Below, one piece after another: positions 1 through 64,000 of a stretch of 64,000 nucleotides of DNA. This DNA comes from Blastococcus sp. MG754426 (GTDB lineage Bacteria; Actinomycetota; Actinomycetes; Mycobacteriales; Geodermatophilaceae): NCBI RefSeq assembly GCF_021699055.1, contig NZ_SSXC01000004.1, forward strand, positions 62,001 through 126,000. The letters are read 5' to 3'. The notes beneath the pieces are model-generated. The model was not told where the DNA came from, made no database searches, and saw only the letters and a list, made by a program, of their open reading frames with translations. Made by a program: the position numbers and the translations under genes. Within the stretch, counting starts at the first letter, position 1; every line of letters begins with the position of its first letter.

Positions 1-229
1 GACGGCGGGTCCAGCTCCAGCACGAGCAGTGTGATGACGATGGCGAGGACCCGTCGTTGAAGGCCTGCACGCGTCCGGTCTCGGCCGTTGTTCCGCCGCG
101 CACCGGAGCCACCGTCGCAGTGGCTCGGAGCCTCATCGGGAGTCCGCCCCCTTCCGTCCAGGCGAGCGACGTGGCGCCTTTGCGGGCAGGCGGTGCAGGC
201 GGCCCGCACCCCCGCCCGCACCGCGCGTG

Positions 230-445
230 TCAGGCCGGGATCGCCGTGACCGCCTCCACCGCCGCCAGGATCGTGGCGGCGACCTCGTCGGGCTGAGAGA
301 CCGAGAGCGCGTGCGAGCCCTCGGGGATCGCCCGGACCTCGCGGGCGCCGGCCCGTTCAGCCATGGACCGCTGGAGGGCGGCGGGGATGTTCAGGTCTGC
401 GTCCCCGGACACGAACCACGACGGTCGCTCGCGCCACGCCGGCAC
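230..445 (-). pseudogene. alpha/beta hydrolase C-terminal remnant
   Basis: The minus strand encodes about 71 residues resembling only the last third of an alpha/beta hydrolase. A segment like SGDADLNIPAALQRSMAERA is followed by EGSHALSVSQPDEVA, which is the usual cap-to-catalytic-His end of the fold (GSHAL gives the His). The nucleophile elbow and oxyanion region are absent upstream, where no continuing hydrolase frame is seen. It is therefore a truncated remnant. It sits in a run of unrelated hydrolase fragments, so the area looks decayed. I cannot say what the original substrate was. Confidence 0.55.
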
Positions 446-655
446 CGCAGCGGGCAGCCCTTCTCCGGGGGCTCACGCGCCGCCTCATCCGCGACGGATG
501 ATCCGGGGCACTCCCGGCGCGCCGTTGCAGGTGGTCAATCGGTCCCTGGCGTAGCCGACGCCCCGCACCCCGGCGTCGAGCTGCCCGACGGTGCCTAGCG
601 GGGACTGGGGCTCCGCCCGGCGCCGGGCCGGCAGGCTTGTGTGCAACGTCCGACA

Positions 656-835
656 TCATGAGGTCCACCCTCCGGCCGGCTCGACCGTCTGCTGCTGCGC
701 CTGCCGGGGCGCGGGCACGTCCGCTGCCGCAGCGACCGCCGCCAGTGCCGTGGCGATCAGGTCGGCGACCGGTCCGGGCCGGGAGATCATGAGCACGTGC
801 GAGCCGTCCAACTCGACGATCTCCGCACCCGGACG
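656..835 (-). pseudogene. second alpha/beta hydrolase C-terminal remnant
   Basis: Read on the minus strand without any start codon, this frame gives PGAEIVELDGSHVLMISRPG and then an Ala-rich helix ending at a TGA at 656-658. GSHVLMISRP is the catalytic-His segment at the end of alpha/beta hydrolases. Nothing hydrolase-like continues upstream: the plus strand from about 838 onward instead encodes a different hydrolase fragment pointing the other way. It is a short broken piece, not a gene. Confidence 0.45.
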
Positions 836-837
836 CC

Positions 838-1015
838 TTGTTGCTGATCAGCACACACGGCTGGCCCGGCTCGGTGATCGAACTGCTCGAGATCGTCGGC
901 CCGCTCGCCGACCCGACCGCGCACGACGGCTCTCCCGAGGACGCGTTCGACCTGGTGCGGCCGCCCTCCCCGGCTACGGCTTCTCCGACGCACCCGCTCG
1001 AGCTCCTCCAGTCCG
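838..1015 (+). pseudogene. epoxide hydrolase-like N-terminal remnant with frameshift
   Basis: The plus frame from about 841 reads LLISTHGWPGSVIELLEIVG followed by PLADPTAHDG and AFDLV, the classical segment around the oxyanion HGWP motif of epoxide hydrolases (EHN/alpha-beta hydrolase family). At about 957 the similarity jumps to another frame, where it continues as ALPGYGFSDAP, so one base is missing. After about 1015 the similarity stops. Both the N-terminal EHN domain and the catalytic C-terminal half are lacking. This is a doubly damaged fragment that starts two or three bases from the end of the opposing hydrolase fragment on the minus strand. Confidence 0.6.
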
Positions 1016-1177
1016 GCCAGGTCCGGCCCGGTGACCACCTCGCCGGCCGGGATGCCGAGCCCCTCGGCCACCGCCCGCCCCGCCGGTGTTCAGCCGACGG
1101 GGATCACTGCACAAGAGAGGCACGCTGAAGGCACGGTGTAGGGCAGAGAAGCTGCTGACCAGGCAGTTTGGATGCCA

Positions 1178-1232
1178 GTAGCCCTAGCCTTCCAAGCTGG
1201 CCATGCCGGTTCGATCCCGGTCACCCGCTCCA
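1178..1232 (+). other. 3' portion of a tRNA-Gly(TCC) gene (probable attachment-site scar)
   Basis: The segment contains an anticodon arm (CTAGC, loop CTTCCAA with anticodon TCC, GCTGG), a variable loop, a T arm (GCCGG, TTCGATC, CCGGT), the acceptor 3' strand CACCCGC, discriminator T and an encoded CCA at 1230-1232. The 5' acceptor strand (expected GCGGGTG) and the D arm are missing; upstream sequence does not resemble them. A lone tRNA 3' half is what remains at the far end of an element that integrated into a tRNA-Gly gene. An intact copy is not in this window, and no integrase is seen nearby. Confidence 0.65.
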
Positions 1233-1318
1233 GGTACTTGCCATCTCGTATGCCGGTCCGCGCCGCTCAGCGGGGCAACCCTGGTCCCTCCGCACATCTC
1301 GACGACCGGCCGCCCGCG

Positions 1319-2068
1319 TCAGCCACGGGCCCGGTCGAGGGTGCGGGAGATGCCCAGGGCGGCGGCCCGCACGCCCGGCGTCACGGCCCGGACGTCGGCC
1401 GCCGACGTCCCCCGGACGACGATCGACAACGCCGCGACGGCCTCCCCCCGTGCGGTCACCGGGGCCGCGACCGACACGGCGTCCATGGTCACCTGCCGGT
1501 CGCTGACGGCGAAGCCCGTACGACGGACGTCGGCCAGCACGGCGCGCAGTCGACGGGGATCGGTGATCGTGAGGGGCGTGTAGCGCTGCAGCGGGACGGC
1601 GAGGACCCGCTCCTGGACATCCACCGGCGCGTGCGCGAGCAGGACCAGCCCCACACCGGTGGGCGGCATCGCGAAGCGGCCACCCACCTGGGTCAGGACG
1701 TCGACGGCCTCGCGCGAGGCCAGCCGCTCGACGAAGACCAGCTCGTCGCCGTCCCGCACGGCCAGCTGGACGTTCTCGTGGGTCACCTCGTAGAGGTCCT
1801 CCATGAAAGGCAGAGCGACCTCGCGGAGTCCCAGCGCCCGGGGGGCCAGCGCACCGAGTTCCCAGACGTGCAGCCCGATCCGGTAGCGCCCGTCGTCGGA
1901 CCGTTCCAGGCCGCCCCAGCTCACGAGCTCGGCCACGAGCCGGTGGGCCGTGGACAGGGGCATCCCCGCCGCGCGGGCGATCTCCGACAGCGCGAGAGCC
2001 GGCCGCGAGCGGGTGAACGCGTCGAGGACCGCCAGCAGCTTGCCGCCGGCCGTCCGATGTGCGCTCAG
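1319..2068 (-). CDS. IclR-family transcriptional regulator
   Basis: A regulator of about 249 residues. The N-terminal winged helix-turn-helix (residues about 5-65, with ALALSEIARAAGMPLSTAHR) is followed by the IclR effector-binding domain (about 75-245). It is the last gene of the Rieske operon, so it probably senses an aromatic substrate or its product and controls the operon. The start is uncertain: no ATG, GTG or TTG lies at the expected place. I used a CTG (2066-2068) that overlaps the reductase stop codon; the next ATG upstream, at 2200, would give a 44-residue extension inside the reductase gene. The family identity is clear and the ligand is unknown. Confidence 0.85.
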   Translation of the reverse strand: MSAHRTAGGKLLAVLDAFTRSRPALALSEIARAAGMPLSTAHRLVAELVSWGGLERSDDGRYRIGLHVWELGALAPRALGLREVALPFMEDLYEVTHENVQLAVRDGDELVFVERLASREAVDVLTQVGGRFAMPPTGVGLVLLAHAPVDVQERVLAVPLQRYTPLTITDPRRLRAVLADVRRTGFAVSDRQVTMDAVSVAAPVTARGEAVAALSIVVRGTSAADVRAVTPGVRAAALGISRTLDRARG

Positions 2069-3027
2069 AGGTCGAGCACCAGCTTCGGGCAGGCCGCCCG
2101 CGAGACGCAGATGAACATCGTGTCGTTCGCAGCCTGCTCCGCTGGGGTCAGCAGGGAGTCGCGGTGGTCGACCTCCCCCGCCAGAACCGCCGTCTCGCAT
2201 GTCCCGCACGTCCCCTCCTGGCACGAGGAGAGCACCGGGATCCCGGCCTCCTCGACCACGTCGAGGACAGACTTGCCCGGCGGCACGGTCAGCGACAAGC
2301 CGCTGGCCGAGAGCTCCACCTCGAAGGACGACGTGAGCACCGGCTCGCCGACGTCCTTGGGCGCGAACCGTTCGAGGTGCAGCGTCCCCTCCGGCCAGGA
2401 GCGGCAGTGCCGCTCGACGGCCGCGAGGAGAGGCTCCGGGCCGCAGCAGTACACCAGCGCGCCGGATGGCGGCTCGCCGAGTACCCGGTCGAGGTCGATG
2501 AGGCCGACCTCGTCCTGGGGGTGGAGGGTGATCCGGTTGCCGGTCGACTCCTCGAGCGCCTCGAGGAAGGCCATGGACCGGCGACTGCGGCCGCCGTAGT
2601 GCAGCTCCCAGTCGGCGCCGGCCGACTCCGCAGCGGTGATCATGGGCAGGATCGGCGTGATGCCGATGCCGCCGGCGATGAAGACGTAGCGCGGCGCCGG
2701 CACCAGCGGGAAGTGGTTGCGGGGACCCCGGACGTCGATGTCCGCCCCCGCCTGCAGTGACTCGTGGACGTGCGCAGAGCCCCCTCGGCTGTCCGGCTCC
2801 CGCAGGACGCCGATCCGCCAGACCGACCGGTCGGCCGGGTTGCCGCACAGCGAGTACTGACGCGTCAGGCCGCCGGGCAGGCGGAGGTCGATGTGGGCCC
2901 CCGGCGCCCACCCCGGCAGTTCGGCTCCCGAGGGGTCGACGAGGTCGAGGACGACGACCCCTTCCGCGCCCGCGCGGCGTTCGGCGACGCGCAGCCGCAG
3001 GTCGGTCTCAGCGTGGGTGGTGTGCAC
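2065..3027 (-). CDS. ferredoxin reductase component of a Rieske oxygenase (VanB-like)
   Basis: A 320-residue single-chain reductase that passes electrons from NAD(P)H through flavin and a [2Fe-2S] centre to the oxygenase encoded upstream. It has the flavin-binding barrel (about 1-105, RQYSL at 56-60), the nucleotide-binding domain (GGIGITP at 119-125) and a C-terminal plant-type [2Fe-2S] domain with C269-x4-C274-x2-C277-x29-C307. Length and domain order match vanillate demethylase and phthalate dioxygenase reductases. The GTG start at 3025-3027 has GAAGGA just upstream. The stop overlaps the likely IclR start. The true substrate system cannot be told from the reductase. Confidence 0.9.
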   Translation of the reverse strand: MHTTHAETDLRLRVAERRAGAEGVVVLDLVDPSGAELPGWAPGAHIDLRLPGGLTRQYSLCGNPADRSVWRIGVLREPDSRGGSAHVHESLQAGADIDVRGPRNHFPLVPAPRYVFIAGGIGITPILPMITAAESAGADWELHYGGRSRRSMAFLEALEESTGNRITLHPQDEVGLIDLDRVLGEPPSGALVYCCGPEPLLAAVERHCRSWPEGTLHLERFAPKDVGEPVLTSSFEVELSASGLSLTVPPGKSVLDVVEEAGIPVLSSCQEGTCGTCETAVLAGEVDHRDSLLTPAEQAANDTMFICVSRAACPKLVLDL

Positions 3028-3037
3028 GGTTCCTTCT

Positions 3038-3322
3038 TCAGGCGGGGACGGTGGGGCGCCGTCGCACCAGCGCAGGGTCGGCGACCAGGTGCGCCGGTGG
3101 TGGGAGGTGCACGTCGGGCGGCTCGGGCAGGGCCGGGCCGCCGACCGGGTGGGCAGGGTGCGCCACGAGCCAGTCCCACAGCAGGATCGGGTCCTCGGCC
3201 TCGGACTCGGCACCGCAGTGGCAGCGGCCGCGGAGCCGGTCGGAGCCCGGGAGCCAGCCGACGCGGATCACCCGGTCTCCGGCGAGCACCTCGCGCGGCG
3301 CGGGCGGAGCGAAACCGGTCAC
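3038..3322 (-). CDS. 94-residue unknown protein inside the Rieske operon
   Basis: A small protein translated by coupling: its GTG start (3320-3322) overlaps the TGA of the oxygenase gene, and it stops 10 bases before the reductase start. The sequence holds RVGWLPGSDRLRGRCHCGAE near residues 20-40, with a CHCG motif that might bind a metal, then a tryptophan-rich stretch (ILLWDWLVAHP) and a proline-rich tail. I do not recognise a family. Its position between oxygenase and reductase suggests an accessory role in the oxygenase system, for example assembly, a metal-binding partner or a small subunit; this is inference from context only. Confidence 0.6.
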   Translation of the reverse strand: MTGFAPPAPREVLAGDRVIRVGWLPGSDRLRGRCHCGAESEAEDPILLWDWLVAHPAHPVGGPALPEPPDVHLPPPAHLVADPALVRRRPTVPA

Positions 3323-4395
3323 CGGACGATCGCGCCGGTCGCCGCGCCGGCCGGGGTCCCGGAGTTCTCGGCCGCGAGTCGGGCGATCATGCGGCGCGCC
3401 GCCAGGCCGCCGGTGTCGATGTTGATCGACAGCTCCTGGTAGCCGTCCGGCTCTCCGGTGAGCACCCGTTCGAGCACGTCCAGGGCGGTGACGTCCTGGA
3501 GGACGACGGTGCGGTTGCTCTCCCGCAGGAACCCAGAGACCTCCTCGTCGTCGAGCGCGAAGTCGCGGGCGACGGCCCAGAAGTCGTGGGTGGAGGACTC
3601 GGTCTCGGGGGTGATGGCGTACACGACCTCGACGTGGAAGGCGTCGGGGTCGGTGCCGTCCTCGTCGGGCAGGACGCCGACCGGCGCGATCCGCGAGTGC
3701 AGCTTGTACAGGCAGGGCGGGGTGAACTCGATGTCCTGCCAGCGGGTGATCCGGCCCTGGATGCCGGTGCTCTTCGCGTAGAACGGCGGGCACTCGGCAT
3801 CGGCCATGTGCCGGCTCACGTAGACGATCCCCGCCTCGTCGTCCACCTCGGTGGTGATCGGGGTCTCGGCGACCTCCGGCGTCCCGATGTAGCCGCCGTG
3901 CAGGTACGTCTCGTGCGAGAGGTCCATCAAGTTGTCGACCAGCAGGCTCGCCCGGGCCGCCAGGGGCTCCATTCCCGACACCGTCGTCCAGCCGGCCATG
4001 TCCAGCCACGGCGCCCGGGGGATCCGGGTGGTGCCGGCGCGGTCGGGGTCGCCGATGAAGACCCAGACGAAGGAGTCCTGCTCCACGACCGGATAGGTCT
4101 TGAGCCGGGCCGTGCGGGGGATGCGGGTCTGGCCGGGGACCGCCACGCATGCGCCGTCGGCACCGTAGGTGAAGCCGTGGTAACCGCACACCACCGTGTC
4201 GCCGACGAGATGGCTCGGCGACTCCGACAGCGGGAACCGGCGGTGCACGCAGCGGTCGCTCATCGCGGTGACGTCGCCGGAAACGGTGCGCCAGAAGAGG
4301 ATGGACTCACCGCAGACGGTGCGGCTGAACAGCTCCCGCCCCACCTCGCGCCCGTACGCGGCCACGTACCACTGGTTCTGGACGATCGACGTCAC
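3319..4395 (-). CDS. Rieske non-haem iron oxygenase, vanillate demethylase (VanA)-like
   Basis: The 358-residue catalytic subunit. Rieske cluster ligands are C49-x-H51 and C70-x2-H73 (DRCVHR and CGYHGF). The mononuclear iron site is visible as DLSHETYLH, giving H161 and H166. A single-component oxygenase of this size with a separate [2Fe-2S] flavin reductase is typical of O-demethylases and related enzymes (vanillate demethylase, phenoxybenzoate and toluenesulfonate oxygenases), so O-demethylation or hydroxylation of an aromatic acid is the best guess. The GTG start at 4393-4395 is preceded by GAGGAG. It is the first gene of a four-gene operon. An inverted repeat about 70 bases upstream may be the operator. 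Confidence 0.88.
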   Translation of the reverse strand: MTSIVQNQWYVAAYGREVGRELFSRTVCGESILFWRTVSGDVTAMSDRCVHRRFPLSESPSHLVGDTVVCGYHGFTYGADGACVAVPGQTRIPRTARLKTYPVVEQDSFVWVFIGDPDRAGTTRIPRAPWLDMAGWTTVSGMEPLAARASLLVDNLMDLSHETYLHGGYIGTPEVAETPITTEVDDEAGIVYVSRHMADAECPPFYAKSTGIQGRITRWQDIEFTPPCLYKLHSRIAPVGVLPDEDGTDPDAFHVEVVYAITPETESSTHDFWAVARDFALDDEEVSGFLRESNRTVVLQDVTALDVLERVLTGEPDGYQELSINIDTGGLAARRMIARLAAENSGTPAGAATGAIVR

Positions 4396-4779
4396 CTGGC
4401 TGCTCCTCGGGTGTCGGTTGGCTGGGCCGATCGTGACCGGCGACACGAGACGCCGGACACACGCCTTCCATGTGGTGGAAGCCGAAGGTGCTCCGCTGGG
4501 CCGGCCCACGCCGTGAGGGGTCGCGCGAGGCGACGCCGGGCAGCAACCCGCGCCAGTGCTTCTCGCGCCATTCGGAGGACGGATCGCTCCACCTCGTCGT
4601 GCGCGCCCAACACGCCCGGTCGACCGAGGAGCGTCGTGACCGAGGAGCCGTTGCACGCCGACGAGGCCCGCCGAACCGCCGGCCGGACGCGCTGTCGGCG
4701 ACCGCCGCGACGATGCTGGTAGCGCGGCACGATCCTCCACGGCCACACTGACCGACGCCGGATCATCGAGGAGTCAGCC
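4396..4779. other. intergenic region between divergent genes
   Basis: This 384-base stretch separates the Rieske operon (minus) from the split-barrel gene at 4780 (plus). It holds the candidate IclR operator at 4465-4481. GAGGAG lies just before the 4780 start. I see no further gene, RNA or terminator in it. Confidence 0.5.
4465..4481. promoter_or_regulatory. candidate IclR-type operator
   Basis: A perfect inverted repeat, CTTCCA-TGTGG-TGGAAG, lies about 70 bases upstream of the oxygenase start. IclR-family operators often have TTCCA/TGGAA-type arms with a short centre, and an IclR gene closes the operon. The match is visible in the sequence; the regulator assignment is inference. Confidence 0.45.
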
Positions 4780-5805
4780 GTGGCCGCAGCCTCCGACGTC
4801 CCAGAACCCCGGAGCGGATCCGTGCCGGATCTGCCCGACCTCCTGCCGGTGCTGGCGCGACGAGCTCTGGTCTGCGAGTACGCCACCCTCACCGGGGACG
4901 GTCGACCGGTGACGTGGCCGGTCACCCCGTACCCCGGTGAGGACGGCGCGACGGTGGACGTCTCGACCGGGCTGACCTACCCGGCGAAGGCCGAACGGGC
5001 CCGCCGGGAGCCCCGGGTCGCCTTGCTGTTCTCCTCGACCAGCGACGCCGAACTCCCCGGCGCGCCCACGGTGTCGGTGCAGGGGCTGGCGACCGTGCGG
5101 GACTCAGCCCTGCAGGCCAACACCGACCGCTACCTGCGCCAGAGCCTGGCGAAGCTGCCTGAGGCCTACAAGGGCATGCCGCCGTTCCTCCTCCGCCGTC
5201 TGGACTGGTACCTGGCTCGCATCTGGGTGCAGGTGACGCCGCTCCGCGTCCTGTCCTGGCCCAGCGGGCGGCTCGATCAGCGACCCGAGAGCTGGCAGGC
5301 GCCGCCGGGCACCGCAGCACCTCCGTCCGATCCCGCCCCCCGGGGTCCCTCGCTGCCCTCGAGGTCCGAGGCGCCGGCGGACTGGCGCCCCTTCGCCGAC
5401 CGGGCCGACCGGCTCGGCGTCCCCGTGCTCACCGTCGTGGACGCGGATGGATGGCCGCTCCCGGTGCGTTGCCGGAGCGCTGAGCGCGCAGCGGACGGCT
5501 ACCTCCTCGTGCCGCCCACCGGCGTCCACCTCACCGGAGGACCGGCCTGCATCACCGCGCACTGGCACGCGCCGGACATGAGCCAGCAGGAGAACGTGGT
5601 CCTGCTCGGTACCGCGGAACCGGCCGACGACGGCCGCGTCCGGGTCCGGGTCGTGCGTGCGCTCAGGGACTGGAGCCTCACCGGCTCACGGCTGGGCAGG
5701 ACCCTCGGCTTCCTCGCCAACGGCAGAACGCTGCGACCGCGACTGCAGCAGGAGGCGATGCGACGCGGGCAGGCGCCCCCCGCCGTCAACCTGCCGAGAT
5801 CCTGA
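4780..5805 (+). CDS. two-domain flavin split-barrel (PNPOx-like) protein
   Basis: A 341-residue protein with two pyridoxamine-phosphate-oxidase-type barrels: residues about 20-150 (with GRPVTWPVTPYPG and PRVALLFSST) and about 195-300 (with VPVLTVVDADGWPLPVRC), joined by a proline-rich linker (about 160-190). Such proteins bind FMN or F420 and act as small-molecule oxidoreductases or haem-binding proteins. The GTG start follows a GAGGAG ribosome site. It is transcribed away from the Rieske operon and may share its control region. The substrate is unknown. Confidence 0.65.
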   Translation: MAAASDVPEPRSGSVPDLPDLLPVLARRALVCEYATLTGDGRPVTWPVTPYPGEDGATVDVSTGLTYPAKAERARREPRVALLFSSTSDAELPGAPTVSVQGLATVRDSALQANTDRYLRQSLAKLPEAYKGMPPFLLRRLDWYLARIWVQVTPLRVLSWPSGRLDQRPESWQAPPGTAAPPSDPAPRGPSLPSRSEAPADWRPFADRADRLGVPVLTVVDADGWPLPVRCRSAERAADGYLLVPPTGVHLTGGPACITAHWHAPDMSQQENVVLLGTAEPADDGRVRVRVVRALRDWSLTGSRLGRTLGFLANGRTLRPRLQQEAMRRGQAPPAVNLPRS

Positions 5806-6096
5806 CCCTCTCCGCGGGGACTGCCGGGTCCGGCCGGTCCTGGTGTGACTCGGGCCGGCTCGAGCGAGGGCAGCTCCGACCGGGGCACGGACCGGGGACC
5901 GACCTCTCGGTCGTTCGGCGGTCCGGGCCGGGAGTCGGCGCGATGGGGGCGATGCCCAGACGGCACCTCTCCCCCGGAACTGGTCGTGCGTGCAGCGCCG
6001 CTGGATCACCGGGACGGAGCTGCTGGAGCCCTCCTCCGAACCGGTCCCGGCTCCTACGATGCAGCCAGCATCCCCGATGACGCTCACGAACGGACG

Positions 6097-6534
6097 GTGC
6101 CGGCCGTGGACCTGCCCATGCTCGCAGCCGCCACCCTATTGGCGGGAACGGCGGCGTACGGGGCCCGAGTGGGAGCGCGCGAGGAGATCGCCGGGGAACC
6201 GTTCGGATGGCGGCTCCCCGGGCGGGTGGCTCGGCACCAGGCATGGGGCTACGGCTCCGGCACGATGGCGCCCTGGCCGATGCCGGTCGCGGCCCTGGCC
6301 GCGGCTGTCAGGGCCGGTGGAGGATCGGAACAGCCTGCCCGGGTGTGCCTCGCCATCGGATCCGTCTGCCTGATCGGCACCGTCGTCGAACCACAGACCT
6401 GGGGGCGTCGCTCCACCTCGCGCGCCGCGACCGTGGCCACGGCGCTGCACCTGCTCTCCGGCACGGCACTCGTCCTGGCGGGTCAGCGCGCCACGCTGGC
6501 CTCTCGCCGCTCCCGGTCGGTGGTCAGAGCCTGA
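6097..6534 (+). CDS. small integral membrane protein
   Basis: About 145 residues with three or four hydrophobic helices (around LPMLAAATLLAGTAAYGA, PWPMPVAALAAAVRA, CLAIGSVCLIGTVV and ALHLLSGTALVLAG). No catalytic motif is evident and I do not recognise a family. GTG codons at 6097 and 6106 are both possible starts with no strong ribosome site. The conserved-looking region begins at the second one. The 290 bases before it hold no gene I can support. Confidence 0.5.
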   Translation: MPAVDLPMLAAATLLAGTAAYGARVGAREEIAGEPFGWRLPGRVARHQAWGYGSGTMAPWPMPVAALAAAVRAGGGSEQPARVCLAIGSVCLIGTVVEPQTWGRRSTSRAATVATALHLLSGTALVLAGQRATLASRRSRSVVRA

Positions 6535-6629
6535 GCGTGCCGCGTCCTGCCCCAGCGGGGGGCCGACCTCTCCGGTGGTGGGCCGGTGGAGTCGGCGGTC
6601 CCCCACGCGGCGTCGTGCCGCAGTGCGGC

Positions 6630-7073
6630 GTGACCATCCTCGACGACGTCGCGGCCCTCGCCGTCCGCGAGGAGCACCTCGCGGTCGTCTCCACGCTGCG
6701 AGCCGACCCGGCCATCCGGTCGTCGGTGGTCAACGCGGGGTTCCTCACCCATCCTTCGACCGGACGGCAGGCACTCGCGTTCGTCACCTCCGGCCGGGTC
6801 AAGCTCGCCGATCTCCGCGTCCGGCCGCAGGTCACCGCGACGTTCCGGCACGGCTGGGAGTGGGCGAGCGTCGAAGGACGTGCGGAACCGGCTGGACCCG
6901 ACGATCCGCAGCCGTGGCTGGCCGACGCCGACCGGCTCCGCCTGCTGCTCCGCGACGTGTTCACCGCTGCGGGCGGCCGGCACGACGACCGGGAGGAGTA
7001 CGACCGCGTGATGGCCGAGGAGCGACGCACCGCCGTGCTGATCGACCCGGTCAGGACCTACGGCGACAGCTAG
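6630..7073 (+). CDS. F420/FMN-dependent split-barrel oxidoreductase (PPOX class)
   Basis: A 147-residue protein of the pyridoxamine-phosphate-oxidase-like fold, as in the TIGR03618-type F420-dependent enzymes of actinobacteria. The order is typical: an N-terminal helix, HLAVVSTLRADPAIRSSVVN, GRQALAFVTSGRVKLADLR, TATFRHGWEWASVEG, and a C-terminal helix with EEYDRVMAEERRTAVLI. The GTG at 6630 places the N-terminus as in the family. It is the second split-barrel gene within 2 kb, and the two may serve related redox chemistry. The substrate is unknown. Confidence 0.75.
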   Translation: MTILDDVAALAVREEHLAVVSTLRADPAIRSSVVNAGFLTHPSTGRQALAFVTSGRVKLADLRVRPQVTATFRHGWEWASVEGRAEPAGPDDPQPWLADADRLRLLLRDVFTAAGGRHDDREEYDRVMAEERRTAVLIDPVRTYGDS

Positions 7074-7135
7074 CGGCGGCACCGCTTCCCACGCCAGGAC
7101 GCTCCACCGTCCCTCCTGGCGGCAGGGGCCGGAGG

Positions 7136-7714
7136 TCACAGCCGACACCCCGGCGGGAGGAGTCGGCGCCGCGCAGCCCTCACCATGCGGATCTCCCGCA
7201 CCCCGCCCTCCACCTCCACCGTCCCGTCGGCGAGGAAGCCCTGCTTGCGGTAGAACGCCTGGGCTCGAGGGTTCGGGTCGGCCACCCACAGCGCCACGGG
7301 CTCTTCCGGGTCGACGACCGCCCGCAGCAGCGCCGGCCCGGCGCCCGTGCCGTGCTCGCCCGCCACCACGTACAGGACGTACAGCTGCCGCCGCCACGGC
7401 GCCCCGGCGTCCAACGGCGGGCCCGACATGGCGATCCCGATCGTCTCGCCGCTCCGCAGGGCGACTGCCACGCGGTTCTCGCGGTAGCGCCCGTCGGTCA
7501 GCGCGGCGGTCCAGAACCGCGCCCGCGCGGCGAGGAAGCCCGGGGCGTCGAGCACCGCATCGGGCATCACTCCCCGGTACGTCTCCTGCCAGCACTGCAC
7601 GTTCACGCGCGCCATCTGCGCGCCGTCGCCGGCCTGAGCCGGGCGAACGGTCAGGCCGGGCCGCGCCGCGGCCACGGCCGGGGTGCCGCCGTCGGCCGTG
7701 CCCGGTGGGCTCAT
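7136..7714 (-). CDS. GNAT-family N-acetyltransferase
   Basis: A 192-residue acetyltransferase. The N-terminal strand-helix (LTVRPAQAGDGAQMARVNVQ, WQETYRGVMP) is followed by a central strand (LYVLYVVAGEHGTGAGPALL) that carries the acetyl-CoA loop, here in the variant form EHGTGAGPAL, and by ALWVADPNPRAQAFYRKQGF, the usual GNAT C-terminal half. The ATG start overlaps the stop codon of the upstream cupin gene (ATGA), so the two are translated as a coupled pair. The acceptor substrate is unknown. The pair probably belongs to the regulon of the LuxR-type regulator encoded next door. Confidence 0.82.
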   Translation of the reverse strand: MSPPGTADGGTPAVAAARPGLTVRPAQAGDGAQMARVNVQCWQETYRGVMPDAVLDAPGFLAARARFWTAALTDGRYRENRVAVALRSGETIGIAMSGPPLDAGAPWRRQLYVLYVVAGEHGTGAGPALLRAVVDPEEPVALWVADPNPRAQAFYRKQGFLADGTVEVEGGVREIRMVRAARRRLLPPGCRL

Positions 7715-8157
7715 CCGCCCGCGAGCGCGACGCCGTGGCGGCTGGTCACCGAGCGGATCGCCGTCATCGACTCCTCGATCGGCCGGTCCAGCGCGACGGT
7801 GCCGGCGAAGTCGGCGAAGAACCGCCCGGCGCCGTCGCCGGAGGTGATCACCAGGAGCCGGGCGGATCCGCCGACGACCCCGAAGGTGGCCGGCGTACCG
7901 GCGGGGACGACGACCAGCCCGCCGGGCTCCACGTCGTAGGACGTCCCGTCGACGACGGCGGTGATCCGGCCCTCCAGCAGGAACAGCACGCCGGCCCACG
8001 GCGAGATGTGCGGCGGAGCCATCGGCCCCGCGGGCGCGACCACCTCGAAGACCTCGAAGGTGCCGCCGGCGTCGTGGACGGTGGCCTTCGCGATGTGGTC
8101 GCCGTCGATCATGCGGTGGTGCCGGCCCTCACCGGGCCGGACGTGCACGGTGCTCAT
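7711..8157 (-). CDS. cupin-domain protein
   Basis: A 148-residue single-domain cupin: strands with APPHISPWAGVLFLLEGRIT (first cupin motif, one His in place) and PGGLVVVPAGTPATF (second motif). The second cupin motif lacks the usual His, so metal binding may be weak or absent. Its ATG start is preceded by GAGGAGGAGAC. A 20-bp motif shared with the LuxR-type regulator promoter lies 51 bases upstream of its start (8209-8228). It is translationally coupled to the GNAT gene. The function is unknown; small sensor or isomerase roles are common in the family. Confidence 0.75.
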   Translation of the reverse strand: MSTVHVRPGEGRHHRMIDGDHIAKATVHDAGGTFEVFEVVAPAGPMAPPHISPWAGVLFLLEGRITAVVDGTSYDVEPGGLVVVPAGTPATFGVVGGSARLLVITSGDGAGRFFADFAGTVALDRPIEESMTAIRSVTSRHGVALAGG

Positions 8158-8208
8158 GTCTCCTCCTCAGGGTGGGAGGACAGCCTCGGGCGGCGGAGCA
8201 GCCGGCTC

Positions 8209-8228
8209 GCGAGTAGTGCGCTACCCGA
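8209..8228 (+). promoter_or_regulatory. 20-bp motif, copy A (candidate LAL regulator operator)
   Basis: GCGAGTAGTGCGCTACCCGA matches the reverse complement of 10795-10814 at 19 of 20 positions. It contains the dyad GTAG-TGCG-CTAC. It overlaps the stop codon of the LuxR-type gene and lies upstream of the cupin operon. A shared binding site for the intervening regulator is the simplest reading. Confidence 0.6.
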
Positions 8229-10770
8229 CCCCGAGGACGTCCGCCAGCGCCGAGCGCTCGGAGACGCCGAGCTTGAGGCCGGCGCGGTAGAGGTGACCCT
8301 CGACGGTGCGCACCGACACGGTCAGCCGCGCGGCGATCGCCTTGTTGGACAGCCCCCGGGCGGCCAGCGCGGCGATCTCGCGCTCGCGGGCGGTCAGGGG
8401 CAAGGGGCGGACCGCGACGGCGAGTGCCGGCGTCCGGGCACCGGACCGGCCGGCCGTCCTCTCGGCGAGGGCGGCGGCGTTGAGGGCCGACCCCGGCCGC
8501 CCGTGCCGGCGGTGCAGGTCGGCGGCCTGGGCCGCCGCGTCGCCCGCGGCGACGAGGTCGCCCAGTCGGGCCCAGGCGTCGGCGGTCGCGAGCAGCGCCT
8601 CGCCGTCCTGGTCGGCCCAGGCCCGGGCATGGGCGAGGGCCACCGCCGCCCGAGGGCCGAGCTCGGCGAGCGCTGCCAGGCGGGGCAGCGCCGCAGCGGC
8701 CTCGCCGAGCTGGACCGCGGTCTGCCAGGCCAGCACCTCGTAGGCGGGGGCGCCCGACTCGCGGGCGAGGTCGGCTGCCGCGGCGGCGTGGCGGAGCGAC
8801 TCGGTCGCCGCCCCCGCCGCGGCTGCTCCCCACGCGAGCGCGAGGAGGTCGTCGGGCGCGTGGAGCCGGTAGGCCGGATGCCCTCCGGTGACGATGCCGG
8901 CCAGCAGCGGAGCCGCCGGCGCCACCTCACCGGCCTGCGCCCAGGCCGTCGCCAGCAGCGTGCGGCAGCGGAACCGGAACTCGTGCCCCGAGTCCGCCAG
9001 CCCGCCCCACGCCTCGCGCAGCAGGGCGAGCGCGTCACCGACCCGGCCTCCGGCGAGGGCGGCGTGCCCGGCGACGACCAGCCCCATCAGCCGGGCCGGG
9101 CCCGGGAGGTCGGCCGACGCGGCCTGCAGGCGCCGGGCCTGCCCGTCCGCCCGGTCCGGCCTCCCGGCGAGGCGGTGCCCGAGCACCTGCAGGTCCGCGA
9201 GCCCGAACCCGGGGATGGCGGTGGGCACCCGGTCGGCGGTCAGCCCACCCACCACCGCGGCCTCGTCGAGCAGCCCGACATCCCCGGTGACGGCGGCGGC
9301 CGCGGACACCGCGGAGGCGACCAGGATGCGAGCCAGGTCGTCGGGCAGCTCCTCGTGCAGCAGCTCCCGGCCGCGGGCCAGCACCGGCGCGACCTCGCCG
9401 CCCGCGGCGGCCAGGGCGAGGGACATGCCCACCACGTGGAGCGGCGCCGCCCCGGTGGCCTCGGCCGCGGCCAGGGCCCGGCGGGCGTCGTCGGGCCGGG
9501 CCAGCGTCCAGAGCAGGTTGCCGGTGCGGTGGAGCTGCGCACGCGCGCGCGTCCCGCTGTCCGGTGCGCTCCCGGCGAGCCGGTCGAGGATCGCCTCGGC
9601 CTCGTCGCCGCGGCTGAGCCAGGACAGCGCCGCGGCGTGCACCAGCCGGGCTGCGGGGTCGCCGGTCGCGGCGGCCGCGCGGGCGAGCCGCTCGGCCAGC
9701 GGCAGGTCGTACACCCGGGTCGCCGCCTCGGCCGCCCGGAGGAACAGCCCGGGTGCCGGGGGCAGATCGGAGTCGAGCGTGAGCACCGCTCCGGGGATCG
9801 GGTCGGTCGCGACGTCCAGGGTCCGCGCGACCCGGCCGCGCAGGCGGCGCGCACGCAGGGTGCCCATGACCTCGCGGCGGACCTCCCCGTACAGCGGGTG
9901 CGCCAGCCTGGCGACCAGCCCGTCGGTGCGCACCAGTCCCCGCTCCTCGGCCGCCTCCAGGTCTGCCGGCGAGGTCAGCGCGGACAGCGTCGCGACCGCC
10001 ACCGGCTCGGCCAGCGCGACCAGGTCGACGACGTCCTGCACCCCGGGCGCGAGGCGGCCGATCTGCTGCTCGAGCAGGTCGACCAGCTGCGGCGAGATCG
10101 CCGGCTCGCTGGTCCACCGCCAGATCCCGGACGCCGGTGCGAACCGGCCCCCGGCCACCTCCCCGGCCAGCAGGTGCCGCAGGAACAGCGGGCTGCCCTC
10201 GGTCAGCCTCCACAACCGGCGGGCGGACCGCGATTCGACCGGGCCGCCGAGCACCCGGGCGACCAGGCCGGCGGTGGCTGCGGCGTCGAGGGGTGCCAGC
10301 TCCAGGCGCGGGAGGTGGTCGTCCTTCCACAGGGACGTCACCGTGTCCGGGGCCGGCTCCCCGGTGCGGAGGGTGACCAGGACCGGCGCCAGCCGCCGCA
10401 CCACCACGCGGTGCAGCACGATCGCGGAGTGCTCGTCGAGCAGGTGCGCGTCGTCGACGGCGAGAACCGGGCGCGGCTGCCGGGCGAGCGCGTCCAGCGC
10501 CCGGCCGACGAGCTCCCCGGCGTCGCCGGCCGGGACGTCGAGCAGGCCGGCGAACGCGCCGAGGGGGTACGGCCGGGCGGCCAGGCTGCCGTGGGCCCAG
10601 ACGACGGTCGTCCCCCGGTGCCCGGGAGCGGCCAGCGCCTCGCGGGCCAGCCGGGTCTTCCCCACCCCCGGCGGGCCCGCGACGACGATCCCCACCGCCC
10701 CGGGCCGGAGAGCCGCCGCAACCTCGCACAGCTCCTCGTCCCGGCCGGTGAGCGGCCACGGCCGCTCCAT
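8221..10770 (-). CDS. LuxR-type ATPase transcriptional regulator (LAL/MalT-like)
   Basis: An 849-residue regulator. An N-terminal AAA/NB-ARC-type ATPase carries Walker A GPPGVGKT (about residues 33-40) and a Walker B-like VLAVDDAHLLDEHSA (about 105-120). A long helical-repeat region (about 330-770) follows, then a C-terminal LuxR helix-turn-helix (PLTAREREIAALAARGLSNK, about 785-849). LAL regulators are ATP-dependent activators that respond to inducer. The gene lies between the cupin/GNAT operon and an SDR gene, and both flanks carry the same 20-bp motif, so it probably controls both sides and itself. The inducer is unknown. Confidence 0.9.
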   Translation of the reverse strand: MERPWPLTGRDEELCEVAAALRPGAVGIVVAGPPGVGKTRLAREALAAPGHRGTTVVWAHGSLAARPYPLGAFAGLLDVPAGDAGELVGRALDALARQPRPVLAVDDAHLLDEHSAIVLHRVVVRRLAPVLVTLRTGEPAPDTVTSLWKDDHLPRLELAPLDAAATAGLVARVLGGPVESRSARRLWRLTEGSPLFLRHLLAGEVAGGRFAPASGIWRWTSEPAISPQLVDLLEQQIGRLAPGVQDVVDLVALAEPVAVATLSALTSPADLEAAEERGLVRTDGLVARLAHPLYGEVRREVMGTLRARRLRGRVARTLDVATDPIPGAVLTLDSDLPPAPGLFLRAAEAATRVYDLPLAERLARAAAATGDPAARLVHAAALSWLSRGDEAEAILDRLAGSAPDSGTRARAQLHRTGNLLWTLARPDDARRALAAAEATGAAPLHVVGMSLALAAAGGEVAPVLARGRELLHEELPDDLARILVASAVSAAAAVTGDVGLLDEAAVVGGLTADRVPTAIPGFGLADLQVLGHRLAGRPDRADGQARRLQAASADLPGPARLMGLVVAGHAALAGGRVGDALALLREAWGGLADSGHEFRFRCRTLLATAWAQAGEVAPAAPLLAGIVTGGHPAYRLHAPDDLLALAWGAAAAGAATESLRHAAAAADLARESGAPAYEVLAWQTAVQLGEAAAALPRLAALAELGPRAAVALAHARAWADQDGEALLATADAWARLGDLVAAGDAAAQAADLHRRHGRPGSALNAAALAERTAGRSGARTPALAVAVRPLPLTAREREIAALAARGLSNKAIAARLTVSVRTVEGHLYRAGLKLGVSERSALADVLGVG

Positions 10771-10794
10771 GGGGGTCAGGCTAGCGATCCCCGA

Positions 10795-10814
10795 TCGGGT
10801 ACCGCACTACTCGC
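10795..10814 (-). promoter_or_regulatory. 20-bp motif, copy B (candidate LAL regulator operator)
   Basis: On the minus strand this reads GCGAGTAGTGCGGTACCCGA, differing from copy A in one base. It sits in the 77-base gap between the divergent LuxR-type gene (start 10770) and the SDR gene (start 10848), well placed to act on both promoters. Confidence 0.6.
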
Positions 10815-10847
10815 AGCCCCGGCGCCGGTCCGCGCGAGGGTCGGCGC

Positions 10848-11720
10848 ATGAGCACCGGATCCGTCCTCGTCACCGGCGCCGGCCGCGGCATCGGCCGGGC
10901 CGTCACCGTCCGCCTGGCGCACTCGGGCTGGCGGGTCTTCGGCGGCGTCCGCGGCGACGTCGCCGCCAAGAGCCTGGCCGCGGAATCCGACCTGATCACG
11001 CCGGTCGAGCTCGACGTCACCGTCCCGGAGCACCTGGTGGCGCTCGACCGCGTGCTGCCCGAGCGGCTCGACGCGCTGGTCAGCAACGCCGGTGTCGCGG
11101 TCGCGGGGCCGCTCGAGACGCTGTCCCGGGCCGACATGCACCACCAGTTCGACGTGAACCTGGTCGGGCCGCTCGCGCTGACCCGGGCCGTGCTTCCCCG
11201 GCTGCGCCGGGCCCGGGGCCGGGTGGTGTTCATCTCCTCGATCAACGGCCGGGTGTCCTTCCCGTTCACCGGGATCTACAACGCCTCGAAGTACGCGACC
11301 GAGGCCGCCGCCGACTGCCTGCGGGTCGAGCTGCGCCCCTTCGGCGTCCAGGTCGGCCTCGTGGAGCCCGGCGTCATCGACACCGACCCCTGGCACGGCA
11401 TGGACCAGCTCATCGACGAGCTCGAGGCGAGGCTCGCGCCCCGGGATCGGGAGCTGTACGCACCCCACTTCGCCGGCGAGCGCCGGTTGACGGCGAAGCT
11501 CCGCACGAACGCCAAGCCGCCCGAGCTGGTCGCCGCCGCCGTCGAGCGCCAGCTGACCCGCCGGCGGATGCGGCCGCGCACCCTGGTGGGCGCCGACGCC
11601 CGGGCGATCCTCGTCATGAAGGTGCTGCTCCCGGCCCGCGGCCTCGACGCCCTCTGGGCCGAGGGCATCGGTGTCCGGCGTCCACGACGGACGCCGGTCG
11701 CGTCCCCGGCCGTCCCCTGA
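10848..11720 (+). CDS. short-chain dehydrogenase/reductase
   Basis: A 290-residue classical SDR. The cofactor motif TGAGRGIGRA is at residues about 9-18, NAG at about 81-83, the catalytic Ser in FISSINGRVSF (about 128-130) and Y-x3-K as YNASKY (about 143-147). The C-terminal part is longer than in a minimal SDR and resembles the sepiapterin/17-beta-hydroxysteroid-like actinobacterial group. It is divergent from the LuxR-type regulator, with a shared motif in the gap, so it is probably a regulon member. The substrate is unknown. Confidence 0.87.
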   Translation: MSTGSVLVTGAGRGIGRAVTVRLAHSGWRVFGGVRGDVAAKSLAAESDLITPVELDVTVPEHLVALDRVLPERLDALVSNAGVAVAGPLETLSRADMHHQFDVNLVGPLALTRAVLPRLRRARGRVVFISSINGRVSFPFTGIYNASKYATEAAADCLRVELRPFGVQVGLVEPGVIDTDPWHGMDQLIDELEARLAPRDRELYAPHFAGERRLTAKLRTNAKPPELVAAAVERQLTRRRMRPRTLVGADARAILVMKVLLPARGLDALWAEGIGVRRPRRTPVASPAVP

Positions 11721-11885
11721 CCCGCGGACCGCCCGTCCTCCGCGCGGGATCGGTGCAGCGAGCAGCCGGGCGACGGTCTCGCCCGGGTCCGCAGCAAGCC
11801 CGCGGCAAGTGCGCCGCAAGCGGGCCGGTCGAGGCTTGCGCACGAGGCCGGGAGGGACCCGGCCCGCAGCACGAGAGGCACCGCC

Positions 11886-12896
11886 GTGGCCCAGCCCCCC
11901 GTCCCCGTCCTCGCCGGCCCGCTCCCGGCCGGTACGCCCGTCCTCGTCATCGGCGCGACCGGCCAGGTCGGCCGCCAGGTCGTCGCCGCCCTGCTGGCGC
12001 GCGGCGCCACCGTCCGTGCCCTGCTCCGCGATCCCGAGGGCGCCGACGTGCCCGCAGGCGTCGCGCGCGTCCGCGGCGACCTCCGCGACCCGGCGTCGCT
12101 CCGAGCGGCGCTGCGCGGCGCCGGGGCGGCGTTCTACGTCTCCCCGCACGAGGCCGACGAGCGCGCCCTCGCCGCCGCCGTCGTCGCCGCGTGCGAGGCC
12201 GAGCGGGTCCGGCTGGTCTTCGTCGGCGTCCACGTCCACGCCCGCAGCCGCTGGCGGGCGGCCCTGCTGCGCGTCGTCTTCGGCCGGATCCTGCCGCACT
12301 ACCGCGGCAAGATCGCCCTGGCCCGCGACGTCGCCCGCTCCCCGCTGCGCCCGGTCATGCTCGTCCCGGCCAACTTCATGCAGAACGACGAGGTGTTCGC
12401 CGAGGAGATCCGCGCCGGCCGGTTCGTGACGCCGCTCAGCGACAGGGGCGTCAACCGGGTGGACCTGCGTGACGTCGGCGAGGCCGCCGCCCGGGCGCTG
12501 CTCGACGGCGACGTGGCCCCCGGTTCCTACGACGTCGCCGGGCCGCGCGCCGTGGGCGGGAGGGAGTCGGCGGCGGTGTGGGCCGAGGCCCTCGGGCGTC
12601 CGGTGGCCTACCTCGGGGACGACGACGAGCTCATGGCGCGGACCTTCGCCCGCTACCTGGACGGGCAGCGTCTCGCGGACTGGACGGCGTCCTTCCGCGT
12701 GCTGCGCCGCATCTCGATGCCGACCTCGCGCCGGGAGCTCCGCACCACGAGGAAGCTGCTCGGCCGGGAGCCGCGGTCCTTCGAGACCTACGTCCACGAC
12801 ACCGTCGCGGCGTGGCGGGCCGCCGGTCTGCTGGACGGCTCACCGGCCACCGCTCCCGGCGCCGGCGCGTCCCCGCCGGTCGGCCTCACCCGGTAG
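11886..12896 (+). CDS. NmrA-like NAD(P)-binding protein
   Basis: A 336-residue atypical SDR of the NmrA/HSCARG type. It begins with the nucleotide-binding VLVIGATGQVGRQVVAALLA, and the strand-turn VRALLRDPEGADVP follows as in the family. The C-terminal half matches the NmrA substrate domain (MLVPANFMQNDEVFAEEIRA, GPRAVGGRESAAVWAEALG). Such proteins sense NADP(H) or reduce quinones. The GTG start follows GAGAGGC. The 165-base gap before it contains several GCAAG repeats but no gene. The 3' end overlaps the convergent DUF2200 gene by 11 bases. Confidence 0.8.
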   Translation: MAQPPVPVLAGPLPAGTPVLVIGATGQVGRQVVAALLARGATVRALLRDPEGADVPAGVARVRGDLRDPASLRAALRGAGAAFYVSPHEADERALAAAVVAACEAERVRLVFVGVHVHARSRWRAALLRVVFGRILPHYRGKIALARDVARSPLRPVMLVPANFMQNDEVFAEEIRAGRFVTPLSDRGVNRVDLRDVGEAAARALLDGDVAPGSYDVAGPRAVGGRESAAVWAEALGRPVAYLGDDDELMARTFARYLDGQRLADWTASFRVLRRISMPTSRRELRTTRKLLGREPRSFETYVHDTVAAWRAAGLLDGSPATAPGAGASPPVGLTR

Positions 12897-13278
12897 CGCG
12901 GGCCTGCACCGCGGTGCTGCTGTCGTGACCACCCCGGAGCACCTTGCTCATCGGCCGCCCCTTGGCGATCTCGTCGACGAGCTTGTCGAGCATGCGGATC
13001 TTGCGCATGAGGGGATCCTCGACCTCTTCCACGCGGACCCCGCAGATGCTGCCGGTGATGAGCGCGGCGTGGGCCGTCATCGCCGGTGCGCGGTCGAAGA
13101 AGGCCGCGAAGTCCACCTCGCCCTCCAGCGCTGCGGCGAGGCCTGCGGCGTCGTAACCGGTGAGCCAGCAGATCGCCTCGTCGACCTCCTCCCGGGTACG
13201 GCCCTTGCGCTCGACCTTGGCCACGTAGTGCGGGTAGACGCTGGCGAACGGCGTGGAGAAGATGCGGTGTGCGGGCAC
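12886..13278 (-). CDS. DUF2200-family protein
   Basis: A 130-residue protein whose core, RIFSTPFASVYPHYVAKVER, KGRTREEVDEAICWLTGYD and ITGSICGVRVEEVEDPLMRK, is the DUF2200 signature. The GTG start at 13276-13278 gives the family's usual N-terminus (PAHRIFST). A short tail of about 20 residues (SSTAVQARATG) is extra. No biochemical role is known for the family. It stands alone, convergent with the NmrA-like gene. Confidence 0.8.
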   Translation of the reverse strand: MPAHRIFSTPFASVYPHYVAKVERKGRTREEVDEAICWLTGYDAAGLAAALEGEVDFAAFFDRAPAMTAHAALITGSICGVRVEEVEDPLMRKIRMLDKLVDEIAKGRPMSKVLRGGHDSSTAVQARATG

Positions 13279-13543
13279 GGCGGGGCTCCCGGGGTGCAGC
13301 TGCAGCGGCCTGGTCCCCGGGACGCTACGCCCCTCGACCGACCTGACCAGCAGCACGACCTGCCCTGGTTCCCCGCGCCTCGCGTCGGCGGCGGCCACGG
13401 TCCCTCCCGGGGCAGGGTCGGAGGTCCGTCCGGGCCAGGGTCCATCGGCGGTTACCCGCCCCGGCGGCCTCGGCCACGCTGACCCTGCGGGAGGCTCGCC
13501 CGGGCCGAGGCGCGAGCCCGCGTCGAGCACCGGGGAGGCCGCC

Positions 13544-13756
13544 GTGCGGGTACGGGTGGGTGACCGGCTGGTGGTGCACAGCCGGCGGGTGGACGACGGC
13601 GTCCGCGAGGGGGAGGTCGTCGAGATCCCCCACGCCGACGGCAGCCCGCCCTACGTGGTCCGGTGGCTCGACGACCAGCGCACCAGCCTCGTCTTCCCCG
13701 GCCCGGACGTGAGTCTCCGCCCCGACGAGCACGCGACCGAGCGGGCGGGGGGCTGA
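13544..13756 (+). CDS. DUF1918-family small protein
   Basis: A 70-residue protein with the DUF1918 pattern: RVRVGDRLVVHSRRV, REGEVVEIP and PPYVVRWLDDQRTSLVFPGP, an SH3-like small beta fold common in actinobacteria. A GGGGAGG ribosome site lies directly before the GTG start at 13544. The function is unknown. It is a single-gene unit. Confidence 0.8.
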   Translation: MRVRVGDRLVVHSRRVDDGVREGEVVEIPHADGSPPYVVRWLDDQRTSLVFPGPDVSLRPDEHATERAGG

Positions 13757-13826
13757 CGCGCCCCGCACCGCCGGTCAGCGGCGAGCGCGGTCGCGGAGCG
13801 GGCCGGAGCGGCCGGGCGGGGCGGCG

Positions 13827-14015
13827 CTAGTCGGAGACCTCCTGGGCCTCCGGGTCCCCGGCGGAGACGAGGACCCGCTCGGCCATCGCGGCTTCCAGGC
13901 TCTCGGTCAGCAGGTAGGACACGCCGGCGACGAACGGCGCCAGCGCCCACACGGCGAGGTGCGAGAAGAAGGCACTCAGCAGCGTCGCGGCGCCCAGCCC
14001 GACCAGGACCGACAC
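13827..14015 (-). CDS. small two-helix membrane protein downstream of the FNT channel
   Basis: About 62 residues with two hydrophobic helices (VLVGLGAATLLSAFFSHLAV and WALAPFVAGVSYLLTESL) and an acidic tail ending AGDPEAQEVSD. The GTG at 14013-14015 is preceded by GGAGG at good spacing; an upstream GTG at 14033 would add six residues. It starts 22 bases after the FNT channel gene ends, on the same strand, so the two are probably co-transcribed. I do not recognise a family. Confidence 0.55.
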   Translation of the reverse strand: MSVLVGLGAATLLSAFFSHLAVWALAPFVAGVSYLLTESLEAAMAERVLVSAGDPEAQEVSD

Positions 14016-14037
14016 GCTGCCTCCGCGCCTCACGAGG

Positions 14038-14814
14038 TCACCCGCTCTTCGCCCGGGCGGTGTGCGTGACGGTGATGAGCAGCACCCCGCCCAGCAGGTT
14101 CCCCACCGTGGCCAGGCCCAGGTTCGTGGCCACGGCTCCGTAGCCGACGGCGCCGTCGAGCCACACACCCAGCAGCAGGTGCAGGGCGGAGACGACGACG
14201 TGGTCGAACGGGCCGAGAGCCAGGAAGAAGCCGACCATGTAGGCCAGCAGGATGCGCCCGGTCACCGTGTCGACGGCGTTGAGCATGTACGAGAGCAGGG
14301 TGATGAGCGCCCCGGCCAGCACCGCGCGGACGAGGGTGGCCGCCCAGCCCTTGCTCGCGATCTCCTCGGCGACGCGCGAGAGGGTGTGCGTGGCCTCCGA
14401 GGGGAGCGCGCCGTCCACGGTTAGCAACGCGACCAGCAACCCACCGCCGACGAGGTTCAGCACGAGGGTGACGCCCCACAGGCGCAGCAGCCGGGTCCAC
14501 GGATGGCGTTCGCGGTGCTCCACCGCGGCCGCGACCGGGTCGAAGAAGTTCTCGGTGAAGAGCTCCGACCGGCCCACGACCAGGAACACCAGCCCGATCG
14601 CGAAGGCCAGGGCGCCCGCCACCCTGCCCACACCGGATGCGGCGCTCTGTGCGACGAGCCCCTCCACCACGCCCAGGGCGATGATCCCGAAGATGATCGT
14701 GACCCCGGCGATGAAGGCGGTGGACACCTGGTCCAGCAACGAGAGCGAGAGCCGGCGGTCACCCTCGTCGGTCGAGCGCTCGTAGATGCTGTCGGGGTTC
14801 GGGGCCACGCCCAC
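14038..14814 (-). CDS. formate/nitrite transporter (FNT) family channel
   Basis: A 258-residue membrane protein with six predicted helices in the FNT arrangement. Characteristic pieces are LLDQVSTAFIAGVTIIFGI, VVGRSELFTENFFDPVAAAV (the FNT loop between helices), LLSYMLNAVDTVTGRILLAY and YGAVATNLGLATVGNLLGGV (the C-terminal repeat with N-x-GN). It is closest in pattern to the YfdC-like branch, whose transported anion is not established. The GTG start follows GAGAGGAG. A small membrane protein is encoded immediately downstream. Confidence 0.85.
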   Translation of the reverse strand: MGVAPNPDSIYERSTDEGDRRLSLSLLDQVSTAFIAGVTIIFGIIALGVVEGLVAQSAASGVGRVAGALAFAIGLVFLVVGRSELFTENFFDPVAAAVEHRERHPWTRLLRLWGVTLVLNLVGGGLLVALLTVDGALPSEATHTLSRVAEEIASKGWAATLVRAVLAGALITLLSYMLNAVDTVTGRILLAYMVGFFLALGPFDHVVVSALHLLLGVWLDGAVGYGAVATNLGLATVGNLLGGVLLITVTHTARAKSG

Positions 14815-15035
14815 GGGTGCACGCTCCTCTCACGGAGGACGCCCTCCCGCGATGCACGGACGCCCGTCCTCGCGCCGGGTGCCGTCGTCGACCCGGCCTC
14901 CTGCTCCCTCGGGTTCTGGGAGCGCGCAGAACCTGCCCGACGGGTCCGGCGGTCAACCCACGATCCCGGTCGCCGGTATCCGGCTCGACCGCTGTCTCCG
15001 GGCGGCCCGGCGCCTCCCGCGGCGCGGACGCGGCG

Positions 15036-15623
15036 TCACGGTCGCAGGGGCCGCCTGCGCTGTCCCCTCGCTCCCGACCGCCGGAGCAGCGCCCGGAGCC
15101 CCAGCGCCGCCGCCGGCCACACGGCGGCCGCGACCACCGCCGGTGCCAGGGCGGGCTCGCAGACCGTCGGTGCCAGCAGCCGCGTGCCCAGCCGCTGCGC
15201 CAGCGCCGCGCCACCCTCCTCCATCAGCGCCCGGTGGTTCCAGACGAACACCGGGCGGGCCACCGGTGAGAGCAGCCGCATCCAGAGCAGCTGCGGCCGC
15301 ACCTCCCAGTCGAAGGCCACCAGCGCCCCGCCCTCGACCGCGCTGACCTCCCACCGGCCCTCGCCCTCGACCCGGCCGGTCACCGTCGTCCGCACGCCAC
15401 GCAGCGGGTCGTCCCGCAGCACGCGGGCCTCGAACTCCATCCGGTAGGGCAGCCGCGTCCGGAAGACGAACCGCCACACCTCGCCGTCGCCGGTCGGCAC
15501 CGGGGTGACGCTCTGCACCGACGGCCACCACTCCGGCCACCGTTCGACGGCGCGCACCACCTCGCGCGCCGCCTCCGGGGCCGCCGCGACCCGCCACTCG
15601 TCGCGGAACACGTAGGCGGCCAC
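15036..15623 (-). CDS. SRPBCC (polyketide cyclase/dehydrase-like) protein
   Basis: A 195-residue protein. Residues about 1-145 follow the SRPBCC fold (FRDEWRVAAAPEAAREVVRA, WPEWWPSVQSVTPV, YRMEFEARVLRDDPLRGVR). The C-terminal region has one hydrophobic helix (ALAPAVVAAAVWPAAALGLR) and ends in a basic tail, so it may be membrane-attached. The GTG start lies 4 bases after the stop of the flavoprotein gene, so translation is probably coupled and the two products may act together. The ligand is unknown. Confidence 0.7.
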   Translation of the reverse strand: MAAYVFRDEWRVAAAPEAAREVVRAVERWPEWWPSVQSVTPVPTGDGEVWRFVFRTRLPYRMEFEARVLRDDPLRGVRTTVTGRVEGEGRWEVSAVEGGALVAFDWEVRPQLLWMRLLSPVARPVFVWNHRALMEEGGAALAQRLGTRLLAPTVCEPALAPAVVAAAVWPAAALGLRALLRRSGARGQRRRPLRP

Positions 15624-15627
15624 GGGA

Positions 15628-17340
15628 TCAGCCCTGCCCCGCGGCGGCCCACGCGAGGTACTGGTGCACGAGCGCGACGGCAATCGCCCCGGCACCCACC
15701 CCGGAGGCCACCCGCTTCACCGAGCCGGCCCGCACGTCACCGGCCGCGAAGACGCCGGGCACGCTCGTCTCCAGGAACATCGGCGGCCGGTCCAGCGGCC
15801 AGGCCGGCGTCGCGCCGCCGAGGTCCGGCCCGGTGAGCACGAAGCCGGCCCGGTCCTTCGCGACCGCCTCGCCCAGGCACCCGGACGCCGGCGTGGAGCC
15901 GATGAGCACGAAGACGGCGTCCGCACGGAGCGTCCCCCGCTCCCCCGTGTCGAGGTCCTCGACGACGACCTCCTCGAGCACCTGCCCGCCCGACCCGCCG
16001 ACCAGCTGCACGCGGGAGCGGACGTCGATGTTCGGCGCCTCGTCGATCTCGTGCACCAGGTACTCCGACATCGTGGTCGCCAGGCCCCGGCGCACCAGCA
16101 CCGTCACCTGCTCGGCGTAACGGGCCAGGTGGACGGCGGCCTGGCCCGCGGAGTTGCCCCCGCCGACCACGAGCACGTGCCGGCCCGTCATCGCCTTGGC
16201 CTCGCTCACCGCCGCGCCGTAGAAGAGGCCGCGCCCCTGGAACGCCTCCAGGCTCGGCACGTCCAGCCGCCGCCACTCGGCCCCGGTCGCCACCACGACG
16301 GCGCGGGCCCGCAGGGTCGCGCCGTCGGAGAGGTGCACCCGGTGCTCGCCGTCGGCGCTGGACAGCCCCACCATGCTGCGCGACCAGAGGAAGGTGGCGC
16401 CGAACGACCACGCCTGCTGGTAGGCGCTCGCGGCCAGCCGGTTGCCGCTGATGCCCCGCGGGAAGCCGAGGTAGTTGCGGATCAGCGAGCTGGTGCCGGC
16501 CTGCCCGCCCATGGCCAGCGGCTCGATGACCAGGGTGCGCAGCCCCTCGGACGCCGCGTACACGGCGGCGCTGAGGCCCGCCGGCCCGGCACCCACCACG
16601 ACGACGTCGAAGAGCGTGCCCTCGTCGACCGGTTCGAGCACCCCGAAGGCGGCGGCGATGTCCAGCGCGCTGGGATCGGTCAGCACCGGCACCTCCGGGC
16701 GGAACCGCAGGACGACGACCGGCAGCGCGGGCCGCTCCAGCCCGAGGGCCGCCAGCATCTCCCGGCCCTCGGGTGCGGAGGCCTCGTAGAAGCCGACGGG
16801 CACCCGGTTGCGGGTGAACATGTCCCGCAGCTCCTGCGAGCGCGGCGACCAGCGCTCGCCGATCACCTGCACCGCCTCGTAGCCCGAGCCCTGCCGGGCG
16901 TCCCACTCGGCGAGCAGCTCGGCCACCGAGAGGTGGAAGTCCTCGTCGCCGGCCCGCTCCGGGCGGTAGAGCCACCCGTCGAGCCGGCCCAGGGTGATCG
17001 CCTCGAAGATCGGCGCCGCCGTCTCGAGGTCGCCCCACCGCACCAGGCAGGCCCGCACCGCCCCCGGCGCCAGGGCACCCGCCCGGTCCAGCACGTCGAG
17101 CCCGCCCGGGTCGTCCGGGCCGAGGCCCGCCAGGACGAGCGCGACCGGCGTGCCGCCGTCCCGCAGCTGCGCGATCCGCGCGGCGACGTCGTCCCCCGGG
17201 TCGCACACCGCGACCGCGTAGTCGGCGCCGTAACGCCGCCCCAGCTCGGCCCCGACCTGCTCCCGCACCGGCGGGTCCCGGCTCACCAGGACGAGCGCCG
17301 CTCGCGGGGTGACATCGCTGTCGGGCTCGGACGCAGCCAC
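15628..17340 (-). CDS. fused response-regulator/thioredoxin-reductase-like flavoprotein
   Basis: A 570-residue three-part protein: a degenerate receiver-like domain (about 13-130), a thioredoxin-like middle segment (about 155-235) and a thioredoxin-reductase-like domain (about 245-565). FAD binding is shown by VVVGAGPAGLSAAVYAASEG (about 248-267), NADPH binding by VLVVGGGNSAGQAAVHLA (about 390) and the C-terminal GVFAAGDVR. The active-site CxxC of true thioredoxin reductases is absent: the corresponding segment reads RGLFYGAAVSEAKAM. It therefore cannot reduce thioredoxin by the usual mechanism. The receiver-like domain has no clear phospho-acceptor setting. It is co-transcribed with the SRPBCC gene. 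Confidence 0.82.
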   Translation of the reverse strand: MAASEPDSDVTPRAALVLVSRDPPVREQVGAELGRRYGADYAVAVCDPGDDVAARIAQLRDGGTPVALVLAGLGPDDPGGLDVLDRAGALAPGAVRACLVRWGDLETAAPIFEAITLGRLDGWLYRPERAGDEDFHLSVAELLAEWDARQGSGYEAVQVIGERWSPRSQELRDMFTRNRVPVGFYEASAPEGREMLAALGLERPALPVVVLRFRPEVPVLTDPSALDIAAAFGVLEPVDEGTLFDVVVVGAGPAGLSAAVYAASEGLRTLVIEPLAMGGQAGTSSLIRNYLGFPRGISGNRLAASAYQQAWSFGATFLWSRSMVGLSSADGEHRVHLSDGATLRARAVVVATGAEWRRLDVPSLEAFQGRGLFYGAAVSEAKAMTGRHVLVVGGGNSAGQAAVHLARYAEQVTVLVRRGLATTMSEYLVHEIDEAPNIDVRSRVQLVGGSGGQVLEEVVVEDLDTGERGTLRADAVFVLIGSTPASGCLGEAVAKDRAGFVLTGPDLGGATPAWPLDRPPMFLETSVPGVFAAGDVRAGSVKRVASGVGAGAIAVALVHQYLAWAAAGQG

Positions 17341-17426
17341 GTAGCATGCCTAGGGCGTCACCGCACGGGGGTCAAGGGACATCGGGCTCACGCTCGTCCC
17401 GTCCTCCACCGCACCGAGGTCTGATC

Positions 17427-18281
17427 ATGACCGGTCCGTTCGGCTCCCGTGCCGTGCTCCCCGGCACGCGCCGGATGCTGCAAACGTTCACCGCGCTCAC
17501 CCTGCTGGCATTCGTCGCGCTCTTCATCGGCTCGTCGCGCACCGACGAGTCCTTCGCCTGGACCATCGAGCCGCCGGCGACCGCCGCGTTCCTCGGCGCC
17601 GCCTACGCCGCCGGGTGCGTGCTCGTCGTGCTGTCACTGCGCACCCCGGTGTGGGCGCACGTCCGCATCCCGTTCGCCACCGTGCTGGTCTTCACGGTCC
17701 TCACGCTGGCCGCCACCCTGCTGCACCTGGACCGCTTCCACTTCGGGGCCCCGGGCCTGGTGGCGAACGCGGCCGCCTGGTTCTGGCTGGCCGTCTACAT
17801 CGCGGTGCCGGTGGGGATGCTCGCGATGCTCGTCGCGCAGGAGCGGCTCCCCCACCCCGACCCGCCGCGCCGGCTGCTGCTGCCCTCCGGCCTGGCCACC
17901 GTGCTCGCGGTTCAGGGCGTGGTGTTCCTCGTCGCCGGGGCGGTGCTGTACGCCGCACCGGCGACCGAGTCGGCGCTGTGGCCCTGGACGCTCACCCCGC
18001 TGACGGCCCGGGCGGTGGGGTCGTGGCTGCTCGCCTTCGGTGTCGGCATCGCCCTGGCCCTGCGCGACCGGGACCTCGACCGGCTCCGGCTCGCCGCGGT
18101 GGCCTACGCCGTGTTCGGCGCCCTGGAGCTGGTCGTCCTCGCCCGGTACCCCGACGTCGTGCGGTGGGACTCCGCCGCGGCGTGGGTGTACGTCGTCCTC
18201 ATGGTCTCCACGCTGCTCAGCGCGGGGTACGCGCTGCGCCGTCTCCGCGCGGCGCACCCGGTCGGGGCAGGGTCGGCGTGA
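17427..18281 (+). CDS. polytopic membrane protein, unknown
   Basis: 284 residues with about seven or eight hydrophobic helices (for example TALTLLAFVALFIGSS, AAFLGAAYAAGCVLVVLSL, ATVLVFTVLTLAATLLHL, AVYIAVPVGMLAMLVA, AAWVYVVLMVSTLLSAGYAL). No transporter or enzyme signature is seen. The ATG at 17427 follows CGAGGT. Its stop overlaps the GTG start of the next gene (GTGA), so the two membrane proteins are a coupled pair. Confidence 0.65.
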   Translation: MTGPFGSRAVLPGTRRMLQTFTALTLLAFVALFIGSSRTDESFAWTIEPPATAAFLGAAYAAGCVLVVLSLRTPVWAHVRIPFATVLVFTVLTLAATLLHLDRFHFGAPGLVANAAAWFWLAVYIAVPVGMLAMLVAQERLPHPDPPRRLLLPSGLATVLAVQGVVFLVAGAVLYAAPATESALWPWTLTPLTARAVGSWLLAFGVGIALALRDRDLDRLRLAAVAYAVFGALELVVLARYPDVVRWDSAAAWVYVVLMVSTLLSAGYALRRLRAAHPVGAGSA

Positions 18282-18751
18282 GCCGGGCGCACCTGTGGCG
18301 GGGGGCGCTCGTCGGCTACGCCGCCAGCCGCACCATGGACGCCGCGACCGCGGTGTTCCACCGCCGGCAGGACGACGCCTCGCGCGCCCGGGAGGAGGAG
18401 ATCGCCCCCGGCGGGACGCTGGTGCAGCTCGGGAAGCAGCTGGGCGCCGCCGTGGGCCGCGACCTCGACGACGGGGCGGCGGGCCGCGTCGGGCTGGTGG
18501 TGCACCGGACGTTCGGGGTGCTCTACGGGATCACCGCCGCGGCCCTCGTCCGACGGGGGTTGCCGCCGATCGTCGCCGGGCCGGCCGTCGGGACGGCGGC
18601 GTTCCTGCTGGTCGACGAGGGGACGGCGCTGCCCACGCTCACCACCTACCCGCTGGTGAGCCACGCCCGCGGGGTGGTCGGGCACGCCACCTTCGGCCTG
18701 GCCGCCGGGGTCCTGCTCGCTCTCGTCGACGACGGGCACAGGCGGCGGTGA
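18278..18751 (+). CDS. small membrane protein, possibly DUF1440/YagU-like
   Basis: 157 residues. An amphipathic start (ALVGYAASRTMDAATAVFHR), a charged segment (SRAREEEIAPGG), then hydrophobic helices around GVLYGITAAALVRRG, PPIVAGPAVGTAAFLLVDEG and GVVGHATFGLAAGVLLALV. The layout recalls the DUF1440/YagU family of inner-membrane proteins, but I hold this loosely. It is translated by coupling with the upstream membrane protein. Confidence 0.55.
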   Translation: MSRAHLWRGALVGYAASRTMDAATAVFHRRQDDASRAREEEIAPGGTLVQLGKQLGAAVGRDLDDGAAGRVGLVVHRTFGVLYGITAAALVRRGLPPIVAGPAVGTAAFLLVDEGTALPTLTTYPLVSHARGVVGHATFGLAAGVLLALVDDGHRRR

Positions 18752-18764
18752 CGGCGTGACCCCG

Positions 18765-19181
18765 CTACGCCGCCGGCCGGCCGAGCAGCGCGCGGCACAC
18801 GAGGGTGAGGTCGACCAGTCCGAGCAGCCTGCCCTCCTCCACCACGGGCAGGTACTGGAGCTCCTCGGACAGCATCAGCTCGGCGGCGTCCGCCACGGTC
18901 ATGTCCGGGCCCACGGTGACGGGCACCGGGCGGTGCAGGTCGGTGATCCGGGTCTCCTCCGGGTTCCGGCCGTCGGCGACCGCCTGCGCGATGTCGCCGT
19001 CGCAGAGCAGCGCCACGGGCCGGCGGCTCTCGGGGTCGTTGAGCACCACCAGGGCGCTGTCCCGCGCCCGCTTCATCAGGTACGCGGCGCCGGCGATGTG
19101 CGCGGTGCTCTCCACGGTCGTGACCGGGGGGCGCATCACCTCGCCCACGGTGAGCCGTCCGGCTGCTGGTTGCTCCGACAT
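18765..19181 (-). CDS. CBS-domain-pair protein
   Basis: 138 residues made of two CBS motifs: VGEVMRPPVTTVESTAHIAG through LCDGDIAQAVADG, and ITDLHRPVPVTVGPDMTVAD through GRLLGLVDLTLVCRALL. Stand-alone CBS pairs bind adenine nucleotides and often regulate partners. The ATG at 19179-19181 is preceded by GGAAGGGA. It is convergent with the membrane gene pair and divergent from a small GNAT gene. The partner is unknown. Confidence 0.82.
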   Translation of the reverse strand: MSEQPAAGRLTVGEVMRPPVTTVESTAHIAGAAYLMKRARDSALVVLNDPESRRPVALLCDGDIAQAVADGRNPEETRITDLHRPVPVTVGPDMTVADAAELMLSEELQYLPVVEEGRLLGLVDLTLVCRALLGRPAA

Positions 19182-19282
19182 GGCGGTCCCTTCCGGGAGG
19201 GGTGGGGACGACGGCATTGTGCCGCTGATGACCGGCCGGCGGGACCCGTGCGGCGCCCCCGGCCCCGGGCGGAGGGAGAGAC

Positions 19283-19606
19283 GTGACCACGAGTGCACCG
19301 GTCGTCGTGGACGACAGGGCGGCCGGCCGGTTCGAGGTGCTGGTCGACGGGCAGGTCGCGGGGTACGCGGAGTACCGGCGGCGGGGGCCGTCGGTGGCGT
19401 TCACCCACACCGTCGTCGAGCCGGAGTTCGAGGGCCGGGGCGTCGGCTCCGCCCTGGCACGGGGCGCGCTCGACGCGGTACGGGCGGAGGGGGCGTCGGT
19501 GCTCCCGTTCTGCCCGTTCATCCGCAGCTGGATCCAGCGCCACCCCGGCTACGCCGACCTCGTCCCCGAGGCCCGCCGGGCGCAGTTCGGGCTCGCGCCC
19601 GGCTGA
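19283..19606 (+). CDS. small GNAT-like acetyltransferase (YjdJ type)
   Basis: A 107-residue minimal GNAT domain: DRAAGRFEVLVDGQVAGYAE, FTHTVVEPEFEGRGVGSALA (acetyl-CoA loop EGRGVGSAL) and VLPFCPFIRSWIQRHPGYAD. These pieces mark the short GNAT family related to human NATD1, with its conserved CPF motif. The GTG start has GGAGGGAGAG upstream. The acceptor is unknown. Confidence 0.85.
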   Translation: MTTSAPVVVDDRAAGRFEVLVDGQVAGYAEYRRRGPSVAFTHTVVEPEFEGRGVGSALARGALDAVRAEGASVLPFCPFIRSWIQRHPGYADLVPEARRAQFGLAPG

Positions 19607-19645
19607 CCGGCGGAACCGTTTCCGCCGCCACCCCGTCCACCGGGC

Positions 19646-20518
19646 ATGGACGCCGTTCCCGCCCGCCTCCTCGCCCCGGCCGTGCTCGCCCTCGCCCTGC
19701 TCGCCGGCTGCACGGGCCCCTCCGGCGGCGAGTCGGGGAGCGCCGACGGCGCCACCGGCGGTGGCGCGGTCGCCCCCGTCCCCGCTCTCCCCGGCAGCGG
19801 CGAGGCCCCCGCCGACCGGCAGGTGGTCGCCACCGCCCACACCTCGGTGTCGGTCGCCGACCCGGCCGACGGCGCCCAGCAGGTCAGCGAGCTCGTGGAG
19901 TCCGCCGGGGGGCGCGTCGACGAGCGCACCGTGCAGTCCACCTCCGGCCCGGACGGCGTCGAGGGTGCGGTCGCCGACCTCGTCGTGCGGGTGCCCGCCG
20001 ATGCGCTGACCGGCGTCCTCGCCGACCTGGCCGAGCTCGGCGACGTCGAGGACGTGTCCGTGTCCCGCTCCGACGTGACCGCCACCGTCGTCGACCTCGA
20101 CGCGCGCATCTCCGCGCTGCAGGCCTCGGTGGCGCGGCTGCTCGCCCTGCTGGCGGACGCCGCCACCACCGAGGCCCTGCTCGAGGCCGAGCAGGCGCTC
20201 TCCCAGCGCCAGCAGGACCTCGAGTCGCTGCAGTCGAGGCGGGCCGCGCTGGCCGACCAGGTGGAGCTCTCGACGCTCCGGGTGCACCTGCAGCCCTTCG
20301 GCGTCGCACCCCCCGGCGGGCCAAACGGCTTCCTGGACGGGCTGGCCACCGGCTGGCGGTCCCTGGTCGCCGTCGCGGGCGGGACGGTCGTGGTGATCGG
20401 CGTCGTCCTGCCGTGGCTGGCGCTCACCGCGCTGGTCGCCGCCGCGGTGCTGGTGCCGCTCCGCCGGTCGCGGCGGCGGGCCGCTGCCCCGCCCCCGGCG
20501 GCGGCCACCGAGGGCTGA
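19646..20518 (+). CDS. DUF4349-family lipoprotein
   Basis: A 290-residue lipoprotein. The signal peptide ends in the lipobox LLAGC (Cys at about residue 22). After a low-complexity Gly/Ala/Pro linker comes the DUF4349 core (about 60-215), with paired strands (VVATAHTSVSVADPADGAQQ, LVVRVPADALTGVLADLAEL) and a coiled coil (about 150-210). A C-terminal membrane helix (about 235-270) and a basic tail follow. It is probably attached to the outer face of the membrane at its N-terminus and anchored again at its C-terminus. The function is unknown. Confidence 0.82.
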   Translation: MDAVPARLLAPAVLALALLAGCTGPSGGESGSADGATGGGAVAPVPALPGSGEAPADRQVVATAHTSVSVADPADGAQQVSELVESAGGRVDERTVQSTSGPDGVEGAVADLVVRVPADALTGVLADLAELGDVEDVSVSRSDVTATVVDLDARISALQASVARLLALLADAATTEALLEAEQALSQRQQDLESLQSRRAALADQVELSTLRVHLQPFGVAPPGGPNGFLDGLATGWRSLVAVAGGTVVVIGVVLPWLALTALVAAAVLVPLRRSRRRAAAPPPAAATEG

Positions 20519-20583
20519 CCCGCGCCGGGCGACGTCGAGCCGGGTGCGCACGCGGCTGGACGGCGGCCGGCGCGGCTCGACCC

Positions 20584-22725
20584 TCACCGGCTCGTGAGGA
20601 CGACGAGCCGCTGCGTCGCCCGGGTCATCGCGACGTAGCGATCCACCGCTCCCCCGACGCCCGGCCCGAACGCGTCGGGGTCGACGAGGACGACGAGGTC
20701 GAACTCCAGCCCCTTCGCGAGCGCCGGGGTCAGCGACCGCACCCGGGGCCGCTCCGGGAACGCGGGCGCCCCGATGACGCAGGCGGTCCCCCCGCCGTGT
20801 TCCGCCAGCCAGCCGTCCACGACCGCGTCCAGTTCCGCGACGGAGCCGTACCCCACCGGCACCCCCGTGCTGCGGACCGACGTCGGCACGTTGGCGTCCG
20901 GCAGCACCGCGCGGATCACCGGCTCGGCCTCGGCCATGACCTCCGCCGGCGTGCGGTAGTTGACGGTCAGCGACATCTGCCGCACCTCGGTGAGCCCGAT
21001 CCGGCGCAGCCGCTCCGCCCACGGCTCGGGGAAACCGCGCCGAGCCTGCGCCCGGTCGCCGACGACGGTGAAGCTCCGCGACGGGCAGCGACGCAGCAGC
21101 ACCTGCCACTCGGCGTCGGTGAGCTCCTGCGCCTCGTCGACGACGACGTGCGCGAACGCCCCGGCCAGCGGGTCGGCCTCCACCGCGGGCACGGCATCCT
21201 GGTCGACCAGGGCGTCGCGGAGGTCGCCGTGGCGCAGGCTGGTCATCAGCAGCAGCTCGGAGTCGTCGGCCGCGATCAGCTCGTCGATCACCGCCGACAT
21301 GCGCTCGCGCTCCCGGGCCACGACGGCGGCCTCGCGCTGCCGCCGCCGCACCGCGCCGGCGTCGCCGAGCCGCATCCGGGCCGCGTCCAGCAGCGGCAGG
21401 TCGGCCGTCGTCCACGCCCGGGGGTCGCTCCGCTGGAGCCGCCGCACCTCGCCGGGCGCGAGCTCCGGTGCGCACCGCCGCAGGTAGGCCGGCACCGACC
21501 AGAGGTCCCCGACGACGTCGGCCGCGTCCAGCAGCGGCCAGGCCCGGTCGAGCGCGGCCCGCAGCTGCCGGTCCTGGCGCACCGCGGCGCGGACCAGGTC
21601 CGGGTCGACGTCGTCGTGCGCGTCGACCACGACGTCCACCAGCGACTCCCGCACCTGCTCGCGCGCCTCGTTGTGCGGGGTGCCGGGCTCCACCGCCTCG
21701 AAGGCCTCGGCCCAGTTCTCGACGGTCAGCCGGACGTCGTCCCACGGCGTCGTGACCGTCGTCCCGCGGGCCGGCGGCTCCTCGTAGAACCGGACGGCCG
21801 CCTCGATCGCCGCCACCATCCCCACCGACGACTTCAGCCGCGCCACCTCCGGGTCGGCCTCGTCGAGGGCGCCGGCCCCCTCGGGCACCAGGTCGCGCAG
21901 CGTGCAGGTGCGCACCCCCTCCTCACCCAGGCCGGGCAGGACGTCGGCGACGTAGGCCAGGTAGGGCTCGTGCGGGCCCACGAACAGCACCCCGCCCCCG
22001 CGGTGCCCCAGGCGCGGGTCGGAGTGGAGGAGGTAGGCCGCGCGGTGCAGGGCGACGACGGTCTTGCCCGTGCCCGGGCCCCCGTCGACGACGAGGGCGC
22101 CGCGGGAGCCGGCTCGGATGATCGCGTCCTGGTCGGCCTGGATGGTGCCGAGCACGTCCTGCATCCGGGCCGACCGGCTCCCGCCGAGGCTTGCCAGGAA
22201 GGCCGACTGGTCGTCGAGGGCGGCGTGCCCCTCCAGGCCGTCGGCGGTGAAGACCTCGTCCCAGTAGTCGGTGATCCGGCCGCGGGTCCAGCGGTAGCGG
22301 CGACGGCTGGCCAGCCCCATCGGTGCGGCATGGGTGGCGGCGAAGAACGGCTCCGCCGCCGGGGACCGCCAGTCGACGAGCAGCCGGCGGCCGGCGCCGT
22401 CGGTGAGCCCGAGCCGCCCCACGTAGACGGGCTCGCCGCCGTCGGCCGGGACGACCCGGCCCAGGCAGAGGTCCAGGCCGAACCGCCGCAGGGTGCGCAG
22501 CCGGGTGGCCAGCCGGTGCACCTCCAGGTCGCGGTCCAGCGCCGCCTGGCCGGTGCCGCCCCGGGCGGCTCGCTCGGCGGCCAGCCGTTCGGTGAGCTCG
22601 GTGATCGACCGGTCGAGGCTCACGGCGATCCGGGTGAAGTGCCGCTCGTCGGCTGCGGTCAGCGCGGGATCGGCCTTGGCGGCGAGGCGGTCGGGGAGGT
22701 CGAAGGCACGGGTGTGCACGGTCAC
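20584..22725 (-). CDS. helR: HelD/HelR-type RNA polymerase-associated ATPase
   Basis: A 713-residue UvrD-like ATPase of the HelD class, which binds RNA polymerase and removes it from stalled complexes; actinobacterial HelR members also displace bound rifamycins. Visible motifs are a long N-terminal coiled segment, Walker A GGPGTGKTVVALH (about residues 214-226), Walker B VVVDEAQELTDAEWQVLL, GDRAQARRGF, VNYRTPAEVM and YVAMTRATQRLVVL near the C-terminus. The chosen GTG (22723-22725) has GGAG upstream. A palindrome matching the rifamycin-associated element lies 83 bases upstream, which favours HelR over a housekeeping HelD. The symbol rests on this combination. Confidence 0.82.
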   Translation of the reverse strand: MTVHTRAFDLPDRLAAKADPALTAADERHFTRIAVSLDRSITELTERLAAERAARGGTGQAALDRDLEVHRLATRLRTLRRFGLDLCLGRVVPADGGEPVYVGRLGLTDGAGRRLLVDWRSPAAEPFFAATHAAPMGLASRRRYRWTRGRITDYWDEVFTADGLEGHAALDDQSAFLASLGGSRSARMQDVLGTIQADQDAIIRAGSRGALVVDGGPGTGKTVVALHRAAYLLHSDPRLGHRGGGVLFVGPHEPYLAYVADVLPGLGEEGVRTCTLRDLVPEGAGALDEADPEVARLKSSVGMVAAIEAAVRFYEEPPARGTTVTTPWDDVRLTVENWAEAFEAVEPGTPHNEAREQVRESLVDVVVDAHDDVDPDLVRAAVRQDRQLRAALDRAWPLLDAADVVGDLWSVPAYLRRCAPELAPGEVRRLQRSDPRAWTTADLPLLDAARMRLGDAGAVRRRQREAAVVARERERMSAVIDELIAADDSELLLMTSLRHGDLRDALVDQDAVPAVEADPLAGAFAHVVVDEAQELTDAEWQVLLRRCPSRSFTVVGDRAQARRGFPEPWAERLRRIGLTEVRQMSLTVNYRTPAEVMAEAEPVIRAVLPDANVPTSVRSTGVPVGYGSVAELDAVVDGWLAEHGGGTACVIGAPAFPERPRVRSLTPALAKGLEFDLVVLVDPDAFGPGVGGAVDRYVAMTRATQRLVVLTSR

Positions 22726-22808
22726 GGCAGCGGCTCCGATCCGGGGCGGCCGCCGCGCCCGTCCGCGCACGGTCAGCCGGCCCCGGCGGACGAGTGTCCG
22801 AGCCCCCC

Positions 22809-22828
22809 GGGGTCTTGCCGCAAGCCCC
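22809..22828 (-). promoter_or_regulatory. rifamycin-associated element (RAE)-like palindrome
   Basis: On the minus strand the sequence is GGGGCTTGCGGCAAGACCCC. The consensus I recall for the RAE is GGGGCTTGCGGCAAGGCCC, so 18 of 19 positions agree. It lies 83 bases before the HelR start. On the plus strand TTGCCG (22815-22820) and TATACG (22838-22843) are spaced 17 bases apart, so a rightward promoter toward the exporter gene is also conceivable. Confidence 0.7.
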
Positions 22829-22884
22829 GGGGCGCGCTATACGTTCGAGTGGGACGAAGGCACGTCACTGCTGCGCGGCCGGAA

Positions 22885-23158
22885 GCCGGTGAACAGGCCG
22901 TCGCGCCACTGCCCGCCCAGGGCGAGGGTCAGGCCGAGGCCGGTGCCGCTCGCGAGCACCAGCTGCAGGCCACCGGCGACGGCGATCCACGTCCACACCC
23001 GCGCCAGCCGCTCCAGCGAGAACTCGATCCCGATGTGAACAGCAGCAGGATGACGCCGATGTCGGCGGTGGCCTGCACCGCCTCGCTGCTGTCGACGACG
23101 CCGAGCTGGGCGGGGCCGATCAGGACGCCGGCCACCAGGAACCCGCCGATCGGCACCA
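22885..23158 (-). pseudogene. CPA2-type cation/proton antiporter remnant, frameshifted and truncated
   Basis: The minus strand carries VPIGGFLVAGVLIGPAQLGV and ADIGVILLLF in one frame. After a one-base loss at about 23040 it continues as IGIEFSLERLARVW and GLGLTLALGGQWRDGLFTGF in another. This is the N-terminal quarter of a KefB-type monovalent cation/proton antiporter. Similarity ends abruptly at about 22885, and the N-terminus is also out of frame with the nearest start. The remnant lies between the HelR gene and the exporter and marks a rearrangement junction. Confidence 0.7.
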
Positions 23159-23191
23159 CTCCTCGCCGGCCCCGATGACGACGTCTGCCGA

Positions 23192-23215
23192 GGGCGACAT
23201 GGCGACATGTCGCCC
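23192..23215. promoter_or_regulatory. inverted repeat upstream of the exporter gene
   Basis: GGGCGACAT (23192-23200) and ATGTCGCCC (23207-23215) form a perfect 9-base inverted repeat with a 6-base centre; the inner GGCGACATGTCGCC is itself a perfect palindrome. It lies about 120 bases before the exporter start and could be an operator for a drug-responsive regulator, none of which is encoded next to it. Confidence 0.4.
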
Positions 23216-23336
23216 GCCGACGACGGCGGTTCCCGAGCCCGCCGGGCACCCGCGGAATCCCGGGTCGCCGCGGGCGTTGCACAGCAGCGGGCGCCGCACC
23301 GATGCTGGCGGCAGCCGTCCGAGGAGGATGACGCAC

Positions 23337-24884
23337 ATGACCGCACCACCTCCGGTCGGGGCGGGCCTGCGGATGGGCACCGCCCGGGGGCGCTGGGTGC
23401 TGCTCGCGACGGTGCTCGGCTCGGGCGTCGCGATGCTGGACGCCACGGTCGTCAACGTCGCCCTGGAGCGGATCGGGTCCGACCTCGGCGCCGACTTCGC
23501 GGGACTGCAGTGGACGGTCAACGCCTACACGCTCACGCTCGCCGCGCTCATCCTGCTGGGTGGCTCGCTCAGCGACCGCTACGGGCGGCGGCGGATCTTC
23601 GTCGTCGGGGTCTGCTGGTTCGCCCTGGCGTCGCTGCTGTGCGGGCTGGCCCCGAACATCGAGACGCTGGTGGCCGCCCGCGCGCTGCAGGGCATCGGCG
23701 GGGCGCTGCTGACCCCCGGCAGCCTCGCGATCATCTCGGCGTCCTTCTCCGGCCCCGACCGTGCCGCGGCGGTCGGTGCCTGGTCCGGGCTCTCCGGGGT
23801 CGCGGCCGCCGTCGGGCCGTTCGTCGGTGGCTGGCTGGTGGAGTGGAGCTGGCGGGCGGTCTTCCTGATCAACCTGCCGCTGGCGGCCCTGGTCGTCCTC
23901 GTCGCCGTCCGCCACGTGCCCGAGTCGCGCGACCCGGCCGCTGCGCCGCGGCTGGACTGGGCCGGGACGGCGCTGGTCGCCCTGGGGCTCGGCGCGCTGA
24001 CCTACGCGCTCACCGCCGCCGGCGAGGGCGGCGTGGCTGCGGCGACCTGGCTGTGGGGCGCGGCGGGGATCGTGGGCCTGGCGGCGTTCGTGGCGGTCGA
24101 GCGCCGGTCGCGGCACCCCCTGGTGCCGCCGTCGCTGTTCGCGGAGCGGCAGTTCACCGCCGCGAACGCCGTCACCCTCTTCGTCTACGCCGCGCTCGGC
24201 GCGCTGTTCGTGCTGCTGGTCCTGCACCTGCAGGTGGTCCCCGGCTTCAGCCCGCTGCTCGCCGGCACGGCGCTGCTGCCGGTCACCGTGCTGATGCTGC
24301 TGTTCTCGGCGCGCGTGGGGGCGCTGGCCCAGCGGATCGGGCCGCGCCCGCTGCTCACCGCCGGGCCGCTGGTCGCCGCCGGTGGCGTGCTGCTCATGCT
24401 GCGGATCGGCCCGGACGCCTCCTACCTGCTCGACGTGCTGCCCGGGGCGCTGCTCTTCGGCGCCGGGCTCACGCTGCTGGTCGCCCCGCTCACGGCCACC
24501 GTGCTGGATTCCGCGCCCGACCGCTACGCCGGTGTCGCCTCGGGGGTCAACAACGCCGTCGCCCGGGCGGCCGGGCTGCTCGCGGTCGCGGTCGTCCCGG
24601 TCGCCGCGGGGATCGGTGGCACCGACTACACCGATCCCGAGGCGTTCGCCGACGGTTTCCGCGCGGCCATGCTGATCCTCGCCGGGCTCCTCGTCGCCGG
24701 GGCGCTGCTGGCGCTCCTGTACGTGCGCCGCCCGCTCGGGGACGCCGCTGCGGAGACGCCGGTGCAGCCGTCCGGCCCCGGGCGGGTCCACATCGAGGAG
24801 TACCCGCAGTGCCCGGTCGCCGGCCCTGCCGTGCTGCCGCGGGAGGACGCCCCGGCTCCCGGGGGCCGCTCCACCTCGTCGTGA
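23337..24884 (+). CDS. DHA2-family (EmrB/QacA) MFS drug exporter
   Basis: A 515-residue transporter with about 14 membrane helices. Family motifs are LDATVVNVALERIGSDLGAD in helix 1, WTVNAYTLTLAALILLGGSL, DRYGRRRIFVVG (the MFS loop), GGALLTPGSLAIISASF and GPFVGGWLVEWSWRAVFLIN (motif C region). Such proteins pump drugs out using the proton gradient. The second of two nearby ATGs is preferred, since GAGGAGG lies 9 bases before it. A hydrophilic C-terminal tail of about 45 residues (with EEYPQCPVAGPAVLP) is unusual. The gene is divergent from HelR, with the RAE-like element between them, so a joint antibiotic response is plausible. Confidence 0.87.
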   Translation: MTAPPPVGAGLRMGTARGRWVLLATVLGSGVAMLDATVVNVALERIGSDLGADFAGLQWTVNAYTLTLAALILLGGSLSDRYGRRRIFVVGVCWFALASLLCGLAPNIETLVAARALQGIGGALLTPGSLAIISASFSGPDRAAAVGAWSGLSGVAAAVGPFVGGWLVEWSWRAVFLINLPLAALVVLVAVRHVPESRDPAAAPRLDWAGTALVALGLGALTYALTAAGEGGVAAATWLWGAAGIVGLAAFVAVERRSRHPLVPPSLFAERQFTAANAVTLFVYAALGALFVLLVLHLQVVPGFSPLLAGTALLPVTVLMLLFSARVGALAQRIGPRPLLTAGPLVAAGGVLLMLRIGPDASYLLDVLPGALLFGAGLTLLVAPLTATVLDSAPDRYAGVASGVNNAVARAAGLLAVAVVPVAAGIGGTDYTDPEAFADGFRAAMLILAGLLVAGALLALLYVRRPLGDAAAETPVQPSGPGRVHIEEYPQCPVAGPAVLPREDAPAPGGRSTSS

Positions 24885-24990
24885 GCGGGCCCGCCGAGGT
24901 CGGCCGGTGGCCGAGGACCCCCGACAGCAGGGTCGCGCCGCGGAGCGCGGCACGTGGGAGGCAGCGGACCGGCCGAGGCGGGACCGACGA

Positions 24991-25006
24991 CGTTCCCGCG
25001 GGAACG
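24991..25006. repeat. 16-bp perfect palindrome
   Basis: CGTTCCCGCGGGAACG reads the same on both strands. It lies in the 236-base gap between the exporter gene and the small gene ending at 25121 on the other strand. It may be a protein-binding site; I see no T-rich tail that would make it a classical terminator. Confidence 0.4.
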
Positions 25007-25120
25007 CCCGCACGACCGGCGGCCGCGCGTGATCCAGCAGCGGAGGGATCGCGGGCCTCGGGCCGGGCAGCTGCGGGGTGAGCGGCCCGGGCCCCGGGCC
25101 CGCGTCCGGACCAGCGATCT

Positions 25121-25492
25121 CTACCGCGGCCGGCGCGCCGCCTTCCGGACCGCCCAGCCGCCGGCGGCGTCGGCCGCCCGCCGCCACAGCGGTGCGCGCC
25201 GCTGCTCCAGCCGCGCCGGCCGGCCCTCCAGCTCCGCCACCCGGGCCGCGTCCGGGCCGAGCACCCGCGGGCGGGCGGCCAGCGCGCCGAGCCCGTCGGT
25301 CAGCGCGGTGACCAGGTGCGCGACGTCCTCGGGCGCCGGCCGCGCCGTGCCGACGCACGTCTCCCCGCGCCAGAGGCCGAGGTCGAGCAGCCCCGCCTCG
25401 ACGTGCCTCGACACCCGGACCGCCCGGCCCTCGCCGCGCGCGTCCCACGCCCACCGCCCGTGCACGGGCATCACCCGTGCCGCCATCCGCAC
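25121..25492 (-). CDS. conserved-looking hypothetical protein
   Basis: About 123 residues. The N-terminal half has strand-like pieces (HGRWAWDARGEGRAVRVSRH, GLLDLGLWRGETCVGTARPA) and a helix (DVAHLVTALTDGLGALA). The C-terminal 40 residues are very basic and Trp/Arg/Ala-rich. I do not recognise a family. It lies 75 bases downstream of the ECF sigma gene on the same strand and may be transcribed with it. The start (25492, or an inner GTG) is not certain. Reading frame and composition fit a real gene. Confidence 0.5.
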   Translation of the reverse strand: MRMAARVMPVHGRWAWDARGEGRAVRVSRHVEAGLLDLGLWRGETCVGTARPAPEDVAHLVTALTDGLGALAARPRVLGPDAARVAELEGRPARLEQRRAPLWRRAADAAGGWAVRKAARRPR

Positions 25493-25567
25493 AGGCCGGC
25501 GCGAGGCGCCGACCCGGTCAAGCCGGGGCGGACCGGGCCCGTCCCGGTGCGCCGCGGAGCCGTGGCC

Positions 25568-26557
25568 TCACAGCTCCGTCGGCAGCCCCAGGGCGGCGAA
25601 CAGCTCGCAGTCGAGGTTCAGGAAGCTGGAGATGTGGGTGATCCGGCCGTCCTCGATCTCCAGCACGTGCAGCCCCCACGGCACGTGACCACCCCCCTCG
25701 GCCCGCCGGTACTGGGCGAACGCCGGCGTCCCGTTGGCGGACGTCTCGATCACCCGCGACCCCCGGCACCCGGCACCGGGGCCGAGCATCCAGGTGCCGA
25801 TGTCCTCCCGCCCGCGCAGCCACATCTCGAACGGCGGCATGTGCTGGGTCGCGTCCTCGTGCAGCAGCTGCACGAAGGCGTCGATGTCGTACCGCTCGAA
25901 GGCGTCCAGGTAGCGGGCCAGCAGGGCGCGGGCGTCGTCGTCGAGGGTGCGCGGCGCCGGACGGCCGCCCGCGTCGGCGAGCGTGGCCCGGGCGCGCTGC
26001 AGGGCGCTGTTGACCGAGGCGACGGTGGTGTCGAGCAGCTCGGCGACCTCGTCGGCCTTCCAGCGCAGCACCTCTCGCAGGATGAGCACCGCCCGCTGCT
26101 TCGGCGGGAGGTGCTGGAGGGCGGCGACGAACGCCAGCCGCACCGACTCCTTGGCCACCGCCTGGTCGGCCGGGTCGCCGTCCTCGGGCAGGACCTGGCG
26201 GTCGAGGACCGGTTCGATCCACGCCGTCGCCGGCCTGCGCCCGCTCAGCGACGCAGGGACCGGCGGGTACGGGGAGCCGGCGAGGTCCATCGGCAGGGCG
26301 CGGCGCTGCCGGCCGGCGAGCTGGTCGAGGCAGACGTTCGTGGCGATGCGGTATAGCCATGACCGCAGCGCCGACCGGCCCTCGAAGTCCGACAGCCCGC
26401 GCCAGGCGCGGACGAGGGTCTCCTGCACCGCGTCCTCGGCGTCGAACACCGAGCCGAGCATGCGGTAGCAGTAGCCGGTGAGCTCGCGGCGGTGCTCGAG
26501 CAGCCGCGGGTCGAGCTGTTCCGCCGGGCCGATGACGGCACTGGTCACAGGAGTCAC
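25568..26557 (-). CDS. ECF sigma factor with C-terminal SnoaL-like domain (TIGR02960/SigX5-like)
   Basis: A 329-residue sigma factor. Region 2 (about 20-90) includes YRMLGSVFDAEDAVQETLVR and SWLYRIATNVCLDQL. Region 4 (about 145-200) includes LPPKQRAVLILREVLRWKAD and TVASVNSALQRARATL. A SnoaL-like/NTF2 domain (about 205-325) follows, with YDIDAFVQLLHEDATQHMPP and LEIEDGRITHISSFLNLD. ECF factors with this extension usually have no separate anti-sigma factor; the extension itself controls activity. No anti-sigma gene is seen beside it. The target promoters and signal are unknown. Confidence 0.88.
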   Translation of the reverse strand: MTPVTSAVIGPAEQLDPRLLEHRRELTGYCYRMLGSVFDAEDAVQETLVRAWRGLSDFEGRSALRSWLYRIATNVCLDQLAGRQRRALPMDLAGSPYPPVPASLSGRRPATAWIEPVLDRQVLPEDGDPADQAVAKESVRLAFVAALQHLPPKQRAVLILREVLRWKADEVAELLDTTVASVNSALQRARATLADAGGRPAPRTLDDDARALLARYLDAFERYDIDAFVQLLHEDATQHMPPFEMWLRGREDIGTWMLGPGAGCRGSRVIETSANGTPAFAQYRRAEGGGHVPWGLHVLEIEDGRITHISSFLNLDCELFAALGLPTEL

Positions 26558-26605
26558 CCCTCGCGATCGATGTGGCGGTCAGCACACCACAGGCCACCGA
26601 CAGAT

Positions 26606-26643
26606 CGGGAGCCCCCGGAGCGCGGTGGCTCCGGGGGCTCCCG
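26606..26643 (-). terminator. strong hairpin terminator after the nucleotidase gene
   Basis: A perfect 16-bp stem (26606-26621 with 26628-26643) and a 6-base loop begin 39 bases downstream of the nucleotidase stop on the minus strand. The stem is very GC-rich and has no strong T-run after it, as is usual in actinobacteria. Confidence 0.75.
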
Positions 26644-26681
26644 GCCCCTCACGCCCGTCCGGGCGGGTCGGTCTCAGCCCG

Positions 26682-28448
26682 TCACGGGAGCAGCGGCACC
26701 CCGTCGCGCACCAGCTGCCAGTTCTCGACGAAGAAGTCCGCCGGGTCGATCACACCGACCTCCTGGGCCCGCTCGATGAGCAGCTGGCGGATCTCCAGCT
26801 GCTCGTTGTAGACCACCGGCGCGGTGGAGATGTGCGGGAAGTTGCCCCCGCCGCTGCGGCGGTAGTTGTTCACGGCCACGACGAACCGGTCGCCGTCGGC
26901 CACCGGGGCCCCCTCGTAGGAGAGCCCGACGATCCGCGAGCCGGCCGGCTCCGCCACGTCGATCTCGTAGCTGACGCCCGACAGGATGTCGTAGTTGTAG
27001 TCGGGCCGGCCGCCGGCGTTGGTGATCGACCCGGGGTCGACGTCCCCGGTGGCCGGCACCTGGGTGAAGTACCCGGCGGAGAACTCCAGGTAGTCCCTCA
27101 GCTGGGCACCGGTCAGCTCCACGGCCTCGAGCGTGTTGTCGTAGATGTAGAGCCCGGCGATGTCGCGGATCGTGACGTTCCCGGCCGGGAACACCGCCTC
27201 CCGGCTGAACGGCGCCGCGATGGAGAGCACCGGCAGGTCGGCCCGGTCCGTGCCCTCCAGGGCGGTGGCCACGGTGTCGGTCTGCACGTCCTGGATGAAG
27301 TCCAGGATCGCGGTGTCCTCGTACCGGCTGGTGACCGCCGAGAGTTCCTCCGCCGATGTCGCCACCACCTGGTTGACGTACTCGACGGTGGTCGCGTGCG
27401 CCTCCTCCGTGGCGTCCACGACCTTCTCCGACTCCGCGACACCCGCGGTGCTCAGCGCCGTGGCGGAGGTGCCGACGACGTCCCACCGCCCGCGGACCCG
27501 CTGCAGGTCGATGTCGACCTGGGAGACGGTGGCGCCCCAGCGGTACGGCTGGGTGAGCAGCACCTCCTCACCGGTGACCTCGTTGGTGACGACCTGCGAG
27601 GCGGCGTTCCGGTGGGTGTGGCCGACCACCATCGCGTCGATGCCGGGCACGGTGCGGGCGATGACGTCCGACGGGTTCTCCGTGGGCACCTCGGGACCGT
27701 AGGAGGAGGTCCCGCCGACCCCGGCGTGCGAGAGGACGACGACGACGTCGGCCTTGCGGTCGACGACCGGCACCCACTTCTCCGCCGCCTCGACCATGTC
27801 CTGGAAGGTGACCCGGCCCTCGACGTTGCCCTTGTCCCAGATCGCCGAGCCCGGGGTGGTCAGGCCGATGATGCCGACCTTGACCGGCCGGTGGCCGGGG
27901 ACGCGCATCGTCTCGATCGTGTACGGCTCCAGGTACGGCCGCGGGGTGCCGTCGCGGAGCACGTTCGCGCCGAGCACCGGGTGGTCGACGTCCTTCTCGT
28001 ACGCCCGCAGCAGGTCCAGCCCGTAGTTGAACTCGTGGTTGCCGACGACCTGCGCGTCGTAGCCGATCGCGTCGTACGCCGCCGCCATCGGGTGCTCGAC
28101 GCGGGTCTCGGTGACCGGCTCCTGCTTGGCGTAGTAGTACGTCAGCGGCGTCCCCTGGAGGAAGTCGCCGTTGTCCACCACGAGGACGCTCTCCTCCCCC
28201 CGCTCCGCGCGGACCGAGTGGACGACCGTGGCCACCTTCGCCAGGCCGGTCTCGAACCCCGCGTTCTCCGAGTAGGTGCGGTCGGCGAAGTAGTCCCAGT
28301 TCTGCACACGCCCGTGCAGGTCGGTGGTGGCCAGCATGGTGAGCGTCAGGTCGTCCGACGCCTGCGGCGCGGCCGCGGCCGGGCTCAGGGGCGCCAGGGT
28401 GAGCGCCGCCGCCGCGGCCGCCACGGACAGCGTGGTCCGCCGTCTCAT
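26682..28448 (-). CDS. secreted 5'-nucleotidase / 2',3'-cyclic phosphodiesterase family protein
   Basis: A 588-residue exported enzyme. The signal peptide is MRRRTTLSVAAAAAALTL with cleavage near AAAAPQA. The metallophosphatase domain (about 35-330) has TTDLHGR, NGDFLQGTPL, GNHEFNYG and the metal-binding GHTHRN. The 5'-nucleotidase C-terminal substrate domain (about 370-560) has LPVLSIAAPFSREAVFP, IYDNTLEAVELTG and NNYRRSGGGNFPH. It releases phosphate from external nucleotides or cyclic nucleotides, probably for scavenging. No LPxTG or other anchor is seen, so it should be free or loosely attached. It is a single gene with a strong hairpin downstream. Confidence 0.9.
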   Translation of the reverse strand: MRRRTTLSVAAAAAALTLAPLSPAAAAPQASDDLTLTMLATTDLHGRVQNWDYFADRTYSENAGFETGLAKVATVVHSVRAERGEESVLVVDNGDFLQGTPLTYYYAKQEPVTETRVEHPMAAAYDAIGYDAQVVGNHEFNYGLDLLRAYEKDVDHPVLGANVLRDGTPRPYLEPYTIETMRVPGHRPVKVGIIGLTTPGSAIWDKGNVEGRVTFQDMVEAAEKWVPVVDRKADVVVVLSHAGVGGTSSYGPEVPTENPSDVIARTVPGIDAMVVGHTHRNAASQVVTNEVTGEEVLLTQPYRWGATVSQVDIDLQRVRGRWDVVGTSATALSTAGVAESEKVVDATEEAHATTVEYVNQVVATSAEELSAVTSRYEDTAILDFIQDVQTDTVATALEGTDRADLPVLSIAAPFSREAVFPAGNVTIRDIAGLYIYDNTLEAVELTGAQLRDYLEFSAGYFTQVPATGDVDPGSITNAGGRPDYNYDILSGVSYEIDVAEPAGSRIVGLSYEGAPVADGDRFVVAVNNYRRSGGGNFPHISTAPVVYNEQLEIRQLLIERAQEVGVIDPADFFVENWQLVRDGVPLLP

Positions 28449-28557
28449 CCGGTTGGTTCCTCTCGATCGATCGGTCCCCGTGACGGTGCGCAGGGGATCC
28501 GGGAGGGAGAGTAGGGACGGGCACCGACAGCCGGGCGGACGGCGGGTGACCGGAGCG

Positions 28558-30207
28558 CTACTGGTAGCTGATCAGCTGGGGATCGGGCTCCACGTCGCTG
28601 ATCGTCTGCTCCGGCGTGAGCATCGGGATGTCCTCGTCGTAGAAGTTCTTCCAGCCCCACCACAGGCCCTCGGGAGCGCCCTGGCGCAGCGCGTTCCAGG
28701 TGCCCTGCTTGGCACCCTGCCCGCCCTGGCCGTCGGCGTGCACCATCACGGCCAGCTCGTCGCGGCCCAGGTCGACGCGGTCGCGGCCCGGGATCATGTC
28801 CAGGCGGAACTGGTGCAGCACCAGCAGCTTCTGCGGCAGCTGGTTCTCGCGGGTGAGGTCGGCCAGCCAGGTGACCACGCGGTTGACCTCCTCCACGTCC
28901 ACCGACCCGATCTGGCGCAGGTGCACCTGGTCCGGCTCCAGCCGCCACTCGGGGTCCAGCGCCAGGCCGACGTGCGGCAGCTCCAGCAGCGAGCGGTACA
29001 GCTCGGCCTGGGTGACGAAGTCGGTCCGCCCCGGCTGCAGGTCGAGGACGACGTACATGCCGGCCTCCCCGGCCGCCTCCACCCACGGCCGCAGGAACTC
29101 GGGGTCGGCCTCCGCGGAGTAGTCGCCGTCGGGCCCGGCCGAGGCCGAGGCGATCGTCGCGATGATCTCGAACGCGGGCACGACCGTCTCCTCGACCAGT
29201 GGCTCGTAGGGCGCCGCGTGGGCCCGGGCCCGCTCGACGGCCGCCTCCACCGGCTGCTCGCCCATCAGGCCGAGCGCGGCGGTGCCGGGGTGGCCGTAGA
29301 GGGCGACCAGCAGCTTGCCCGGGAACAGGGTCTGCCCACCGCCGGGCAGCTGCACCCCGGTGGCGGCGGTCTCGACCTTCCAGTCCAGGCCGTCCTCGGC
29401 GGCGAAGCCCGCGCCGAGGGCGACGACCGAGCCGGGGTCCTCCTCGCCGAGCGCGCTGACGACGTCGGCGGAGGTGCGCGGGTCGGTGGTGCCGCCGGTG
29501 AGCAGCACCCGGGCGCCGGCGGCGCGGGCCGTCGCGATGCCGGCCAGCGAGCCGGGCTCGCCGGAGGCCAGCACGACGGTGTCCTCCAGCGACTCCGGGC
29601 GGGTGGTCGCCGGCAGTTCCCCGCCCGCGCCCTCCTCCGTCGGGTCCGCGGCAGCACCACTGCCGCCCTCCGCCCGCAGCGCTGCCGGCTCCTCGGGGTC
29701 GAGGGCCGCGACGGCCGCGGCGTCGCCGTCGGCCGGTACCGGCTCGCCGTCGGCCAGGTCGAGCCCGGTCGCCGCCGCCACCGCACCGGCGTCGGCCGCG
29801 ACCGCCACGACGTCCACGTCGGAGCCGGTCAGCGCGGCGTCGCCGACGGCGAGCACCGCCCCGGTGCCCAGCCGGTCCAGCTCCCCGGTCACCGGCTCCG
29901 GCGTCTCCGCCCCGGTGGTGACCAGCAGCGGGACGCCCATCGCCACGGCCGCCGACGCGCCCATCAGCATCCCGGCGCGGTCGCCCTCGTCCGCCAGCAC
30001 CGCGACGTCGGAGGAGCCGAACAGCGCGCGGCTGGTGCTCACCGCCGTCCCCACCGGGTCCTCGTCGGCGACGACCGTCAGCCGCTCCTCGGGAGCCGCC
30101 GTGACGGCCTCCGCGACGGGCGCCTCCGCGGGCTCCTCGTCGCCGGAGGAGGTGCAGCCGGCGAGCAGCGCCGCGCTGAGCGCGAGCGGGATGGTGCGAG
30201 AGCGCAC
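28558..30207 (-). CDS. large lipoprotein with cell-wall-binding-repeat-like region
   Basis: A 549-residue lipoprotein; the lipobox LLAGC places the Cys at about residue 16. Residues about 50-135 and 195-270 contain repeated Rossmann-like units such as DVAVLADEGDRAGMLMGASA and VVLASGEPGSLAGIATARAA, each followed by a LLTG or LLVTTG step, resembling cell-wall-binding repeat 2. The C-terminal part (about 315-549) has barrel-like strands (GMYVVLDLQPGRTDF, VGLALDPEW, QKLLVLHQFRLDMIPGRD, LWWGWKNFYDED) reminiscent of a glycosidase fold, but I find no certain catalytic residues. The GTG start follows GGAGGA. The function is unknown. Confidence 0.7.
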   Translation of the reverse strand: MRSRTIPLALSAALLAGCTSSGDEEPAEAPVAEAVTAAPEERLTVVADEDPVGTAVSTSRALFGSSDVAVLADEGDRAGMLMGASAAVAMGVPLLVTTGAETPEPVTGELDRLGTGAVLAVGDAALTGSDVDVVAVAADAGAVAAATGLDLADGEPVPADGDAAAVAALDPEEPAALRAEGGSGAAADPTEEGAGGELPATTRPESLEDTVVLASGEPGSLAGIATARAAGARVLLTGGTTDPRTSADVVSALGEEDPGSVVALGAGFAAEDGLDWKVETAATGVQLPGGGQTLFPGKLLVALYGHPGTAALGLMGEQPVEAAVERARAHAAPYEPLVEETVVPAFEIIATIASASAGPDGDYSAEADPEFLRPWVEAAGEAGMYVVLDLQPGRTDFVTQAELYRSLLELPHVGLALDPEWRLEPDQVHLRQIGSVDVEEVNRVVTWLADLTRENQLPQKLLVLHQFRLDMIPGRDRVDLGRDELAVMVHADGQGGQGAKQGTWNALRQGAPEGLWWGWKNFYDEDIPMLTPEQTISDVEPDPQLISYQ

Positions 30208-30439
30208 GAGGGTCCTCCGTCGTTCGGGGGGCCGACGAGCGGACGGCACGTCGACGCCGGCGTGACAGCACCCGACAGTAGCCGTGGTGCCGCCGCGGCC
30301 GGGTCGCTGGACACGGCTCCGGCGGCGGTGGACCATCCCGCACCGAGATGACCGCAGCACCGCAGTCGGGACGGCCCGACCACGAACCGGCCAGCCAGCG
30401 GGATGGGTCCGGGAGCCGGCCCGCAGCAGGCTCGGGGCC

Positions 30440-31747
30440 ATGACCGCGGACACCCTCGTGCTCGCCACCGCGGACGGACCGCTCCCTTCTCCCCGGCCGA
30501 ACCGGCTGCGCCAGCTCGGGGTGGACACCGGCTACGCGCTGGCCGGGTTCCCCGCCGGGGTGGCCGCGTTCGTCGTCGTCGTTCCCGGGCTGGCGGCCGG
30601 CGCCGGCCTGCTGGTCGTCTGGGTCGGGGTGGCGGTGCTGGCCGCCACCCTGCTGGCCGCCCGGGGTTTCGCTACCGCCGAGCGGGCGTGGCTGCCCGCG
30701 GTGCTCGGCGAGGCCGTGCCCCGGCCCGTGTACCGCCGGGCCGAGGGGCGCCCGGTCCGCCGCCTGGTCACGCCGCTGCGCGACCCGCAGAGCTGGCTGG
30801 ACGCGCTGCACGCCGTGCTCCGGCTGCCCTTCGTCATCCTGTCGTTCACGGTGACGGTCACGTTCTGGGCGGTCGCCCTCGGCGGCCTCACCTACTGGAC
30901 GTGGGACTGGGCGCTGCCCGACGCCTCCCGCGACCCGGGCAACACCGACCTGCTCGAGGTGCTCGGCTTCGAGAGCACCGCCTTCCGGCGGATCGCGCTG
31001 TACGCGCTGATCGGCCTGGTGTTCGCCCTGCTGCTGCCGTTCGCCGTCCGCGCGGTGGCGCTGCTGCAGGCGGGGTTCGGCCGGCTGCTGCTCACCTCCC
31101 GGGCGGCGACGCAGGCCGAGATCGGCCGGCTGGCCGGTGGCCGGGACGCGGCGGTCGCCGCCGAGGCGGTGGCGCTGCGCCGGCTGGAGCGCGACATCCA
31201 CGACGGCCCGCAGCAGCGGCTGGTGCGCCTGGGCATGGACCTCGCCCGCGCCCAGCGGCAGCTCGACCGCGACCCCGACGCCGCGCGGGAGACCCTGGGC
31301 GAGGCCGCCGGGCTCGCCCGCGAGACGCTGGAGGAGCTGCGCGCGCTGTCGCGCGGCATCGCCCCGCCGGTGCTGGCCGACCGAGGGCTCGCCGCCGCGC
31401 TGGCCGCCCTCGCCGCCCGCTCCCCCGTGCCGGTCGACCTCGCCGTCGACCTGCCCACCGAGCGGCTGGCCCCGGTCACCGAGAACACCGCCTACTTCGT
31501 GGTCAGCGAGGCGCTGGCGAACGTGGCCAAGCACAGCGGCGCGACGACGTGCCGGGTGCAGGTCACCTGCACCGGCACCCGGCTGCGGGTGGTGGTCGAG
31601 GACGACGGCGCCGGCGGCGCGGTCACGGCGCCCGGCCACGGCCTGGCAGGGCTGGCCGACCGGCTGCAGGCCGTCGACGGCGTGCTCGTCGTCGACAGCC
31701 CCCGCGGCGGGCCGACCCGGCTGACCGGGGACCTGCCGTGCGCGTAG
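30440..31747 (+). CDS. NarL-type sensor histidine kinase
   Basis: A 435-residue kinase. The N-terminal membrane sensor region (about 25-215, four helices, resembling the putative sensor domain PF13796) is followed by a HisKA_3 dimerisation domain with the phospho-accepting His in LERDIHDGPQQRLVRLGMDL (H254). A HATPase_c domain (about 335-430) has ENTAYFVVSEALANVAKHSG (N box) and VEDDGAGGA (G box). It phosphorylates the response regulator whose gene overlaps its 3' end by 10 bases. The signal is unknown. Confidence 0.9.
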   Translation: MTADTLVLATADGPLPSPRPNRLRQLGVDTGYALAGFPAGVAAFVVVVPGLAAGAGLLVVWVGVAVLAATLLAARGFATAERAWLPAVLGEAVPRPVYRRAEGRPVRRLVTPLRDPQSWLDALHAVLRLPFVILSFTVTVTFWAVALGGLTYWTWDWALPDASRDPGNTDLLEVLGFESTAFRRIALYALIGLVFALLLPFAVRAVALLQAGFGRLLLTSRAATQAEIGRLAGGRDAAVAAEAVALRRLERDIHDGPQQRLVRLGMDLARAQRQLDRDPDAARETLGEAAGLARETLEELRALSRGIAPPVLADRGLAAALAALAARSPVPVDLAVDLPTERLAPVTENTAYFVVSEALANVAKHSGATTCRVQVTCTGTRLRVVVEDDGAGGAVTAPGHGLAGLADRLQAVDGVLVVDSPRGGPTRLTGDLPCA

Positions 31748-32382
31748 TGCTCGCCGAGGACTCGGTGCTGCTGCGCGAGGGGCTGGTCCGGCTGCTCGAG
31801 GAGGCCGACGCCGAGGTGGTGGCCGCGGTCGCCGACGGGCCCTCCCTGGTCCGGGCGGTCACCGAGCACCGGCCCGACGTCGCCGTCGTCGACGTCCGCA
31901 TGCCCCCGACGCACACCGACGAGGGCCTGCGGGCCGCGGTCGCGGCGCGGGCCGCGGCGCCGGGCACCGCCGTCCTGGTGCTCTCCCAGTACGTGGAGGT
32001 CGCCTACGCCGACGAGCTGCTGGCCGACGGCGCCGGCGGCGTGGGCTACCTGCTCAAGGACCGGGTCGCCGACGTCGACACGTTCCTCACCGCGCTGGAG
32101 GACGTCCGGGGCGGCGGCACGGTCCTCGACCCCCAGGTGGTGGCCCAGCTGTTCGCGCGCCGCCGGGCCGACGACCCGGTGCGCCGGCTCACCCCGCGGG
32201 AACGCGAGGTGCTCGGCCTGATCGCCGAGGGCCGCTCGAACACCGCGATCGCCCGGGCGCTGGTGGTCACGCCGGGAGCGGTGGAGAAGCACACCCAGCA
32301 CATCTTCGCAAAGCTCGGGCTCGGCCAGGACGAGGACCAGCACCGCCGGGTGCTGGCGACGCTGGCGTACCTGCGCGGATGA
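31738..32382 (+). CDS. NarL/FixJ-type response regulator
   Basis: 214 residues. Receiver domain: acidic pocket LAEDS, phospho-acceptor Asp52 in VAVVDVRMPP, conserved Lys in YLLKDRV. C-terminal LuxR helix-turn-helix: LTPREREVLGLIAEGRSNTA and AVEKHTQHIFAKLGL. The GTG start overlaps the kinase gene, so the pair is translationally coupled. Targets are unknown; nothing adjacent is an obvious regulon member. Confidence 0.92.
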   Translation: MRVVLAEDSVLLREGLVRLLEEADAEVVAAVADGPSLVRAVTEHRPDVAVVDVRMPPTHTDEGLRAAVAARAAAPGTAVLVLSQYVEVAYADELLADGAGGVGYLLKDRVADVDTFLTALEDVRGGGTVLDPQVVAQLFARRRADDPVRRLTPREREVLGLIAEGRSNTAIARALVVTPGAVEKHTQHIFAKLGLGQDEDQHRRVLATLAYLRG

Positions 32383-32448
32383 CCGGTGCCCCGGCCCGGC
32401 GCCGAACTCGTTGGCGGAGCGTCGGACCCGAGCGGTAGACACGTCGGC

Positions 32449-33690
32449 GTGACCGATGTCGACGCCCGCCTCCGCCCGGTGACCCTCGACGAGTGGCCGG
32501 CCTTCGCCCACGCCATGCACGACGCGTTCGCGGAGGAGGCGCCGGCGTCCTTCGCCGAGCGGCCGTCGTCGGTGGCGGAGCTGGACCGGTCGCTGTCGAT
32601 GTGGGAGGGCGACCGCGTGGTCGCCACCGCCGGCATCTACAGCCGCATCCTCGCCGTCCCCGGCGCGCTGGTGCCCTGCGCCGGCGTCACGTGGGTCACC
32701 GTCGCCCCGACCCACCGCCGGCGCGGCGTGCTCACCGCGATCATGCGCCGCCAGCTGACGGAGCTGCACGAGCAGCAGCGCGAGCCGGTGGCGGGGCTCT
32801 GGGCCGCCGAGTACCCGATCTACGGCCGGTTCGGCTACGCGCCGGCGACCCGGGAGGCCCGGTTCTCCGGCCGGACGGAGAGGTTGCGGCTGCGGCCCGA
32901 CGTCGACCTGGGCACCGGCCGGGTCGAGCAGGTCTCCGCGGAGGAGTTCCGCCCGGCCGCCGTGGCGGTGCACGGGGCGGTGCACCGGTGGGTGCCCGGC
33001 AACATGGTCCGCGACGACCGCTGGTGGGACCGGCAGATGCGCGACGACCCCTCCGGCCGGGAGGGCGCCTCGGCCCGGCGGTACCTGCTCCACCGGGAGG
33101 CCGACGGCACGGTCACCGGCTACGCCACCTTCCGGGTGAAGGGCGCGTGGAGCGACACCGGCGAGCCGGAGGGCACCGTGGTCGTCCAGGAGGTGCGGGC
33201 GACCGGCACCCCCGCCTACGCCGCGCTGTGGCAGGTGCTGCTGTCGGTCGACCTGGTGCGCACGCTCAAGTACCCGGCCGCATCGCCGGAGGACCCGCTG
33301 CGCTGGCTGGTCACCGACGCGCGGGCCCTCCACAGCACGCCGGTCGACGGGCTGTGGGTGCGGCTGGTCGACGTCGACCGCGCCCTGGCCGCCCGCCGCT
33401 ACCCGGCCCCGATCGACCTCGTGCTGGAGGTGCGCGACCCGTTCTGCCCGTGGAACGAGGGGCGCTGGCGCCTCTCCGGGCACCCGGCCGGTGGCTACTG
33501 CGCGCGCACCGACCGCGATCCCGACATCGTGCTGGGCATCGAGGAGCTGTCGGCGGCCTACCTGGGCGGCGTCCCGCTGGCCGCGTTGCAGGCCGCCGGG
33601 CGGGTGACCGAGGTGAGCCCCGGGGCGGTGACGCTGGCGTCGACGGCGTTCAGCTGGCCGGTGACGCCCTGGTGCCCCGACAGCTTCTGA
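32449..33690 (+). CDS. Eis-family GNAT N-acetyltransferase
   Basis: A 413-residue enzyme with the Eis layout: an N-terminal GNAT domain with the acetyl-CoA loop in WVTVAPTHRRRGVLTAIMRR, a second degenerate GNAT domain, and an SCP-like C-terminal domain ending in Phe (PWCPDSF), whose carboxylate is catalytic in the family. YPIYGRFGYAPATREA is another family mark. Eis proteins acetylate amines, including aminoglycosides and peptides. The GTG at 32449 gives the normal length. No regulator is adjacent. Confidence 0.87.
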   Translation: MTDVDARLRPVTLDEWPAFAHAMHDAFAEEAPASFAERPSSVAELDRSLSMWEGDRVVATAGIYSRILAVPGALVPCAGVTWVTVAPTHRRRGVLTAIMRRQLTELHEQQREPVAGLWAAEYPIYGRFGYAPATREARFSGRTERLRLRPDVDLGTGRVEQVSAEEFRPAAVAVHGAVHRWVPGNMVRDDRWWDRQMRDDPSGREGASARRYLLHREADGTVTGYATFRVKGAWSDTGEPEGTVVVQEVRATGTPAYAALWQVLLSVDLVRTLKYPAASPEDPLRWLVTDARALHSTPVDGLWVRLVDVDRALAARRYPAPIDLVLEVRDPFCPWNEGRWRLSGHPAGGYCARTDRDPDIVLGIEELSAAYLGGVPLAALQAAGRVTEVSPGAVTLASTAFSWPVTPWCPDSF

Positions 33691-33725
33691 GGAGCGCCGA
33701 CGAACGCGCCACGATGCCCCCCGGC

Positions 33726-33752
33726 CGGACATCCCGACGCGCGAGATGTCCG
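33726..33752. terminator. hairpin between convergent genes
   Basis: CGGACATC (33726-33733) and GATGTCCG (33745-33752) form an 8-bp stem with an 11-base loop in the 84-base gap between the Eis-type gene (plus) and argG (minus). It may act as a bidirectional terminator, though no T-run is present. Confidence 0.4.
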
Positions 33753-33774
33753 ACCCGGGGCCGCTGCCCGGCCG

Positions 33775-35255
<1,481 letters not shown>

Positions 35256-35280
35256 ATTCACACCGCCCCGGCCGAGGCCG

Positions 35281-35859
35281 TCAGCCGGCCGGTGGTCGCA
35301 TCGCGTATCGCCACTCCCCGCGCCGGGGCCGACCGGGCAGGGCCAGCCGCCCGGTCGCCCAGAGCAGGTCGGCCAGCGGGTCGTCGCCCGCGGGGACGTC
35401 CGGGAACAGCCGGTCCCGCACCGCCCCGGCGACCTCGGCCGGCGGCTGCCAGTCCAGGCCGACCGCGCCCGCGACGTCGGCGCCGTGGACCAGCAGCTCG
35501 GCGCAGGCGATCGCGGCGAACCCGGTCGGGTCCGCGACGCCGTGGGAGTGCCACCCGCGCTCCCCCGGCGCCGCGCCGTCCAGCGTGCGCGCCAGCACCT
35601 CACCCCAGGCGGCGAGGCTCCGGGACGTCGTCCCCAGGCCGGCGTCCGGCCGCGCCACGAGGTCGGCGGCGCTGACCTCGCCGGCGCCGGCGGCGAGGTC
35701 GTGGGAGTACCAGGCCAGGGCAGCGGCCACGTGGTGGACCACGCCGGTGACCGGCCGCCCCATGACCGGCACCGGGGCCGACCCGTCCGGCACCCGGTCG
35801 AGCAGGTCCCCGACGACGGCGAGCGCCGTGCGGACCGCGCCGCCGCCGAGACCGCTCAC
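35281..35859 (-). CDS. mycothiol-dependent maleylpyruvate isomerase-like (DinB-fold) protein
   Basis: A 192-residue protein of the TIGR03086/MDMPI-N type, a four-helix DinB-like fold: VRTALAVVGDLLDRVPDGSA, MGRPVTGVVHHVAAALAWY, WGEVLARTLDGAAP and CAELLVHGADVAGAVGLDW. His residues in HHVA and HGAD correspond to the family's metal-site helices. Such proteins use mycothiol or have lost catalysis. The ATG overlaps the rpiB stop (ATGA). The exact reaction is unknown. Confidence 0.7.
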   Translation of the reverse strand: MSGLGGGAVRTALAVVGDLLDRVPDGSAPVPVMGRPVTGVVHHVAAALAWYSHDLAAGAGEVSAADLVARPDAGLGTTSRSLAAWGEVLARTLDGAAPGERGWHSHGVADPTGFAAIACAELLVHGADVAGAVGLDWQPPAEVAGAVRDRLFPDVPAGDDPLADLLWATGRLALPGRPRRGEWRYAMRPPAG

Positions 35860-36347
35860 GGGTGCTGGGACCGGGTGGGCAGCCCACCCGCGGGGCGGTG
35901 CCGGTCGCGCTCGTAGTCGCTGATCAGGCCGATCCGCCGGACGTGCCGCTCGTCGCCGCTGAACGGCGTCCCGAGGAACTCCAGCACGAGGGCCGTGGCC
36001 TCCTCGTCGCTGTGCTGGCGGGCGCCGACGGCGACCACGTTCGCGTCGTTGTGCTCGCGGGCCAGCCGCGCGGTCGCGGTGTTCCAGACCAGCGCGGCGC
36101 GGACACCGGGCACCTTGTTCGCGGCCATCTGCTCGCCGTTGCCCGAGCCCCCGATGACGACGCCGAGGGTGCCCGGCTCGGCGACGGTCCGCTCCCCCAC
36201 CTCGAAGCAGAACGGCGGGTAGTCGTCCTGGGCGTCGTACTCGAAAGCGCCGCAGTCGACCGGCTCGTGGCCGGCCTCGGCAAGCGCCCGCTTGAGGTGC
36301 TCCTTGAACTCCAGGCCCGCGTGGTCGGTGCCGATGAAGACGCGCAT
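35856..36347 (-). CDS. rpiB: ribose-5-phosphate isomerase B
   Basis: A 163-residue RpiB/LacAB-type enzyme converting ribulose-5-phosphate and ribose-5-phosphate in the pentose phosphate pathway. Marks are MRVFIGTDHAGLEFKEHLKR at the N-terminus, CGAFEYDAQDDYP, the anion hole GGSGNGEQMAANKVPGVRA, and AREHNDANVVAVGARQHS. It uses the actinobacterial active site with Glu in GSGNGEQ, as in mycobacterial RpiB, rather than the Cys of E. coli. The ATG at 36345-36347 fits the family start. It is first in a pair with the DinB-like gene. Confidence 0.93.
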   Translation of the reverse strand: MRVFIGTDHAGLEFKEHLKRALAEAGHEPVDCGAFEYDAQDDYPPFCFEVGERTVAEPGTLGVVIGGSGNGEQMAANKVPGVRAALVWNTATARLAREHNDANVVAVGARQHSDEEATALVLEFLGTPFSGDERHVRRIGLISDYERDRHRPAGGLPTRSQHP

Positions 36348-36516
36348 GACCGGCAGTCTGTCAGGCTGCGACCGTGGCTGTTTCCCGAGTCGGCGGTCGG
36401 CGCGGGCTGCACGCCTGCGCCGCGGCGTGGTCGGCGCGGCGGCTGCTCGAGGGCCGCGGGGAGCGCGTCGGCGACGGCCGCCTGCACTCCGGCGGCCGAC
36501 CGATGCGGGTCTGCTG

Positions 36517-37287
36517 GTGAGCACCGGCTGGCAGGAGGTGGCCGACGGCGTCCTGGTGCGCCGGCACCGCTCGCTGGACCTCAACTGCGGCCTCGTGCTC
36601 GGCGACGGCGCCTGCCTGGTCGTCGACACCCGCTCGCACCTCGGTGAGGCGGCCGACCTGGTGGCGGCCGTCCGCGCGGTCACGCCGCACCCGTGGACGG
36701 TGGTCAACACCCACGCCCACTACGACCACTGCTTCGGCAACGCGGCGTTCCGCCCGGCGCCGGTCTGGGGCTCGCGGGGCTGCGCGGCGGCCCTGCGCGC
36801 CGACGGCGAGGCGCAGCGGGCCGCCGTCGCCGACACGCTGGCCGGCGAGGAGGCCACCCTCCTGCGGGCGGCCCCGATCGACCCGCCGGACCACCTCGTC
36901 GACGACGTCGCCGTGCTCGACGTCGGCGGCCGCGAGGTGGTCCTGCGGCACCTCGGCCGGGGGCACACCGACCACGACCTGGTGGTCGAGGTGGAGGTCG
37001 CCGGCGACGCGACCGTGCTCTTCGCCGGCGACCTGGTCGAGCAGGGGGCACCGCCGGACTTCGGGGACTCCTGGCCGGCGGACTGGCCGGCCACCCTCGG
37101 CCGGCTGCACGCGCTCGCCCGCGGCCCGGTGGTGCCCGGCCACGGCGCGGTGGTCGACGCGGCGTTCGTCGGTGCCCAGCGGGAGGAGCTGCTCGCCGTC
37201 CTGACCGCGCTGCGCCAGGGCGGGCCGGGGCCCTACCCGGCCGGGACGATGGCGGTCGCTGCCGGGCGGCCGCTCACGAGCCGGTGA
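36517..37287 (+). CDS. metallo-beta-lactamase-fold hydrolase
   Basis: A 256-residue MBL-fold protein. The zinc motif is THAHYDHC (H-x-H-x-D-H), preceded by the strand CLVVDTRSHLGEAADLV. Later ligands are in GRGHTDHDLVV, LFAGDLVEQ and VPGHGAVVD. The pattern matches the glyoxalase-II/quinone-related branch with an early Asp strand. The GTG at 36517 begins just before GWQEVADGVLVRRHRSLDLN, the usual first strand. The substrate is unknown. Its 3' end overlaps the convergent SDR gene by 14 bases. Confidence 0.82.
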   Translation: MSTGWQEVADGVLVRRHRSLDLNCGLVLGDGACLVVDTRSHLGEAADLVAAVRAVTPHPWTVVNTHAHYDHCFGNAAFRPAPVWGSRGCAAALRADGEAQRAAVADTLAGEEATLLRAAPIDPPDHLVDDVAVLDVGGREVVLRHLGRGHTDHDLVVEVEVAGDATVLFAGDLVEQGAPPDFGDSWPADWPATLGRLHALARGPVVPGHGAVVDAAFVGAQREELLAVLTALRQGGPGPYPAGTMAVAAGRPLTSR

Positions 37288-38035
37288 CCCGCCGGACGAC
37301 CGACAGGGGCAGCACGCGCAGCAGCGCCGCGACCGGCCGCCACGGCCACTCGGGCACGTAACCGCACACCGGCTCCCGCTCGACCACCTCGACGAGCGCC
37401 TCGACGCCCTTGTCCAGGCCGACGGTCAGCGGGCCCCGGCGGCCGACGTTGATGTCGGTCGCGATGTAGCCGGGCAGGATCGTCGAGACGACGATGCCCG
37501 AGCCGTACACGTCCGAGCGGATGCCCTCGGCCAGCGCGTTCAGCGCCGCCTTGCTCGCCCCGTAGGCGGTCCGGCTGCCGGGCATGCCGCGCACGGAGGC
37601 GACCGAGGAGATCAGCACCAGGTGCCCCATCCCCTGGCGGCGGAACAGCTCCATCGCCGCCTCGCACTGCGCGTGCGACCCGAGCACGTTGGTGTGCAGC
37701 ACGGCGCGGTTGCCGGCCGCCCCGCCGGCGCCCACGGACGTCCCCGCGCCGATGCCGGCGTTCACGACCACGCGGTCGAAGCCGCCGAGCCGGTCGGCGA
37801 GGTCGGCGAAGGCGGTCGCCACCGACCCCGGGTCGTCGACGTCCATCGCGGCGACCTCGACCCGGATGCCGGGGTGGGCCGCCCGCAGCTCGGCCCGCAG
37901 CGCCTCGAGCCGGTCGGTCCGGCGGGCGCAGAGGGCGAGGTCGCGGCCCATCGCGGCGAACCGGCGGGCCATGCCCTCGCCGAGGCCGGAGCTGGCGCCG
38001 GAGATGAAGATGCGCTGGCGGGTGGGGTGCGGCAT
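37274..38035 (-). CDS. short-chain dehydrogenase/reductase
   Basis: A 253-residue SDR. Cofactor motif SGASSGLGEGMARRFAAMG, then NAGIGAGTSV, catalytic Ser in LVLISSVASVRGMPG and Y-x3-K in AYGASKAALN. The C-terminus (EWPWRPVAALLRVLPLSVVR) resembles the membrane-leaning tail of SDRs acting on lipids or retinoid-like substrates. A second ATG at 38053 would add six residues inside the palindromic repeat border. The substrate is unknown. Confidence 0.87.
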   Translation of the reverse strand: MPHPTRQRIFISGASSGLGEGMARRFAAMGRDLALCARRTDRLEALRAELRAAHPGIRVEVAAMDVDDPGSVATAFADLADRLGGFDRVVVNAGIGAGTSVGAGGAAGNRAVLHTNVLGSHAQCEAAMELFRRQGMGHLVLISSVASVRGMPGSRTAYGASKAALNALAEGIRSDVYGSGIVVSTILPGYIATDINVGRRGPLTVGLDKGVEALVEVVEREPVCGYVPEWPWRPVAALLRVLPLSVVRRVTGS

Positions 38036-38050
38036 CCCGACAGGATGCCG

Positions 38051-38147
38051 CACCCCACCCGCGGCGCTTCGTGCACACAGCGCCGCGGCGCTTTGTGCAC
38101 ATAGCGCCGCGGCGCTTCGTGCACCCCACCCGCGGCGCTCTGTGCAC
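38051..38147. repeat. array of four palindromic repeat units (about 24 bp)
   Basis: Four units start with GCGGCGCT, at 38061, 38085, 38109 and 38132, each followed two bases later by GTGCAC; units 1 and 2 end in AGCGCC. GCGGCGCT and AGCGCCGC form 8-bp stems around a loop containing GTGCAC, so neighbouring units overlap as hairpins. CACCCCACCC occurs before unit 1 and again after unit 3. The array fills the gap between the SDR gene and the nitroreductase gene. It may be a REP-like element. Confidence 0.7.
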
Positions 38148-38162
38148 GAGACGCCCGGGGCG

Positions 38163-38828
38163 TCACCGCCGGCGGGTGAGCTCCAGGGCGTCGGCCGGGA
38201 CCGAGCTCATGTCCGGGTCCGAGGTACGGGTGCGCTTGAGCTCCCAGAAGTCGGGCAGGTTCGCCAGCAGCACAGCGCCGTCGAAGGCCCTGCCGGCGTC
38301 CTCCCCGGTGGGCACCTTGCTGATGACCGGGCCGAAGAACGCCACGCCGTCGATGTGCATGACCGGCGTCCCGACGTCCTCCCCGACCGGGTCCATGCCC
38401 TCGTGGTGGCTCTTCTCCAGCGCGATGTCGTACTCGGTCGAGCCGGCGGCCTCGGCCAGCGACGCCGGCAGCCCGACCCGTTCCAGGGCGGGGGCGATGA
38501 GGTCCTCGAGCTCGACGCCCTCGTGGTGCCGCAGGGTGCCCATCGCGGTGTAGAGGTCACCGAGCACCTCGTCGCCGTGCTGCTGCGCGGCCGCGATCGC
38601 GACCCGCACCGGACCCCAGGCCTTGGCCATCATCTCCTGGTAGGCCTCCGGGAGGTCGCGGCCGCGGTTGAGCACCGCCAGCGACATGACGTGCCAGTGC
38701 AGGTCGATCTCGCGGACCTTGGCCGCCTCGAGCACCCAGCGGCTGGTGAGCCAGGCCCACGGGCACAGCGGGTCGAACCAGAAGTCGACGCGGGCCCTCG
38801 TCGGGGCGCTCTGCACTGCCTCGGTCAT
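38163..38828 (-). CDS. mycothiol-dependent nitroreductase-family protein (Rv2466c-like, DsbA fold)
   Basis: A 221-residue thioredoxin-fold protein. It follows M. tuberculosis Rv2466c closely in pattern: [77 protein letters not shown] and [12 protein letters not shown]. The active site reads C22-P-W-A25, so the second Cys of a CPWC pair is replaced by Ala and chemistry must rely on one thiol plus mycothiol. It is divergent from pepN, as in mycobacteria. It may take part in oxidative-stress defence and prodrug reduction. Confidence 0.87.
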
Positions 38829-38960
38829 CCTTGCTCCTCGCTCTGGGGTGCCCGGGTCGCCGAGTGCCCGGGCCGTCTGCGATGAGCCAAGTCGCCCGGC
38901 CGGGGGGTTGTTCCCGGTGGACGGCGGCGGGCCGTCGGCACCGCCTGACAAACTGCCGGG

Positions 38961-41510
<2,550 letters not shown>

Positions 41511-41525
41511 CTCCTCCACCGCAGC

Positions 41526-41569
41526 ACGGGAGAGGCGCCGCACCCGTCAGGGTGCGGCGCCTCTCCCGT
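41526..41569. terminator. bidirectional hairpin terminator after pepN
   Basis: A perfect 20-bp stem (41526-41545 with 41550-41569) and a GTCA loop lie between pepN (plus, ends 41510) and the convergent DUF5130 gene (minus, ends 41576). Confidence 0.85.
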
Positions 41570-41575
41570 CGTCGA

Positions 41576-42040
41576 TCAGTGGGTGCGCAGCCCCGCGGGG
41601 TGCCCCGCCTGGTCCGACAGCTGGCGCAGGCCGTTCACGATGCCACCGACCAGGTCGCCGTTGGCGAACGCGCTGGTCATGGAGAGCACCGCGAGGGCGC
41701 AGGCGCGGTCGGGGAGCCGGCGCGCGGCCCCGGCACCGGTGACCACCTCCACCACCCGCTGGCCGGGCGACACGGCGATCAGCACGGCGTCGGTCGGGTG
41801 GTCCCCCGAGCGCGCGTGCAGCTGCTCGGCGGCGGCGCGGGTCGGGGTGTCCAGCTCGCCCACGTACAGCGTGAAGCGCAGCCCCGTCTCGCGGGAGGAC
41901 ATGGTCAGCGCCTCGTCGAGGCGGGCCAGCTCCCGGTAGCTGAAGACCTCGTCGAGCTTGGGCTCCGCCGTGCGCGGGTGGAGCGTGTCGCCGACGTCGG
42001 TGCCGGTGCGGGGGGTGTTGAGCTCGGGCGCGCGGGTCAT
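41576..42040 (-). CDS. DUF5130 (TPM-like) protein
   Basis: A 154-residue protein: PKLDEVFSYRELARLDEALT, SSRETGLRFTLYVGEL, DAVLIAVSPGQRVVEVVTG and ACALAVLSMTSAFANGDLVG. This pattern is the DUF5130 family, distantly related to the TPM domain. No membrane segment or signal peptide is seen. The same gene follows pepN in mycobacteria (Rv2468c, from memory). The function is unknown. Confidence 0.8.
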   Translation of the reverse strand: MTRAPELNTPRTGTDVGDTLHPRTAEPKLDEVFSYRELARLDEALTMSSRETGLRFTLYVGELDTPTRAAAEQLHARSGDHPTDAVLIAVSPGQRVVEVVTGAGAARRLPDRACALAVLSMTSAFANGDLVGGIVNGLRQLSDQAGHPAGLRTH

Positions 42041-42094
42041 CGCCGGCCTCCGGGGATGGTCGTCGGAACAGGGGAAGCGGTCACCGGGGCCCCG

Positions 42095-42496
42095 TCACCA
42101 GGTCCCACGGGCGCCGCCCAGCGGGCCCGCGGCCTGCGGGAGACGGGCGGCCGTCGCGCCACCGCGGTGCGCGTCCTGCGCACCGATCGCCACCTGGGGG
42201 CCGGCGCCGGCGTTCGCGTCCAGGGCGCGCTCCCCCGGCTGCTCCGGGTAGACCGACGAGCCCAGCGCGGCGGTGCCGCTGCCCGGGACGGCCGCCGGGC
42301 CGTGGCTGGGCGCCGGGCCGTGGCCACCGACGGTCGCCGGGTGCGGCTCGTACCAGACCGGGGCGTGCTTCCACGGCTGGCCGGGCTTGTAGCGGGGGCG
42401 CCGGTCGGCGCCGGGCCGCAGCGTCAGCAGCGCCAGCACGAGGACGATGGCCAGCGGGATGCCGGCGTAGACGAGGAGGGTCTCGGCGACGGTCAC
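42095..42496 (-). CDS. CtaJ-like aa3-type cytochrome oxidase accessory subunit
   Basis: A 133-residue protein with one N-terminal helix (AETLLVYAGIPLAIVLVLAL) and then PRYKPGQPWKHAPVWYEPHP, the mark of the actinobacterial CtaJ-type subunit that accompanies the aa3 cytochrome oxidase. The rest (about 60-133) is low-complexity Gly/Ala/Pro. The GTG at 42494-42496 starts right before the membrane helix; a TTG at 42505 would add three residues. No other oxidase gene is here. Confidence 0.65.
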   Translation of the reverse strand: MTVAETLLVYAGIPLAIVLVLALLTLRPGADRRPRYKPGQPWKHAPVWYEPHPATVGGHGPAPSHGPAAVPGSGTAALGSSVYPEQPGERALDANAGAGPQVAIGAQDAHRGGATAARLPQAAGPLGGARGTW

Positions 42497-42526
42497 GCCC
42501 GACAACTTACCGGGACACCGTCGTCC

Positions 42527-43969
42527 TCATCGGCTGTCGGTCCAGACGGCGGGGCGGCGGTGCGCCCACGGCCGCGCGGCCTCCAGCTGGGCCGAGAGCG
42601 AGACGAGGGTCGCCTCGTCGGCGGGCCGGCCCACGAGCATGGTGCCGATCGGCAGCCCCCCGGCGCTCCAGTGCAGCGGGACGCTGACCGCGGGCTGCCC
42701 GGTGACGTTGAACAGCGCCGTGAAGGCGGCGTAGCGCTTCTGCCGCTCGAAGTCCGCCCCGCCCTCGCCGTCCTCGCCGAACCAGCCGAGCGGCCGGGGG
42801 GTCATGGTGAGCACCGGCGCGAGCAGGACGTCGTAGCCGGCCGTCGCGCGGAGGAACTGCCGGGAGAAGACGCGCAGGGCGAACATCGCCTGCATCGCGT
42901 CCCGCGCCGACAGCGCCAGGCCCCGCTGCTGCATCCAGCGGGTCAGCGGCTTCAGCAGCGGCTCGCTCCCGGGCGGCACCGGGAGCGTCGTGGCCCCCAG
43001 CGCCCAGACCGCCTCGAAGGAGGGCAGCACCGCGGGGTCGAGCAGCCCGGTCGGCACGTCCTCGACGACGTGCCCGAGGCCCTCGAGCAGCCGCCCGGCG
43101 TCCTCGAAGGCCTCGGCCACCTCGGGCTCCAGCTCCACCCCGGGCATGGCCGACTCCGTGTAGCGCCCGATGCGCAGCCGGCCGGGCTCCCGGTCGGCCC
43201 ACCCGAGGAAGCTCTCCCCCGGCGGCAGCGGCGGCGCCCAGAACGGGTCGCCGATCTCCGCGCCGGCCATCGCGTCCAGCATCGCCGCGGCGTCCCGCAC
43301 GGTCCGGGCCAGCGGGCCGCTGGTGCCCAGGCCGGTCACCTCGCTGCCGTACGGGGCGTTGCTGATCCGGCCGCGGGTCGGCTTGATGCCGAACAGGCCG
43401 TTGATGCTGGCCGGGATGCGGACCGAGCCCCCGCCGTCGCTGCCCTGCGCGAACGGCACGAACCCGGCGGCGACGGCGACGGCCGCTCCCCCGCTGGAGC
43501 CGCCGGCGAGCAGCGAGGTGTCCCACGGGCAGCGGGCCGGGCCGGCGAGGTCGTTGTCGGTGTAGCAGGGGAAGCCGAACTCGGGCGTGTTCGTCTTGCC
43601 CACGCTGATCGTCCCCGCGTCGGCGAGCCGGGTCACGACGGCGTCGTCGACGGCCGGCACGAAGTCGGCGAGCGCGGCCGAGCCGAACGTCGTCCGCACG
43701 CCGGCGGTGTTGTTGAGGTCCTTGATCGCGGTGGGGACGCCGAGCAGCGGGGGCAGCTCACCACCCTCCCGGACCCGCGCCTCGGCCCGGGCGGCCTGGG
43801 CCAGCGCCCGCTCGGGGGTGACGGTGATGAAGGCCCCGAGACCGGCGTCGTGCGCGTCGATGCGCGCCAGCGCGTGCGCCACGAGCTCGGTGGGGCTCAC
43901 CTCCTTCGCCCGGACGGCGGCGGCCTGCTCGAGGGCGGTCAGGTCGTGCAGCGCGGTCACGGCAGGCAC
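42527..43969 (-). CDS. amidase signature-family enzyme
   Basis: A 480-residue amidase. The Ser-Ser-Lys triad is visible: Lys in PTAIKDLNNTAGV, the first Ser in LLAGGSSGGAAVAVAAG and the second Ser in FAQGSDGGGSVRIPAS. Length and order match bacterial amidases and 6-aminohexanoate/aryl-acylamidases. The GTG at 43967-43969 follows AGGGGG; a second GTG nine bases on is possible. The gene sits between the CtaJ-like and HNH genes and is not part of the conserved mycobacterial order. The substrate is unknown, and a GatA role is unlikely, since GatB and GatC are absent. Confidence 0.88.
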   Translation of the reverse strand: MPAVTALHDLTALEQAAAVRAKEVSPTELVAHALARIDAHDAGLGAFITVTPERALAQAARAEARVREGGELPPLLGVPTAIKDLNNTAGVRTTFGSAALADFVPAVDDAVVTRLADAGTISVGKTNTPEFGFPCYTDNDLAGPARCPWDTSLLAGGSSGGAAVAVAAGFVPFAQGSDGGGSVRIPASINGLFGIKPTRGRISNAPYGSEVTGLGTSGPLARTVRDAAAMLDAMAGAEIGDPFWAPPLPPGESFLGWADREPGRLRIGRYTESAMPGVELEPEVAEAFEDAGRLLEGLGHVVEDVPTGLLDPAVLPSFEAVWALGATTLPVPPGSEPLLKPLTRWMQQRGLALSARDAMQAMFALRVFSRQFLRATAGYDVLLAPVLTMTPRPLGWFGEDGEGGADFERQKRYAAFTALFNVTGQPAVSVPLHWSAGGLPIGTMLVGRPADEATLVSLSAQLEAARPWAHRRPAVWTDSR

Positions 43970-44021
43970 GCTAGCCCCCTGGACCGCCCGCGCGCGCCGG
44001 CGTGGTGGGGGCCCGGGGCCG

Positions 44022-44627
<606 letters not shown>

Positions 44628-44629
44628 GG

Positions 44630-44638
44630 ATCACCTCC
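44630..44638 (-). promoter_or_regulatory. extended Shine-Dalgarno of the HNH gene
   Basis: On the minus strand GGAGGTGAT ends two bases before the GTG start at 44627. It is a 9-base match to the 3' end of 16S rRNA, far longer than at neighbouring genes. It settles the start codon and implies strong initiation, although the spacing is short. Confidence 0.6.
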
Positions 44639-44756
44639 GGAGGCCCCGGACCGCCGGGTGCTGCACGACCCGCGGGCACCCCCATTCTGACCCGAGAACC
44701 CCCGGTCGGCGCACCGGAAATCCCCGCCGTCCCCCGGCCGGCCCCGCCGCGGCGAC

Positions 44757-44762
44757 TAGCGT
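44757..44762 (+). promoter_or_regulatory. -10-like element, probable leaderless start
   Basis: TAGCGT fits TAnnnT and lies 7 bases before the ATG at 44770, the spacing expected for a transcript that begins at the start codon. No ribosome site is present, which agrees. Confidence 0.4.
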
Positions 44763-44769
44763 GCCGGTC

Positions 44770-46839
44770 ATGCGCTACCCGGAAGCCCCCCGGCTGGACC
44801 TGGTCGAGGAGCTCCACGGCCACCGCGTCGCCGACCCGTACCGCTGGCTGGAGGACCCCGCCGACCCGCGCACGCGGGAGTGGTCGGAGGCCCAGGACCG
44901 CCTGGCGGCCGAGGTGCTGGGCGCGCTGCCGGCCCGCGATCGGTTCGCCGCGCGGCTCGGCGAGCTGGTCCGGGCGGGCGCCGTCGGCGTGCCCGTGTGG
45001 CGCGGCGGCCGGGCCTTCTCCACCCGCCGCGACCCGGGCCAGGAGCACGCGGTGCTCCGGGTGCGCGAGGCGGACGGATCGGTCCGCGTGCTCGTCGACC
45101 CGATGGCGCTCGACCCGGAGGGGACGACGACGCTCGACGCGTGGTCGCCGTCGTGGGAGGGCGACCGGCTGGCCTACCAGGTGAGCACGGGCGGCGACGA
45201 GGAGTCGGAGCTCTACGTCCTCGACGTGGCGACCGGCGAGCTGCTCGACGGGCCGGTCGCCCGGTGCCGCTACTCCCCCGTCGGCTGGCTGCCCGGCGGC
45301 GAGGAGCTGTTCTACGTCCGCCGGCTCGCCCCCGAGCAGGTGCCCGCGGGCGAGGAGCAGTTCCACCGCCGCGTCTGGCGCCACCGGGTCGGCGGTCCGG
45401 CGGACGACGACGTCCTCGTCCACGGTGAGGGGCTGGACCCCACCAACTACTACGGCGTGCGCACCAGCGCCGACGGCCGGTGGCTGGTCGTCTCGGCGTC
45501 CGCCGGCACCGCCCCGCGCGACGACGTCTGGCTGGCCGACCTCTCCGGCGACGGCGCCCTGCGGGAGCTGCAGCGCGGCGTCGACGCCCAGACCGCGGCG
45601 TGGGTGGCGCGCGACGGCCGGCTCTGGCTGATGAGCGATCGCGGCGCCCCGCGCTGGCGGCTCGCGGTGGCCGACCCCGAGGACCCCGCCACCTGGGCGC
45701 CCGAGGCGTGGACCGACGTCGTCCCGGAGCAGGAGGGCGCCGTGCTCTCCGACGTGGCGCTGGTGGACGCACCGGACGGCGCACTGCAGGTGCTCGCGGT
45801 GCACGCCGTGGACGCCACCGACCGGCTCTCCCTCTGGGCGGGGGACGGCGGCGGCCGGATCACCGAGGTCGTACCCCCCGGCCCCGGCAGCATCTCCGGG
45901 GTCAGCGCCCCGCCCGAGGGCGGTACCGCCGCCTGGGTGGGCTACACCGACTACGCGACGCCGCCCTCGGTGCTGCGCTGGGACGCGGCGGCACCGGAGG
46001 CGCCGGCGCCGTGGGAGTCCGCGGACGTCGCCGCGGAGGTGCCGGAGCTGACCGTCGTCGAGACGCACGCGCGGTCGCAGGACGGCACGCCGGTGCACCT
46101 GTTCGTCCTCTCGCGAACGGGCACCCCGGACCGCCCGAGACCGACCGTGCTCTACGGCTACGGCGGCTTCAACGTCTCGCTCACCCCCGCCTACACGGCG
46201 CAGGCCCTGGCGTGGGTGGAGGCCGGCGGCGTGTGGGTGGTGGCCAACCTGCGCGGCGGGTCCGAGCACGGCGAGGAGTGGCACCGCGCCGGCATGCGCG
46301 AGCGCAAGCAGAACGTGTTCGACGACTTCGCCGCCGCCGGGGAGCACCTGGTCGAGCAGGGCTGGACGACGCACGGGCAGCTCGCGGTCATGGGCGGGTC
46401 GAACGGCGGCCTGCTGGTCGGTGCCACGCTGACGCAGCGTCCCGCCCTCGCGGCCGCCGTCGTCTGCAGCGCACCGCTGCTGGACATGGTGCGCTACGAG
46501 CGCTTCGGCCTGGGCCGCACCTGGAACGACGAGTACGGCACCGCCGAGGACCCGGTGGAGCTGGGGTGGCTGCTGGCTTACTCGCCGTACCACGCGGTGC
46601 GCGAGGGGACGGCGTACCCGGCGGTGCTGGTCACGACGTTCGAGTCCGACACCCGCGTCGACCCGTTGCACGGCCGGAAGCTCGCCGCCGCGCTGCAGCA
46701 CGCGACCTCGGCGGCGGCGCCGGTGGTGCTCCGGCGCGAGACCTCGGTCGGGCACGGCGCCCGGGCGGTCAGCCGCACCGTGGGGCTCGCCGCCGACCAG
46801 CTGGCGTTCCTGGCGGCGCACACGGGCCTGACCGACTGA
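44770..46839 (+). CDS. prolyl oligopeptidase-family serine peptidase (S9A)
   Basis: A 689-residue peptidase. The N-terminal seven-bladed propeller domain (about 70-410) limits access to small peptides. The C-terminal alpha/beta hydrolase domain has the nucleophile S544 in MGGSNGGLLVGA, D627 in FESDTRVDP and H662 in SVGHGARA. LYGYGGFNVSLTPAYTAQAL and NLRGGSEHGEEWHRAG are strong family marks. It is cytoplasmic, as no signal peptide is seen. An upstream GTG at 44761 is less likely than the ATG at 44770. It is not part of the conserved mycobacterial gene order. Confidence 0.92.
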   Translation: MRYPEAPRLDLVEELHGHRVADPYRWLEDPADPRTREWSEAQDRLAAEVLGALPARDRFAARLGELVRAGAVGVPVWRGGRAFSTRRDPGQEHAVLRVREADGSVRVLVDPMALDPEGTTTLDAWSPSWEGDRLAYQVSTGGDEESELYVLDVATGELLDGPVARCRYSPVGWLPGGEELFYVRRLAPEQVPAGEEQFHRRVWRHRVGGPADDDVLVHGEGLDPTNYYGVRTSADGRWLVVSASAGTAPRDDVWLADLSGDGALRELQRGVDAQTAAWVARDGRLWLMSDRGAPRWRLAVADPEDPATWAPEAWTDVVPEQEGAVLSDVALVDAPDGALQVLAVHAVDATDRLSLWAGDGGGRITEVVPPGPGSISGVSAPPEGGTAAWVGYTDYATPPSVLRWDAAAPEAPAPWESADVAAEVPELTVVETHARSQDGTPVHLFVLSRTGTPDRPRPTVLYGYGGFNVSLTPAYTAQALAWVEAGGVWVVANLRGGSEHGEEWHRAGMRERKQNVFDDFAAAGEHLVEQGWTTHGQLAVMGGSNGGLLVGATLTQRPALAAAVVCSAPLLDMVRYERFGLGRTWNDEYGTAEDPVELGWLLAYSPYHAVREGTAYPAVLVTTFESDTRVDPLHGRKLAAALQHATSAAAPVVLRRETSVGHGARAVSRTVGLAADQLAFLAAHTGLTD

Positions 46840-46918
46840 CCGGTGCGGCGGGTAACGGGATGGACACGCGCAGTCCGCGGTGCGGACGCAGCGGGTTGCG
46901 CTTGAGATGATTCCGGTA

Positions 46919-46996
46919 ATGACCGGACCACCGCCCGCGCCCGCCGCCGTGGCCGCGGCAGGCGTCGCCTCCCGCGCCGGGACGTGCCACCGGTGA
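46919..46996 (+). CDS. possible 25-residue leader peptide coupled to the MFS gene
   Basis: An ATG at 46919 opens a 25-codon frame ending ASRAGTCHR. Its TGA (46994-46996) overlaps the GTG start of the transporter (46993). GATGAT lies 7 bases before the ATG, so a leaderless transcript is conceivable. The transporter has no ribosome site of its own, which fits coupling. The sequence is Ala/Pro-rich and gives no functional clue. Confidence 0.35.
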
Positions 46997-48303
46997 CCGC
47001 CGCCACGCCCGACGGCCCGGCCGAGGGCGCCACCGTCCGGCAGGCCACCTTCCGCGAGGTCTTCGCCGTCGGCGAGTTCCGGCCGCTGTTCGGCACCTAC
47101 CTGCTCTCCGCGGCCGGCGACGAGCTGGCCCGGGTGGCGCTGACCGTCCTGGTCTACGACCGCACCGCCTCACCGCTGCTCGCGGCGCTGACCTTCGCCA
47201 TCAGCCACCTGCCGTGGCTGCTCGGCGGGCCGCTGCTGTCGGCGTTCGCCGACCGGCTGCCCCGCCACCGGGTGCTGATCGCCACCGACGCCGCCCGCGC
47301 CGTCCTGGTGGCGCTCATGGCGATCCCCGGCATGCCGCTGCCGGTCCTGCTCGCCCTGCTCTTCGTCGTGGGGTTGTGCGCACCACCGTTCGAGTCCGCC
47401 CGGTCGGCGCTCATGGCCGACGTGCTCGACGGGGACCGCTACGCCGTCGCGACGTCGCTCACGGGGATCACCCTGCAACTGGCGCAGGTGGGCGGGTTCC
47501 TGGCCGGTGGCGCACTCGTCGCCGTCCTCAACCCGTCCGCGGCCCTGCTCGTCGACTCGGCGACCTTCGTCGTCTCCGCCGTCTGGCTGTGGGCGCGGCT
47601 GCAGCCCCGGCCGGCACCGGTTGCCGAGGGGGGCGGCAGCCCGGGGTCGCTGTGGCGGGACGCCGCCGAGGGCCTGCGGTTCATCCGGTACAGCCCGCGG
47701 CTGCTGGCCATCGTCGGGGTCCTGTGGGTGACGACCGGGTTCGTCTACGCCTCCGAGGGGATCGCCGCCCCGCTGGTCGACTCGCTGGAGCAGGGGGCGA
47801 CGGCGGTCGGCGTCCTGCTGGCGGCCAACCCGCTGGGCGTCACGATCGGCGGGCTGGTGATCGCCCGCCTCGTCGCCCCGGCGCGGCGGGAGCGGCTGGT
47901 CGTCCCGCTGGTGCTGGTCTCGCTGGCGCCGGTGCTCGTCGGCGGCGTCGTCGCGGCGGTGGCCGGGCCGGGCACTGTGCCGTTCTGGGTGCTGGTCGGC
48001 ATGCTGTTCGTCTCCGGCCTCGGCGCGGCCTGGTCGATCCCGCTCAACGTCGCCTTCGTGCAGGCCGTCCCCAGCGCCTACCGCGGGCGCGCCTTCGGAG
48101 TCGCGGCGAGCGGGCTGGCCGGGGTCCAGGGGCTGGGCGCGCTCGCCGCCGGGCTGGCCGCGGAGGGCCTGCCCCCCGCCGTGGTGGTCGCCCTCTCGGG
48201 GGCCATCGGAATGATCGCGGTCGCGCCGGCGCTGAGGGCGTATCGGCGGACGCGCAACCGGGCGGACGCCGTGGTCGAGACCGAGGAGGCACCCGGGGCA
48301 TGA
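46993..48303 (+). CDS. MFS transporter (12 helices)
   Basis: A 436-residue transporter like the MFS_3/enterobactin-exporter-type group: [20 protein letters not shown] in helix 1, [20 protein letters not shown] (the loop motif), [20 protein letters not shown] and [19 protein letters not shown]. Such proteins export drugs or siderophores. A GTG at 46984 is an alternative start. The ATG of the haemoglobin gene overlaps its stop codon, so the two are co-translated. The substrate is unknown. Confidence 0.85.
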
Positions 48304-48698
48304 GCGAGTCGAGGCGGTCCCTGCCGTCGGCGCGGACCTTCTACGACGAGGTCGGCGGCGAGGAGACCTTCCGCCGGCTGGTGCAGCGTTTCTACGCCGC
48401 CGTCCGCACCGACCCCGTGCTGCAGCCGATGTACCCCCAGGACGACTGGGAGGGCGCCGAGACGCGGCTGCGCGGCTTCCTCGAGCAGTACTGGGGCGGG
48501 CCGACCACCTACTCCGAGCAGCGCGGCCACCCGCGGCTGCGGATGCGGCACGCACCGTTCGCCATCGGCCCCGTCGAGCGCGACGCCTGGCTCACCCACA
48601 TGCGCGACGCCGTGGACTCGCTCGGCCTGACGCCGGAGCAGCACGCCACGCTGTGGGGTTACCTGGAGATGGCGGCCCGGAGCATGCAGAACCGCTGA
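48300..48698 (+). CDS. glbO: group II truncated haemoglobin
   Basis: A 132-residue trHbO. Helix B has [20 protein letters not shown] with the B10 Tyr. CD1/E follow as [20 protein letters not shown]. The proximal F8 His is in [11 protein letters not shown], and the G8 Trp in [14 protein letters not shown]. These are standard group II residues for O2/NO/peroxide chemistry. It overlaps the MFS gene by ATGA. In mycobacteria glbO likewise precedes an alpha-glucosidase gene. Confidence 0.92.
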
Positions 48699-48825
48699 GG
48701 AAGCCGCCGTAGGCTCGGCGCCGGCCCTCGGAGCGACGATGCACGAACCGGCCCCACCCCGCGCCGCGCTCCCCTCCCGGGGGCCCGGGCGCCCACGCCC
48801 GCACGTACCGATCCAGAGGAGCCCG

Positions 48826-50412
48826 GTGAGCCTCCAGCCGCCCCCCTTCCGCACGTCCGGCGCCGACTGGTGGCGTGACGCGGTCTTCTACCAGGTCTAC
48901 ATCCGCAGCTTCGCCGACGGGAACGGCGACGGCGTCGGCGACCTGGCCGGCATCCGGTCGCGGCTGCCGTACCTGCGCGACCTCGGCGTCGACGCCCTGT
49001 GGATCACGCCGTTCTACCCCTCCCCCATGGCCGACCACGGCTACGACGTCGCCGACCCGCGCGACGTCGAGCCCGTCTTCGGTGACCTCGCGCAGTTCGA
49101 CGCGATGCTGGCCGAGGCGCACGCGCTCGGCATCCGGGTGACCGTGGACCTGGTGCCCAACCACAGCTCGCACGACCACGAGTGGTTCCAGGCCGCGCTG
49201 ACCGCCGGCCCGGGCTCGCCGGAGCGGGCGCGCTACCTGTTCCGCGACGGGCGCGGCCCGGACGGCAGCGAGCCGCCGAACAACTGGCCGTCGGTGTTCG
49301 GCGGCCCGGCCTGGACCCGGGTGCCCGACGGGCAGTGGTACCTGCACATCTTCGCCCCCGAGCAGCCGGACCTGAACTTCGGCAACCCCGAGGTCGTCGC
49401 CGACCTCGAGGAGACGATGCGGTTCTGGCTCGACCGCGGGGTGGACGGCTTCCGCATCGACGTCGCGCACGGCATGGCGAAGCCCGACGGGCTGCCGGAC
49501 ATGGTGCCGATGGACGACACCGGGCTGCTCGACGACCACGGCCCCGGGGACCACCGGTTCGACCAGGACGGCGTGCACGTGGTGCACCGCCGGATCCGGG
49601 CGGTGCTCGACCAGTACCCCGGCACGATGGCGGTCGGCGAGGTGTGGGTCTCCGACGACGACCGGCTCGCCCAGTACCTCCGGGAGGACGAGCTCCAGCT
49701 CGCCTTCAACTTCAAGCTGCTCACCGCCGACTGGACGCCCGAGGGTCTGCGCGACGCGATCACCCACTCCCTCGCGGCGGTCGAGGGCACCCCGGCGCCG
49801 GCCTGCTGGGTGCTGTCCAACCACGACCGCCCGCGGCACGTGACCCGCTACGGCGACGGCGAGCTCGGCACCCGGCGCGCCCGCGCGGCAGCGCTGCTGC
49901 AGCTCGCGCTGCCCGGGGCGGCCTACCTCTACAACGGCGACGAGCTCGGCATGCCCGACGTCGACCTGCCCGACGAGGTGCTGCAGGACCCGATCTGGTT
50001 CCGCTCGGGCGGCGCCGAGCGCGGGCGGGACGCCTGCCGCATCCCGGTGCCCTGGTCGGGCGACGAGCCCTCGTACGGCTTCTCGTCGGGTGCGGAGACC
50101 TGGCTGCCCATGCCCGGGGGCTGGGGCCCGCTCACCGCCGAGGCACAGGCCGCCGACGACGGTTCGATGCTGTCGCTGTACCGAGCTGCCCTCACCCTGC
50201 GGGCCTCCTCCGAGCTGTTCCGGGGCGAGGACCTGCAGTGGTTGCAGTCACCCGACCGTTGCATCTCCTTCCGCCGCTCCGGCGGGCTGACCTGCTTCCT
50301 GAACCTGTCCGGGGCGCCCGTCCCGCTGCCCGAGGGCCGCGTGCTGCTGAGCAGCGCCCCGGTGGACGACGGGAAGCTGCCCGACGACGCGACGGTGTGG
50401 CTGCAGGCCTGA
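48826..50412 (+). CDS. aglA: GH13 alpha-glucosidase
   Basis: A 528-residue glycoside hydrolase family 13 enzyme of the oligo-1,6-glucosidase/alpha-glucosidase type. It starts with WWRDAVFYQVYIRSFADGNG; the catalytic residues are the nucleophile D212 in GFRIDVAHGM, the acid/base E272 in AVGEVWVSD and D334 in LSNHDRPRH. VTVDLVPNHSSHDHEWF is the conserved first region. It splits alpha-glucosides in the cytoplasm, as no signal is present. The GTG at 48826 follows AGAGGAG. A strong hairpin follows the gene. The symbol follows the mycobacterial homologue. Confidence 0.88.
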   Translation: MSLQPPPFRTSGADWWRDAVFYQVYIRSFADGNGDGVGDLAGIRSRLPYLRDLGVDALWITPFYPSPMADHGYDVADPRDVEPVFGDLAQFDAMLAEAHALGIRVTVDLVPNHSSHDHEWFQAALTAGPGSPERARYLFRDGRGPDGSEPPNNWPSVFGGPAWTRVPDGQWYLHIFAPEQPDLNFGNPEVVADLEETMRFWLDRGVDGFRIDVAHGMAKPDGLPDMVPMDDTGLLDDHGPGDHRFDQDGVHVVHRRIRAVLDQYPGTMAVGEVWVSDDDRLAQYLREDELQLAFNFKLLTADWTPEGLRDAITHSLAAVEGTPAPACWVLSNHDRPRHVTRYGDGELGTRRARAAALLQLALPGAAYLYNGDELGMPDVDLPDEVLQDPIWFRSGGAERGRDACRIPVPWSGDEPSYGFSSGAETWLPMPGGWGPLTAEAQAADDGSMLSLYRAALTLRASSELFRGEDLQWLQSPDRCISFRRSGGLTCFLNLSGAPVPLPEGRVLLSSAPVDDGKLPDDATVWLQA

Positions 50413-50418
50413 GGTCCG

Positions 50419-50454
50419 CGCGAGGCCGCCGACCGCCCGGTCGGCGGCCTCGCG
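50419..50454 (+). terminator. hairpin terminator after the alpha-glucosidase gene
   Basis: A 17-bp perfect stem (50419-50435 with 50438-50454), with almost no loop unless the last pairs open, begins 7 bases after the stop codon. Confidence 0.8.
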
Positions 50455-50531
50455 GCGTAGTGCACACTCACCCGTGATCCGCGGCGTCCGACCGGGCAGG
50501 TCGGCGCCGACCCGCCGCTCCAGGAGGATTC

Positions 50532-51128
50532 GTGGCCACCGCTTCGATGCCCGCGCTGCCGTCGCGCCCGCTCGTGCTCGCCGACCTCGTCCCGGCCGTC
50601 CGCGCCCGCAACGCGCTGCTCGTCGGCCTCGGCGTGCTGTTCACCGCGCTGCTCGCGCAGGTGTCGGTCCCGGTCCCGGGGTCGCCGGTGCCCATCACGG
50701 GCCAGACGCTCGCGGTCGTCCTGACCGCCGCGGCCCTGGGTCCGGTGCGGGGCACCGCGGTGCAGGTCCTCTACATCGCCGCCGCGCTCGTCGGGCTGCC
50801 CTTCTACTCGGAGGCCAGCGGCGGCGTCGAGGTGGTCTTCGGCGCCACCGGCGGTTACGTCGTCGGCTTCATCCCCGCGGCCTACCTGATCGGGCTGGCG
50901 GCCCGCCACGGCGCGGACCGCAACCCGCTGAAGTCGGTCCCGCTGTTCATCGCCGGCCAGGCCGTGATCTTCGCGGTGGGCGTTCCGTGGCTGGCCCTGA
51001 GCGCCGACCTGTCGGCCGCGCAGGCGCTCGACGCCGGCTTCTACCCGTTCATCCTGGGCGGCATCGTGAAGGCCGCGGTCGCCGCAGCGGTGCTCGGCAC
51101 GGCGTGGCGGTTCGCGCGTCGCGGCTGA
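50532..51128 (+). CDS. bioY: BioY-family biotin transporter substrate-binding subunit
   Basis: A 198-residue membrane protein with six helices. The BioY signature is QVSVPVPGSPVPITGQTLAV, with LYIAAALVGLPFYSE and GATGGYVVGFIPAAYLIG following. BioY captures biotin and works alone or with a shared energy-coupling module; no bioM or bioN gene is nearby. The GTG start follows AGGAGG by 4 bases. It is a single-gene unit with a hairpin behind it. Confidence 0.92.
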   Translation: MATASMPALPSRPLVLADLVPAVRARNALLVGLGVLFTALLAQVSVPVPGSPVPITGQTLAVVLTAAALGPVRGTAVQVLYIAAALVGLPFYSEASGGVEVVFGATGGYVVGFIPAAYLIGLAARHGADRNPLKSVPLFIAGQAVIFAVGVPWLALSADLSAAQALDAGFYPFILGGIVKAAVAAAVLGTAWRFARRG

Positions 51129-51143
51129 ACCCCCACCCCTCCC

Positions 51144-51181
51144 CACGGCCCTCCGGACGCCTCGGCGTCCGGGGGGCCGTG
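51144..51181 (+). terminator. hairpin terminator after bioY
   Basis: An 18-bp stem with one G-T pair (51144-51161 with 51164-51181) starts 15 bases after the bioY stop. The methyltransferase gene converges from the other side, so it may serve both. Confidence 0.75.
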
Positions 51182-51215
51182 CACGTCCGGCTCCGGCCCA
51201 CCCCCGGCTGCCGGC

Positions 51216-52349
51216 TCAGCCGACGAGGCGGTAGAAGCGGAAGAAGTCGTCGGCGATCGGGAGCACCTCCACGTCGGTGAACCCGGCTTCGCGGGCGTAC
51301 CCGCGCAGGACGGCGGGCCGCATCACCGTGCCGGTGCCGACCGAGGGCCGGGACGAGAGCCCGTCGGCCAGGCAGCACATCACGCTGTAGCCGTACATGA
51401 GCCGCTCGACGTCGTCTCCAGGGGCACCGAAGGTCTCGGCCACCCGTTCGTCCATGACCAGCACGTGACCGTCCTCGCCGGCCAGCCGGCGCATCGCGGC
51501 GAGGACGTCGACCGGCCGCGGCAGGTCGTGGATGCACTCGAACGCGGTGACGAGGTCGTAGGTCCCGTCCCGGCCGACCGTGGCGGCGTCGGCGACCTCG
51601 AAGCGCACCCGCTCTCCCACCCCGGCCTCGGCGGCGTTCCGGCGCGCGGCCTCGACGGAGGGGAGGTCGACGTCGTAGCCGTCCACGGTCGCCGCCGGGT
51701 AGGCCAGGGCGATGCCGATGGCCGACCAGCCCTCGCCGCACCCGACGTCGGCCACCCGGCCCCCAGCGCGCAGGACGCGATCGACCTCGGGCAGCGAGGG
51801 CAGGTGGTCCCGTCCGAGCGCACCGAGGAAGAGCGGCCGGTTCGCCGCCGCCTGGGCCTGGCGGACGTCGTCGCCCAGGTCCGCCCAGCTCACCCCGCCG
51901 CCGGTGCGGTGCGCCTCGGCCAGCGCGTCCACGTGCTTGCCGACCCCCACCAGGAACCGGGCCAGCGGGAGGAGGTGGTTCGGGCTGAGCTGGTCGGTGA
52001 AGGGCTCGACGGCAGCATCGGGCAGGGCGAAGCGGCGCTGCCGTGGGTTCCCCGGATCGGACGGGGAGTCCGCCGCCGTGAGGAACCCGGTCACCGCCTG
52101 CTGCTCGAGCCACTCGCGGGTGTACCGCTCGGCCGTCCCGCACCGGGCGGCCAGCTCGGCCGATGTCTGCGGCCCGCCGTCGGCCAGCGCCCGGTAGTAG
52201 CCGAGCCGGTCGCCGAGGTAGGCGGTCTGGACGTCGAGGGTGCCCAGGACCGCGGCGAAGAGCCGGTCGACGAGGGCGGCGGTGTCCGTGCCCGGTTCGA
52301 GGGGCGTCCCGGGCGCGGGCGGCTGGGTGGCCGGTCCCGTGGAGGTCAT
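51216..52349 (-). CDS. class I SAM-dependent methyltransferase with winged-helix N-terminus
   Basis: A 377-residue protein. The N-terminal region (about 25-110) is a winged-helix-like dimerisation domain (LDVQTAYLGDRLGYYRALAD, RYTREWLEQQAVTGFLTAA). The methyltransferase domain (about 185-330) has the SAM motif RVADVGCGEGWSAIGIALAY, then VDGYDVDLPSVEAARRNAAE and YDLVTAFECIHDLPRPVDVL. The plan resembles O-methyltransferase-like and Rv1405c/Rv2258c-type proteins. The ATG follows GGAAGGA. The 268 bases upstream hold no gene I can support. The acceptor is unknown. Confidence 0.85.
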   Translation of the reverse strand: MTSTGPATQPPAPGTPLEPGTDTAALVDRLFAAVLGTLDVQTAYLGDRLGYYRALADGGPQTSAELAARCGTAERYTREWLEQQAVTGFLTAADSPSDPGNPRQRRFALPDAAVEPFTDQLSPNHLLPLARFLVGVGKHVDALAEAHRTGGGVSWADLGDDVRQAQAAANRPLFLGALGRDHLPSLPEVDRVLRAGGRVADVGCGEGWSAIGIALAYPAATVDGYDVDLPSVEAARRNAAEAGVGERVRFEVADAATVGRDGTYDLVTAFECIHDLPRPVDVLAAMRRLAGEDGHVLVMDERVAETFGAPGDDVERLMYGYSVMCCLADGLSSRPSVGTGTVMRPAVLRGYAREAGFTDVEVLPIADDFFRFYRLVG

Positions 52350-52617
52350 GGCGGGGGTCCTTCCGCTGGGGTGGCGGCGTCCGTCGTCCCCGGCCGGGGA
52401 CGGGGAGCCCGTGCCGGCCGGGCCCGGGCTCCGGACCGACCGCCCCCGCAGGGCACACCCTGCTCCCGCCGCGGCCATCGGGGAACCGCTTTCCGGCCGT
52501 CGCCCTCGAGACCGCTGACCGGGCGGGTCGGCCGATGCACCACCCGACGCGCGGACGATCGCGCTCTGCCCACCCCGGCGGGGCAGAGAGCGACTGCGGG
52601 CCGCACCCCCCGGTGGC

Positions 52618-53031
52618 TCAGCCGGCCGGCTCGTCGGCCCAGCGGGCGAGGAACTCCTTCTCCTCTGCGGTGAGCCGGCGCGGCCGGTTCAGGGCGAAGT
52701 CGAACGGCACGAGCAGCGTGCTGCCGGTGACGGCGAGCTGCCCGTGGTCGAACAGCTCGTAGTGGCAGGTGAACGCGGCGGCCCGGACGCCGGAGACCCA
52801 CACCTGCACCTCCAGCGGCTCCCGGTCGTAGACCACCGACCGCTTGTAGGCGATCTCGTGGGAGGCGACGACGAGCCCGCGTCGGAGGCCGGTCCGCTCG
52901 TCGTGCGTGGGCTGCTCGAAGAACAGGTTCACGCGGGCCATCTCGAAGTAGCCGAGGAAGGCGACGTTGTTGATGTGCTGGTAGGCGTCCATGTCCGACC
53001 AGCGCATGGGGACCTGCACGGTGTGCCTCAC
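52618..53031 (-). CDS. acyl-CoA thioesterase (4HBT hot-dog fold)
   Basis: A 137-residue hot-dog-fold thioesterase: PMRWSDMDAYQHINNVAFLG, the 4HBT motif with the catalytic Asp in the D-x-QHINN segment, then YFEMARVNLFFEQP and YDREPLEVQVWVSGVRAAAF. The GTG at 53029-53031 gives the normal N-terminus. It is divergent from the phosphatase-like gene. The corresponding mycobacterial gene (Rv2475c, from memory) also lies close to ettA. The natural acyl-CoA is unknown. Confidence 0.88.
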   Translation of the reverse strand: MRHTVQVPMRWSDMDAYQHINNVAFLGYFEMARVNLFFEQPTHDERTGLRRGLVVASHEIAYKRSVVYDREPLEVQVWVSGVRAAAFTCHYELFDHGQLAVTGSTLLVPFDFALNRPRRLTAEEKEFLARWADEPAG

Positions 53032-53100
53032 GGCGCCCACCCTGCCGCATGGTGGAAGCGCACCCGCGCGGTACCCGTTCCGGACGGCGGGCGAGCGGCC

Positions 53101-53106
53101 TACGGT
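53101..53106 (+). promoter_or_regulatory. -10-like element, probable leaderless start
   Basis: TACGGT fits TAnnnT and lies 6 bases before the GTG at 53113. No ribosome site precedes that codon, so the transcript is probably leaderless. Confidence 0.4.
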
Positions 53107-53112
53107 GCCGGT

Positions 53113-53544
53113 GTGGAGGCCTGGGCCGGGACCGAACCGGGTGTGCTGGAGCTGCCGTCGGGCCGCCGGGTGCGCGGACGCGGGCTGCGCCGGCCCGCGC
53201 CCGACGGCCCGGACCCGCAGTTCGGCGTCTACCTGCTCGGCCGTGCACCGTGCCCGGTGCCCTGGGAGGCGCGGTGGGTGCGCTGGCCGGACTTCCGGCT
53301 GCCCTCCAGCCCGGCCGACCTCCGTGCGGCGCTGCGCGAGGTGCTGGAGCGGGCCGGCTCCGAGCGGGTCGAGGTGGCCTGCGCCGGTGGCACGGGGCGC
53401 ACCGGGACGGCGCTGGCCTGCCTGGCCGTTCTCGACGGCCTGCCGCCGGCCCGAGCGGTCGCCTACGTGCGGAGCCACTACCGGCCGCACGCGATCGAGA
53501 CCCGCGGCCAGGCCCGGTTCGTCGCCGGCTTCGCCGGGAGCTGA
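53113..53544 (+). CDS. tyrosine-phosphatase-like protein
   Basis: A 143-residue protein with a P-loop VACAGGTGRTGTALACLAVL near residues 95-115, which is the C-x5-R signature of Cys-based phosphatases (CAGGTGR). A WPDF segment about 40 residues earlier could supply the general acid Asp, as the WPD loop does. The C-terminal helix YVRSHYRPHAIETRGQARFV fits the fold. It is smaller than typical tyrosine phosphatases. The substrate is unknown. A strong hairpin follows. Confidence 0.75.
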   Translation: MEAWAGTEPGVLELPSGRRVRGRGLRRPAPDGPDPQFGVYLLGRAPCPVPWEARWVRWPDFRLPSSPADLRAALREVLERAGSERVEVACAGGTGRTGTALACLAVLDGLPPARAVAYVRSHYRPHAIETRGQARFVAGFAGS

Positions 53545-53557
53545 GCGCAGGACGCCG

Positions 53558-53591
53558 ACGGCCGGCCCGGGCGGACGCCCGGACCGGCCGT
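53558..53591 (+). terminator. hairpin terminator after the phosphatase-like gene
   Basis: Arms 53558-53572 and 53577-53591 pair over 15 positions with a single C-A mismatch and a 4-base loop, starting 13 bases after the stop. The ettA gene converges from the right. Confidence 0.7.
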
Positions 53592-53691
53592 GCCGACGTC
53601 CCTCACCGGCCCAGGTGACGTCTCGGAACCGGCCCCCTCGCAGGGCCCCGGCACGAGCTCGCGAGTGCTGGGGGCGAGAGGGTCCTTCGTT

Positions 53692-55362
<1,671 letters not shown>

Positions 55363-55462
55363 TGGCTTCTCGGGCCTTCCGTCGTCTCGCGAGCGGGGGC
55401 GGGGCCGCGGGTCGCGGCCCCACCCCGTACGTTCTCGCCTCCGATCCTCCCAGCCCGGGCAA

Positions 55463-55981
55463 CTAGGCGTGCGCGGGCTCCTGCGGCAGATCGGGGCCGT
55501 CCAGGGGTGACAACGTCGCACCGTCCCCGTGGTAGTCCCACCCGGCGTCGGGAACCTCGGTCCCCGCGCGGCCCTCGAGCCCCGCGGCGGGGTCCTGGCC
55601 GGCCGGGGCACCGGGGACGCGGCCGGACCGGTCCCGCTTGAACACCGCCATGCCCTTGGCGAGGTTCGGGCCGACGGCGGTGGCCCGCAGCTGCGGCTTC
55701 CGGCGGGTCCCGTTGTCCGACTCCCACTCGTGGGTGGTCAGGGTGCCCTGGACGATCACCGGGTCGCCCTTGCTGACCGACCCGGCGACGTTGCTGCTCA
55801 GGCCGTTCCAGCACTCCACGTCGATCCAGAAGGTGCCGGAGTCGACGTACTCCCCGCTGCCGGAGTCGTAGCGGCGGGCGGTGGACGCCATGCGGAAGTT
55901 GGTGACCGCGCCCTTCTCCGTGACCTTGCGGCGGGGGTCGTCGGCGACGTTGCCGACGACGGTGATGTAGGTGTCGTTCAC
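55463..55981 (-). CDS. ssb: single-stranded DNA-binding protein paralogue
   Basis: A 172-residue SSB. The OB fold (about 1-105) is intact: YITVVGNVADDPRRKVTEKG, TFWIDVECWNGLSSNVAGSV, DPVIVQGTLTTHEWESDNG. The C-terminus ends DLPQEPAHA instead of the acidic DDDIPF-type tip that recruits replication partners. The gene is beside ettA, not between rpsF and rpsR, so it is the secondary SSB, as in the mycobacterial order. The GTG start follows GAGGAG. Confidence 0.9.
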   Translation of the reverse strand: MNDTYITVVGNVADDPRRKVTEKGAVTNFRMASTARRYDSGSGEYVDSGTFWIDVECWNGLSSNVAGSVSKGDPVIVQGTLTTHEWESDNGTRRKPQLRATAVGPNLAKGMAVFKRDRSGRVPGAPAGQDPAAGLEGRAGTEVPDAGWDYHGDGATLSPLDGPDLPQEPAHA

Positions 55982-56169
55982 GGTGCTCCTCGTGGGTGCT
56001 GCGCCGGTCGGCGCGACCGGCGGGATGCCGGTGTGCCGTCGACCCTGGCCGCAGCGCCTCCGGGCCGGGAGCGCGTCGCGGGAACTGTGGACGCCCCTCC
56101 CCCCTGTGGACGACGCGGGGACCGGCCGCCGCCACCACCTCGCCGGGCGGTGCGATGATCAGCGTCCGA

Positions 56170-56242
56170 GCGCCCGTAGCTCAGCGGATAGAGCAGGTGC
56201 CTTCTAAGCACTTGGCCGCAGGTTCGAGTCCTGCCGGGCGCG
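56170..56242 (+). tRNA. tRNA-Arg (anticodon TCT)
   Basis: A 73-base cloverleaf: acceptor GCGCCCG/CGGGCGC with discriminator G, D stem GCTC/GAGC with loop AGCGGATA, anticodon stem GGTGC/GCACT with loop CTTCTAA (anticodon TCT), variable loop TGGCC, T stem GCAGG/CCTGC with loop TTCGAGT. CCA is not encoded. It reads AGA codons, rare in such GC-rich genes. Confidence 0.95.
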
Positions 56243-56298
56243 CTCGCCGGTGTCCCCCGGCCGGGCGATGACCGGTCGTCCTCCGTGCGCGCCGGGCG

Positions 56299-56586
56299 AT
56301 GATCGCTCCCATGTGGAGGCTGCTCGCGGTCCTGGTCGTCGTCGCCGTCGCCATCGAGATCGTCGAGACGGTGGTCGTCGCCGTCACAGTCCTGGGCGCC
56401 GTGGCCGTCGTCGGGTACGTGCTCGTCCGCCTGACGGACCGGACGCCGATGCCCTCCGCCACCACGGCCGAGCTGGTGCCCTGCTGCGACTACCGCGACC
56501 ACGAGGGGGAGGCGGCCGTCTGCGGCTGCACCGGCCACCCCCGCAGCCACATCCACCCGTTCGGCCTGGGGCCCCTCCCCGCATGA
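56299..56586 (+). CDS. small membrane protein with Cys/His cluster
   Basis: A 95-residue protein. One long N-terminal hydrophobic region (LLAVLVVVAVAIEIVETVVV and AVTVLGAVAVVGYVLVRL, probably two helices) is followed by a soluble tail with PCCDYRDHEGEAAVCGCTGH and SHIHP. The pattern of four Cys and four His in 25 residues suggests a metal site. An ATG at 56311 is an alternative start. Its stop overlaps the ATG of the next small gene (ATGA). I do not recognise a family. Confidence 0.6.
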   Translation: MIAPMWRLLAVLVVVAVAIEIVETVVVAVTVLGAVAVVGYVLVRLTDRTPMPSATTAELVPCCDYRDHEGEAAVCGCTGHPRSHIHPFGLGPLPA

Positions 56587-56852
56587 GCCAGTGGGCCCCG
56601 ACCGGTCGGAGGCGCTTGCCCTCGGCCGGGGGCGTGACCTACGAAGGGCAGGTGAGCCGGCCCGCCAGACGCCCCAGCCCGACGCTGTACCTCGCGCTCG
56701 GGGCGATGTGGGCGCTGCTCGCGGCCGGCGGGCTGGGCACGTCCGGCGACGGCGTCGTCACGCTGCTGTTCGCCCTCCTGGCCGTCGCGAACCTGGGCGT
56801 GGGCGCCTGGCTCCTCCGGAAGCAGCGGCGGACCGGCGCAGCCGGACGGTGA
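56583..56852 (+). CDS. small membrane protein coupled to the preceding gene
   Basis: 89 residues: a basic N-terminal region (about 1-33), then two hydrophobic helices (TLYLALGAMWALLAAGGLGT and VVTLLFALLAVANLGVGAWL) and a short basic tail. The ATG at 56583 overlaps the upstream stop codon. No family is recognised. The pair may form one membrane complex, judged only from coupling. Confidence 0.55.
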   Translation: MSQWAPTGRRRLPSAGGVTYEGQVSRPARRPSPTLYLALGAMWALLAAGGLGTSGDGVVTLLFALLAVANLGVGAWLLRKQRRTGAAGR

Positions 56853-56958
56853 CCGCACGCACCGGGGTGGCGGTCGGGGCCGCGGATGTCGGACCGGTGC
56901 CGCAGGATGCGCGCCGACGGCACCTGCCGGCGCCCCCCGACCCGTGGGAGCAGTTCCG

Positions 56959-57534
56959 ATGACCCCTGCCGACCACCGCACCGAGCCCCCGCTGACCGGG
57001 GACGAGGCCGGGCTGCTGACCGCCTTCCTCGAATACCACCGGCAGACGCTGGAGTGGAAGTGCGCGGAGCTGACGCCCCGGCAGCTGGCCACCCGGGCGG
57101 TCCCGACCTCCGAGCTCACACTGCTGGGCGTCGTGCGCCACCTCGCGGCGGTGGAGACCGGCTGGCTCGTCGGCTTCGGCGGCCTCCCCCACGACCTGTG
57201 GCCCGAGGTGGTCCGCGACCGCGACGAGCAGTTCCGCGTCGACCCCGGGACCGTCACCGCGGAGGACGTGGCCAGGGCCTGGTCCACCTGGCGTGCGGTC
57301 GCCGACGCGGTCGGCGAGGTCACCCGGCGGCTGCCGCTGGACACCGAGGACCGGCCGTGGGGCCGTGACGGCACCTTCTCGCTGCGGTGGATCCTGCTCC
57401 ACCTGGTGGAGGAGTACGCCCGGCACAACGGCCCACCGCGTCGCAGGTGCAGAGCCCGGGAGAGCCTGCGCCACGGGCGTCAGAACCAGTGTTTCCGCCC
57501 TCCGACGGCACGCCCGGTGGCGCCGAGGATGTAG
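56959..57534 (+). CDS. DinB-family (DUF664) protein with aberrant C-terminus
   Basis: A 191-residue frame. The DinB four-helix fold is clear up to about residue 158: LTAFLEYHRQTLEWKCAELT, LTLLGVVRHLAAVETGWLVG and SLRWILLHLVEEYARHNG. In the family this last motif continues as HNGHADLLRE and ends with a short helix. Here it changes to PPRRRCRARESLRHGRQNQC and runs on for about 30 residues, overlapping the convergent DUF6131 gene by 55 bases. The gene has probably lost its true 3' end and may be inactive. The ATG at 56959 has GGGAG upstream. Confidence 0.65.
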   Translation: MTPADHRTEPPLTGDEAGLLTAFLEYHRQTLEWKCAELTPRQLATRAVPTSELTLLGVVRHLAAVETGWLVGFGGLPHDLWPEVVRDRDEQFRVDPGTVTAEDVARAWSTWRAVADAVGEVTRRLPLDTEDRPWGRDGTFSLRWILLHLVEEYARHNGPPRRRCRARESLRHGRQNQCFRPPTARPVAPRM

Positions 57535-57635
57535 AGGACGGCTCCGACGACGAGGAGGATGACCCCGATCGTCCAGAGGATGGAGATGTCGAGGACGAGG
57601 CCGAGCAAGAGCAGGATGAGGCCAAGGATGAGCAC
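57480..57635 (-). CDS. DUF6131-like small membrane protein
   Basis: A 51-residue protein, nearly all one hydrophobic hairpin: LILGLILLLLGLVLDISILW, TIGVILLVVGAVLYILGATG, then a basic end GRAVGGRKHWF. This matches the actinobacterial DUF6131 family in length and in the GRxVGGRxHxx end. The GTG at 57633-57635 has GGAG upstream. Role unknown. Confidence 0.75.
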   Translation of the reverse strand: MLILGLILLLLGLVLDISILWTIGVILLVVGAVLYILGATGRAVGGRKHWF

Positions 57636-57768
57636 GTGCGTCTCCGTTCGGTTCCCGCGAGGTGCGTTCGGCACGGGAGATAGGCACGCCCCCACCCGCA
57701 CCAAACCGGCTGGCCGGACGTTCACCCGATCGTGATGACGGGCTCCGCCGGCTCCTGTCGCGGTGACC

Positions 57769-58482
57769 TCAGCGTGCCGACGGGGGCTTGAGCACGGCGA
57801 ACGGATCGGTGACCTCGAGGGTCGTCGTCGCGAAGCGGTAGAGCGCGGCGGGCCGCCCGCCGGTGCGCCCCGACGCCGCCTGCTCCCCCGTCGGCTCCAG
57901 CACGCCGCGCCGCAGCAGCACCCGCTGCAGGTTGGTGGCGGTGACCTCGTAGCCGAGCGCGGCGACGTAGACCTCCCGCAGCTCGGCGATGGAGAACGTC
58001 GGGGGGGCCAGCGCGAAGGCGACGTTGGTGTAGGAGAGCTTCGCCCGCAGCCGCTCCAGCCCCGATCCGACGATCGAGCCGTGGTCGAAGGCCGTCTCCG
58101 GCAGCGCGTCGACCGGGTGCCAGGCGGTGTCCCCGGGCAGCACCGGGTCGAGGTCGCCCGGGAGCAACCCCAGGTAGGCGGTGGCCACGGTGCGGCTGCG
58201 CGGGTCGCGGTGCGGGTCGCTGCGGGTCTCCAGCTGCTCCAGGTGAGCGAGCTGGGCGACCTCCACCTTGGCCGCGAGCTGCCGGCCGACCGAGGCGCCG
58301 AGGGTCTCGTCGGGCAGCAGCGGCCCGCCCGGCAGCGCCCAGGCGCCGGCGAACGGCTCCTTGCCGCGCCGCCAGAGCATCACGTGCAGGCGCGCACCCC
58401 GGACCTGCAGCACCACGGCGAGCGCCTGGTGCGGGAAGGCCGGCCGCTCGGGCGAGGACCACACGGACGTCACGGATCCCAT
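57769..58482 (-). CDS. nrtR: Nudix-related regulator of NAD synthesis (NrtR-like)
   Basis: A 237-residue protein. The N-terminal Nudix-like domain (about 15-150) has [20 protein letters not shown] and [20 protein letters not shown], but the Nudix box reads RQLAAKV where REUXEE would be. The catalytic glutamates are lost, as expected of a sensor rather than a hydrolase. The C-terminal winged helix (about 160-235) has [37 protein letters not shown] and GRPAALYRF. It is divergent from nadABC across a 63-base gap, the classical arrangement of NrtR. It probably represses nadABC when ADP-ribose or another NAD signal is low. Confidence 0.87.
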
Positions 58483-58545
58483 GCTAGATTTGCCGGCAGA
58501 GGTTTTCGCCTGACAGTCCGAAACCCACTCCTCCGGAGGTCCCCG
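58483..58545. promoter_or_regulatory. nrtR-nadA shared control region
   Basis: The 63-base gap must hold both promoters. TAGATT (58485-58490) is a -10-like box for nadA, and GGAGG is its ribosome site. GGTTTTCG (58501-58508) and CGAAACC (58519-58525) make an imperfect inverted repeat that could be the NrtR site. I see no stronger dyad here. Confidence 0.4.
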
Positions 58546-59559
58546 GTGACCGCAACGCTCCCCGCCCCCACCGCCGCCCAGTGGACCCCGGAGCAGTGGC
58601 AGGACTGGCGCGACGAGGTCCGCCGCCTGGCCGCCGAGCGCGATGCCGTCGTCCTGGCGCACAACTACCAGGCCGCGCAGATCCAGGACGTCGCCGACCA
58701 CGTCGGCGACTCGCTGGCGTTGTCCCGCATCGCCGCGGCCAGCACCGCGAGCACGATCGTCTTCGCCGGCGTCCACTTCATGGCCGAGACGGCGAAGATC
58801 CTGAGCCCCGGGAAGACGGTGCTCGTGCCGGACGCCGCCGCCGGCTGCTCGCTGGCCGACACGATCACCGCCGACCAGCTGCGCGCGTGGAAGGCCGAGC
58901 ACCCCGGCGCCGCCGTCGTCTCCTACGTCAACACCACCGCCGAGGTGAAGGCCGAGACCGACATCTGCTGCACCTCCTCCAATGCCGTCGAGGTGGTCGA
59001 GTCCATCCCGGCCGACCGCGAGGTGCTCTTCCTCCCCGACCAGTTCCTCGGCGCCCACGTCCAGCGGGTCACCGGGCGGCGGAACATGCGCATCTGGATG
59101 GGTGAGTGCCACGTGCACGCCGGCATCTCCCCCACCGACCTGCGGCAGAGCATCGAGGACGCGCCGGACGCCGAGGTGCTCGTGCACCCCGAGTGCGGCT
59201 GCGCGACCAGCGCGCTGTGGATGGTCGGCCAGGGGGACCTGCCCTCGGACCGCGTCCACGTGCTCTCCACCGGCGCGATGCTCGACCAGGCCAGGCGGAC
59301 GACGGCGAAGCGCGTGCTCGTCGCCACCGAGATCGGCATGCTGCACCAGCTCCGCCAGGCCAACCCGGCCGCGGCGTTCGAGGCGGTGAACCCGCGCGCC
59401 GAGTGCCCGTACATGAAGATGTCGACGCCGGAGAAGCTGCTGCGGGCGCTGCGCGAGGGCCGCGACGAGGTCACCGTCGACCCGGAGGTCGCCGCCCGCG
59501 CCCGCTCGGCCGTCGAGGCGATGATCGCCCTCGGCACCCCCTCGCTGGTCGGCGAGTGA
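58546..59559 (+). CDS. nadA: quinolinate synthase
   Basis: A 337-residue NadA that condenses iminoaspartate and dihydroxyacetone phosphate into quinolinate on a [4Fe-4S] cluster. Its three cluster ligands are C101 (AAGCSLAD), C188 (MGECHVHAG) and C287 (ECPYMKM). [20 protein letters not shown] is the standard N-terminal motif. The GTG start has GGAGG upstream. It is the first gene of nadABC; its stop overlaps the nadB start (GTGA). Confidence 0.96.
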
Positions 59560-61247
59560 CCGTGGGGCCGCGCCGCACCGCGCCGGTGGCCCCCGCTGTC
59601 GTCCCCGCGCTGCCACTTCCCGAGGCGACCTGGCGGCGCACCAGCGACGTCGTCGTGGTGGGCAGCGGCGCGGCCGGGTTGATGACCGCACTCGCGCTCG
59701 CCGCCGCGGGACGCCGGGTCGTCGTCGTCACCAAGGGCGCGCTCGGGGCCGGCAGCACGTGCTGGGCGCAGGGCGGCCTGGCCGCCGTCCTGGGTGCCGA
59801 CGACGACGCCGCGCTGCACCGGCAGGACACCCTCACCGCGGGCGCCGGGCTCTGCGACCCGGCCGCCGTGGCCACGCTGGTCGCGGAGGCGCCGGCCGCG
59901 ATCGCGCTGCTGCAGGACCTCGGCGCGCGGCTCGACCTGGGCGGCGACGGCCGGCCCGCGCTCACCCGCGAGGGCGGGCACAGCCGGGACCGGATCGTGC
60001 ACGCCGGCGGTGACGCCAGCGGCGCCGAGGTCACCCGCACGCTGGTCGGGGCGCTGGCCGCGGCGGGCGTCGAGGTGCTGGAGGGCACCGTCGCGCTGGA
60101 CGCGCTGCACGCCGCCGACGGGAGCGTGGCCGGCCTGCGCGTCGCCCGGGTGACCGACGGCGGGGCGCTGACCGGCGCCGGGGACCTGCGCGCGCACGCC
60201 GTCGTCCTGGCCACCGGCGGGTACGGGCAGGCCTACGCCGCGGCGACCAGCCCCGCCGGCACGACCGGCGACGGGCTGGCGCTGGCGCTGCGCGCGGGTG
60301 CCGAGGTCGCCGACGTGGAGATGGTGCAGTTCCACCCCACCGTGCTGTGGCGGGGACCGGGCGCCGCCGGGCAGCAGGTGCTCATCTCCGAGGCCGTGCG
60401 CGGCGAGGGGGCGGTGCTGGTCGACCGCGCCGGGCGGCGCGTCATGGCCGGGGCCCACCCGATGGCCGATCTCGCCCCCCGCGACGTCGTCTCGGCGACC
60501 GTCGCCGCGCACCTGGCCGCCACCGGCGAGGACCACGTCCTCCTGGACGCCACGCACCTCGGGACCGGTTTCCTGGAGCGGCGCTTCCCCGGCATCCTCC
60601 GCGCCTGCCGGGCGGCCGGGTTCGACCTGGCCGCGGAGCCGGTGCCGGTGGCACCGGGCGCGCACTACACCTGCGGCGGGGTGCTCGCCGACCTCGACGG
60701 GCGCACGGGCGTGTCCGGGCTGCTCGCCGTCGGGGAGGTCGCCTGCACCGGTGTGCACGGGGCCAACCGGCTGGCGTCCAACTCGATCACCGAGGGGCTG
60801 GTCGCCGCCCGGCGCTGCGCCGCGCTGCTCGACGCCGCGCTCCCCGATGCTCCCCCGGACGGGCCGGTCGCGCCCCGCACCGCCGGCACGACGGCGGCCG
60901 ACCCCGCGGCGCGCGCGGCGATCGGCGTGGCCACCAGCCGGCACGCCGGCGTGCTGCGCACCGCCGCCGGCCTCGCCGAGCTGGCCGGAGTGCTCGCCGG
61001 GACTCCCCGGACCGGCGAGCTCGACCTGGCCGCGGTCGAGGCGACGGCGGTGCACACCGTCGCGACCGTCCTGGCCACCGCCGCGCTCGCCCGTCCGGAG
61101 AGCCGGGGCTGCCACCGGCGGGCCGACGCGCCGGGCAGCCGCCCCGAGTGGCAGGTGCGGCTGGCCCACCGCATCGACGGCACCGGGCACCTGCACACCC
61201 GGACCGTGCCGCTGACCGCGGCGGACCAGACCCAGGGAGCGGCATGA
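59556..61247 (+). CDS. nadB: L-aspartate oxidase
   Basis: A 563-residue flavoenzyme oxidising L-aspartate to iminoaspartate for NadA. FAD binding is at [20 protein letters not shown] (about 33-52), with [18 protein letters not shown] and [10 protein letters not shown] in the substrate area, and [20 protein letters not shown] at the C-terminal FAD contact. An N-terminal extension of about 30 residues precedes the FAD motif. It is coupled to nadA and nadC by overlaps. Confidence 0.95.
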
Positions 61248-62140
61248 CCGAGTGGTACCCGCTGCGGCCGGAGCTGGCCGACGTCCTCCGCGACGGCGGC
61301 CTGGACCCCGCGGTCGTCGAGGAGGTGATCCGCCGGGCCCTCGACGAGGACCTCGCGCTCGGCCCCGACGTCACCACCGCCGCCACCGTCCCGGCCGGCG
61401 CCCGCGCCACCGGCGACGTGGTGCCCCGGTCGCCGGGCGTGCTGGCCGGCGTCCCGGTGGCCGCGGCCGTGTTCGGCCTGGTGGGCGGGGACGACGTCGA
61501 CGTCGCCCTGCACGCGGCCGACGGCATGGCCGCGCGCACGAACGCGCCGGTGCTCACCGTCGAGGGGCCCACCCGGGCGCTGCTGACGGCGGAGCGCACC
61601 GCGCTGAACCTGGTCGGCCACCTCTCCGGCGTCGCCACGGTGACCCGGAGGTGGGTCGACGCCGTCGCGGGCACCGGCGCGGCGATCCGCGACACCCGCA
61701 AGACGATCCCGGGCCTGCGGGTGCTGGAGAAGTACGCCGTCCGCTGCGGCGGCGGGGCCAACCACCGCCTGGCGCTCGGCGACGCGGCGCTGGTGAAGGA
61801 CAACCACGTGGCCGCGGCCGGCGGCATCACCGCCGCGGTGGAGGCGGTGCGGGCGGCGGCGCCGGACGTGCCGCTGGAGGTCGAGTGCGACACCCTCGAC
61901 CAGGTGCGCGAGGCGATCGCGGCGGGCGTGGAGCTGGTGCTGCTCGACAACTTCCCGCTCGCGGACACCCGCACCGCCGTGGAGCTGGTGCGGGGCACGG
62001 GCGTGCGGCTGGAGGCCAGCGGCGGGCTGTCGCTGGAGCGGGCGGCCGAGGTCGCGGCGACCGGCGTCGACTACCTGGCCGTCGGGGCGCTCACGCACAG
62101 CGCACCCGTGCTCGATCTCGGCTTCGACCTACGCGGCTGA
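61244..62140 (+). CDS. nadC: nicotinate-nucleotide pyrophosphorylase (quinolinate phosphoribosyltransferase)
   Basis: A 298-residue enzyme making nicotinate mononucleotide from quinolinate and PRPP. Marks are RALDEDLALGPDVTTAATVP, LTAERTALNLVGHLSGVATV, IRDTRKTIPGLRVLEKYAVR, GGGANHRLALGDAALVKDNH and the C-terminal VRLEASGGLSLERAAEVAAT. The ATG at 61244 overlaps the nadB stop and follows GGGAGC. Its end overlaps the convergent membrane gene by 12 bases. Confidence 0.96.
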   Translation: MTEWYPLRPELADVLRDGGLDPAVVEEVIRRALDEDLALGPDVTTAATVPAGARATGDVVPRSPGVLAGVPVAAAVFGLVGGDDVDVALHAADGMAARTNAPVLTVEGPTRALLTAERTALNLVGHLSGVATVTRRWVDAVAGTGAAIRDTRKTIPGLRVLEKYAVRCGGGANHRLALGDAALVKDNHVAAAGGITAAVEAVRAAAPDVPLEVECDTLDQVREAIAAGVELVLLDNFPLADTRTAVELVRGTGVRLEASGGLSLERAAEVAATGVDYLAVGALTHSAPVLDLGFDLRG

Positions 62141-62440
62141 GCCGTCGCCGGCGGGGTGCCGGCCGAGGAACGCGCGCACGCGGGCAACGTCGCGCTGCAG
62201 GTGCAGAGCGGCGATACCGAGAACCACCGACAGCACGGCGACCAGGGCCAGCCGCCATGCAGTGGGCGAGACGACCCACTGCCCCGCGAACAGCACCGCC
62301 GCAGCCGCGCCGAGAGCCAGCACGGACGCCACCCGGACACGGCGCCAGTGGCGCAACCGCTCCTCGGCCGACGGGGTGGGCGCGCGCTCCAGCAGCGACT
62401 GCGCCTCGGCCCAGCGGGACTCGTCATCGGCGGGCGGCAC
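62129..62440 (-). CDS. small two-helix membrane protein
   Basis: A 103-residue protein: a charged N-terminal third (SRWAEAQSLLERAPTPSAEE), two hydrophobic helices (VASVLALGAAAAVLFAGQWV, ALVAVLSVVLGIAALHL) and a tail with RVRAFLGRHPAGDG. No family is recognised. It converges on nadC with a 12-base overlap. Confidence 0.6.
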   Translation of the reverse strand: MPPADDESRWAEAQSLLERAPTPSAEERLRHWRRVRVASVLALGAAAAVLFAGQWVVSPTAWRLALVAVLSVVLGIAALHLQRDVARVRAFLGRHPAGDGSAA

Positions 62441-62545
62441 CCGCAGAGCCTGACGTGCGACCAGCGGCTCGGGCGCCGCATGCCCGCCATACCTCCACCG
62501 GGTGCGTGAGCGCAGGTTCCCGACGAGGCCTGGGTGAGGGCGGGG

Positions 62546-63586
62546 TCAGGCCGCGCGGCGGTCCGGGTGCACCCAGCCGATCGCCGGCGCGACGTGCTCG
62601 ACGACCGTCCGCAGCAGCCGTGCGTTGTACTCGACGCCCAGCATGTTGGGCACCGTGAGCAGCAGGCTGTCGGCCTCGCGGACGGCGGCGTCCTTGGCCA
62701 GCGCCTCGGCCAGCGCGTCCGGCTCACCGGTGTAGCTCTTCCCGAACCGGGCCCGCACCCCCTCGAGGATGCCGACCTGGTCCTCGCCGTCCCGGCCGCC
62801 GCCGAAGTACTGCCGGTCCTGGTCGGTGGTGATCGGCAGCACGCTGCGGCTCACCGACACCCGCGGCTCGCGCTCCCACCCGGCGTCGGCCCAGGCGGCG
62901 CGGTACCGGGCGATCTGCTCGGCCTGCAGCTCGTCGAAGGGCACACCGGTGTCCTCGACCAGCAGCGTCGAGCTCATCAGGTTCAGCCCCTGCCGGGCCG
63001 TCCACTCCGCCGTCGCCCGTGTGCCCGACCCCCACCAGATCCGGTCGGCCAGCCCCGGCGACTGCGGCTGGACCGCCAGCCTGCCGCTCGCGCCGCCGGT
63101 CATCCGCGGATCGGCGTCCACCACCGGCTGCCCGGCGATCGCGGCCGTGAACAGGGCGGTCTTCTGCCGCGCCAGGTCGGCGTCGGTGCTGCCCTCGCCG
63201 GGTACGTAGCCGAAGGCCTCCGAGCCGCGCAGCGCCGTCTCCGGGGAGCCCCGGCTCACCCCCAGCTGCAGCCGGCCGCCGGCGAGCAGGTCGGTCGCGG
63301 CGGCCTCCTCCGCCATGTACAGGGGGTTCTCGTAGCGCATGTCGATGACGCCGGTGCCCAGCTCGATCCGCCGGGTGTGCGCCGCCATCGCGGCCAGCAG
63401 CGGGAACGGGGAGGACAGCTGCCGGGCGAAGTGGTGCACCCGCACGAAGGCGCCGTCGAGGCCCATCTCCTCGGCGGCCTCCGCCAGCTCCACGCTCTGC
63501 ACGAGGGCGTCCCGTCCGGTGCGCACCAGCGAGCCGGGGATGGGCTGCCAGTGGCCGAAGGACAGGAAGCCGATCCGCTTCTCCAC
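62546..63586 (-). CDS. LLM-class flavin-dependent oxidoreductase
   Basis: A 346-residue luciferase-like monooxygenase family enzyme (TIM barrel, FMN or F420): RIGFLSFGHWQPIPGSLVRT at the N-terminus, GLDGAFVRVHHFARQLSSPF (the substrate-gate His region), RRIELGTGVIDMRYENPLYM, GGRLQLGVSRGSPETALRGS and ADSLLLTVPNMLGVEYNARL. The GTG at 63584-63586 has AAAGGAC upstream. It stands alone. The substrate is unknown. Confidence 0.88.
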   Translation of the reverse strand: MEKRIGFLSFGHWQPIPGSLVRTGRDALVQSVELAEAAEEMGLDGAFVRVHHFARQLSSPFPLLAAMAAHTRRIELGTGVIDMRYENPLYMAEEAAATDLLAGGRLQLGVSRGSPETALRGSEAFGYVPGEGSTDADLARQKTALFTAAIAGQPVVDADPRMTGGASGRLAVQPQSPGLADRIWWGSGTRATAEWTARQGLNLMSSTLLVEDTGVPFDELQAEQIARYRAAWADAGWEREPRVSVSRSVLPITTDQDRQYFGGGRDGEDQVGILEGVRARFGKSYTGEPDALAEALAKDAAVREADSLLLTVPNMLGVEYNARLLRTVVEHVAPAIGWVHPDRRAA

Positions 63587-63783
63587 GACAGGTCCTTTCG
63601 TCGATGTCTGCTGCTGGAGCGCGTCGACGGCGGCCGGGATTCCCGCCGCGCATGGCAGGTCCACCACGCGGGCGCGACCCGTGGGGCGGGTGTGACGACC
63701 TGCGACGCAGTGTGACTGGTCGATCACGACTCTCCGTGAACGGGTTCCGTCACTTCTCGCCTGCGATGCGTGACGCTGTCCCG

Positions 63784-64000
63784 GTGAGCCTCCCCGCACC
63801 CGAGATGCCCCGTTCCCCGGGCACGCCCGGCGGCGGCGCCGGGCAGCGCTTGCGGGCGATCGACACGCTGCTCGCCGACCGGGGCCAGCTGTTCCAGGCC
63901 CTGTTCCTCGGCGCACCGATCGCCAAGGCCCTCGTCGACCTCGACGGTCACGTGCTGGTCGCCAACCCGCGGATGTGCGCCCTCACCGGCCGCACCGCCG
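63784..64000 (+). CDS. PAS-domain signalling protein, N-terminal part (runs off the window)
   Basis: A frame opening at GTG 63784 and still open at the window end (72 codons visible). After a Pro/Gly-rich start and a helix (LRAIDTLLADRGQLFQALFL), the sequence GAPIAKALVDLDGHVLVANP and RMCALTGRTA is the start of a PAS sensor domain. Proteins of this kind usually continue into GGDEF/EAL, kinase or phosphatase output domains, which lie outside the window. Confidence 0.7.
   Translation, partial: MSLPAPEMPRSPGTPGGGAGQRLRAIDTLLADRGQLFQALFLGAPIAKALVDLDGHVLVANPRMCALTGRTA

Follow-up and report, generated by a model that had tools for sequence, protein, structure and literature searches.

Features of the locus

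The window, that is, the whole 64,000-nucleotide stretch analysed here (C148:62001-126000), comes from the 4.7-Mb draft genome of Blastococcus sp. MG754426. Near its left end lies a piece of a tRNA-Gly(TCC) gene, whose neighbours are listed in Table 1. A sequence-only reading had taken a 55-base segment (1178-1232) for the 3' part of such a gene. The identification stands, although the match itself extends over 53 bases, 1180-1232, where positions 22-74 of the tRNA align with 98 % identity and a single mismatch. Within it, window 1186-1232 (C148:63186-63232) is a perfect 47-base match to the 3' part of the intact gene and constitutes the attachment core. The resemblance is not due to chance, since the ungapped local score is 47 as compared to at most 15 in ten strands of shuffled sequence. 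That reading had also described the 5' half as missing, and indeed the 27 bases preceding the fragment bear no resemblance to the 5' half of tRNA-Gly. Neither ARAGORN nor Rfam, permissive threshold included, detects a complete tRNA or any other known RNA at the fragment, so that a whole tRNA at this site was rejected.

The 1.2 kb on the left of the fragment hold gene fragments only, as had been noticed from the letters. A TMEM175 gene contributes its 5' end (first codon at window 23, minus strand) and an alpha/beta-hydrolase a C-terminal remnant (window 233-445, minus strand; Pfam, E 9e-6), while no other tested frame rises above the Pfam cut-off. An integrase relic was found neither in this stretch nor elsewhere on contig C148. 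The stretch is the decayed end of a catabolic module of 21.4 kb that lacks an integrase. The module is bounded by identical 47-base cores at C148:41715 and C148:63186, and its annotated genes are catabolic (IclR, ring-hydroxylating dioxygenase, TctA/TctC transporter, nitrile hydratase). Its two flanking att sites, a contig C148 on which no integrase was found and its catabolic annotation make it a putative CIME. Base composition (71.8 % G+C in the module vs 75.5 % in the right flank) was considered as proof of foreign origin and set aside as weak.

Table 1. Coordinates of the features at and around the tRNA-Gly(TCC) fragment
Feature	Window position	Strand	Basis
Decayed right end of the 21.4-kb catabolic module C148:41762-63185	1..1116		Pfam frame scan, gene calls
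P-arm repeat GAGGCACGCTGAAGGCACG, putative integrase arm-binding site, 69 bp before the core	1117..1135	+	Genome pattern scan; other orphan cores have it at the same position
Orphan 3' part of tRNA-Gly(TCC), positions 22-74	1180..1232	+	Alignment
Shortened left-end (P') arm of the next module	1233..1292	+	Local alignment to relatives' arms
Accessory catabolic operon: IclR regulator, ferredoxin reductase with Fer2 domain, VanA-like Rieske oxygenase	1319..4395	-	Pfam
Accessory stretch: cupin, LuxR-type regulator	7708..10845	-	Pfam; in G020 between two tRNA-Gly fragments
DUF4349 lipoprotein gene, start of chromosomal synteny with many genus mates	19646..20518	+	Pfam, synteny comparison

Arm repeats on both sides of the core

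An arm-type tandem repeat, AAGGCACGCNGAANGCACG, lies 69, 68 and 69 bp upstream of the cores at the window, C148:41715 and C170:85648, respectively. At up to one mismatch it occurs nowhere else in the genome beyond these three orphan cores, and at up to two mismatches a single place is added, 116 bp after the intact tRNA gene. With three mismatches allowed, the backwards control is about as frequent (12 against 11), so that only the four best places are meaningful. Among 23 genomes of the genus, an upstream arm at -66 to -70 accompanies 25 of 39 orphan copies and none of the 23 intact tRNA-Gly genes; a related repeat stands at +115 or +116 of 13 of these intact genes. The same contrast between orphan and intact copies emerged from a scan of named genomes, with arm-bearing orphans in Blastococcus, Modestobacter and Geodermatophilus. 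Moreover, the exact arm-plus-core pattern is present in 7 of 96 genomes of the family, from four genera, and its backwards control never matched. Such a combination of a core with arm-type sites is the anatomy of integrase attachment sites. Judging from their position the arm repeats probably bind the integrase, and the AAGGCACG repeats are candidate integrase arm sites.

These observations bear on the idea that the fragment is merely a former second tRNA-Gly(TCC) gene which lost its 5' half by deletion, no mobile element being involved. A 3' half standing alone with decayed DNA on its left is what one would expect in this case. However, in most orphans of the genus the break falls at almost the same position of the tRNA and the same arm repeat is found at the same distance, and a recently transferred composite (see below) ends exactly at another orphan copy, which makes such an origin highly improbable.

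On the other side of the core, window 1233-1292 resembles the left-end arm located after the intact tRNA genes of relatives, with a local score of 37; the controls, 300 shuffles and 300 random window stretches, gave at most 16. The repeats expected at +116 are absent after the window's core, and the right arm amounts to 60 bp only. Since a P arm lies on the left and a shortened left-end arm on the right, the fragment connects two modules, one by its right end and the other by its left end. The sole distal end of a single island was rejected as a description of the site: several cores occur in succession, and element arms are found on both sides of the fragment. Of the original proposal, an island border at a tRNA attachment site, the border is thus retained, together with an intact tRNA, an integrase and a loss of synteny, and the single distal end is replaced by an internal junction.

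Module ends of a different kind also occur. In one genome, G009, seven tRNA-Gly cores lie on one strand within 164 kb (G009:C1:1303078-1467239), and several of them are followed by a short inverted repeat (GTGTCGCGGGACACC...) in place of the usual left-end arm. This second type of module end is also found after C148:41761.

The intact tRNA gene and a recently spread composite

The sole intact tRNA-Gly(TCC) gene of the genome is located at C170:30167-30240. Besides the window copy, orphan 3' halves are present at C148:41715-41761, an identical 47-mer 21.4 kb to the left, and at C170:85648, where 40 of 47 bases match. As in other tRNA-anchored islands, one end is occupied by an intact tRNA and the opposite one by a directly repeated copy of its 3' end; the DNA between the ends varies from strain to strain, and that outside is conserved chromosome.

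Comparison with G001, the genome of another species, shows 99.6 % identity over C170:45368-86878, most 5-kb steps being at 100 %. The stretch C148:1-41762 comes next in the same order (97.7 %), and the match ends at the orphan core C148:41761; the gap between the two stretches consists largely of contig C35. The chromosomal flanks shared with G001 are mostly 79-88 % identical. In G065, which belongs to another genus of the same family, a single 4.7-Mb contig carries in succession the C170:1-17209 flank (mostly 73-88 % identical), the intact tRNA-Gly(TCC), the left-end arm, a conjugative element (99.9-100 % over most of its length) and C148:1-41761 (97.6 %), and an orphan core at a distance of 107 kb from the tRNA closes the block. 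The two contigs are separate in the assembly under study and their order, C170 before C148, rests on colinearity with G001 and G065. The arrangement in G065 supports the succession tRNA, conjugative element, C170:85648 core, C148:41715 core, 21.4-kb module and window core. To judge from these identities, a composite of about 107 kb, largely 99.6-100 % identical, has spread recently between species and genera. The intact tRNA-Gly(TCC) and the integrase that an island border had been expected to have nearby are both present, on the left, the tRNA being about 130 kb off by colinearity with other genomes; conserved gene order with relatives breaks off and does not run through window 1200.

Might this layout be an artefact of a fragmented assembly or of contamination? 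Both the division of the genome into 224 contigs and the 100 % identity of long stretches to another species would fit such a view. Yet the same order is seen on the 4.7-Mb contig of G065 and in G001, C170 and C148 also hold ordinary Blastococcus chromosome with the breaks falling at the cores, and the stated contamination is 0.7 %. An artefact can hardly be upheld.

In G001, the block and the intact tRNA share a contig at a distance of over 150 kb, and the elements may therefore sit at other places as well. Orphan tRNA-Gly 3' halves are borne by the G001 contigs C4, C6, C11 and C13, those on C11 being at least 175 kb from the intact gene. The scatter hints at secondary sites of attachment or at rearrangement.

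A conjugative element with a tyrosine integrase

Contig C170 encodes a tyrosine integrase (Phage_integrase, C170:79533-80762) after an HTH_17 excisionase-like gene. The same stretch contains a TrwC relaxase, a TraG/TraD coupling protein (TraG-D_C/T4SS-DNA_transf) and a T2SSE ATPase, so that C170:45-81 kb has the gene set of an ICE, namely integrase, relaxase, coupling protein and conjugation apparatus, the latter represented among the assigned genes by the ATPase. Relatives of the integrase occur inside the arrays of six genomes, at 85-100 % in G001, G009, G014 and G018, at 62 % in G020 and at 40 % in G007; none was found on C148. The C170 enzyme is the best candidate for having made the junction in the window and its kindred junctions.

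The core immediately following this integrase (C170:80820-80860) is not derived from tRNA-Gly. It corresponds to the 3' end of tRNA-His(GTG) plus a terminator-like hairpin, and is 95 % identical over 40 bases to the intact tRNA-His(GTG) gene at C219:9808. In G009, an integrase 88 % related to the C170 enzyme abuts a tRNA-Gly-like core. The role of the C170 integrase at tRNA-Gly hence rests on G009 and G020, its own adjoining core being tRNA-His, and the conjugative element may have changed its target.

G020 also displays a peculiar arrangement of the target gene. The tRNA-Gly 5' half (positions 1-38) is found at the native place (G020:C1:521214-521251), and an intact tRNA-Gly lies 37 kb further on (G020:C1:558762-558835), directly after an integrase gene and in a polarity opposite to that of the other genomes.

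The right side of the fragment

The accessory catabolic operon starts 27 bases past the shortened left-end arm. It is missing at this place in the syntenic genome G019, and an 81 % identical copy exists elsewhere in G007. The earlier suggestion that this operon could be the cargo of the island is right as to its accessory nature; nevertheless, the operon lies beyond the junction, and a second core bounding it on the right was not found. No tRNA-Gly fragment above chance level is detectable in window 1233-19646 that could serve as a right boundary. The region between the arm and the chromosomal flank (window 1293-19646) is a mosaic, and 15.1-22.9 kb is common to G020, in the same order. A degenerate tRNA-Gly fragment precedes the DUF4349 gene by 160-200 bp in G007, G022 and G005.

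In G019, an orphan core (G019:C201:10647-10700) is fused at window 5653, within a gene whose copy in the window (4822-5805) is complete. This fusion points to a deletion in G019 from the core into the gene, and to deletions as a further force shaping such junctions. It is therefore conceivable that the site is indeed an island border but owes its present flanks to later deletions, or to homologous recombination between orphan cores, and not to two integrations. The truncation of the right arm after 60 bp is consistent with this, as are the G019 fusion, the 52 bases of which also follow C148:41716 here, and the short homology provided by the identical 47-mers. Against it stand a complete left arm at its proper site and a core without mismatch; we regard this course of events as a serious minority possibility, appreciably less probable than a junction left by integration.

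In G005, the chromosomal flank (window 19357-20502) is present twice, at G005:C37:43112-44283 and 20561-23802. The copy after the intact tRNA-Gly is 83 % identical, that after the degenerate fragment 89 %. The duplication gives the impression that an element took up DNA of the flank.

A probable junction in a tandem array

We interpret window 1117-1292 as an attachment-site junction between modules in an array where integrative elements follow one another in tandem behind tRNA-Gly(TCC), with a probability of roughly 0.88. In the proposed mechanism, a tyrosine integrase, perhaps of the C170 type, would carry out recombination between the core of an element, which duplicates the 3' half of the tRNA, and the 3' terminus of the tRNA gene. 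The whole tRNA would be kept on the left, and an orphan 3' half beside the element's P arm would be left at the far end. Repeated insertion would then give rise to stacked elements with orphan halves between them, the order of integration and the crossover point being what we infer from this scheme. The orphan half in the window represents the right end of the 21.4-kb module and adjoins the cut-down left arm of a further module. Since no integrase was found in either module, both would be fixed, or movable only with the help of a neighbour.

A broader generalization can be imagined, in which a single family of tyrosine integrases serves a capture array at tRNA-Gly(TCC) throughout the Geodermatophilaceae. 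Numerous short cargo modules lacking an integrase (about 1.5 to 21 kb) would have core and arms in common, and their stacking and exchange would take place in trans, so that the array would work somewhat like an integron anchored at a tRNA. For the time being this is a speculative proposal and one that we consider doubtful.

Relation to known systems

Stacked islands behind a single RNA gene are already known, and the Blastococcus array has the same layout made of other parts. The type case of tandem accretion of ICEs and CIMEs is provided by the ICESt1-related elements of Streptococcus thermophilus. In this process elements are stacked by site-specific recombination, with integrase-less members between att sites. 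The Blastococcus array likewise comprises stacked elements and integrase-less members flanked by att sites, but host, target and integrase are different, and cis-mobilisation of the Blastococcus module is putative. ICEclc of Pseudomonas carries catabolic cargo, is inserted in the 3' end of a tRNA-Gly gene and uses a tyrosine integrase; it resembles the Blastococcus elements by these general features, in an unrelated host.

The ssrA genomic islands of Dehalococcoides lie in tandem downstream of one RNA gene, with copies of its 3' end between them and conserved flanking motifs (PMC3146451). They carry catabolic cargo, some lack an integrase, and they have been discussed in terms of cis-mobilizable elements and accretion (PMC3146451, where Pavlovic 2004 is cited for ICE and CIME accretion). 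The layout of stacked islands, 3'-end copies, catabolic cargo and some integrase-less members is thus shared. In contrast, Dehalococcoides makes use of the tmRNA gene, a 20-bp repeat and a serine recombinase, whereas in Blastococcus the target is tRNA-Gly(TCC), the core measures about 47 bp, the integrase is of the tyrosine type and a conjugative element is present. With tRNA-Gly(TCC) as target and a tyrosine integrase, the Blastococcus array does not belong to the ssrA islands proper, which are defined by integration at ssrA by a serine recombinase. No description of a tRNA-Gly array in the Geodermatophilaceae was found in the literature searched, most subscription papers being outside its scope.

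The tRNA-Gly island array recurs throughout the genus Blastococcus. In this genus and its relatives, the site is a hotspot for the gain, loss and onward transfer of catabolic genes and of a conjugative element. The fixed arm repeat makes such junctions findable by a simple pattern search. As far as the sequence comparisons tell, the transfer of the block of about 107 kb across species and genus boundaries is so recent that 100 % identity is still seen over long stretches.
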